Shown here one piece after another: positions 1 through 32,309 of a stretch of 32,309 bases of DNA. How positions within the stretch are numbered: position 1 is the first letter of the stretch; each line of letters opens with the position of its first letter. The DNA comes from Chitinophaga pinensis (GTDB lineage: Bacteria; Bacteroidota; Bacteroidia; UKL13-3). Under the pieces are notes generated by a model. It did no database searches, had not been told where the DNA came from, and saw nothing but the letters and a program-made list of their open reading frames with translations. The translations under genes and the position numbers were made by a program. Where the stretch lies: the NCBI GenBank assembly GCA_945861965.1, contig CAMAWM010000024.1:1-32309 (forward strand), read 5' to 3'.

Positions 1-368
1 TGATTTCTGATTTTTGTTTTTACTGTTTGTTGCCACAATTGTTTTTTTAAAGGTTCGCTTGCGTCAATCTGACGCCTAAATCTTTCTTGCTGAAGTGTGT
101 TGGTATCAAGTGGTAATTGCATTGAAATGGGATGCCGCTTATCATCACAAATAATAAATGCAATGTTGTATTGAGCTGTTTTTTGCATCACCGCATGACT
201 TAAAGTCACTTCGCTATTGTCAATTATTAGTATGCCTATGTCTTCTAATGGAATGGTGTTTCCTATGATTTTATCAATTCCTTGTGCGTGCGGAATATTT
301 AATTCTAATTGCTCATTGCGTACACGTAAATGCAATGGATTGCCAACATAAATGGTTCGTTTTATCAT
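1..368 (-). CDS. cas1: CRISPR-associated endonuclease Cas1, type II-like (partial, 5' part only)
   Basis: Reading the complement from an ATG at 366-368 gives about 122 codons open to the left edge; an in-frame TAA lies a few codons upstream, so this is the first available ATG. The protein starts MIKRTIYVGNPLHLRVRNEQ, has the beta-sheet segment TIPLEDIGILIIDNSEVTLS, then FIICDDKRHPI and ERFRRQIDASEPLKKQLWQQ. This is the pattern of the N-terminal half of type II (II-C-like) Cas1, the integrase that with Cas2 inserts spacers into CRISPR arrays. The catalytic Glu/His/Asp residues would lie in the missing C-terminal part. The gene immediately upstream is mutS, not cas9, so cas1 appears to start its own transcription unit. 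The family is clear from the sequence; the subtype is inferred from similarity to remembered II-C Cas1 proteins. Confidence 0.9.
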   Translation of the reverse strand, partial: MIKRTIYVGNPLHLRVRNEQLELNIPHAQGIDKIIGNTIPLEDIGILIIDNSEVTLSHAVMQKTAQYNIAFIICDDKRHPISMQLPLDTNTLQQERFRRQIDASEPLKKQLWQQTVKTKIRN

Positions 369-483
369 AGCGGTTAAAATTTATTGTTAGAAAAATAAAC
401 TGTCTTTTAATTATTATTTTCAAGCAACAAATTATTTGCATCTATTGTAATAAAAATAAAACAGCTTAGAATTTAATTATGTA

Positions 484-520
484 CAAATTTAAACCTTTGT
501 AAGTATAGGATTCCTTACAA
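484..520. other. Inverted repeat at the mutS 3' end, with a possible cas1 -7 box
   Basis: A perfect 7-bp inverted repeat (TTGTAAG at 497-503, CTTACAA at 514-520, 10-nt spacer) overlaps the mutS stop codon. Just beyond it on the minus strand is TAAATTTG (complement of 484-491), a full match to the Bacteroidota -7 box TAnnTTTG, but with no good TTG 19-20 bp before it. The repeat could be a weak terminator for mutS (followed by TTTAAATTT rather than a clean T run) or an operator at a cas1 promoter. The 369-514 gap holds nothing else I can identify. Confidence 0.3.
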
Positions 521-3130
521 CAATTTATTCTTCAGTTCGCTAAGTTTCATCAACGCTTCGATAGGAGAGAGGGAGTTTAAATCCATTTTTTTTATTTCTT
601 CTTTAACACTCATCATCGCAGGGTCGTCTAATTGAAACATGCTGAGTTGAATTTTTGAAGATTTAATTTTTTCTTTTCCATCGGTTTTGTTTCCAATGTC
701 TTTGTTGTTTTCTAATTCTTTCAAAATTTCATCTGCGCGTTGCAACACCATTTTGGGTATTCCGGCCATTTTAGCCACATGAATTCCGAAGCTGTGTTCG
801 CTTCCTCCTTCAAGTAATTTGCGCATAAAAATTACTTTGTTGCTAGTTTCTTTCACCTCAACATGAAAATTTTTCACACCGTTTCCGGCTTGTTGCAGTT
901 CGTTTAGTTCGTGGTAATGTGTAGCAAAAAGTGTTTTTGGTTTGTAAGGATGTTTGTTCAAAAATTCGGCAATGGCCCAAGCAATTGAAACTCCATCGTA
1001 GGTTGCGGTTCCTCTTCCAATTTCATCGAGCAGAATTAAACTTCGCGATGATAGGTTGTTTAAAATACTGGCAGTTTCGGTCATCTCGACCATAAAGGTA
1101 GATTCGCCTGCGCTTAAATTATCGCTTGCTCCAACACGTGTAAAAACTTTATCAACCAATCCAATCGTTGCAATTGATGCGGGAACAAAACATCCCATTT
1201 GTGCCATCAAAACACACAAAGCAGTTTGGCGAAGCAAAGCAGATTTTCCGCTCATGTTGGGCCCTGTCAAAACAATTATTTGTTGCTTGTCTTTGTCTAA
1301 AAAAATATCGTTGGCAATGTACGGTTCGCCCAATGGCAATTGTTTTTCGATAACCGGATGCCGTGAATCTTTTAATACAATTTCATTTCCATCATTCAAC
1401 GATGGTTTGCAATAGCGATTGCTTTCGGCCAATGCAGCAAATGCAAACAAGCAATCTATTTTTGCAAGTACTGACGATGTTTGTTGAATGGGTTGAACAT
1501 AATCCATTAAAGAATTTACCAACTCGTTGTACAAGCGCTCTTCAATAGCCGTAATTTTTTCTTCGGCACCCAAAATTTTTTCTTCGTAGTGTTTTAGTTC
1601 TTCGGTTATGTATCGCTCGGCATTGGTCAATGTTTGCTTTCGAATCCATTCAGTCGGAACTTTATTTTTGTGCACATTGGTAACTTCAATATAATATCCG
1701 AAAACAGAATTGAATGAAATTTTTAGAGATGAAATTCCGGTTCGTTCTTGTTCTTGCTGTTGCAATTGCAACAAATAATTTTTTCCTCCGCCCGAAATTT
1801 TTCTCAATTCATCCAACTCTTCGTTCACTCCATCGCAAATTACATTTCCTCTGTTTGCTGCAATTGGTGGATCGAGTTGCAATTCTTTTTCTAGTTTTTC
1901 GATAACCCAAGAACACGTATTTATTTGTTCGTTTAATTTTATAAAAAGTGGATGATTGTGTTCTGAAAAATGTTTTTTAATGGGCTCAATTAATTGCAAG
2001 GATCTTTTCAAATGTTGCAATTCGCGAGGGCTAATTCGCCTCATCGCAATTTTTGAAACCAAGCGTTCGATATCACCAACTTGTTTCAACAAATCAATCA
2101 CAGAAAATCTGAAATCGGTTTTTTGTTTTGCGTAATCAACAATTTCTAATCGGTCGTTTATCAACGAAATTTGTTTCAAAGGCATCACCACCCATCTTTT
2201 CAAAAGTCGTGCTCCCATTGGAGTTGCAGTTTTATCAATAATCGTGAAAAGTGAAACGCCATTTTCGTTTGTGGCTTGCAACAATTCAAGATTTCGAATC
2301 GTAAATTTATCAAGCCATACAAAATTTTCTTCGTCAATTCGCGAAAGAGATTGAATGTGTCCTGCTTGCTCGTGATGGGTTTCGGCTAAATAATGCAAAC
2401 ACACTCCGGCAGCAGTAACAGCCAAATGCATTTCTTCAACACCAAATCCTTTTAAGTTTTGTGTGTTGAAATGTTGAAGCAATTTTTCGTACGCATAGCG
2501 ATGCTGAAAAATCCAATCGTCTAATTGGTAGGTGTAATATTTTTCGGAATAAATGCGTTTAAAATCTTTGAAATATTTTTTTGAAACTAAAATTTCGGCA
2601 GGTTTTAATCCTTGCAACAATTTATCAATGTATGCTTCGTTTCCTTGCGAAGCCATAAACTCACCAGTAGAAATATCTAAAAATGCAATGCCAATATTTT
2701 TTTCTTCGTTGTAAATGGCACATAAATAATTATTGGTTTTGTTGTCCAGAATTTTGTCGTTGTATGAAACTCCCGGAGTAATAAGTTCGGTAACTCCACG
2801 TTTTACAATAGTTTTTGTCAGCTTTGGATCTTCTAATTGGTCGCAGATAGCCACACGCTGACCGGCACGAACTAACTTGGGCAAATAGGTATCCAATGCG
2901 TGGTGCGGAAATCCAGCCAACTCGATATGAGAAGCAGCACCGTTTGCACGTTTTGTTAAAACAATTCCAAGAATTTCGGAGCTTTTGATGGCATCGGCAC
3001 CAAATGTTTCGTAGAAATCGCCTACACGAAACAACAAAATTGCACCTGGATATTTTACTTTAATGGCATTGTATTGCCGCATCAAAGGCGTTTCCGTTTG
3101 CGAATTTTCAGTGTTTAACTTTTTTGCCAT
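515..3130 (-). CDS. mutS: DNA mismatch repair protein MutS
   Basis: This 871-residue protein is a full-length MutS1, the mismatch-recognition ATPase that recruits MutL. The N-terminal mismatch-binding domain carries GDFYE at residues 37-41, with Phe39 and Glu41 as the mismatch-contacting pair. The connector, lever and clamp regions follow. The C-terminal ATPase has Walker A GPNMSGKS at 623-630, Walker B with LLDEIGRGT, and the FATHYHEL motif; the protein ends in a helix-turn-helix-like tail (SPIEALMKLSELKNKLL). Length and motif order match the family. MutS2 is excluded because the N-terminal mismatch domain is present and there is no Smr domain. It stands alone, 86 bases from the surface-protein gene upstream and 146 bases from cas1 downstream. 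Nothing looks broken. Confidence 0.98.
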   Translation of the reverse strand: MAKKLNTENSQTETPLMRQYNAIKVKYPGAILLFRVGDFYETFGADAIKSSEILGIVLTKRANGAASHIELAGFPHHALDTYLPKLVRAGQRVAICDQLEDPKLTKTIVKRGVTELITPGVSYNDKILDNKTNNYLCAIYNEEKNIGIAFLDISTGEFMASQGNEAYIDKLLQGLKPAEILVSKKYFKDFKRIYSEKYYTYQLDDWIFQHRYAYEKLLQHFNTQNLKGFGVEEMHLAVTAAGVCLHYLAETHHEQAGHIQSLSRIDEENFVWLDKFTIRNLELLQATNENGVSLFTIIDKTATPMGARLLKRWVVMPLKQISLINDRLEIVDYAKQKTDFRFSVIDLLKQVGDIERLVSKIAMRRISPRELQHLKRSLQLIEPIKKHFSEHNHPLFIKLNEQINTCSWVIEKLEKELQLDPPIAANRGNVICDGVNEELDELRKISGGGKNYLLQLQQQEQERTGISSLKISFNSVFGYYIEVTNVHKNKVPTEWIRKQTLTNAERYITEELKHYEEKILGAEEKITAIEERLYNELVNSLMDYVQPIQQTSSVLAKIDCLFAFAALAESNRYCKPSLNDGNEIVLKDSRHPVIEKQLPLGEPYIANDIFLDKDKQQIIVLTGPNMSGKSALLRQTALCVLMAQMGCFVPASIATIGLVDKVFTRVGASDNLSAGESTFMVEMTETASILNNLSSRSLILLDEIGRGTATYDGVSIAWAIAEFLNKHPYKPKTLFATHYHELNELQQAGNGVKNFHVEVKETSNKVIFMRKLLEGGSEHSFGIHVAKMAGIPKMVLQRADEILKELENNKDIGNKTDGKEKIKSSKIQLSMFQLDDPAMMSVKEEIKKMDLNSLSPIEALMKLSELKNKLL

Positions 3131-3216
3131 CAGGCGGCAAATTAAGCAGATTGAAATCTATTGCGCTTAGTTGTGAATAAATTCACAGTTTACTTAGCAA
3201 AAACAATGAAATAGAA

Positions 3217-6200
3217 TTATTCAATTATCAATTTTGAAACCAACTCTTTGCCATTTGCTGTTTTTATTTTTACAACATAAATAGCAGGCGAAAGCGAATT
3301 GGTTTCTATACTGAATTGTTTTTGTTTGCTCAATTTTTTTTCTGAAACAATTCGTCCCTGAAGATCTGAAACAGAAATGTATTCGGTTTCTTCAGAACAA
3401 ACTACATTCAAAACATCCTTAGTTGGGTTTGGAAATAGCTTTAAACCTATATTTTCTTTTACTTCATGGATACCAACACCTCCAGTTCCAACGGTTAAGG
3501 AAATATTAAAAACATTGTCCGAATTTTTTGAAACGCCATCACTATATGCAGTAACCATCCATTTGGCATTTAAAATTTGTCCTTGTGTAAGACCGAGTCC
3601 AACTAAACTTGTACGTAATTGAGCATGAGAAATATTGAGTAATGCATTTAATCCCGCATTGTTTGATATATAACTAATCAATGGATTTGAAAAATTGCGA
3701 TTGCCTGAATCTATTTTTACAATATATGTTGGATTGCTAAAACCAAATGCAACGGAAGAAGTGGTCCACTTAAATTCAATCTTATTGGAAGTGTCAAAAT
3801 TGACTGTCAAATTTGAATTGTTTATTGGCGTTTGTAATTGATAAGCTGAAAAGGTTTCAATCGTTAGTACATCGCTCTCGCTTCGTGGAACCAAGTAATA
3901 TCCATTGAACGCAAAGGGTGCTGTAAACGATGAACTTTGTTGTGCAACCATTCCGGTTAAATTAAAAGTAGCCGTACTTGGTAATAATCTATTTACCAAT
4001 CCACTTGTGCTTAAAATTCTAACCATAACTGTGTCGTTGCTTCCTTTTCTGATACAAGTATAATTGGCGGCTCTCCACATGCTGTCAGTGGGAGTAATTG
4101 CAAATCGCAGATTGTTTACCACAACCATATTTGCTTCTAAACTTTCACTTAATGTATTTACTGAAATAGGTGTTTGTATTGTTTTTCTGTTTCCTAAATA
4201 CAAAATGGTATCTAAATTTGCTATGATTGTCAAACCTCGATTTGTCATAATTGATCCTTGAACTTCAACACTATCACCTTCTGTTACTCCATATCCAAAT
4301 GATTTATTTGTTTGTAGTACATAAATTCCTCCGGTATTATCACGCAATAAAAATTGTATTGCTGGAGCTGTACGCATATTAAATCCATGAACAATTCCAC
4401 GAAGTGTTGCTCTTTTATTTAACGAATCTGGATTGCCGGTAAGCATATTTGTTTTATTGATTTGAGAAATAGAATATACCGGTGGTGTGCCTAAAGCTTT
4501 TCCCATTGCAATAGATGGATTTGAATAATTCGAATCTTGAGATACAACAATATAAACCATTGCATAAAAATCAGATGTATTATTTATGCCCGAAATATTT
4601 ACATAATTGCTATCAGCATTGTACATGCATTTTGCCAATGTATCGTTTTCGTAATTGGATGATGCTGCCATAAAATTTGCATTTGAAATATATCTTAAAA
4701 CGGATTGTGTTGGTACACCTGCATTGATGGAAGTGTTTTGTTTTAAGAACACCAAGGTTGTATAATTTGCATTAACATATCCAATTGGTTTTGTCCAACT
4801 GATTCGCGCTGTTGTTGAGGATAGCCCATTCAATGAAGCATTTGTTGCTGACAATGGTTTTATTGATTTTGTATATGTATTTGACATTGCTGGAAACGAA
4901 TACAATGAATCGTTGCTTACAACATATGTTACAACATAATATCTAGTATTGGGTTTTAAGTTGCTTAAGGAAACACTTTCGTTATTTCCTTTGTAAACAC
5001 ATCTTGCATTCGTATCATTTTGATATTTACTTCCTAATCCAAATGCAGAATTGGCTGTGTAATTGTTAGCTCCAATTGTAGGAATGCCAAGAGAAATGTT
5101 GCTGTTTTGTTTTACAAAAACCAATGTGGTGTGTAATGAATCAACATAAGTATTTGGGTTGTTCCAATTGATGTTAAATGAGGATGTGTCAATACTTGTA
5201 AAAAACATTCCCATCACCGAATCAGGACCATTTAATTTTGTCGATCCACTAGTTGTAACTCCAGGCGAATAGGCAGAATCTGCATCGTCAACTCGGTAAG
5301 CCAAAACATGATAAACTGTTGAAGGAAGCAATCCTGAAATTTCAACACTATTTCCATCTCCATTGTAAACACATTTTGCCAAAGTATCGCGTTGGTATTT
5401 GCTTCCACTTCCAGTAAAATTTGTATCTGCATTATAAGTTGATGCATTTCTGTTTGGCATTCCTTTTACAATGGCTGAAACTTGTTTAACAAATATTAAT
5501 TGGCTTGAAGATGAATTTGAATAATTTGTTGCTTTTGTCCAACTGATTGTCGCAGTATTTATTTTTGTGCTATTGAAATTTAAACTTGAAACAGGCAATG
5601 GCAAAAGTGTATTGAGTGATGGCCAATTATTACTTGCATTTATTCCATCAATTATTACCCTTGGCGAACGAGCTGCGGTAGATTGAATTAAAGCAACTCG
5701 GCCAAGCGAAGTGGCATCTTGTAATGCAGAACCTGACGAAAGAACTGTTGGTCTAAAGGGTTCTGTACTTGGAATTCCTGAATCAAAAACATACAACTTT
5801 ACCGTATCGCTTGCTGTTGCAAATTGGTATTTAACAACAACTAAATAAGTTGGCGAAAAAATAAACGAGTCGTTTGAGTAAACTGCAGCTTCGTTATTTT
5901 TACTTACACCCATTTTAAAATATCCTGCAGAACTTTGTCTTACATAAACTCTAGCATACGAGTTTGTTGTTGACATTTGATTCATCAATGCGAAAAAATA
6001 ATCACCGCCATCGCGAGCAGAATCTACTTTAAGCATAAAAGATGCAAATACATTTCCATTATTCATTGATATCGCAGCATCTTTGTAAACATCTTGTCCG
6101 CTTAGTTGGCTTAATGTTGCTGCATTAGCAATTGCTGATAAAGCATAGCCCGAATAACTTAAACCAGATGAAGTACACAATACAGGATTTGTATTGTTTC

Positions 6201-6339
6201 CTGGTACTGCTAACCATCCATTGGAAGTCAATGATTGATTGGATGTATAATCGAAATTTTCTTGAAATATTAGTTGCGCATTTATAGTATTTACCCAAAA
6301 TAATATGGAGATGATAGCGAGGTAAATTAATTTTTTCAT
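3217..6339 (-). CDS. Large T9SS-sorted surface protein with three Fn3-like repeats and an OB-fold-like domain
   Basis: The 1040-residue protein begins with a signal peptide (about residues 1-21, ending NTINA). Next comes a beta-rich, concanavalin/LamG-like region (about 22-240). Three fibronectin-III-like repeats of about 120 residues follow (about 245-370, 373-490, 493-615), each with a segment like LVFVKQ, then a YxxDTxAxCxY motif with one conserved Cys, then an LxPxTxYxV-type strand. A segment around 618-720 (VHGFN, GIYVLQT, EGDSVEVQGS) resembles the OB-fold domains of Bacteroidota exported proteins. Around 835-950 is a SusE-like region. The C-terminus is a Por-secretion tail with FPNPT at 969-973. 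I infer export through the Sec and type IX systems and display on the cell surface or release. There is no enzymatic domain; an adhesin or structural role is a guess. Confidence 0.85.
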   Translation of the reverse strand: MKKLIYLAIISILFWVNTINAQLIFQENFDYTSNQSLTSNGWLAVPGNNTNPVLCTSSGLSYSGYALSAIANAATLSQLSGQDVYKDAAISMNNGNVFASFMLKVDSARDGGDYFFALMNQMSTTNSYARVYVRQSSAGYFKMGVSKNNEAAVYSNDSFIFSPTYLVVVKYQFATASDTVKLYVFDSGIPSTEPFRPTVLSSGSALQDATSLGRVALIQSTAARSPRVIIDGINASNNWPSLNTLLPLPVSSLNFNSTKINTATISWTKATNYSNSSSSQLIFVKQVSAIVKGMPNRNASTYNADTNFTGSGSKYQRDTLAKCVYNGDGNSVEISGLLPSTVYHVLAYRVDDADSAYSPGVTTSGSTKLNGPDSVMGMFFTSIDTSSFNINWNNPNTYVDSLHTTLVFVKQNSNISLGIPTIGANNYTANSAFGLGSKYQNDTNARCVYKGNNESVSLSNLKPNTRYYVVTYVVSNDSLYSFPAMSNTYTKSIKPLSATNASLNGLSSTTARISWTKPIGYVNANYTTLVFLKQNTSINAGVPTQSVLRYISNANFMAASSNYENDTLAKCMYNADSNYVNISGINNTSDFYAMVYIVVSQDSNYSNPSIAMGKALGTPPVYSISQINKTNMLTGNPDSLNKRATLRGIVHGFNMRTAPAIQFLLRDNTGGIYVLQTNKSFGYGVTEGDSVEVQGSIMTNRGLTIIANLDTILYLGNRKTIQTPISVNTLSESLEANMVVVNNLRFAITPTDSMWRAANYTCIRKGSNDTVMVRILSTSGLVNRLLPSTATFNLTGMVAQQSSSFTAPFAFNGYYLVPRSESDVLTIETFSAYQLQTPINNSNLTVNFDTSNKIEFKWTTSSVAFGFSNPTYIVKIDSGNRNFSNPLISYISNNAGLNALLNISHAQLRTSLVGLGLTQGQILNAKWMVTAYSDGVSKNSDNVFNISLTVGTGGVGIHEVKENIGLKLFPNPTKDVLNVVCSEETEYISVSDLQGRIVSEKKLSKQKQFSIETNSLSPAIYVVKIKTANGKELVSKLIIE

Positions 6340-6366
6340 TTGTGTTTGGTTGCTTTATTTAGATTC

Positions 6367-6397
6367 CAAATCTATTTATATTATATTAAATTCCAAT
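6367..6397 (-). promoter_or_regulatory. Bacteroidota-type promoter for the large T9SS protein
   Basis: On the minus strand TAGATTTG (complement of 6367-6374) exactly matches TAnnTTTG, and TTG lies 19 bp upstream (complement of 6394-6396). The -7 box ends 28 bases before the ATG at 6339. It sits in the 172-base divergent gap before the carbonic-anhydrase-like gene. The same gap shows no clear promoter in the plus direction. Confidence 0.55.
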
Positions 6398-6511
6398 TAA
6401 AAATGAAGAATATTGCAATTGATTGCTTTACGGAAATTTTAAAATTAAACAATTCTCAATTAGTAAGTTAAAGTGTTTATTTGCATTATGTCAGTTTCGA
6501 AATTATTTAAC

Positions 6512-7012
6512 ATGAAAACAATTCTAAACGCGCCAATTAAAAAAGGAAAAGATGTTTGGATTGCAGACACCGCTCGAGTTTTTGGTCGAGTGGTTTTAGG
6601 AAGCGAAGTTTCAATTTGGTTTGGCGCAGTGATTCGAGGCGATATCAATAAAATTAAAATTGGTAACCGAAGCAATGTTCAAGACAATGCTGTTATTCAT
6701 GTTGACGCTGGTTTTCCGACCACAATTGGAAACGATTGTATTGTCGGACATGGTGCAATAGTTCATGGAGCTACTTTAAAAAACAATGTATTGATTGGAA
6801 TGCACGCTACCGTTTTAAATGGTGCTGTAATTGGAAATTATTGTATAGTTGGAGCTAATGCATTGGTTACTGAAGGAATGCAAATACCTGATTTTTCGTT
6901 GGTTTTGGGCTCTCCGGCAAAGGTTGTAAAGAAATTAACTGAGCAACAAATGGAAAGAGTAAAACAAAATGCAAAGAGTTATGTTGATTTAAGTAAATAC
7001 TATTTGAAATAG
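6512..7012 (+). CDS. Gamma-carbonic anhydrase family protein (left-handed beta-helix)
   Basis: This is the only plus-strand gene. From the ATG at 6512 it is 166 residues and begins MKTILNAPIKKG, matching the usual family start; an ATG at 6488 and a GTG at 6473 are in frame but add only 8-13 unconserved residues. Hexapeptide repeats typical of left-handed beta-helix proteins run through the chain (for example IGNDCIV, LKNNVLIG, VIGNYCIVGAN). Candidate zinc ligands are His63 (VIHVD), His80 (VGH) and His85 (VHG), and RGD is at 42-44. The short spacing between the first two histidines and the lack of an acidic loop place it with YrdA/PaaY/CamH-like proteins rather than archaeal Cam. Carbonic anhydrase activity is not proven for most of this subgroup. 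It converges on the methionine sulfoxide reductase gene. Confidence 0.92.
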   Translation: MKTILNAPIKKGKDVWIADTARVFGRVVLGSEVSIWFGAVIRGDINKIKIGNRSNVQDNAVIHVDAGFPTTIGNDCIVGHGAIVHGATLKNNVLIGMHATVLNGAVIGNYCIVGANALVTEGMQIPDFSLVLGSPAKVVKKLTEQQMERVKQNAKSYVDLSKYYLK

Positions 7013-7038
7013 TTTTAAAAAAACTCGTTCAACACATT

Positions 7039-7509
7039 TTATTTGTTTAGTAGAGATACAATATTTTCCAAATATTTTTTATCGATTTCATCAAAGCAAT
7101 TCAGGTTTTCGCTGTCGATATCAAGTACAGCAATCACTTCGTTATTAGATAAAATAGGAATAACTATCTCAGATTTGGATTGACTGCTGCAGGCAATATG
7201 GCCATCAAATTTGCTGACATCGTCAACAACAATTGTTTCTTTTGTTTTCCAACTGTTTCCGCAAACACCTTTTCCAAAAGCTATTCGTGTGCATGCAATG
7301 GGTCCTTGAAAAGGGCCTAAAACCAATTGATTGTTTTTAATAAAATAGAAACCAACCCACCAAAAACCAAACACTTCTTTCAGCGCTGCACAGCAATTGG
7401 CGAAATTTGCAATGCGATCGTCTTCGCCTTCAAACAACGCTTGCAGCTGAGGCAAAAGTTCTATGTATTTTTGCTCTTTAGTTTGCGTATTGGAATGCAG
7501 TGTATGCAC
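7039..7509 (-). CDS. msrC: Free methionine-R-sulfoxide reductase (GAF domain)
   Basis: The 156-residue single GAF-domain protein reduces free methionine-(R)-sulfoxide in the cytoplasm using thioredoxin-linked thiols. The three expected cysteines are Cys73 (IACTRIAFGKGVCG), Cys83 and Cys107 (HIACSSQSKSEIV). Their 10- and 24-residue spacing equals that of the E. coli YebR/MsrC set (84, 94, 118). Also typical are FWWVGFY near 49-55 and the ending region AVLDIDSE. It lies 6 bases behind a small lipoprotein gene on the same strand, so the two are probably co-transcribed, although the link between them is unclear. Confidence 0.95.
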   Translation of the reverse strand: MHTLHSNTQTKEQKYIELLPQLQALFEGEDDRIANFANCCAALKEVFGFWWVGFYFIKNNQLVLGPFQGPIACTRIAFGKGVCGNSWKTKETIVVDDVSKFDGHIACSSQSKSEIVIPILSNNEVIAVLDIDSENLNCFDEIDKKYLENIVSLLNK

Positions 7510-7515
7510 AAAAAA

Positions 7516-7743
7516 TTATTTAGTTGCTTCGGCAGCTGTGCTATCCTTTTTTTCGCTTGTAGCTTTTGTGTTCTCAGCATTTGGCATCACACCATCGTTG
7601 CCGTTATTGGTCGAATATTCCTTTTTATCGGTTTTATATTGTTCGTTGGTTTTTAAAGTTTCTTTAGCCTCATCTTGGCCATAATGACAAGCAACAAGTG
7701 TAAATGATGCAATTGTAAATAAAGCGAGTGTTAGTTTTTTCAT
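7516..7743 (-). CDS. Small lipoprotein of unknown function
   Basis: This 75-residue protein starts MKKLTLALF and has a lipobox (LVAC) with the acylated Cys at about residue 19. The rest is a hydrophilic, Lys/Glu/Thr/Asn-rich tail with no recognisable fold (repeated KTDKK, EKKDS, TKATSE). It is probably a lipid-anchored, disordered periplasmic or outer-membrane protein. It precedes the free methionine sulfoxide reductase gene by 6 bases. I do not recognise a family. The lipobox, ATG start and tight spacing support it being real. Confidence 0.7.
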   Translation of the reverse strand: MKKLTLALFTIASFTLVACHYGQDEAKETLKTNEQYKTDKKEYSTNNGNDGVMPNAENTKATSEKKDSTAAEATK

Positions 7744-7820
7744 TTTTAGTGATTGGATTTTTTTTGCGAATATAGAAATAAAACAGAAATTGGGATTTGA
7801 TAGTTTTCAGTTTATGGCAT

Positions 7821-7849
7821 AAAAAAAGCGAAGAATTTTTCTTCGCTTT
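7821..7849 (-). terminator. Rho-independent terminator after tRNA-Leu
   Basis: There is a perfect 11-bp stem (7825-7835 with 7839-7849, containing GCGAAG/CTTCGC) and a 3-nt loop. On the minus strand it is followed by a T run (complement of 7821-7827). It starts one base past the tRNA-Leu 3' end. Confidence 0.85.
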
Positions 7850-7850
7850 G

Positions 7851-7935
7851 TACCCGAGGCGGGACTTGAACCCGCACGTCTTTAAAGGACACAGGATTTT
7901 AAGTCCTGCGTGTCTACCAATTCCACCACCCGGGC
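7851..7935 (-). tRNA. tRNA-Leu (anticodon UAA)
   Basis: The complement folds into an 85-base class II tRNA. The acceptor stem is GCCCGGG with CTCGGGT (two G-U pairs) and discriminator A. The anticodon stem CAGGA/TCCTG encloses the loop CTTAAAA, giving anticodon TAA at 7899-7901 (complement). There is a long variable arm (GTCCTTTAAAGAC) and the T arm GCGGGTTCAAGTCCCGC. CCA is not encoded. Confidence 0.97.
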
Positions 7936-7997
7936 AAAAAAAACAATTGGCCATTAGAAATAAGTCGTTTTACAATCGACTATTGGCTAATGACCAA
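7936..7997 (-). terminator. Two-tier terminator-like hairpin between tRNA-Gly and tRNA-Leu
   Basis: On the minus strand an 11-bp outer stem (TTGGTCATTAG with CTAATGGCCAA, one G-U pair; plus-strand arms 7947-7957 and 7987-7997) encloses a second perfect 5-bp hairpin (AGTCG/CGACT; arms 7963-7967 and 7977-7981). It is followed by TTGTTTTTTTT right up to the tRNA-Leu 5' end. It resembles a terminator for tRNA-Gly but could be a processing structure in a joint transcript. Confidence 0.6.
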
Positions 7998-8005
7998 GTT
8001 ATTAG

Positions 8006-8078
8006 AGCAAGAGACGAGACTCGAACCCGCGACCTCAACCTTGGCAAGGTTGCGCTCTACCAACTGAGCTACTCTCGC
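8006..8078 (-). tRNA. tRNA-Gly (anticodon GCC)
   Basis: The complement folds into a 73-base tRNA. The acceptor stem is GCGAGAG with CTCTTGC (one G-U pair) and discriminator T. The D arm is GCTCAGTTGGTAGAGC. The anticodon stem CAACC/GGTTG encloses TTGCCAA, anticodon GCC at 8043-8045 (complement). The T arm is GCGGGTTCGAGTCTCG-like. CCA is not encoded. Confidence 0.97.
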
Positions 8079-8090
8079 AAAATAAGGCTG

Positions 8091-8120
8091 CAAATATATG
8101 CGTATCATTTTTCAACGCAA
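8091..8120 (-). promoter_or_regulatory. Bacteroidota-type promoter for tRNA-Gly
   Basis: TATATTTG (complement of 8091-8098) exactly matches TAnnTTTG, with TTG exactly 19 bp upstream (complement of 8118-8120). The -7 box ends 12 bases before the mature tRNA 5' end, which fits a short leader. Confidence 0.65.
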
Positions 8121-8128
8121 GGGTTTTG

Positions 8129-8149
8129 AAAAAAAAAGATGTCTTTTTT
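8129..8149 (-). terminator. Weak terminator-like hairpin after the porin gene
   Basis: A 7-bp A/T-rich stem (AAAAAAG/CTTTTTT) with a 4-nt loop lies about 35 bases past the porin stop and is followed by a few T residues on the minus strand. It has only one G-C pair, so it may be fortuitous. Confidence 0.3.
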
Positions 8150-8183
8150 AAAGAAAATTGGCTGACTTAATTCAATTTTTTGT

Positions 8184-10073
8184 TCAATTATACATTCTCC
8201 ACCTAATACCAATTTTGAATGAACTGAGTCCAATAGGGTAGTTTGGCGTATTGTAATATCCATAATTATTTGTCAGGTCTTGGTTCAAATGTTCGTAAAC
8301 CATAAACAAAACGGCTTTTCTAATTTCGCATGTTGCAAAAACATTTACCAATGGATAATTTCCAATCTTACTTTCGTTTTGCAAATAAAATGCATGAGTA
8401 GCTGGGTTGTATGCATTGCCATAAAATGCCGAGTTGTAAAAAACATCAAAACCAACTTGAAGTTTAACTGCTTTTTTAAATATCATGTGTTGAAAATAAT
8501 AACGAAGTATTAAACCCAAATCGGGCAAACGAATAAAATCTTTTGTTGAGTTTTGATAAATAAGTTGGTTGTCGAAATAAAATTTTCCTAATTGAAAAGT
8601 TTTTCGGATTTCTAAAGTTTGAACTACACCAATTTCGCTGCTTTGTTTTGGTGTTGCATCGCTTCCAAAATAAATCCAGTTGGCAATTACGTATTGATTA
8701 TAAGTGATTAGAAAATTCTGTTTTAGTTTTTTTGTATGTAAACTTAAATTGAAATTACTTACATTTATTTTATTGAAATTATTGTCCCAAATAAAATTAT
8801 TTGTGTTGTATCGCAACATCGTAAAATCAGGACTTAACAAGTGATTAAATAGCCCAACTTTAATATCAAACCACCGCAACGAAGTGGATGCATTGCCAGA
8901 CAATCGCATATCGTTTTGGTTGTAGCCAATTGGACAATATGCAGCATGTAAATTTATGGATATGGCATTTGCTTTTTTTATAGTTCTTTCTAATGTGCCT
9001 TCAATAATTACATTGTTATATGTTTCAGTTTTGTCGCGCATAAATGTATAAATATATTTATGTGTAGCGGCCAATTGCAAATACCTTATTTCATTTTTTT
9101 TATTGTTGTTATAAAGTGTGTATGCAATTTTGTTTGTGATGTTTGAATTTGAAATGGAATCAAACGAAACATTGCTGGTATCGTAATGTTTTTGAGGAAA
9201 CAATTGCGCATTGCTGTCGCCATTGTTTCTAAAGTACAATGCAAATTCTTCTACCTTTATTGTATGTGAAATATTTCCTCTGCTTTCAAAAATAGTTGTC
9301 GTGTCTTGTGTGTTTATTTTTGTGTAATGCTTGCCAAAATAAAAATATTGTTTTAGGTAAGCAGATCGGTTGCGAAATCCATTTGAACTTTTTTCGAGCT
9401 TTACATTTCCAGTTTTATTGCTACCTTTTATTGCATTGAAAGCAGAATCGCTTATTAGTCCTCCGCTTTCTTCATTAACTCCAAGATTCCAATTAACATT
9501 TCCAAGCATTGCATACTTTCCATTTTTTGATTTGTAACTTGTAAATAGCTGAGTGAAATATGGATTGGTATTTTGCCTTGGATAAAATCCGAATGATGAA
9601 GGCCCAAAATAATCAATGCCAATATTCCAGCGAGGATTAATATTTTGCGAATGCCGAGCTTTTAAAAACATCATTTCTACTCTGCCTTGCGCGTAAGTAA
9701 AATCAGTGTACGGAATTTTTGTGTTGTAGTAAGTTGCTTGTTCAGCATTAAAAAAATAAGTTTCGTATGGGTTTTGAATAAATGAAAAATCCACTTGCCT
9801 ATCAAAATTAAAAATCAATGATTTTCCTGGAGTGCAGACATTTCCTAAATCCTGAAAAATGCCATGTTTAAAATACATTGGATTGTATATTTCATCGCGA
9901 TTAGTAATGGTATCCAATGCTAAAAAAATTTGATTGCGATCCCATAATTTTTCATTGATGTATGAGGTATTTACTTTTTTCATCAGCAATTGCGAAGCGC
10001 TGTCTATCTGAGCATTTGCATCAACTACATTAAGTAATAAATAAATTGAAAAAAGGAATTTTAAATTTCTCAA
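8184..10073 (-). CDS. Putative outer-membrane porin (Porin_10-like)
   Basis: This 629-residue protein has a signal peptide (about 1-22, ending DANA) and a long beta-strand-rich body with alternating aromatic residues and no helical membrane segments. Around residues 105-130 it carries YFFNAEQATYYNTKIPYTDF and AQG. That pattern is typical of the Bacteroidota 'putative porin' family (PF14121-type), together with later segments such as RWNIGIDYFGPSSFGFY and a C-terminal aromatic strand ending RWRMYN. It is expected to form an outer-membrane barrel; its substrate is unknown. It starts 7 bases after the stop of the choice-of-anchor-B gene upstream, so it is the third gene of that operon. A two-gene surface-protein pair feeding into a barrel hints at shared outer-membrane placement, which is inference only. 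Confidence 0.8.
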   Translation of the reverse strand: MRNLKFLFSIYLLLNVVDANAQIDSASQLLMKKVNTSYINEKLWDRNQIFLALDTITNRDEIYNPMYFKHGIFQDLGNVCTPGKSLIFNFDRQVDFSFIQNPYETYFFNAEQATYYNTKIPYTDFTYAQGRVEMMFLKARHSQNINPRWNIGIDYFGPSSFGFYPRQNTNPYFTQLFTSYKSKNGKYAMLGNVNWNLGVNEESGGLISDSAFNAIKGSNKTGNVKLEKSSNGFRNRSAYLKQYFYFGKHYTKINTQDTTTIFESRGNISHTIKVEEFALYFRNNGDSNAQLFPQKHYDTSNVSFDSISNSNITNKIAYTLYNNNKKNEIRYLQLAATHKYIYTFMRDKTETYNNVIIEGTLERTIKKANAISINLHAAYCPIGYNQNDMRLSGNASTSLRWFDIKVGLFNHLLSPDFTMLRYNTNNFIWDNNFNKINVSNFNLSLHTKKLKQNFLITYNQYVIANWIYFGSDATPKQSSEIGVVQTLEIRKTFQLGKFYFDNQLIYQNSTKDFIRLPDLGLILRYYFQHMIFKKAVKLQVGFDVFYNSAFYGNAYNPATHAFYLQNESKIGNYPLVNVFATCEIRKAVLFMVYEHLNQDLTNNYGYYNTPNYPIGLSSFKIGIRWRMYN

Positions 10074-10080
10074 ACGATGA

Positions 10081-11487
10081 TTATATTTTTACAAGTTTAA
10101 AAACTTTTTGTTGCTGCGAATTAAAGATTTTTAGTGTGTAAAAACCGCTTTGCCAATTTGCAGCTTCATCTATCTGTAAAAATAGTTCCGAAGAATTTCC
10201 CACATTATTTTTACTATAAATTACTTTTCCTTGAATGTCGAAAATTTCAATTTCTAATTCAGTTCCAAGGTTTTTATTTATTTGTATATGTAATTTATCT
10301 GCAAATGGATTTGGGTAAATTTTACTGATAAAATCATTCTCGGAAACTACATCAATTGAAGCACTTGAATCCACTTTTAAAACAAAAATTCCTTCGCTAA
10401 TATCGCTTGCAATAATATTGCCGCTTGGCAAAAACGGCCATACGCCCCAACAGCCATGAAATCCATGATATTCGCCCGATAAATTTTTTGGATAGGTATC
10501 GTACCAAGCAATTGCAATGGGTTTTTTAGTGTTGCTGATATCGTACACATAAACTCCGTCTTCGTAACACGAAACGATGGCTTTGTTTTTTTTCCAATAT
10601 GCATTGTGAGGCAATGCGTTTGCATTTGAATTAAAAGTGCTTTCTGATCGTGGATTTTTTATATCTGATATATCAAAAATCTTTGCTGGTAATCCTTGAT
10701 TTTCGTCTGTAAATAATATTTTTTTTCCGTCATCGTTTAGCCACGAGCTGTGATTTGTTCCTGCAAAAGGATAATTAACAATGGATGAAATAAATTTTTG
10801 ATTAATGAGATTTGTTAAATCAAAAATAAACAAACCCACATAAGCAGATAAATAGGCAGTATCGTTTCTCGAATACATTTCATGTACTTTATCAAAAAGT
10901 TTTTGTCCGCTTGTATTGCTTGGTACTTGAAGCTTGGCAAGTAAAACAGGATTTTCGGGCGAGGCAATAGAAATTATATCCATTGCCGATAAGCCCGTTG
11001 TGGTTGACATGTTTTCGCAAGCATACATCCGCTTGCTTTTCGCTTCTATAAAAATGGTGTGTGCATTTGCTGTTACATCTTGTGCCTGATAAACTTTATG
11101 AACAGAATCGGGCAAGTATTGCAAATCGAAAATTTGCAATGCGCCTGGAGTTCCTTTTTGCGAAACGCAATACACATAATGCAAATAGGTTTCGAAATCG
11201 CGATTGACTGCGAATTTTGATTTTCCGTCTTCAACAGCAACTAATTTTATTGTATTGGGGTTTGTGATGTCAAAAAAATAAATACTATCAACGCCTCCAG
11301 CAATAATGTATTCTCTTTTTTTGATGCTATCATACCAACCAGTTAAGTCACTCCATATTTGATCGCCATCAACATGAGTAAGACTTGTGTCGTTCCAGTG
11401 ACTTAGCAAAGTCATTTTGTAACTTTGTTGTGCCACGCTGCTTTTAAAGAAAAATAAAACTAGAATGAAAGCGACTCTTTTTTTCAT
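10081..11487 (-). CDS. Choice-of-anchor B family T9SS protein, copy 2
   Basis: I start this at the ATG at 11485-11487, giving 468 residues beginning MKKRVAFILVLFF. A longer frame to 11556 would overlap the upstream gene and put 23 extra residues before a good signal peptide. After the signal peptide come LVIVD-like beta-propeller repeats: EYIIAGGVDSIYFFDITNP, GALQIFDLQYLPDS, GLFIFDLTNL, AKIFDISDI, GVYVYDISNTKKP, SDISEGIFVL. It ends in a Por-secretion sorting domain with YPNPF and SGFYTLKI. This layout matches the choice-of-anchor B family. Its start is one base past the stop of its upstream paralogue (TAAAATG), so translation is probably coupled. The protein is expected at the cell surface or outside the cell; no enzyme residues are recognised. 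Confidence 0.85.
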   Translation of the reverse strand: MKKRVAFILVLFFFKSSVAQQSYKMTLLSHWNDTSLTHVDGDQIWSDLTGWYDSIKKREYIIAGGVDSIYFFDITNPNTIKLVAVEDGKSKFAVNRDFETYLHYVYCVSQKGTPGALQIFDLQYLPDSVHKVYQAQDVTANAHTIFIEAKSKRMYACENMSTTTGLSAMDIISIASPENPVLLAKLQVPSNTSGQKLFDKVHEMYSRNDTAYLSAYVGLFIFDLTNLINQKFISSIVNYPFAGTNHSSWLNDDGKKILFTDENQGLPAKIFDISDIKNPRSESTFNSNANALPHNAYWKKNKAIVSCYEDGVYVYDISNTKKPIAIAWYDTYPKNLSGEYHGFHGCWGVWPFLPSGNIIASDISEGIFVLKVDSSASIDVVSENDFISKIYPNPFADKLHIQINKNLGTELEIEIFDIQGKVIYSKNNVGNSSELFLQIDEAANWQSGFYTLKIFNSQQQKVFKLVKI

Positions 11488-11488
11488 T

Positions 11489-12919
11489 TTAGTTTTTAAT
11501 AAATTTAGCACGATGCAAATGTTTTTGTCCTGTAGCTTGTAATGTATAAATTCCATTTGGCAAATCGCTCAAGTCAAGTTTATACAAATAATTAGAATCA
11601 AATTTTTTATCAAATTGCATACTTATTTTTCCCTGTAAATCATAAATCACTAAATTGAAATTATCTTTTACAGATGTTTCAAAAGCTATGTTTAATTCAT
11701 CTGTAGTTGGGTTTGGAAAAATATTTAAACGCAGTATTGATTTTTCATTTTCAGATGTATTCATCAAACCGCTATCTGCTCTTAAAACAAATATTCCATA
11801 GGTTCTGTCGCTTGCTACAATATTGCCGCTTGGCAAAAAAGGATATATGCCCCAACAACCTGAATAGCCTTTGTATACTCCTGAAGGATTATCGGGGTAA
11901 GTGTCATAATAGGCTTCTACGTATGGTTTTTTTGTATCGTTCAAATTGTAAATATAAACGCCATCGTGGTAGTATGAAACATATGCAAAATTTCCCATCC
12001 AATAAGCGTTGTGCGGAATTGCACCTGTGTGAGAACTAAACATGCTTTCAATTCTGGGCGCTTGAATAATATTAATATCAAATATTTTTATCGGCAAACC
12101 TGCGGGTACTTCGTCTGTAAACATTATGTGTTTGCCGCTTGCGTCTAAACTGCTACTGTGATTGTATCCAGCAGCGGTATAATTAATAATGCTACTAATA
12201 ATTTTTTGTTTTGTCAAATCACGCAAATCGTAAATATACATTCCCGAATATCCGCAAGAAATGTATGCTGTATCGTTTCTTGCCGTTAATTCATGAACCC
12301 AACGAAAAACTGCATCGCCATTAGCTTGTTTTGGAACTTCGAGCTTGGCCAGAAACTTAGGTTTCTCAGGTGTGTCAAGAGAAATTATATCCATTGCCGA
12401 TTCGTTTCCGTTTCCATTTTTCCAATTTGGATATTTGTTGCTACACATGTAAAGTCTTTTGCTTTTTGATTCGATAAAAATGCTGTGTGTATTAATTGCA
12501 AGTGTGCTGTCGTCATATATTTTATGGACAGAATCGGGTAAATATTGCAAGTCGAAAATTTGCAACGCACCTCTGTTTTGGTCGCTTACACAATACACAT
12601 AATGCTGATAAATTTCGTAATCGCGGTTGATTACAAATTTTACGGCACCGTATTTTACATCACACAATTTTATTTGGTTTGGGTTGCTGATATCAAAAAA
12701 ATAAATGCTGTCTGTACTTCCTGCAATTACAAATTCTCTTTTGTTGATACTGTCGTACCAGCATGTCAAGTCATTCCAAATGTTTATGCTGTCAACTTTA
12801 TTTAGATTTGGATTGTTCCAATTGCTCAACAATTTCATTCGATGCGCAATAGGTTGAGCTAGTAAAGAAGTAAAACAAATTGTAAAAATGGCAGCAAAGA
12901 AAATTATTTTTAATCTCAT
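11489..12919 (-). CDS. Choice-of-anchor B family T9SS protein, copy 1
   Basis: I start this at ATG 12917-12919 (476 residues, MRLKIIFFAAIFT). A longer frame to 12943 runs upstream through the likely promoter. It is closely similar along its length to the gene downstream; both share WYDSI.KREF/Y, DSIYFFDI.NPN.IKL, HYVYCVS and GALQIFDLQYLPDSVHK. Repeats of the LVIVD type form a predicted beta-propeller, and the C-terminus has FPNPTTDELNI and LPNGIYTLQATG, a T9SS type A sorting domain. Role unknown; the protein should be surface-anchored or secreted. It heads a three-gene operon with the paralogue and a porin. Confidence 0.85.
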   Translation of the reverse strand: MRLKIIFFAAIFTICFTSLLAQPIAHRMKLLSNWNNPNLNKVDSINIWNDLTCWYDSINKREFVIAGSTDSIYFFDISNPNQIKLCDVKYGAVKFVINRDYEIYQHYVYCVSDQNRGALQIFDLQYLPDSVHKIYDDSTLAINTHSIFIESKSKRLYMCSNKYPNWKNGNGNESAMDIISLDTPEKPKFLAKLEVPKQANGDAVFRWVHELTARNDTAYISCGYSGMYIYDLRDLTKQKIISSIINYTAAGYNHSSSLDASGKHIMFTDEVPAGLPIKIFDINIIQAPRIESMFSSHTGAIPHNAYWMGNFAYVSYYHDGVYIYNLNDTKKPYVEAYYDTYPDNPSGVYKGYSGCWGIYPFLPSGNIVASDRTYGIFVLRADSGLMNTSENEKSILRLNIFPNPTTDELNIAFETSVKDNFNLVIYDLQGKISMQFDKKFDSNYLYKLDLSDLPNGIYTLQATGQKHLHRAKFIKN

Positions 12920-12930
12920 AATGTATTGCA

Positions 12931-12938
12931 CAAATCTA
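12931..12938 (-). promoter_or_regulatory. -7 box of the choice-of-anchor-B/porin operon
   Basis: TAGATTTG (complement of 12931-12938) is a full match to TAnnTTTG. No clean TTG lies at 19 bp; TTC at 17 bp is the closest. It is only 11 bases before the ATG at 12919, so the leader would be very short, which also argues against the longer start at 12943. Confidence 0.4.
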
Positions 12939-12989
12939 CACATATTTATTCAATTGAATTGATACAGAATGAATCATTTTGCTTGATTG

Positions 12990-13502
12990 TTATTGATTGT
13001 ATTTGCCAATCTTGTTGAGAGCATCTGTTAATTCTTCAGCTTTGTTAGTGCCAATTAGCAGTTTTTTTTTGTCAGTAAACTCAAGTTGTAATCCTTTATT
13101 TCCCGATACATTCATAGCTCTACCTTTTCCAAAAAGTCCAATTCGCAATCCCCAACCACCGTAATCAATTATGGGCGAATATTTTCGGACATACGATTTA
13201 GAAATATTTTCCCATGTATAGTGTTTGAACTTTAATTGAAGTGGAAAAAATCGAACATAAATTCCATCTTTTTTAATTCGTGTATCTAATCTAAAGTTGA
13301 AAAATAAAAGTGTAATAGAAAGCGTTACTCCTGCAGTTAATAATAGCTCATAATTATTCATTGGCTTGTCGCCAAACTGTTTCTCAAAAAAAACTTGTTG
13401 TAATATTCCAATTATCATAAAACAATTTACTCCAAGTAAAATCAGCCATAACCACCACTGATTGAATTTTTGTTTTTCGCTAAATAGAATTTCGTTTTCC
13501 AA
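12990..13502 (-). CDS. Two-helix membrane protein with a PH-like C-terminal domain
   Basis: This is a 170-residue protein of unknown function. Two hydrophobic helices lie at about residues 17-40 (WWLWLILLGVNCFMIIGIL) and 52-69. They are followed by a soluble beta-rich domain with DTRIKKDGIYVRFFPLQLK, WENISKSYVRKYSPI, YGGWGLRIG and GNKGLQLEF..KKKLLIGT. The layout resembles bacterial PH-like domain membrane proteins and is common as a hypothetical protein in Bacteroidota. It starts 42 bases before the barrel gene on its right ends, so it may be the last gene of the metal-resistance unit or be independent. No metal-binding motif is visible. Confidence 0.7.
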   Translation of the reverse strand: MENEILFSEKQKFNQWWLWLILLGVNCFMIIGILQQVFFEKQFGDKPMNNYELLLTAGVTLSITLLFFNFRLDTRIKKDGIYVRFFPLQLKFKHYTWENISKSYVRKYSPIIDYGGWGLRIGLFGKGRAMNVSGNKGLQLEFTDKKKLLIGTNKAEELTDALNKIGKYNQ

Positions 13503-13544
13503 ATTGTTTAACTATTGAATTCGTCAGATATTCTTTCAAAAAAT

Positions 13545-14669
13545 CTATTTAACTTTTTCTAATTCCATTCCGCAAATCTTGCATTTCCCAGGTTCGTAGC
13601 CTCCTCCGCCTTCGCATTTCATCGTGCACGCATAATAGCTTTTTGCATCCGATGGAATTTCACAAGTTGGGGCTTTTACAAAAAATCTATATGCAACACC
13701 AAATATAAATTGATGTTGAGAAGCAAGCTGATTTCCATATACATTTTCATACAATGGCAATTCATACAAACCATAAAATGTTAAAGATTTGTAATTGAAA
13801 TTAATTTGTGGAACAAATGTAATTTTTTCGCTTCCTGTAGAAGTTGAATTAACATTGTAAAGAGCTAAAAGATCTACATTTTCTGCAGCTTCCAATTTGC
13901 CAATCTGTTCGCCTTTAATTTGAAGTGTAATGCCAAGATTGTTGAAAAAAGTTTTTCCGGCAAACAACCCAACAGATGCATAATCGCCAAATTTTTCGCC
14001 TAATGAATTCCAACCTCTTCTTATATAAATTGTATTTGCAAATACTCTGAAATTCTTTTGAGTAAATCCTTTGAAAAAAAATGCATATAATATGATGTCA
14101 TTTGAACCGTTTGTTGGTTGAACCAATGGGGGCGAAACAGTAAAAATTTGCTGTCCGGAAATAGGATTTGTATATACAAGAGTAGAGTCGTTGTGTTTAC
14201 CAAGTGGAATTTTATATCCTAAACCAAGTGTAATTTCAAAGCGTTTTTTTTCGGTTACGCGATTTACTATATCAAACTTTGGAAAAATAATTAAGTCTGC
14301 AATTCCTGATGATTCTATTTTTTCGGATTTGCTTAAAACCGCATCGTAAAATCCTGTTTGAATTTTATTGAAAAAGTATCCTGATTCAATTGATATTGTG
14401 AAATCTTTAGTTACTCCATAAGCAATTTTAGAGTAATTGTAATTGCTGTTATAGTTATCGAATAATTTCGGAGTAAATTTGTCGCCTGTTTTGAATTTAT
14501 TGCTACTGATATATTGAAAATTACTTGAAATTTCAACTTGGCCAGCTTGTAAAACGCCTTGTGTAGCTCCTCCAGCGATAGGACTTCCACCTCCACCGGC
14601 ACAACATCCTTGCGAATAAATTTTAATTGAAAATAAAATTATGGAAAAGAAGAGAATAAATACTCTCAT
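13545..14669 (-). CDS. Outer-membrane barrel protein with a C-terminal heavy-metal-binding domain
   Basis: The 374-residue protein has a signal peptide (about 1-19), then a short Cys/Gly-rich start of the mature protein (QGCCAGGGGSPIAGG). About 300 residues of beta strands typical of an outer-membrane barrel follow. The end is a heavy-metal-binding domain at about 344-371: Cys348-x-Met350, Cys352, Cys363-x-x-Cys366-x-Met368. That Cys/Met pattern is the one used by small copper/silver- or zinc-binding domains near CusAB-type pumps. Its place behind the thioredoxin-like gene (31-base gap) and the split efflux pump suggests a role in metal sensing, capture or release at the outer membrane. The barrel family is not identified; it may be related to transporter-type proteins seen beside metal efflux genes in Bacteroidota. 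Confidence 0.75.
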   Translation of the reverse strand: MRVFILFFSIILFSIKIYSQGCCAGGGGSPIAGGATQGVLQAGQVEISSNFQYISSNKFKTGDKFTPKLFDNYNSNYNYSKIAYGVTKDFTISIESGYFFNKIQTGFYDAVLSKSEKIESSGIADLIIFPKFDIVNRVTEKKRFEITLGLGYKIPLGKHNDSTLVYTNPISGQQIFTVSPPLVQPTNGSNDIILYAFFFKGFTQKNFRVFANTIYIRRGWNSLGEKFGDYASVGLFAGKTFFNNLGITLQIKGEQIGKLEAAENVDLLALYNVNSTSTGSEKITFVPQINFNYKSLTFYGLYELPLYENVYGNQLASQHQFIFGVAYRFFVKAPTCEIPSDAKSYYACTMKCEGGGGYEPGKCKICGMELEKVK

Positions 14670-14700
14670 GATTTAATATTCTCTTTAAAATAAATTCAAA

Positions 14701-15465
14701 TTATCGTGTAATAGTAACCTTAACTATTTCAAACGATTCGCCTGTATTAAGTTTGATAAAATAAGAACCAACACTTAGGGATTCTAAATTTATTTCGTAC
14801 GATTGAATTCCAGCTGATTGTTTTCCGATTGAAATAGATTTTACTTTTTCGCCTAAAATATTTGTTATTTCAATACTTACATTAGTTGATGTATTTAATG
14901 AATAATTTAAAATTGCATTGCTTACAATTGGATTTGGAAATACAGTTGCTTTTAACTTAGTGTTTTTTTTTTCGTCAATTGCGGTACCTGCGCTTAAAGC
15001 AGAATTGATTGCAGCTTGCAAAGCACTTTGTGTGATGGTTCCATTTTGATTGAAATAAACGGAATGGCTACTTGCTCCAAGCACTACTGTTTTAGGCATT
15101 CCTGGTGTTCCATAACTACTCATGCTAATAGCAGAGTTTGAAAAATTAGCAGTAAAAACAATGTTATTCGAACTTGCCCAACTTCCAATTGTGCTACACG
15201 AATTGTCAGCATAATCGTCACACAAATAGAAAACAACTTTTGGGTTTGCAAATCCTATAACAGTATTTGCGGCAGTTAATGCTGCTGGAATGCAAGCTCC
15301 GCAGGGCATTACCCAACAAATTACAACAACTTTTCCTGCATCAAGTTCTGTGAAAAGTGTGTGAGGGTTTCCTGCGCAATCATTGGCAGTCCAATTGGTA
15401 GCAGATTGAGAAAAACTTAGAGCAATTGCTAAACATGCAATAGAAGATAGGATTAATTTTTTCAT
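14701..15465 (-). CDS. Thioredoxin-like protein with T9SS sorting domain
   Basis: This 254-residue protein has a signal peptide (about 1-20) and a compact thioredoxin-fold region with the active-site motif PCGAC (Cys55 and Cys58). A TPGMPKTVVLG segment near 118-128 supplies the cis-proline loop. A Por-secretion tail follows (FPNPI near 176 and VGSYFIKLNTG near 235). I infer a surface or secreted thiol oxidoreductase delivered by the type IX system. It follows the N-terminal half of CusA but has its own strong promoter, so it need not depend on the pump operon. The neighbourhood suggests a role in thiol protection or metal handling outside the outer membrane. Confidence 0.82.
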   Translation of the reverse strand: MKKLILSSIACLAIALSFSQSATNWTANDCAGNPHTLFTELDAGKVVVICWVMPCGACIPAALTAANTVIGFANPKVVFYLCDDYADNSCSTIGSWASSNNIVFTANFSNSAISMSSYGTPGMPKTVVLGASSHSVYFNQNGTITQSALQAAINSALSAGTAIDEKKNTKLKATVFPNPIVSNAILNYSLNTSTNVSIEITNILGEKVKSISIGKQSAGIQSYEINLESLSVGSYFIKLNTGESFEIVKVTITR

Positions 15466-15494
15466 AAATTTTGGTTTTTTAAAGTGTCAAAACT

Positions 15495-15525
15495 CAAAAT
15501 TAATAGATTTTAATTTTAAAACAAA
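15495..15525 (-). promoter_or_regulatory. Bacteroidota-type promoter for the thioredoxin-like gene
   Basis: TAATTTTG (complement of 15495-15502) matches TAnnTTTG, and TTTG (complement of 15522-15525) lies exactly 19 bp upstream. It fills most of the 71-base gap after the CusA N-half stop codon at 15537. Confidence 0.65.
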
Positions 15526-15536
15526 ATGTATTAAAA

Positions 15537-16805
15537 TTATTCGTTCAATTGTGCTTCGCTTAAATGTCTGTATGAATTTTCAACCATAACAATTGTATCG
15601 TCAACTATAACACCAATTGCCAATGCAATTCCAGTTAGCGACATAATATTTGAAGACAATCCCATTAGATTTAATAAAATAAAACTAGATGCTACTGAAA
15701 TGGGAATTTGAATGAGGATAATAATTGCACTTCGCCAATGAAAAAGAAAAATTAAAACAACAATTGACACACTAATAAATACTTCAATTAAAGTTCCTTT
15801 TACCGAATTGATGGCTTCCTCAATCAAGCTACTTCTATCGTAATCAATTTTAAATTTCACACCTTCGGGCAAACCTTTCTGAATTTCTACAATTTTCGAT
15901 TTAACATTTTTTATTACGGCATCTGCATTTTCACCGTAACGCATTACAACAATTCCACCAACCGTTTCTCCCTCACCGTTTTTGTCAAAAATTCCATAGC
16001 GTAAATCACCGCCCATTTGCACATTTCCAACATCTTTTATTCTGACAGGAACATTGTTGTTTGTAGTTAGCGATATGTTTTCAATTTCAGCAATTGATTT
16101 AATGTAACCCAATCCGCGTACTATGTATGATTTGTCACTCATTTCGAATTTTCTTCCACCTACATCGTTGTTGTTAGATTTCACTACGCTCAAAATATTT
16201 ATCATAGACAGGTTGTAATAATTCAGTTTTATTGGATCAATCACAATTTGATATTGTTTTTGAAATCCACCAAAAGATGCAACTTCACTTACACCTGGAA
16301 CTGTTTGTAATGCTAACTTGATATACCAATCTTGCAATGCGCGTTGCTCGCCAAGATCATATCCTTTTGCATCTAACGAATACCAAAATATGTGGCCAAC
16401 ACCTGTTCCATCAGGACCCAATGTTGGTGAAATCCCTTCGGGCAATAGTTTTTGTGCAAAGTTTAATCTTTCAGTAACTCTTGTTCTTGCCCAATAAATA
16501 TCAGCATTGTCTTCAAATATTAGATACACGAAACTCATTCCAAACATTGATGATCCTCTTATGTTTTTTAGTTTTGCAATGCCTTGAAGATTTGAAACTA
16601 GAGGATAGGTTATTTGATCTTCTATAACTTGAGGACTTCTCCCCATCCATTCAGTAAAAACAATTACTTGGTTTTCTGAAAGATCAGGAATTGCATCAAC
16701 CGGATTGTGATTCATTTCGTAAATACCCCAAGCAAACATTCCTGCAGAAATTAGCAATACGATTAATCGATTGCGTAATGAAAATGATATAAGTTTTTTT
16801 ACCAT
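15537..16805 (-). CDS. cusA: CusA/CzcA-type RND efflux pump, N-terminal half (separate ORF)
   Basis: The 422 residues match the first 40 percent of a heavy-metal RND permease and then stop. TM1 is at about 11-30, followed by the signature region PVDAIPDLSENQVIVFTEW. The porter-domain segments present include TLGPDGTGVGHIFWY, VPGVSEVASFGG and NNNDVGGRKFEM. TM2-TM4 follow (about 338-410). Asp402 in IVDDTIVMVEN corresponds to the proton-relay Asp405 of E. coli CusA. Translation ends 12 residues past that motif, in the cytoplasmic TM4-TM5 loop. The missing remainder is encoded by the ORF at 20451-22349, which lies upstream in the same operon. The gene begins 9 bases after the second adaptor stop codon. 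After its stop there is only AT-rich sequence with the next promoter, and no decayed cusA remnant. It cannot work alone because the metal site and the other relay residues are in the other half. Confidence 0.92.
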   Translation of the reverse strand: MVKKLISFSLRNRLIVLLISAGMFAWGIYEMNHNPVDAIPDLSENQVIVFTEWMGRSPQVIEDQITYPLVSNLQGIAKLKNIRGSSMFGMSFVYLIFEDNADIYWARTRVTERLNFAQKLLPEGISPTLGPDGTGVGHIFWYSLDAKGYDLGEQRALQDWYIKLALQTVPGVSEVASFGGFQKQYQIVIDPIKLNYYNLSMINILSVVKSNNNDVGGRKFEMSDKSYIVRGLGYIKSIAEIENISLTTNNNVPVRIKDVGNVQMGGDLRYGIFDKNGEGETVGGIVVMRYGENADAVIKNVKSKIVEIQKGLPEGVKFKIDYDRSSLIEEAINSVKGTLIEVFISVSIVVLIFLFHWRSAIIILIQIPISVASSFILLNLMGLSSNIMSLTGIALAIGVIVDDTIVMVENSYRHLSEAQLNE

Positions 16806-16814
16806 GTGTTTGTT

Positions 16815-18020
16815 TTATTTTATTGTTTCAGACATGTTCTTGTGTTCAGCCATTGAATTAGTTCCTTTCTTAAATACATACTCGCTGTTGAGCAAATATG
16901 ATCCAGATACAACTACAGTCTCACCAACTTGTAAACCATCAACAATTTCAATTTGTGTGCTGTTTTGCATTCCCAGTTTTACCCTTCTGTTTTCAAATAC
17001 ATCATCCTTGTTTCGAATCCAAACATATGCACCTTTACTGTCTTGAATTATTGCGTTTATCGGAAGTGCTAAAGTTTTTTTCATTTCAGTTTTCAAAGTA
17101 ATGTTTGCTAACATTCCTGGTTTTATTTGTTGCGTTGGATTTTGTATTTGAAATCTTGTTAACACAAAACGATTGGGCGATTGTACTTGTGGTTCGATAA
17201 AAATTACTTTGCCTAAAAACAATGTATCACTCAATGAAGGAATATTGAAATGGGCTTCAGTTCCTATTTTTAAATAGGATAAATAGGGAAGATACACTTG
17301 CGCTTCAACCCAAAGCGAATTGAAAGATGCAAGACGAAAAAGTGTTTGTCCTGTTGTAACATAATTTCCTTCGGCAACTGAAAGTTCGCTAACAAAACCA
17401 TCTATTGATGAATAAATTGAAATATTTTGCAATGCGTTTTTCGAACTTTTTAATTGATTGATTTGAAATTCATTCATTCCATACAACAACAATTTATTTT
17501 TTGATGCAACAATCAATTCTTCTGAAACAGATTTCTGAATAGCAAGTATGTAATCCAATTGTGCTGCGTTTATGTCTTCGCTGTAAATTTCATAAAGCAA
17601 TTGACCTTTTCTTATATAATCACCACTATTTTTTACTGCCAATTTTTCAATTCTCCCTTGAATTTTAGTGCTGATGGCATTGCTTAGATTTTGGTCAAAT
17701 GTTACTTTTCCGGTAAGCATAATTTCTTTTGTCAAATTACTAATCCGAAGCGTATCAAATGTAATGTTGGCTAATTTTATCTGTTGAACGCTCAGTTTTA
17801 TTTGTCCCGCTTTGAGGGTATTTTTTTTAGCTTTAATTAATTTCATGTGACAAATTGGACAAATCCCGTCTTTGTTTTCTATTACTTGCGGATCCATAGA
17901 ACAGGTATAATATTCATCAGAGTTTGATAGCACAGAATGATTCTCATGATTGTTGCAAGAAGCCAACAATAGCATGCTTGATATAAATACCAAAAAAAAT
18001 ATTTTTCTATTCATTTTCAT
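16815..18020 (-). CDS. cusB: RND efflux periplasmic adaptor with N-terminal heavy-metal-binding domain (CusB-type)
   Basis: This 401-residue lipoprotein has the lipobox LLAS-C with Cys22. A heavy-metal-binding domain follows at about 37-62 (Cys40-x-Met42, Cys54-x-x-Cys57-x-Met59). The membrane-fusion-protein body comes next: a barrel-sandwich segment (KIQGRIEKLAVKNSGDYIRK), a helical hairpin and a beta-barrel (GTEAHFNIPSL), with the membrane-proximal region near VVSGSYLLNSEY. It should bridge the inner-membrane pump and the outer-membrane factor and bind Cu/Ag-like ions before transfer. It overlaps the upstream adaptor gene by 14 bases. Methionine 3 (18014) is an equally possible start. This is the second of two tandem adaptors; CusB-type complexes use six adaptor chains per pump trimer, so a mixed ring is possible. 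Confidence 0.92.
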   Translation of the reverse strand: MKMNRKIFFLVFISSMLLLASCNNHENHSVLSNSDEYYTCSMDPQVIENKDGICPICHMKLIKAKKNTLKAGQIKLSVQQIKLANITFDTLRISNLTKEIMLTGKVTFDQNLSNAISTKIQGRIEKLAVKNSGDYIRKGQLLYEIYSEDINAAQLDYILAIQKSVSEELIVASKNKLLLYGMNEFQINQLKSSKNALQNISIYSSIDGFVSELSVAEGNYVTTGQTLFRLASFNSLWVEAQVYLPYLSYLKIGTEAHFNIPSLSDTLFLGKVIFIEPQVQSPNRFVLTRFQIQNPTQQIKPGMLANITLKTEMKKTLALPINAIIQDSKGAYVWIRNKDDVFENRRVKLGMQNSTQIEIVDGLQVGETVVVSGSYLLNSEYVFKKGTNSMAEHKNMSETIK

Positions 18021-19257
18021 TTGATTTTATGAAACTCTCACTGTCTACCAAATATTGCGCATTGGCTGCAACTTTTTCATCTAGTTTTAATCCTGAAATT
18101 ATTTGAATTGTAGTATCCGTTTCAAAGCCAGTTTGAATAGTTTTGGCAATGAAATTGTTTTTGTTTTTTAAAAACACAATTTGTTTTTTTCCTAAGTTGA
18201 TAACTGCATTTCGAGGCAACCACATTCCGTTTATTTCACTTGTATAAATTTTTGCAGAAAGTAATGTTCCAATTTTAAGTTGAAGATGCTGTTCGTTTTG
18301 CAAATAAACTCTTGCTTTAATTGTAGAAGAATTTTGTCCTACAACTGGTTCGATGTAGTGAATGTTGGAAGTAATAACATTGTTTGGATTTATTTCTGAA
18401 CTAATCTGAACTTTATCGCCAACATCTATAAATGCTGCATCTTTTTGAAAAATAGTAAGCACTCCCCAAACCTTATTTGTGTTGTAAACTGAAAAAATGG
18501 CTTGCCCACTTGTTAAATACATGCCTTCTTTAATAGTAAGTGAAAAACTTTGCGATGTAGTTTGATTTTCAATTTCAATTGGATTTGATTCCGAATCAGA
18601 ATTTCCCATTTTCGAATTCATTCCATTGTTTAATGATGCTGAAGAAATAGCTTCACTACTTATTCCAATATCGTGAATATGGCCGCTGTATGGACTATAG
18701 ATTGGTAATGGATTTATTGCTTGTTTCGAAGTTTCAATTTGAATTAATTGTTCGTTTGTTATACCCAATAATTTTAATTTTTGTTTTGTTGATTGTATAA
18801 GTTCAATATCATTTGAAGAATTTTTCAGCAGATAAATAAAGGCATGTTGTGCAGCTAAAATTTCAGTGCTATTAATGTCCATAATTCGCTGACCTTTTGA
18901 AACATTTTCAAAATTGAATCGTACATACAGTTTTTCAATTCTTCCATTAAATCTTGCGCTGATATTATTGATTAATTGTGGATCGTATTCAATAATCCCA
19001 TTTGCTTGTAATATTGGATTTAACTTTTGTTGTGTTGCTGAAATAGTTTTTATTTCACTAAACACAGTTTGGTTTGTACTTTTCACCAATTCATTCAATT
19101 CGTTTGAACTGTTTGTTTGAAAATGTTTATGTTCATTTGCGTCATTGCACGAACAAATAGCGACAAGCAAAAGAAAATAAGTGAAATGCACTATCGCCTT
19201 TTCTAAATTGCAATTGAATGTAGCAGATTGATTATCTAATTTCCATTTCTCTTTCAT
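18007..19257 (-). CDS. RND efflux periplasmic adaptor subunit
   Basis: This 416-residue adaptor has the typical core: ISARFNGRIEKLYVRFNF (lipoyl-like half), a helical hairpin around residues 130-175, a second lipoyl half (PIYSPYSGHIHDIG), a beta-barrel (VGDKVQISSEIN) and a C-terminal membrane-proximal region (VAANAQYLVDSES). The lipobox-like AICSC near residues 33-37 suggests lipid anchoring. The first ATG gives an unusually long polar leader before it; an internal GTG just upstream of HFTYFLLLVAIC would give a more usual signal peptide. Unlike its neighbour it lacks the heavy-metal-binding domain. It overlaps the outer-membrane-factor gene upstream by 26 bases and the second adaptor downstream by 14, showing tight translational coupling. 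Confidence 0.9.
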   Translation of the reverse strand: MKEKWKLDNQSATFNCNLEKAIVHFTYFLLLVAICSCNDANEHKHFQTNSSNELNELVKSTNQTVFSEIKTISATQQKLNPILQANGIIEYDPQLINNISARFNGRIEKLYVRFNFENVSKGQRIMDINSTEILAAQHAFIYLLKNSSNDIELIQSTKQKLKLLGITNEQLIQIETSKQAINPLPIYSPYSGHIHDIGISSEAISSASLNNGMNSKMGNSDSESNPIEIENQTTSQSFSLTIKEGMYLTSGQAIFSVYNTNKVWGVLTIFQKDAAFIDVGDKVQISSEINPNNVITSNIHYIEPVVGQNSSTIKARVYLQNEQHLQLKIGTLLSAKIYTSEINGMWLPRNAVINLGKKQIVFLKNKNNFIAKTIQTGFETDTTIQIISGLKLDEKVAANAQYLVDSESFIKSNENE

Positions 19258-20464
19258 AATCCACTTGTAATTTTAACAGTGTTCCTAATTGTTCTAATTT
19301 ATTCATAGTTGCCATTCGATACATTTTCAATCCATCTAAAACTACAAATAAATCTTCCTTGTTTTGGCCGTATGCAATCAATGAAGTTTGGTAACTTTTG
19401 TAATATGTTGGAATGATGTTTTCTGAAAAATTTGTTAACTGTTGTTTTGTTGATTTGATTTGTGTTTGCAACGAAGCAATCGTTCCGGCAGTTTCATTTA
19501 GCAGAGCTTGTTTTTGTAAATTAATTGCATTGCTTGTGTTGTCTAAGCCTTTGATATTCGACTTAAATTCCTTTGAAGCCCATGGTGCAATTGGAATTGT
19601 TAGCATTCCCATTGCTGAGTATAATTTAGGCATAGGTTCCTCTCGTAAAGATTGCATGTGCGAAACTGAAATTCCGAAATCTGGCAATTGTTTTGATTTT
19701 TCATACTGCTGTTTCAGTTTTACTATCCCAATGCTAGCATCAAATTGTTTGATATCGCTTCGTGATGATGAAATAAGTGCAGTATCTATTAATTGTAATT
19801 CGTAATATTTTAAACTCAAATTTGTATCCACATCAAACGATATTGATTTATCAAAATTCATTAATGTGTTTAGTGCTACATTTTTTATTTGCATCTCACC
19901 TAACATCATTGTTTCCAAATTGCGTAGTTCAAATAAATCTGCTTGCGCTTTGTAAATGTTGTTCAGTTTTTCTTTGTTGTAAGTGTAACGGATTTGTGAA
20001 ACCTGAATGATGTAATTCAGCAACGAATCAGTTTGTATCAATACATCTAATTTCCTTTTCAAAACAATCCACTCAAAATAAGTATGTTTTGCCATTGCAA
20101 ACATTTCATTTTTTTTGACCGACTTTTTTTGTTTCTCAAATGGAGCCATGCCTTGCATGTATTTATAGTTTGCTTTTTGTTTTGCAGGATTTGGAATCAT
20201 TTGTGCGCCTGTAATCATCCACATTCCTTCTCTAATATTTGTGTAAGGTGTTTGCCATGTTCCTGTTGATAGAGTAGGAGACATCCAACTTTTTGCAGTT
20301 TGCGAGTAATTGTTTACCGCATTGATTTGTTCGTCATACATTTTTAGCATAGGATTATTTTTCTCTATACTATTCAGAATAGAATCTAAGCTTAGTGCTT
20401 GTCCAAATGTTTGAATCGAACCAGTGCAAATAAGCAGTAGAAATATCAATTTAAATTTCTTCAT
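19232..20464 (-). CDS. TolC-family outer-membrane efflux protein (CusC-like)
   Basis: The 410-residue protein has a signal peptide (about 1-21, ending QTFG). It continues with the long amphipathic helices and two similar halves of the outer-membrane-factor fold: LDSILNSIEKNNPMLKMYDE at the start and long heptad-like helices near 120-180 and 310-370. It would form the trimeric channel of a tripartite metal efflux complex. The chain is Met-rich around residues 78-128 (REGMWMITGAQMIPNP, MQGMAP), possibly suited to soft metals. It overlaps the C-terminal CusA half by 14 bases and the first adaptor by 26. Confidence 0.9.
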   Translation of the reverse strand: MKKFKLIFLLLICTGSIQTFGQALSLDSILNSIEKNNPMLKMYDEQINAVNNYSQTAKSWMSPTLSTGTWQTPYTNIREGMWMITGAQMIPNPAKQKANYKYMQGMAPFEKQKKSVKKNEMFAMAKHTYFEWIVLKRKLDVLIQTDSLLNYIIQVSQIRYTYNKEKLNNIYKAQADLFELRNLETMMLGEMQIKNVALNTLMNFDKSISFDVDTNLSLKYYELQLIDTALISSSRSDIKQFDASIGIVKLKQQYEKSKQLPDFGISVSHMQSLREEPMPKLYSAMGMLTIPIAPWASKEFKSNIKGLDNTSNAINLQKQALLNETAGTIASLQTQIKSTKQQLTNFSENIIPTYYKSYQTSLIAYGQNKEDLFVVLDGLKMYRMATMNKLEQLGTLLKLQVDYEREMEIR

Positions 20465-22349
20465 TTTTTCCTGGTAATATTATTTTGCCATGTTTTTTTA
20501 ATTCTCTTTCTTTCGCCATTTCGTAAATAATTGGCGTAACTAACAATACATAAATTGTAGATGTAACAACTCCTCCAATTAATGGAAGTGTGATTGGCAA
20601 CATTACATCGCTACCAGTTCCAGTTGACCAAAGAATTGGTATCAATCCAAACAACGAAACAGAAACGGTCATCAATTTTGGTCTTAAGCGTTGCACTGCG
20701 CCATTCATTATATATTTTCTTAAATCAATAGTTGAAATTGTAGCAGATGAATTGCCTTTGTCTGCAATTAATTTTTCCATGTATTCATTCAGGTAAATAG
20801 TCATGAGCATAGCAGTTTCAATTGCTACTCCAAATAATGCAATGAAACCAACTGCAACTGCAACAGACAAATTCACTCCATAAAAATAAACCATAAATGC
20901 ACCGCCAATCAATGCAAACGGAACGGTAATCATTGTTATCAAAGCTTCTTTCAAAGATTTGTAAGTAAAATAAAGCACCATGAAAATTAGAATGAAAACA
21001 ATTGGCATTATCATCATTAAAGTATTGTTTGCTCTGATTTGATTTTCCCATTGTCCGCTCCATTCAAGTGAATAACCTTTAGGAAGTTTTGAAAACATTT
21101 TGTTCAATTTATCTTGCGATTCTTTAACAGTACTTCCTAGATCTCGGTTGCGAACATTGAACAAAACTGTACCGCGCAACATGGCATTTTCAGAATTTAT
21201 CATTGGAGGCCCTTCTGAAATGGAAACGGAAGCAACAGCTGAAAGTGGAACAGTTCCATAATCATTTGTTTTGATAGGAATTTGTTTAATCGCTTCCAAA
21301 CTATTTCGATAATCTTGTGCAAATCGTGCATTCACAGTATAGCGTTCTCTGCCTTCAATTGTAGTTGTAATATTCATTCCGCCCAAAGCAGTTTCAACAT
21401 ACATATTGACATCATCTACACTCAATCCGTATTTTCCAATTTCGTCTTTCTTAGTTTTAATATCTACATATTTTCCACCAGTGATGGGTTCAACATATAA
21501 ATCTTTAATGCCATTTATTCCTTGAAGTTCGTTTTTGATTAAAGTTGCAAGTGCATGGATGGAATCAATATTTTGCCCGTAAACTTTTAATCCTACATCC
21601 GTTCGTATACCAGTTGATAGCATATTTATACGATTGATAATAGGCTGTGTAAATCCATTAACTACACCGGGTATTTGCAACTTTGCATTTAACTCATTTA
21701 TAATATCATCTTTAGTTAATCCATTTCTCCATTCTGATTTTGGTTTCAATAGTATAATTGTTTCAATCATACTTATTGGAGAATTGTCAGTGGCTGTATT
21801 TGCTCTGCCTGCTTTGCCTAAAACATTTTCAACTTCAGGAACCGACTTGATAATTTTATCCTGCACTTGTAAAATTCTTTTCGCCTCTGAGTTTGAAACA
21901 TCAGGCAATGTTACTGGCATAAAAAGTATTGAACCTTCATCCAACGGTGGCATAAACTCAGTGCCCATTCTAAACATCATTGTACAACCAATAAGTAAAG
22001 CAATTAGGTTTATTGTCAATACAGTTTTACGCCATTGCATACACCACAAAAGCAATGGCGAATAAATTTTTTCTAAAGTGCGAGTAACAGGATTTGAATG
22101 TTCGGATTTTAGTTTTCCTTTTAGAAAAATTGATATCAATATTGGCGTTAATGTAATAGCAAGAAATGCATCTATAATAAGTATAAAAGTTTTTGTCCAA
22201 GCCAGCGGATGAAAAAGTTTTCCTTCAATTCCGGTTAGCAAAAAAACGGGTAGAAAAGAAGCAATTACTACAATTGTTGAGTAAAATACTCCTGGTCCAA
22301 CTTGCTTTGAGGATTTAGAAATGATATGTAATCTTTCCTTTTTATCCAT
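20451..22349 (-). CDS. cusA: CusA/CzcA-type RND efflux pump, C-terminal half (separate ORF)
   Basis: The 632 residues correspond to CusA from just before TM5 to the C-terminus. It begins MDKKERLHIISKSSKQVGPG, then TM5-TM6 with FLPVFLLTGIEGKLF, TM7, the second porter domain and TM8-TM12. The three methionines of the E. coli CusA Cu(I)/Ag(I) site are present with the same spacing: Met144 (FMPVTLP), Met194 (SMIET) and Met243 (INML), matching Met573/623/672. Glu511 (GVAIETAML) and Lys558 (RLRPKLM) match proton-relay residues Glu939 and Lys984. The first half of the pump is a separate ORF five genes downstream (15537-16805). This ORF starts one base after the stop of the small metal-binding gene (TAAAATG), so it has a proper coupled start rather than looking like a broken 5' end. 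A start further upstream is not available without overlapping that gene. Confidence 0.93.
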   Translation of the reverse strand: MDKKERLHIISKSSKQVGPGVFYSTIVVIASFLPVFLLTGIEGKLFHPLAWTKTFILIIDAFLAITLTPILISIFLKGKLKSEHSNPVTRTLEKIYSPLLLWCMQWRKTVLTINLIALLIGCTMMFRMGTEFMPPLDEGSILFMPVTLPDVSNSEAKRILQVQDKIIKSVPEVENVLGKAGRANTATDNSPISMIETIILLKPKSEWRNGLTKDDIINELNAKLQIPGVVNGFTQPIINRINMLSTGIRTDVGLKVYGQNIDSIHALATLIKNELQGINGIKDLYVEPITGGKYVDIKTKKDEIGKYGLSVDDVNMYVETALGGMNITTTIEGRERYTVNARFAQDYRNSLEAIKQIPIKTNDYGTVPLSAVASVSISEGPPMINSENAMLRGTVLFNVRNRDLGSTVKESQDKLNKMFSKLPKGYSLEWSGQWENQIRANNTLMMIMPIVFILIFMVLYFTYKSLKEALITMITVPFALIGGAFMVYFYGVNLSVAVAVGFIALFGVAIETAMLMTIYLNEYMEKLIADKGNSSATISTIDLRKYIMNGAVQRLRPKLMTVSVSLFGLIPILWSTGTGSDVMLPITLPLIGGVVTSTIYVLLVTPIIYEMAKERELKKHGKIILPGKNEEI

Positions 22350-22350
22350 T

Positions 22351-22608
22351 TTATTTTTCTTCTACAAGTTGTAAATCCATATTGCAAACTGGGCATTGAA
22401 TAAGCTCTGTGTAAGTTTTTCCTTTTTCACAATCCATTGGGCATTGATAATGCACATTGCTTTTATTTTGCTCAACCTGATTCGTGCTATCTCCAAGTAG
22501 TTTATTTTCTAGTGGTTTATTATTCCCGCATTTTCCGCAATTGATATATACTGTTGTTCCTATTGCTATTACTGCAATCAAAACGATAATTAAATTTCGT
22601 GATTTCAT
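22351..22608 (-). CDS. Membrane-anchored heavy-metal-binding domain protein
   Basis: This 85-residue protein has one N-terminal membrane helix (about 5-22) and then a periplasmic CGKC (Cys24, Cys27). A C-terminal heavy-metal-binding domain follows: Cys56-x-Met58, Cys60, Cys72-x-x-Cys75-x-Met77 (YQCPMDCEKG and CPVCNMDL). The likely role is to capture Cu/Ag-type ions and hand them to the efflux pump, a CusF-like job done by a different fold. It ends one base before the CusA C-half ATG. A terminator-like hairpin separates it from the HYC_CC_PP gene upstream. I see no TAnnTTTG box in its own leader, so it probably depends on read-through or an unrecognised promoter. Confidence 0.85.
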   Translation of the reverse strand: MKSRNLIIVLIAVIAIGTTVYINCGKCGNNKPLENKLLGDSTNQVEQNKSNVHYQCPMDCEKGKTYTELIQCPVCNMDLQLVEEK

Positions 22609-22642
22609 ATTGTTATTGTTTTAAAAATTAAGTAAATTGAAA

Positions 22643-22676
22643 TAAAAAAAATATCCGTCTCGTAGATGAAACGAAT
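22643..22676 (-). terminator. Terminator-like hairpin between HYC_CC_PP and the metal-binding gene
   Basis: On the minus strand a 9-bp stem ATTCGTTTC/GAGACGGAT (two G-U pairs; plus-strand arms 22653-22661 and 22668-22676) with a 6-nt loop is followed by a run of T (complement of 22644-22651). It lies about 22 bases past the HYC_CC_PP stop. It could be a partial terminator or attenuator for the pump genes downstream. Confidence 0.6.
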
Positions 22677-22697
22677 GAAAAAAGTAAAACAGAAATG

Positions 22698-23069
22698 TTA
22701 AACTAAAATGGAGCGAAAATCAATAACCCGATCTAAAAATTTCGGGGGAGGGGAGTGGTTGTTTTTAAGTACCGAATAGTTTTTGAAACTAATTTTAGGT
22801 GTAAATTCAAAATAAATTATAGCAGAAGAAAAAGTTGTTTTTGCAAGATGAAATTCGAATGCAGGTGAATAATCTGAATTAACTTTTACATAGTTAGTTT
22901 CATTCTTGCAACAGTTTTCTGGCATTGATTTTTCATCATCGCAGCAACTTTTCTTTTTTATCACCCCAACGGATTCAAGTTTGCCTCCACAATAATGCGA
23001 ATGAATATTAATTCCAATTGCGCTAGCAAGAAATAAAATAGATAGAAATATGGAAACTACTTTTTTCAC
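22698..23069 (-). CDS. HYC_CC_PP family small exported protein
   Basis: The 123-residue protein starts at a GTG (no ATG fits) and has a signal peptide (about 1-19). The defining marks of this Bacteroidota family are visible: HYC (HSHYCGGK), CC (KKSCCDDE, again NCCKNE) and a late PP (HSPPPKF). Such genes typically sit next to heavy-metal efflux operons; the cysteine/histidine-rich mature part suggests metal binding in the periplasm, but the function is not established. A strong promoter precedes it and a terminator-like hairpin follows, so it may be made in excess over the pump genes. Confidence 0.88.
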   Translation of the reverse strand: MKKVVSIFLSILFLASAIGINIHSHYCGGKLESVGVIKKKSCCDDEKSMPENCCKNETNYVKVNSDYSPAFEFHLAKTTFSSAIIYFEFTPKISFKNYSVLKNNHSPPPKFLDRVIDFRSILV

Positions 23070-23086
23070 AAATTTATTTTCGAGTG

Positions 23087-23116
23087 CAAAAGTAAAACAT
23101 ATTTATGTTTTTACAA
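23087..23116 (-). promoter_or_regulatory. Bacteroidota-type promoter of the metal-resistance region
   Basis: TACTTTTG (complement of 23087-23094) matches TAnnTTTG, with TTG exactly 19 bp upstream (complement of 23114-23116). The box ends 18 bases before the HYC_CC_PP start. It lies in the 81-base gap after moaCB, separating the molybdenum-cofactor and metal-efflux transcription units. A second TAAATTTG overlaps the start codon but lacks a -33 partner. Confidence 0.65.
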
Positions 23117-23150
23117 GTATTTAGCGTTTGATTTTTAAATGCACTAATAA

Positions 23151-24068
23151 TTACTGCTTGTCGTGGCTTTCGCCTTTTGCAACTTTAAAAATATGAAGAA
23201 TATACGGAAACAATGAATCCATAGTTTCTTCAGCACCTTTTGTAGAACCCGGAAGTGTTAAAGTTAGTGTATTGCCAATCATTCCTGCAACTCCTCTAGA
23301 CAGCATAGAATATGGAGTTCTATCTTGTCCAAAACATCTTGCGGCTTCCATAATTCCTGGAATTTCTCTATCCAAAAGTGGTTTGATAGCTTCTGGAGTA
23401 ACATCGCGTTTTGACAATCCAGTTCCACCAGCGAAAATTAACAAATCATAATTTTCAGCCGAAAAATATTTTGCCTTTTGTTGAATTATTTCCAATTCGT
23501 CAGGAATAATTTCATAATCGGAGTTTTTTATTCCGCATTTTTTTAATTTTTCAATAATGGCTTTTCCTGCTTTGTCGTGTTTTTTACCAGCTGATATGCT
23601 GTCAGAACAAACAATAACAATTGCTTTTAATTCGCAATTTAAAATATCTATGAAATCTGATTTTCCTCCCTTTTTTTCAATTAATTGTATTGCTGAAATT
23701 TCAATTTTTTTATCAATTGGTTTCAACATATCATACATCGTTAGCGCTGTAATTGCTGCTCCATGCATAGCTTCAACTTCAACACCTGTTTTGTAAATCG
23801 TTTGAACCGCTACTGTAATCAGTATTTTCAACTCGTCTATTTCCGAATGAATAGTTGCAAATTCGACAGGCATTGGGTGGCAATCAGGTATTACATTGCT
23901 GGTATTTTTAATCGCCAATAAACCTGCAGCTCTTGAAAACTCAAGTACATTTCCCTTTGGAACTTTATTGTTTTTAATTGCATCAATCGTTTCTTGTGTG
24001 CTTACTTTTACAATTGCTTGAGCAATTGCAGTTCGTTTAGTATTTATTTTTCTTGTTATGTCAATCAT
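23151..24068 (-). CDS. moaCB: Bifunctional molybdenum cofactor protein MoaC-MoaB
   Basis: This 305-residue protein fuses two Moco enzymes. Residues 1-145 are MoaC, which completes cyclic pyranopterin monophosphate formation after MoaA; the marks are IPDCHPMPV, TGVEVEAMHGA, ALTMYDM and KKGGKSD. Residues 147-300 are MoaB/MogA-like, which adenylylates molybdopterin; the marks are AIVIVCSDS, the GGTGLSKRDVTPEA loop, EIPGIMEAAR and TLPGSTKGAEE. The fusion is known in Bacteroidota and some other bacteria. It is the last gene of the Moco operon and overlaps moaE by 4 bases (ATGA), so translation is coupled. Confidence 0.95.
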   Translation of the reverse strand: MIDITRKINTKRTAIAQAIVKVSTQETIDAIKNNKVPKGNVLEFSRAAGLLAIKNTSNVIPDCHPMPVEFATIHSEIDELKILITVAVQTIYKTGVEVEAMHGAAITALTMYDMLKPIDKKIEISAIQLIEKKGGKSDFIDILNCELKAIVIVCSDSISAGKKHDKAGKAIIEKLKKCGIKNSDYEIIPDELEIIQQKAKYFSAENYDLLIFAGGTGLSKRDVTPEAIKPLLDREIPGIMEAARCFGQDRTPYSMLSRGVAGMIGNTLTLTLPGSTKGAEETMDSLFPYILHIFKVAKGESHDKQ

Positions 24069-24526
24069 AATTCAATTGATTTATTAGCATTTGTTTTCCA
24101 TTGAAAACTTTCGTCTTCAAAAATTTCCTTTCCCCAAATAGGTACTTCTTTTTTTATTCTTTCAACTAATTCATTGCAGCCTTCAATTGCAGCTTTTCGA
24201 TGTTTGGATGAAGTGAAAACAAACAGACTTATTTCTCCGACATTTACCGTACCAATGCTATGATAAATATGCATGCAGGTTAATTCATACTTGTTAAAAG
24301 TAGCCTCTCTTATTTCGTGCATTTTTTCTTCGGCCATTTCAGTATATGCTGAATAGTTTATAGCAATTACCTCTCGTTCATTTATCCTATCATTTCTAAC
24401 CTGCCCAAGAAAAATACTGTGTGCTCCAATGCTTTTTTTTGTGCTGTGTTTTGCAATTGAATCTCCAACAAATTCTGGAGAAATTGCACCTTCAACAAAT
24501 ATTTTTTTTATTTTTTTTGATTCCAT
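24065..24526 (-). CDS. moaE: Molybdopterin synthase catalytic subunit MoaE
   Basis: The 153-residue MoaE forms the heterotetrameric molybdopterin synthase with MoaD and puts the dithiolene sulfurs onto cyclic pyranopterin monophosphate. Family signatures are HSIFLGQVRND near 36-46, HSIGTVNVGE near 89-98 and the HRKAAIEGC helix. The catalytic lysines are Lys126 and Lys133 (ERIKKEVPIWGKE), spaced as Lys119/Lys126 in E. coli. It starts 2 bases after the moeB stop and overlaps moaCB by 4. Confidence 0.95.
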   Translation of the reverse strand: MESKKIKKIFVEGAISPEFVGDSIAKHSTKKSIGAHSIFLGQVRNDRINEREVIAINYSAYTEMAEEKMHEIREATFNKYELTCMHIYHSIGTVNVGEISLFVFTSSKHRKAAIEGCNELVERIKKEVPIWGKEIFEDESFQWKTNANKSIEL

Positions 24527-24528
24527 AC

Positions 24529-25659
24529 TTAAATGTGGATTTTATTTTGGTGTTTTTTCCATTCTATAATTCCACCGTGTAAGCTGCTTACAGATGCATT
24601 AGGGATTATTTTATTAATGATTTTTACAGCATTTAAACTTCTTATTCCAGTTTGACAAAATACAACAATTGTATCAGCAATTTTAAGTGCCGAAATCTTT
24701 TCTTCAAGTTCATTCATTGGAATTTTAATGTTTGGAAACTCGCTTACAATTGGCAATTCACTCAATTCGCGAACGTCAATTACTGTAATCTTGTTTCCTG
24801 CTATTAAAAGATCAAAATTTTCAGCTGATATTTCATTGCTTACATGGCTTACGCCACAAATCCAATCATAATTAAATGCTAAAAATTCTTTCTCGTTTTT
24901 CGGCATTTTACTTTTTGACTTTTCGTCTGAAAAAATCTCGAACTCATGCATTTCATTATTTAAGACATTGTACGAAATTATTTTGTTGCAAATGGGTTTC
25001 CCAATGCCTGTTATAATTTTTATAGCTTCTGTTGCTTGCATGGTCCCAATTAACGCTGGAACTACACCCAAAACTCCTGCTTCGTTGCAAGATAAAATTG
25101 TGTTTTCAACTGGAGGTTCTGGAAACAAATCGCGGTAATTTGTTTTGATATTAGAATTGTTTTCTTCAAAATTAAAAACACCAACTTGACCTTCGAAGCG
25201 CAATACTGCCCCATAAATAAAAGGTTTGTTTAACAAAACACAAGCATCGTTAATTAAGTAGCGTGTCGAAAAATTATCAGAACCATCAATAACTAAATCG
25301 TACGCTGAGATTATTTCAAGAGCATTTTTATTTTGTAGTTTTAGGTTGAGTATATTGATTTGAATATCCGGATTTAGTTGTTTAATTCTTTCTGCTGCTG
25401 TTTTCACTTTTGATTTTCCGATGTCGTCAGTTGTGTAAAGAATTTGCCGTTGAAGATTTGAAATATCAACTACATCAAAATCAACAATTCCGATTGTGCC
25501 AATACCAGCTGCAGCAAGATATTGTAAGGCTGGACATCCCAAACCACCCGCTCCAATAATAAGAACCTTTGCATCAAATAATTTAATTTGTGCTGCAACT
25601 CCAAACTCTTTTAGTTGAATTTGTCTTTGGTATCTTAAATGGTTTTCAGTCGAGAGCAT
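24529..25659 (-). CDS. moeB: Molybdopterin-synthase adenylyltransferase MoeB with rhodanese domain
   Basis: The 376-residue protein activates the MoaD C-terminus by adenylylation. Residues 1-240 form the ThiF/MoeB domain: nucleotide loop GAGGLG (36-41), DGSDNF (125-130), YRDLFPEPP and the conserved Cys191 in SCNEAGVLG. Residues about 288-372 are a rhodanese domain with active-site Cys335 (CQTGIRS), which can supply sulfur for MoaD thiocarboxylate. The Zn-binding cysteine pairs of E. coli MoeB are missing (YRDLF where CYRCLF is expected), apparently usual in Bacteroidota homologues. The domain fusion resembles eukaryotic MOCS3/Uba4. It lies 11 bases after moaD. Confidence 0.93.
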   Translation of the reverse strand: MLSTENHLRYQRQIQLKEFGVAAQIKLFDAKVLIIGAGGLGCPALQYLAAAGIGTIGIVDFDVVDISNLQRQILYTTDDIGKSKVKTAAERIKQLNPDIQINILNLKLQNKNALEIISAYDLVIDGSDNFSTRYLINDACVLLNKPFIYGAVLRFEGQVGVFNFEENNSNIKTNYRDLFPEPPVENTILSCNEAGVLGVVPALIGTMQATEAIKIITGIGKPICNKIISYNVLNNEMHEFEIFSDEKSKSKMPKNEKEFLAFNYDWICGVSHVSNEISAENFDLLIAGNKITVIDVRELSELPIVSEFPNIKIPMNELEEKISALKIADTIVVFCQTGIRSLNAVKIINKIIPNASVSSLHGGIIEWKKHQNKIHI

Positions 25660-25670
25660 TTTTTCGTTTT

Positions 25671-25904
25671 TTATCCTCCAGAAAATGGGGGCAAAAGAGC
25701 AACAATATCACCCATATTAATTTCCGTATTTTTATTAATATTTTTTTTGTTTATAGCAATTCCATAACTTATTTCGTTCAATTGTGGAAACGCATTTGAC
25801 AGTTTTTTTCTCAACTCTTCTGTATCTTTTATTTCGTTTATCGACATTATCGAATTCCCAATAATGTCCGCAATTTGTCCGAATGCTATTATTTTTATTT
25901 CCAT
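25671..25904 (-). CDS. moaD: Molybdopterin synthase sulfur-carrier subunit MoaD
   Basis: This 77-residue beta-grasp protein ends in the required Gly-Gly (LLPPFSGG), which is adenylylated by MoeB and converted to a thiocarboxylate. The start IKIIAFGQIADIIG and the GDIVALLPP loop are typical. Its ATG overlaps the mobA stop by one base (TAATG). Confidence 0.95.
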   Translation of the reverse strand: MEIKIIAFGQIADIIGNSIMSINEIKDTEELRKKLSNAFPQLNEISYGIAINKKNINKNTEINMGDIVALLPPFSGG

Positions 25905-26494
25905 TACATAAGTTGACTTAAAGCGCGTTCAAAATCTTTCTTTGTATTTAAATTCAAAAATAATTTATCGCCAAATAAATCATTTTGATCGAAATCAATT
26001 TTCTGCAAATTGAAATGAGTTACAAGCGTTTGCAATTTGATAATATTTTGAAGGATAAGTTTTTCCCATTTTGCTAAACAATCTTTTGAATAAAGTCCAA
26101 ACAAAGGTTCTATTTTATTTTTATGAATTGCTAAATTTATTTGTGATGAGTTTGCTTTTTGAAGCAGGAAATTAATAGCGGAAGTAGTTACAAATGGCAT
26201 ATCGCAACTCATTATAAAGTTCTGATTTGTATGGGTATGTTTTAATGCAGTATAAATTCCACCAGCCGGTCCAATATCTTTTATCAAATCAGGAATTAAT
26301 TCGAATCCAAATTTTTCATATTCTATATTATTTGAAATTATAAATATATTTTTTACCGATTTCTCAAGTTGTTCAAAGGCATGTTGAATTACTGCTTTTT
26401 TATTTAGTAGCATTAATCCTTTATCGCTTCCCATTCTTGAGCTTTTTCCGCCAGCTAAAATATATCCAGATATGTTATTTTCAATTTGCTGCAT
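25904..26494 (-). CDS. mobA: Molybdenum cofactor guanylyltransferase MobA
   Basis: The 196-residue nucleotidyltransferase has the signature GYILAGGKSSRMGSDKG near 11-26, DIGPAGGIYTAL near 72-83 and SCDMPFV near 95-101. MobA attaches GMP to Mo-molybdopterin to make bis-MGD for DMSO-reductase-family enzymes; a cytidylyltransferase role (MocA) is less likely given the MobA-type motifs but cannot be fully excluded. It starts 3 bases after the TauE-like gene. Confidence 0.9.
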   Translation of the reverse strand: MQQIENNISGYILAGGKSSRMGSDKGLMLLNKKAVIQHAFEQLEKSVKNIFIISNNIEYEKFGFELIPDLIKDIGPAGGIYTALKHTHTNQNFIMSCDMPFVTTSAINFLLQKANSSQINLAIHKNKIEPLFGLYSKDCLAKWEKLILQNIIKLQTLVTHFNLQKIDFDQNDLFGDKLFLNLNTKKDFERALSQLM

Positions 26495-26497
26495 GAA

Positions 26498-27229
26498 TTA
26501 GGTTAACATTAATTTAATACTTGCAATAAGTAAAACTACAGCTAATATTTTCTTTAAAAATGTTGTGTCAAATTTCTTAGATCCTAAATAAGAACCTAAA
26601 ATGCCGCCACAAATTGCAATTGCAATCATCCATCCCATTTCAATTTTAAATTCAAATCCATTGTTAAACAAACCTGCGAATCCAGCTAAAGAATTTACAA
26701 AAATAAACAATGCAGAAACGGTAGCAGTACGTTTCATATCTGCCCAATGCAACAAAAGAATAATTGGGCTTAAAATTATACCTCCGCCAATTCCAATCAA
26801 TCCTGAAAAGAAGCCAATGATTCCACCAATAATTAATGCAAGCTTGAAATTAATTTCTTTGGAAATAGTTTCAGTTTGAAATTTAAACCCAAAAAGTTTT
26901 ATGATTGGAAATAATAAAAAAACGGCTAATATTTTTTTATACAAATCAGCATCAATTGATATTAAGCCACCAAGATAGGCTGCAGGAATTGAGGCCAAAG
27001 CAAATGGATAAAATAATTTCCATTGAAAATATCCGCTTCGATAATATTGTGTAAATGCGATAAGCGAAACAAAAATATTTAACATCAATGCAGTTGGTCG
27101 CATGGTTTCAGGAGCAGCCGCAAAAAATATCATTAAAGCTAAATAACCACTTGCGCCACCATGTCCAACGCTAGAGTAAAGCAATGCTATGACGAATAAT
27201 AAAAGATAAAAAATCACTTCGCTGTACAT
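26498..27229 (-). CDS. TauE/SafE family sulfite/organosulfur exporter
   Basis: The 243-residue integral membrane protein has about eight hydrophobic helices in two related halves. The family's glycine-rich signatures are SSVGHGGASGYLALM near 19-33 and GLIGIGGGIILSPIILL near 143-159. Members move sulfite, sulfoacetate or related anions, mostly outward. It is embedded between moeA and mobA with gaps of 13 and 3 bases, so it is clearly part of the Moco operon. I infer a link to sulfur-anion chemistry of a molybdenum enzyme such as a sulfite dehydrogenase located elsewhere, or movement of another oxyanion; the sequence alone does not decide. Confidence 0.88.
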   Translation of the reverse strand: MYSEVIFYLLLFVIALLYSSVGHGGASGYLALMIFFAAAPETMRPTALMLNIFVSLIAFTQYYRSGYFQWKLFYPFALASIPAAYLGGLISIDADLYKKILAVFLLFPIIKLFGFKFQTETISKEINFKLALIIGGIIGFFSGLIGIGGGIILSPIILLLHWADMKRTATVSALFIFVNSLAGFAGLFNNGFEFKIEMGWMIAIAICGGILGSYLGSKKFDTTFLKKILAVVLLIASIKLMLT

Positions 27230-27242
27230 CTGTTTTTATTGA

Positions 27243-28418
27243 TTATATAATCATTCTTACCTTAACAAAATCGCCTTTATTGAAATCAATTTTTTCTTCT
27301 TCTAACTCAATTATGCAATTAGCAAAAGCAAACGAATTCATTAAATAACTTTCCTGTTTTTCTAAAATTTCAACTTCTTTTAAATCCGTTTTCCCTTTTA
27401 ATATAAAAGTAAGGGACGATTTTTTTATGTAGGAATTTGCCAATGGTAAATTTAACGCTTCAAAATATTTTTTCTTTGTAAAAGTGCTAATGGCATCAAC
27501 AATGTATCTGTAAAAACAAGTTAAAACTGCTGCAGGATTTCCTGGCAAAGCAAATACTAAAGTAGTATCCATTTTCCCAAAATAAAATGGCTTTCCTGGT
27601 TTTTGTTTCACTTTATGAAACACCTTTTTTACGCCACATTTTTCGAGTGCCGATACTACAAAATCATAATCTCCAACCGATACGCCACCAGTTATTATTA
27701 AAATATCAGTATGTATTTCTTTTGAAATTGCATGTATAATATCCACTTCAATATCGTCAACAATATTGACTGAAATAGGCGATATGTTTAGTTGATTAAG
27801 TGCTGCAATTAATCCAAACGAATTTGATTCGTAAATTTTTCCTTCAGTAATTTCATTGCCTGGCTGCACCAATTCTTTTCCAGTTACAATAATGCTGATT
27901 GTAGGATTAGAAAAAACTTTAATTTTATCAATTCCTGTTCCTGCTATAAATGAAATAGAAGCAGGTGAAAGTAAATGCCCAACATCTAAAATACATTCGC
28001 CTTTTTTAGATTGTGATCCTTTCAATCGAACATTTTTTCCTTGTATAAGTTGTTCGTCTTTTATGCTAATTGAATTGTTTGAAACAATTACATTTTCTTG
28101 TATTACAACTGTGTCAGCGCTTAATGGTAATGCCGCTCCGGTGTAAATACGAACTGCTTCATTTTGCACTAATTTATTTGATGAAAAACTTCCTGCTTGT
28201 ATTTCTGAAGTTATAGTTAAAATGCTTTTTTTATCCCAATCAGAAAATGAAAACGCATATCCATCCATTGCTGATTGATCGAAAGGAGGTGTATCTATTT
28301 TTGAAAAAATAGCTTCGGCTAAAACGTACCCGTAAGCATCTTTTACATTCAACAACTTAACTTTTGTTGTCGTGCAATTTTCATATATTAATTTTTCTGC
28401 TTCTGATACTTTTTTCAT
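27243..28418 (-). CDS. moeA: Molybdopterin molybdotransferase MoeA
   Basis: I start this at ATG 28416-28418 (391 residues, MKKVSEAEK); a frame extends 4 codons further to 28430. MoeA inserts molybdate into adenylylated molybdopterin. Signatures are DTPPFDQSAMDGYAF near 43-57, GGVSVGDYDFV in the MoCF domain, QKPGKPFYFGK and ALPGNPAAVLTCF. The C-terminal domain IV is present. It follows moaA by 51 bases and precedes the TauE-like gene by 13. Confidence 0.95.
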   Translation of the reverse strand: MKKVSEAEKLIYENCTTTKVKLLNVKDAYGYVLAEAIFSKIDTPPFDQSAMDGYAFSFSDWDKKSILTITSEIQAGSFSSNKLVQNEAVRIYTGAALPLSADTVVIQENVIVSNNSISIKDEQLIQGKNVRLKGSQSKKGECILDVGHLLSPASISFIAGTGIDKIKVFSNPTISIIVTGKELVQPGNEITEGKIYESNSFGLIAALNQLNISPISVNIVDDIEVDIIHAISKEIHTDILIITGGVSVGDYDFVVSALEKCGVKKVFHKVKQKPGKPFYFGKMDTTLVFALPGNPAAVLTCFYRYIVDAISTFTKKKYFEALNLPLANSYIKKSSLTFILKGKTDLKEVEILEKQESYLMNSFAFANCIIELEEEKIDFNKGDFVKVRMII

Positions 28419-28469
28419 CTTCAAAACCAATTACAAAATATTTAAAAGAAAGATTGATGATTAAGAAAA

Positions 28470-29453
28470 TCAGCCACCAATGTTAATCATGCTTCTATTG
28501 TTAATTTTTGTTGCATCTGTTTTTTTATAAGCCGATGTAAACTGACCTCCCAATGCTTTTTCTTTATCTGCAACGCATTGTTTTATTAATGGAAGTATAT
28601 CGTTTCCATTTCTCAATGCACTTAAAATATCTACTTCGTTATTAGAGAATAAACAGTTTTTCATTTTACCGTCTGTGGTTAATCGCATACGATTACAACC
28701 GCTACAGAAGGGTTCGCTCATGCTACTTATTACAGCAAAAGTGCCTTTGTGTCCTGATACAAAATATTTCTTTGCCGTATCATTTTTTTCGTTGATTAAT
28801 TTTATGTAATTATATTTTGTTGCTATTAAATCTAATATTTCTTTGAATGAAAAAACTTTGGTATTGTCCCATTTATTTCCTTCAAATGGCATGAATTCAA
28901 TAAATCGGACATGTATATTTTCATCTTTTGTCCAGGCAATAAAATCAAGTATCTCATCATCATTCATGTTCTTCATTACTACTACATTTATTTTTACATG
29001 AAAATTATTTTGTAGCAATAGATTAATATTATCCTTTACTCTGTCAAATTCATTTCGTTGAGTAATTGAAAAATTTTTATCTTTTTTAAGTGTGTCTAAA
29101 CTGACATTTATTGAGTGAATCCCAGCTTGTTTAAATGTTTCGATAAAATCATGAACAAATACACCATTTGTAGTAATAACTAATTCAACTGGATATTTTG
29201 ACAATCGAAGTAGAATGTCTTTGGCATCTTTTCTAACCAATGGTTCGCCACCAGTAATCCGAATTTTTTTAACGCCTTCGTTTACAAAAACGGAAGCGAT
29301 TTTATCAATTTCATCTGCTGACATTCGAACAGCACCTGCAAAAAAATCTTTTGGCAAATCAATAGGATTGCAATATGTGCAACGCAAATTGCATTTGTCG
29401 GTGAGAGAAATTCTCAGGTAGTCATGATTGCGGTCAAAGGAGTCTTTAAGCAT
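28470..29453 (-). CDS. moaA: GTP 3',8-cyclase MoaA (radical SAM)
   Basis: This 327-residue enzyme performs the first step of Moco synthesis from GTP. The N-terminal radical-SAM cluster is Cys21-x3-Cys25-x2-Cys28 (CNLRCTYC). ITGGEPLVR follows near 64-72. The C-terminal [4Fe-4S] cluster ligands are Cys250, Cys253 and Cys267 (FCSGCNRMRL and NCLFS). The C-terminus is the conserved Gly-Gly. It heads the Moco operon; upstream, TAACTTTT with TTTG 21 bp before it is a 7/8 match to a Bacteroidota promoter but is not convincing enough to call. Confidence 0.96.
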   Translation of the reverse strand: MLKDSFDRNHDYLRISLTDKCNLRCTYCNPIDLPKDFFAGAVRMSADEIDKIASVFVNEGVKKIRITGGEPLVRKDAKDILLRLSKYPVELVITTNGVFVHDFIETFKQAGIHSINVSLDTLKKDKNFSITQRNEFDRVKDNINLLLQNNFHVKINVVVMKNMNDDEILDFIAWTKDENIHVRFIEFMPFEGNKWDNTKVFSFKEILDLIATKYNYIKLINEKNDTAKKYFVSGHKGTFAVISSMSEPFCSGCNRMRLTTDGKMKNCLFSNNEVDILSALRNGNDILPLIKQCVADKEKALGGQFTSAYKKTDATKINNRSMINIGG

Positions 29454-29518
29454 TTTTAAACTTCAAATAGTCTGAAAAGTTACACATTTTAGCTTCTTAA
29501 TTGCAAATGTCAAATCAA

Positions 29519-29566
29519 TCTCATTTTTATAAATTAAATTGGATTTGTAATTTTTTAAAAATGAGA
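29519..29566. repeat. Perfect 11-bp inverted repeat in the moaA leader region
   Basis: TCTCATTTTTA (29519-29529) and TAAAAATGAGA (29556-29566) are perfect inverted copies 26 bases apart. They lie in the 178-base gap between the sugar-transferase stop (29632) and moaA (29453). No T run follows on the minus strand, so this is not a classic terminator; an operator or RNA hairpin is possible. Nothing else in the gap is recognised. Confidence 0.5.
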
Positions 29567-29631
29567 CTTCAAATCTCCAAACTCAACATTAGTAAAATAT
29601 TTGTTTGAATGAGAAAACAGGAGTTAAGAAA

Positions 29632-31056
29632 TTATTTTCCTCTGCCTTGCAGAATAATTAATATGGTATAAATCAAAATCCGAACATCAATAGCAATGGA
29701 ACGATTTTCGATATACAAAATATCAAACTTAAGTCGTTCAACCATTTGCTCTACATTTTCGGCATATCCATATTTTACTTGCCCCCAACTTGTAATTCCA
29801 GGCTTTACGCGAAGTAAGTGTTTGTAATGTGGAGCTAAAAGTACAATCTGATCTATAAAAAATTTTCTTTCAGGTCTTGGTCCAACTAAGCTCATTTCAC
29901 CAATCAATACGTTGTAAAACTGTGGAATTTCATCAAGCCGATATTTGCGTAAAATTTTCCCAACGGGTGTAATTCTTTTGTCGTTTTTTTTCGAAAGCAA
30001 AGGGCCTTCATTTTCAGCATCAATATACATACTTCGAAATTTATGAATATAAAAGGGTTTGCCTTTAAAACCAATTCTGATTTGTTTGAAAAGAATCGGG
30101 CCTGAAGAACTTGCTTTCACAGCTATCGAAACGAAGAGATAAACAGGAAGAAATAATATAAATACAAAAATTGACGCCAAAATATCAATAATTCTTTTCA
30201 CTACTTTTTGCCATTGAGGCATTACATCTTGGTTAATTTCTATTAGCGCAAATCCTGTAACATTGCTAACTTTTACATTTCCACTTCGCATGTCATACAA
30301 GTCTGGAATTATGTGTAAGGATACCTGTTCGTCTTCAAGTAAATTGGTAATTACATTTAACTCTTGATGGCTGCTGCTTTCAATTCCAATAATTACTTCT
30401 TCGATATTATTTTTTTCGATTAAAGTTGGTAGGTCATTGTAAATGCCAAGAAAATTTAATCTGTTATGTAGTACATGATTTTCAATTTGTGTGTTTTGAT
30501 TTGCAAAACCCTTTAATAAAAATCCTTCTGTATTATTGTTTTGCTCAATTTCATTTACCAAATCAAGTGTGCGTTGATTATTGCCAATTACAATTGTATT
30601 AAATCCTATCTTTCTATTTCTTAAAAGTTTTATTATGTACGATGATATCAATAAACGTGGCAAAATCGTAAAACAAAAATGTAATGTAAATAATGTAATG
30701 ATGGTTTTATAATACGCCTGATAAGATTTAACTTCATCATCCAAAAGCAATAAAAAAAACAATAACACAACGCCAAAAATAGTTATGCTAAATGTGCTTG
30801 ATACTTCTTTAATTCTGCTATTGCGCCAAATATTTTTGTATTGGCCAGATAAAAAATAAAGTATTACCCAATAAATAGGAATGTACATTAAACCAAGAAA
30901 AAAACTTCTATTTAATTCTATTGGTACTTGATATCCAAATTTGTCGGGTTCAATAAAATATTTTCGATACACAAAAAACATAGCCCATGCTGATGCAGCC
31001 GATAAAATATCGAGCAATACAAACATCACTATATGTTTTTTTCTTTTCTTAATCAA
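29632..31056 (-). CDS. Undecaprenyl-phosphate sugar-1-phosphate transferase (exopolysaccharide initiating enzyme)
   Basis: The 474-residue protein has an N-terminal membrane region of about four to five helices (residues 8-155) and a middle Rossmann-like domain (TIVIGNNQRTLDLVNEIEQ). A further membrane helix (about 290-312) leads into the bacterial sugar transferase domain: PILFKQIRIGFKGKPF, YIHKFRSM, KILRKYRLDEIPQF, MSLVGPRPE and VKPGITSWGQV. This is the WbaP/WcaJ-type polyprenol phosphate glycosylphosphotransferase that starts capsule or exopolysaccharide repeat units at the inner membrane. The sugar cannot be told from sequence. It overlaps the upstream lipoprotein gene by 4 bases. No other polysaccharide genes are in the window. 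Confidence 0.93.
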   Translation of the reverse strand: MIKKRKKHIVMFVLLDILSAASAWAMFFVYRKYFIEPDKFGYQVPIELNRSFFLGLMYIPIYWVILYFLSGQYKNIWRNSRIKEVSSTFSITIFGVVLLFFLLLLDDEVKSYQAYYKTIITLFTLHFCFTILPRLLISSYIIKLLRNRKIGFNTIVIGNNQRTLDLVNEIEQNNNTEGFLLKGFANQNTQIENHVLHNRLNFLGIYNDLPTLIEKNNIEEVIIGIESSSHQELNVITNLLEDEQVSLHIIPDLYDMRSGNVKVSNVTGFALIEINQDVMPQWQKVVKRIIDILASIFVFILFLPVYLFVSIAVKASSSGPILFKQIRIGFKGKPFYIHKFRSMYIDAENEGPLLSKKNDKRITPVGKILRKYRLDEIPQFYNVLIGEMSLVGPRPERKFFIDQIVLLAPHYKHLLRVKPGITSWGQVKYGYAENVEQMVERLKFDILYIENRSIAIDVRILIYTILIILQGRGK

Positions 31057-31955
31057 CGGTAAATAAGTTTAATGTTATCTAAAAATAATTCTGGCGTTTG
31101 GGTATCGTGTTTTGTAATTTGAAAATCTATTTGAAATCCGGTTGACCAACCGTATTTATTTAGTTTTGAACTTATATCATCGGTTAAATCAAGATACAAT
31201 TTATTCCATTTATTATTTGGATAAACTACTAAAACACTAAACGGAAAATCGCCTTGTATGGTTTTGCAAACCAACCCAATTTGAAATGTTGTATTGCATT
31301 TGTAATCTACTTCAAGATAAATAGGAGAGCCCATTGGCAATCCATTTTTTACATTCGAAATATAATCCAATTGATAGGATGAATCACTCAACTTTAGCAA
31401 TGCAGAATTTTTCCCTTCTTTCCAAGCTCTTGTGTCATTTATCTTTATTAATGTATCGCCTAAATGGTAGCTATTGCTTTTGAAAATACTATAAGATGAA
31501 GAAGTATTGTCGTCATAATCCTCAACAGCAAAAGTAATATTGGACGAATAATTAACGACAGGTTCAACTGTATCGGTTTTCAAAACTTCTAAATTTAATG
31601 TGTCAATATAATCGTCATAAAATGGGTAAACAATTCGTTGAAATTCTTGTCCCGAATGTTTAACTCCTGCTGCAAATCGAAGAATTGTTTTTCCTGTTTT
31701 TTGAATCGGAATTAATGCAGGCAATCCGTAGCTGCCCAAAAATTTTTGCCCGCCTTCGTCTATATAAACCCAAACATCTAATATCTGATGCGATGTGTCA
31801 CCTTGTTGTGCAGTTGAATTGTTAATGGTTTGCAACTTAAATGGCTTTACAAAAATATACGAAGGGATAACGACCTTTTCATCTTTATCGCATGATTGAA
31901 AGATAAAAAGTGTAAAAAAAGAGATGACTATTAAGATCGAATAACTATTTTTCAT
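31053..31955 (-). CDS. Lipoprotein of unknown function, coupled to the sugar transferase
   Basis: This 300-residue lipoprotein has a signal sequence ending FIFQS-Cys22. The mature part is all-beta in character. The second half (about 130-300: YLEVDYKCNTTFQIGLV, NNKWNKLYLDLTDD, GFQIDFQI, PELFLDNIKLIYR) looks like a jelly-roll or carbohydrate-binding-type sandwich. I do not recognise a named family. It overlaps the sugar transferase start by 4 bases, so the two are co-translated, suggesting a role linked to surface polysaccharide at the outer membrane (inference). Confidence 0.82.
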   Translation of the reverse strand: MKNSYSILIVISFFTLFIFQSCDKDEKVVIPSYIFVKPFKLQTINNSTAQQGDTSHQILDVWVYIDEGGQKFLGSYGLPALIPIQKTGKTILRFAAGVKHSGQEFQRIVYPFYDDYIDTLNLEVLKTDTVEPVVNYSSNITFAVEDYDDNTSSSYSIFKSNSYHLGDTLIKINDTRAWKEGKNSALLKLSDSSYQLDYISNVKNGLPMGSPIYLEVDYKCNTTFQIGLVCKTIQGDFPFSVLVVYPNNKWNKLYLDLTDDISSKLNKYGWSTGFQIDFQITKHDTQTPELFLDNIKLIYR

Positions 31956-31967
31956 AAATTAAGGAGG

Positions 31968-31975
31968 CAAAGGTA
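31968..31975 (-). promoter_or_regulatory. Possible -7 box for the lipoprotein/sugar-transferase pair
   Basis: TACCTTTG (complement of 31968-31975) is a full TAnnTTTG match, 12 bases before the ATG at 31955. No TTG lies at about 19 bp upstream, so support is partial. The 85-base gap holds nothing else recognisable. Confidence 0.4.
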
Positions 31976-32040
31976 TTATCTTTTGGCAAATAGTTTGAAG
32001 GCAACAAAGTTCAATTCAACGAATAGAAATGAAGAATGGC

Positions 32041-32309
32041 TTAACTTACGTTTATTTTTAATTTCTCAATTATTTCATGAGCCACTTCTATGGGTTGATA
32101 ATTAACGTGCAGGGTTCGTAAATTTAGTTTGTGATTGCTTATTTGTCCAGCAAAATGTTCCAATTCGCGCTTTATCATTTCGTTGTGGTTTTTGCCCGAA
32201 TTTTTAAGAATTTCTTCGTGGTGATCTGGATTTTCTTCTTCGTTTGAATTTAGCACTGAAATTTTAAAATTATTCAAGTCCAAACTATAGGTTTTGTTTT
32301 TTTGAAAGA
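32041..32309 (-). CDS. C-terminal end of an unidentified protein (partial at right edge)
   Basis: The complement is open from the window edge to a TAA at 32041, about 89 codons. The edge-proximal reading FQKNKTYSLDLNN continues into FKISVLNSNEEENPDHHEE with no ATG early on; a TTG at 32281-32283 is the only early start-like codon. The gene therefore probably begins outside the window. The visible part is acidic and helical, ending with LRTLHVNYQP and VAHEIIEKLK. I do not recognise the family. Confidence 0.55.
   Translation of the reverse strand, partial: FQKNKTYSLDLNNFKISVLNSNEEENPDHHEEILKNSGKNHNEMIKRELEHFAGQISNHKLNLRTLHVNYQPIEVAHEIIEKLKINVS

Follow-up and report, generated by a model that had tools for sequence, protein, structure and literature searches.

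A permease gene of the CusA type was found to be divided into two open reading frames (ORFs) that lie in reversed order at the two ends of their own operon, within the 32,309-nucleotide stretch of DNA analysed here (the window). The pump genes are all on the minus strand and their order in the transcript is the C-half of CusA, an outer-membrane factor (OMF), two periplasmic adaptors (MFP) and the N-half of CusA. Comparison with related loci makes it quite probable that the products form a two-chain HME-RND Cu(I)/Ag(I) permease, the chains of which would associate after synthesis into one protomer, with a history of gene fission, reordering and spread as set out below.

Organisation of the operon and the two CusA halves

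The genes of the operon and its immediate neighbours were assigned as follows:

22698..23069, minus strand: small protein of the HYC_CC_PP family (NF047658, E=2.9e-17), with an upstream homologue in most relatives
22351..22608, minus strand: lipoprotein-like ORF with HMBD, 85 aa (Pfam HMBD E=6e-4, under the curated cut-off)
20451..22349, minus strand: CusA C-half, 632 aa, TM5 to the C-terminus (Pfam, TIGR00914, CusA alignment)
19232..20464, minus strand: outer-membrane factor (TolC/CusC-like), 410 aa (Pfam OEP E=6e-14)
18007..19257, minus strand: periplasmic adaptor 1, 416 aa (HlyD_D23 E=3e-46; RND_mfp)
16815..18020, minus strand: periplasmic adaptor 2, CusB-like, with N-terminal HMBD, 401 aa (HlyD_D23 E=6e-59; HMBD E=2.5e-8; CusB model E=3e-32)
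15537..16805, minus strand: CusA N-half, 422 aa, TM1-TM4 (Pfam, TIGR00914, CusA alignment)
14701..15465, minus strand: 254-aa protein with T9SS sorting tail (Por_Secre_tail E=6e-10), with homologues at several related loci
13545..14669, minus strand: 374-aa protein with C-terminal HMBD (weak match, HMBD E=1e-3), homologues of which adjoin several related operons

These coordinates and family matches confirm an earlier note on this DNA, which had described a split CusA with its C-half and N-half in reversed order around an OMF and two adaptors. The genes are tightly packed: C-half, OMF and adaptors overlap, the ATG of the C-half follows the upstream stop by 1 base, and 9 bases separate the stop of adaptor 2 from the ATG of the N-half. 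The ends are therefore as clean as the note had claimed, and no cusA remnant adjoining either half was detected using tblastn down to E=10. No long repeats common to the two half sites were found. As is characteristic of tripartite RND systems, adaptor and outer-membrane factor are encoded together with the permease, the cluster containing two of the former and one of the latter. Homologues of the 85-aa HMBD ORF are located immediately 5' of the N-half in some unpermuted relatives.

The pair formed by the T9SS-tailed 254-aa gene and the 374-aa HMBD gene (13545-15465) is a recurrent neighbour of such operons across many Bacteroidota, whether before or after rearrangement. Promoter-like motifs of the Bacteroidetes type (TTG N19 TAnnTTTG) occur on the minus strand at 15495-15524, 5' of the 254-aa gene, and at 23087-23116, 5' of the HYC gene, with a per-strand count near chance; a scan for sigma-70 promoters gave no excess over shuffles. 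A molybdenum-cofactor gene cluster (23151-29453) lies upstream of the pump operon and mutS (515-3130) lies downstream.

Jointly, the two halves cover CusA with almost nothing missing or duplicated, which bears out the earlier description of them as complementary. The N-half matches positions 1-426 and the C-half positions 432-1043 of the 1051 positions of TIGR00914, with corresponding ranges of 2-418 and 416-1019 in Pfam ACR_tran. When aligned with E. coli CusA chains in which construct numbers equal native numbers plus 7, residues 1-419 of the N-half correspond to 8-429 and residues 1-611 of the C-half to 437-1044, i.e., 1-422 and 430-1037 in native numbering. The family matches have E<=1e-108, at which chance is not an issue. 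Similarity along the whole permease, as is expected of an HME-RND protein, is provided by the N-half and C-half in combination. Individually, the halves score 468.6 (N-half) and 617.7 bits (C-half) against TIGR00914, each under the curated cut-off of 701.45 bits in a single chain, and for this reason the pair is regarded as a split variant that would work like CusA and not as a standard member.

The methionine triad of CusA (M573/M623/M672) is represented in the C-half by M144/M194/M243. The proton relay D405/E939/K984 is also present in full and is divided between the halves, with D402 on the N-half and E511 and K558 on the C-half. A passage of PMC11213822 lists M573/M623/M672 with R83, E567, D617, E625, and R669 for CusA-type permeases, and the window has the residues of this monovalent Cu/Ag type, R83 being carried by the N-half. 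The triad, D617, E625, and R669 of the C-half and D405 of the N-half are invariant in 86 of 86 rows, while R83 and E567 (C-half E138) are invariant in 20-row alignments and CusA K678 is R here. The window retains E939 and K984, as do nearly all permuted rows. In the permuted homologue L163 the residue corresponding to E511 is K (E939 to K), a point that counts against the explanation preferred here. Other relay changes are E939 to Q in one subclade and K984 to L/I/V in others (L047, L100, L101, L103, L105-L108; L118 (first copy), L126, L132-L135, L138, L165). Such relay-altered lineages may have a different proton coupling or, in some cases, may be inactive.

Split CusA genes in Bacteroidota and the permuted order

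An alignment-based scan recovered at least 576 relatives, and a single-protein scan of the genome contigs gave no match. Neighbourhoods of C-half relatives were retrieved and gene order was then assigned by script. The usual form in Bacteroidota is an unpermuted one, with the N-half ORF immediately 5' of the C-half ORF. In a class-wide sample of 61 close homologues, from 53 of 395 genomes, the C-half frame is 631-728 aa long at 57 loci and the frame is fused at four. Among the 80 loci of another collection, 66 were labelled N-C adjacent by the script, 7 fused, 3 permuted, and 4 unresolved, three of the last having an N-half ORF just upstream. Named isolates of Runella, Haliscomenobacter, Hymenobacter, Mucilaginibacter, and Fibrella also carry two-ORF CusA genes on complete plasmids, where several loci adjoin copper-related genes (e.g., multicopper oxidase, copper P-type ATPase); database annotation gives both plasmid ORFs as efflux RND transporter permease subunit, without comment. 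The split predates the reordering and is much more widespread.

At every locus compared, the break point is in the TM4-TM5 loop. The spacing between N-half and C-half ranges from overlap to 755 nt, without fixed frame relation. Given that the two ORFs overlap in about half of the unpermuted loci, by 4 nt in 33 of 132, it could be proposed that unpermuted halves are joined by programmed frameshifting or readthrough and that the permuted lineage lost this joining. However, spacing and frame vary freely, with the ORFs more than 100 nt apart in 10 of 132 loci, a pattern that speaks against programmed frameshifting as the general rule. Fusion by this route is also impossible in the permuted lineage, where both halves are nonetheless conserved, and joining of this kind is judged very unlikely.

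The earlier note had proposed looking for the C-half to N-half order in close relatives, and C-OMF-MFP-MFP-N was indeed found in nine other genomes, each time on a single contig (G160, G303, G422, G385, G327, G278, G592, G607, G873). These genomes were independently assembled and the permuted set spans at least two classes. The order is also present in the public records PLYJ01000173 (palsa_967), CAIMUP010000065, and CAMDSC010000011, which are apparently identical with three of the nine assemblies. In a tenth genome, G019, the N-half is on a separate contig. The two contigs share a 128 bp overlap (94.5%) inside the HMBD gene 5' of the N-half, and owing to this overlap the operon order is probably permuted here too. 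Relatives of the C-half with 82-88% identity occur in genomes from several families. The spacer between adaptor 2 and the N-half is 9 nt long in the window and reaches 2249 nt in G303, whose spacer contains extra ORFs; an HMBD gene is immediately 5' of the N-half in several permuted loci, as in some unpermuted ones.

Insertions were observed at two of these loci. In G303 (L082, 9393-11329 in flipped coordinates), ORFs of 215 aa and 414 aa are inserted before HMBD-N, and in G019 (L044, 2046-2414) a 122-aa ORF is inserted between the two adaptors. The adaptor and OMF ORFs of L044 start with repetitive leader-like peptides of the LLPIAYCLLP type, seen at several ORF 5' ends, which suggests intergenic repeats that extend the ORFs.

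Phylogeny, selection and rearrangement

The trees included 11 permuted rows, those of the window, the nine other genomes and G019. A maximum likelihood tree of 86 concatenated sequences places all 11 together on a single branch (SH-aLRT 100). A second, carefully built tree with 53 sequences gave the permuted clade a support of 100/100, with its presence in 200 of 200 bootstrap trees, and the clade was also recovered in separate N-half and C-half trees. Pairwise dN/dS in this clade is 0.03-0.05 for both halves, with dS saturated, and lower for the halves than for the adaptors and OMF wherever both could be computed. Purifying selection on both halves is strong.

An assembly or rearrangement artefact had been named as the main rival in the earlier note, i.e., a cusA operon misassembled or collapsed during assembly or binning, and the genome of the window is a draft of 61 contigs, with permuted relatives that are mostly drafts or MAGs. 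Nevertheless, the permuted order recurs on single contigs of nine other assemblies with differing spacers, all 11 permuted rows group in a single clade, and both halves have clean start and stop codons and are under purifying selection, so that an artefact is scarcely credible and is rejected. It might also be supposed that a broken cusA is decaying as a pseudogene, with one or both halves as relics, given that the same genome holds a second, full-length CusA/CzcA-type gene (G000:C2, TIGR00914 1163 bits). This is exceedingly improbable in light of the low dN/dS of both halves across divergent pairs, the retained active-site residues and the persistence of the split form over a large clade.

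Distances for N and C correlate among the permuted rows (r=0.94). Other RND permeases are encoded by the same genomes, which would allow the halves to belong to different protomers and have separate roles, e.g., each pairing with the missing portion supplied by another RND protein. Such an arrangement is highly improbable, as each half supplies part of the relay, both are encoded in one operon, their distances are correlated and re-fused forms exist.

Fused sequences from Pelobacter and from genomes of other classes served as outgroups to root the trees. In the rooted tree, the split sequences make up a single group in which fused forms are nested at two positions, and there are 3 fused/split changes and 1 permuted change. 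With fused forms nested within the split clade under this root, the simplest reading would be a single fission, a single reordering and, later, two or more re-fusions, the direction from fission to re-fusion resting on the root from fused outgroups. Fused cusA genes inside or near the split clade, with linkers that retain both tails (L050/L186, L092/L225, L094, L049, L176, L187, L197, L220, L233), are apparent natural re-fusions; L176, L187, L197, L220, and L233 were left off the tree.

According to this history, cusA would have been split once, in an ancestor in or near Bacteroidota, within the cytoplasmic TM4-TM5 loop, giving adjacent N-C genes before the OMF and two adaptors. HMBD-N-C-OMF-MFP-MFP would then have become C-OMF-MFP-MFP-(HMBD)-N in a single lineage. 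The location of HMBD 5' of the N-half in both permuted and unpermuted loci indicates that HMBD-N moved together or that the permutation of the operon fell between N and C. Thus, of the circular permutation by a cut inside cusA put forward in the earlier note, the permutation stands but the cut in an intact gene does not, as cusA was already split and was permuted at a gene boundary that exists in relatives. The reordering would probably have taken place by tandem duplication of the operon with subsequent loss of N from the first copy and of C-OMF-MFP-MFP from the second, or else by direct translocation of HMBD-N. We infer this route, as no remnants of the copies lost under tandem duplication were found at the locus by tblastn.

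MutS identity to the window is 71% for G019, 61% for G160, and 49% for G592, with C-half identity of 85-88% in the same genomes. L150 (G592) and L151 (G607) are permuted operons from another class, and MutS in these genomes is only 46-49% identical to that of the window. The fall in MutS identity while C-half identity holds supports horizontal spread of the operon between lineages.

Predicted two-chain assembly and known systems

The topology of CusA is established and places the TM4-TM5 break in the cytoplasm, so each chain should be able to insert with native topology. The two chains would be translated separately, inserted in this topology and paired into one protomer, and the usual pump trimer would then consist of three N-C pairs, in complex with the adaptors and OMF. 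Metal would be bound by the methionine triad of the C-half, and proton coupling would involve D402 of the N-half jointly with E511/K558 of the C-half; with the relay split in this manner, neither chain should work alone. We infer two stable polypeptides that assemble in trans and export copper or silver. The predicted product is a trimeric 12-TM permease for proton-driven metal export, its likely Cu/Ag substrate being suggested solely by residue conservation and gene neighbours.

AlphaFold models of the separate halves were mediocre (mean pLDDT of 67 and 66), with lowest confidence at the N-half end, TM3-TM4, which is weakly suggestive of an absent partner. Foldseek returned CusA as top match for both models with TM-scores of only 0.5-0.6. 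Interface arguments from these models were dropped, the models being too weak.

HME-RND permeases are treated as single 12-helix chains, from which a large natural two-chain clade departs. Its two-chain, reordered and re-fused forms represent a natural experiment on RND protomer folding and assembly, and the clade bears on whether a proton relay can function across two chains. It also explains the paired short RND permease subunits listed in many Bacteroidota genomes; such subunits may be misread by one-chain models and length filters as truncated genes or pseudogenes. A more far-reaching proposal is a stable class of two-chain RND permeases, with 4-helix and 8-helix chains made from opposite ends of a transcript, regulation of assembly, stoichiometry or turnover at the level of half-protomers, and selection for the N-last order; this we consider doubtful.

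No description of a split CusA was found in open-licence papers, a scope outside which most subscription journals fall, and the earlier statement that no metal RND pump of permuted layout has been described is consistent with these searches. Passages of PMC11213822 and PMC9864904 that mention CusA in Flavobacteriaceae do so without mention of a split. To the extent of the open-licence literature, the split CusA is filed as a new form of the known CusA pump. The plasmid loci resemble the window in their two ORFs, break point, OMF and two adaptors (three annotated in Mucilaginibacter), but have the N-half directly 5' of the C-half. E. coli CusA (HME-RND, TIGR00914; PDB 3K07, 3NE5) is alike in full coverage, Met triad, D405/E939/K984, and an operon with an OMF and a CusB-like adaptor. 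It is, however, one chain of ~1047 residues, whereas the window has two chains, two adaptors and the N-half gene last. In MdtBC, two genes serve one permease trimer, but MdtB and MdtC are each full-length permeases, while the CusA chains of the window are halves. RND permeases with two different permease genes, such as MdtBC, originated by gene duplication (PMC8277102). The nearest precedent for a two-chain RND protein is SecD/SecF, an RND-type transporter that occurs as one chain or two (PMC8277102). Identity with SecDF was considered and rejected, the best families being ACR_tran and TIGR00914 and the break being at TM4-TM5. SecD/SecF is divided into 6+6 helices at the internal repeat and functions in protein translocation, whereas the predicted metal pump of the window is divided into 4+8 helices, off the repeat.

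Follow-up and report, generated by a model that had tools for sequence, protein, structure and literature searches.

A CusA-like RND efflux pump divided between two genes in Bacteroidota

Genes of the operon and position of the chain break

The window (the whole stretch of DNA analysed, 32,309 nucleotides from an assembly assigned to Chitinophaga pinensis) holds an operon of six genes on its reverse strand, in the order HMBD, C-half, TolC, MFP1, MFP2 and N-half. The leading gene encodes a small HMBD-like protein (22351–22608; 85 aa) with a CPM...CPVCNM motif, scoring 20.1 bits against PF19335 (below the gathering score of 23.6), and its stop lies 1 bp from the start of the C-half gene (20451–22349; 632 aa), which encodes TM5–TM12, the second periplasmic loop and the three-Met site of a split CusA-type RND permease. 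A TolC-like outer-membrane factor (19232–20464; PF02321) and two CusB/HlyD-type periplasmic adaptors, MFP1 (18007–19257; PF16576, PF13437) and MFP2 (16815–18020; PF16576, PF13437, PF19335), intervene before the N-half gene (15537–16805; 422 aa), which encodes TM1–TM4 and the first periplasmic loop; the two halves and the genes between them span 15537–22349. MFP2 carries a heavy-metal-binding domain at its N-terminus, and 9 bp separate its stop from the N-half start. Successive overlaps of 14, 26 and 14 bp along C-half, TolC, MFP1 and MFP2 make a single six-gene transcript likely. A Bacteroidota-type promoter pattern gave two matches against 5.2 expected by chance, none of them ahead of the operon.

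Upstream of the operon lies a gene for a HYC_CC_PP family protein (22698–23069, reverse strand; NF047658 above cut-off), probably part of the same metal-handling region. Directly upstream of that region is a molybdenum-cofactor biosynthesis cluster (23151–29453) encoding a MoaC/MoCF fusion, MoaE, ThiF/rhodanese, MobA-like, MoeA and MoaA-like proteins. At 13545–14669, a 374-aa protein ends in 30 residues resembling the HMBD motif (19.5 bits, below cut-off) and adjoins a T9SS-tailed protein at 14701–15465. The genome of the window encodes two other RND proteins (G000:C2:62295-65405 and G000:C4:64732-67845), both unsplit: a CzcA-like protein of 1454 aa (33–39% identity to the halves) and a more distant RND permease of 1131 aa.

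By phmmer, residues 1–419 of the N-half align with PDB-chain residues 8–429 of Escherichia coli CusA, and residues 1–611 of the C-half with PDB-chain residues 437–1044; matches to CusA (PDB 3t51) at E = 2.3e-125 for the N-half and 2.2e-164 for the C-half leave chance resemblance no issue. By Foldseek, the N-half is 45% identical to CusA chain 4dop. Residue pairs were taken by hand from the phmmer alignments, with the CusA number as the PDB index minus 7 and a native CusA length of 1047. The N-half thus aligns up to CusA 422 (its residue 419) and the C-half from CusA 430 (its residue 1), which places the break in the short loop after TM4, a loop that is cytoplasmic in RND topology; the TM4–TM5 position proposed in the initial annotation is confirmed by this alignment. 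The proton-relay equivalents are D402 (CusA D405) in the N-half and E511 (E939) and K558 (K984) in the C-half, which also holds the three-Met site as M144, M194 and M243 (M573, M623 and M672), and all six correspondences agree with those named earlier from the sequence.

Profile searches give the same partition. The N-half covers PF00873 (ACR_tran) model positions 2–418 and TIGR00914 positions 1–426, and the C-half covers 416–1019 and 432–1043, the full PF00873 domain (positions 2–1019) being reached only by the two chains combined. Against TIGR00914, the C-half scores 617.7 bits and the N-half 468.6 bits, both below the curated cut-off of 701.45. A CusA-type permease is expected as a single chain of ~1050 aa, and the window encodes it as two genes.

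Distribution and ancestry of the split pump

The split is a widespread state in Bacteroidota. Among 147 related genomes, the C-half was found at 19 places in 17 genomes (E ≤ 1e-150), 16 of which are split, with frames of 631–728 aa; the three fused proteins are in G068 (1056 aa), G073 (958 aa, running off the contig end) and G069 (1071 aa, 42% identity). A search of the same genomes with the N-half gave 18 places in 16 genomes at ≥58% identity, 16 of them short frames and two fused, and every genome with a C-half at ≥54% identity also has an N-half (16/16, the window's genome included). Matches occurred in six of 64 family genomes. Across 395 genomes of the phylum, 63 places fell into 29 short frames (636–728 aa, all ≥55% identity) and 34 fused frames (1031–1100 aa, all ≤53% identity), with disjoint identity ranges; G282 and G387 have three C-halves each. 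N-half position was scored for those places of this set whose loci were retrieved, which are only part of the total and do not include the extra copies in these two genomes and G395.

A wider search, preceded by a single-sequence scan that found nothing, was evaluated on the best 80 of 575 confirmed stretches, a set that leans to close relatives because it was chosen by score. The N-half is present in 77 of these, split and adjacent to the C-half in 76 and fused in one (L119), and the other three have too little upstream sequence (0, 32 and 92 bp). Carriers in this set include Flavobacterium, Pedobacter, Mucilaginibacter, Chitinophaga, Runella, Hymenobacter and Sphingobacterium. The usual layout has the N-half gene immediately ahead of the C-half gene, and on four plasmids (Runella, Haliscomenobacter, Adhaeribacter and Mucilaginibacter) each half has its own annotated gene, both named ‘efflux RND transporter permease subunit’. 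The break is not peculiar to this genome; the local oddity turns out to be the displaced N-half gene.

We built a quick maximum-likelihood tree from 122 concatenated rows, after dropping L186, whose N-half was too short, and any locus that lacked either half. One clade of 118 of the 122 (SH-aLRT 99) gathers every split row together with three re-fused rows, with the fused proteins outside, and the window pump, as two open reading frames broken in the TM4–TM5 loop, lies inside this clade. Rooted on L071, the fewest changes in state are four: one split and three nested refusions (L056, L063 and L119). Second trees with a fused Pelobacter CusA added and five duplicates dropped (118 rows; N-only, C-only and concatenated) returned the same event counts. 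The refusion joins are clean in-frame linkers (KWTGHK, ERGSAEIKLSE and PWAKTFS), although assembly error could in principle have produced joins in contigs of metagenome-assembled genomes. The split is an old, single-origin and selectively maintained state in Bacteroidota.

The displaced order is rarer than the adjacent one and represents one change in the tree, in one clade of four genomes that is also recovered in the N-only and C-only trees (99). In this sub-lineage, the N-half gene closes the operon, following those for TolC and the two adaptors. Single contigs carry C-TolC-MFP1-MFP2-HMBD-N in G328 (L110) and C-TolC-MFP1-MFP2-N in G344 (L111); in G019, one contig runs from the C-half to MFP2 and a partial HMBD gene, and HMBD-N begins another contig, the contig ends overlapping in sequence without being identical. 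These ends (L053 1–675 and L054 1–165) have most of the HMBD gene in common, then a small indel and divergence; either strains vary here, or the assembly was interrupted by two gene copies. The usual gene order runs N-C-TolC-MFP1-MFP2, and in L055, L067, L074 and L075 an HMBD gene precedes N; the displaced orders are circular permutations of this (HMBD)-N-C-TolC-MFP1-MFP2 arrangement. Tandem duplication followed by differential loss is the probable origin of the displacement; no remnant second N- or C-half piece was found in L110 or L111 (tblastn E ≤ 1e-4, matches ≥30% identity). Unlike G328 and G019, the window has an HMBD-like gene ahead of the C-half and none ahead of the N-half. This HMBD-like protein (22351–22608) occupies the usual place of the N-half and by eye does not resemble its HMBD counterparts in G328 and G019, and for both reasons it may be a separate acquisition.

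Two products under shared constraint

Adjacent half-genes lie so close together that programmed frameshifting or stop readthrough might be imagined to yield a full-length CusA. Across 102 non-redundant adjacent N/C pairs, the N stop and C start are ≤20 bp apart in 89, and 24 pairs overlap by 4 bp as ATGA. All three relative frames nevertheless occur (C-half frame 2, 1 or 0 relative to the N-half in 59, 34 and 9 pairs), and seven pairs are separated by >100 bp, some with whole genes inside. Gaps of 260–1073 bp (L159, L167, L192, L112, L061 and L179) contain HMBD genes in L061, L159 and L192, with other open reading frames also in L159 and L192, and a methyltransferase-like open reading frame, judged by eye, in L167. 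In the four displaced genomes the N-half gene does not even precede the C-half gene, and with the N-half behind the other operon genes a single round of translation cannot yield both halves. Displaced order, intervening genes and mixed frames together show that neither frameshifting nor readthrough can account for the split in general, and we consider such a full-length product very improbable.

That the split is a recent break in the window's genome, or an error of contig assembly, has still less to recommend it and is scarcely credible: the window is one entire contig of a 61-contig draft assembly, but the displaced order stands on single contigs in G328 and G344, G019 is consistent with it, and the four genomes form one clade. 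The independent assemblies of G328 and G344 reject an assembly artefact. Recent disruption is further opposed by strong purifying selection on both halves. With NG86, dN/dS between the window and G019 is 0.068 for the N-half and 0.077 for the C-half, below the values of TolC (0.180), MFP1 (0.249) and MFP2 (0.214), and between the window and G328 it is 0.024 for N and 0.051 for C with dS saturated; the ratios are rough because dS is near saturation. No internal stops occur within the N or C hits behind the 122 tree rows. Stop-free halves and low dN/dS reject pseudogene decay and bear out the selection on function claimed in the initial annotation, which had itself set this test. Distances of the two halves correlate (mirror r 0.86), a value that includes shared ancestry and was not counted as evidence.

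Separate genes would permit separate roles, and with the three-Met site in the C-half, this half alone might pump metal while the N-half acts as a regulatory or accessory protein. We regard this as improbable: the essential TM4 Asp and half of the porter and docking domains are found only in the N-half, D405 is retained in 118/118 clade rows, and the halves co-occur in 16 of 16 genomes, evolve at similar rates and have been rejoined three times. Refusions, strict co-occurrence and equal constraint support the halves functioning together. A further reading, also unlikely, is that the pump exports divalent cations in the manner of CzcA; in its favour, annotation names are generic and TIGR00914 spans CusA and CzcA alike. 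Against this, equivalents of M573, M623 and M672 are invariant (118/118), CusA is the closest solved structure with ZneA ranking behind it, the operon encodes HMBD proteins, and on plasmids the neighbouring genes include those for a multicopper oxidase or copper ATPase. Homology and neighbouring genes thus point to Cu(I)/Ag(I) as the putative substrate.

The equivalents of M410 and M391 are likewise invariant in the 118 rows. E939 is replaced by Gln in five (L059, L060, L061, L159 and L192, a sub-clade of split pumps) and K984 by Ile or Val in another five (L069, L070, L125, L130 and L149), and in such members the proton relay may work differently. The initial annotation held that all key residues survive, which is right for the window but does not extend to every split relative, and the case for a universally intact relay is weakened.

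The proposed pump and known systems

We consider it very probable that the locus is a Cu(I)/Ag(I)-type tripartite efflux operon whose pump consists of two chains that obligately co-assemble into one CusA-like protomer, in three pairs. Each half would insert by itself, with its new terminus in the cytoplasm, and the halves would associate through the transmembrane core and the paired porter and docking subdomains. Three N/C pairs would then form a trimer docking to the adaptors and TolC. The proton relay would span the chain boundary, with D405 on the N chain and E939/K984 on the C chain, and would drive export of the metal held at the three-Met site of the C chain. The earlier expectation that the halves co-assemble is supported, and we infer co-assembly and trimer stoichiometry themselves from the evidence above.

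AlphaFold models of the separate halves, built on 37–38 alignment rows, reached mean pLDDT values of 68.7 and 67.2, and their top Foldseek match was CusA, yet at 12–16 Å rmsd on superposition. Given this low pLDDT and high rmsd, the models do not demonstrate a docked fold and were used only to count long TM-like helices (four in the N-half, eight in the C-half).

We speculate, with little confidence, that a whole lineage of tripartite metal pumps uses two-chain protomers and that, because the N- and C-chains are separate, cells with several split pumps, such as G282 and G387, could swap halves and form mixed pumps with other metal or adaptor preferences. On this reading, the circular permutation of the operon would mean that the halves need no translational coupling to assemble. 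An old, natural and reversible split inside one 6-TM repeat marks a break-tolerant point of the RND fold, and the TM4–TM5 site is usable for split-protein assembly studies. The half-genes are not new, being already in public annotation; in titles and the openings of abstracts, a scope outside which most subscription papers and preprints fall, no paper describing a split CusA was found. One large RND phylogeny, by its own account, dropped hits of <852 aa (six sequences) and also required >80% alignment size in its search (PMC10872679), filters that would exclude the halves. Length filters and the TIGR00914 cut-off miss such halves, and counts of Cu/Ag pumps in metal-resistance surveys of Bacteroidota may therefore be too low.

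The window pump resembles E. coli CusA in domain order, three-Met site, TM4 Asp and Glu/Lys relay residues, and its operon, as in CusCBA, encodes a TolC-like factor and CusB-like adaptors; it differs in having two chains, two different adaptors and a displaced N-half gene. The position of M403, part of the CusA methionine relay, is Ile, Val or Leu in the split-pump clade. Other split pairs in Bacteroidota are orthologous, share the break site and belong to the same clade, but their N and C genes are adjacent, whereas three genes lie between them in the window's sub-lineage. SecD/SecF is also an RND-superfamily protein made as two chains or one; it serves protein translocation and is divided at TM6/TM7, between the 6-TM repeats, in contrast to the TM4–TM5 break seen here; the remark in the initial annotation that natural splits usually fall at TM6/TM7 rests on this pair. 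MdtB and MdtC are each full-length permeases and not a split protomer. They nonetheless form, as the window pump would, an RND pump from two different gene products, a heterotrimer (PMC8277102).
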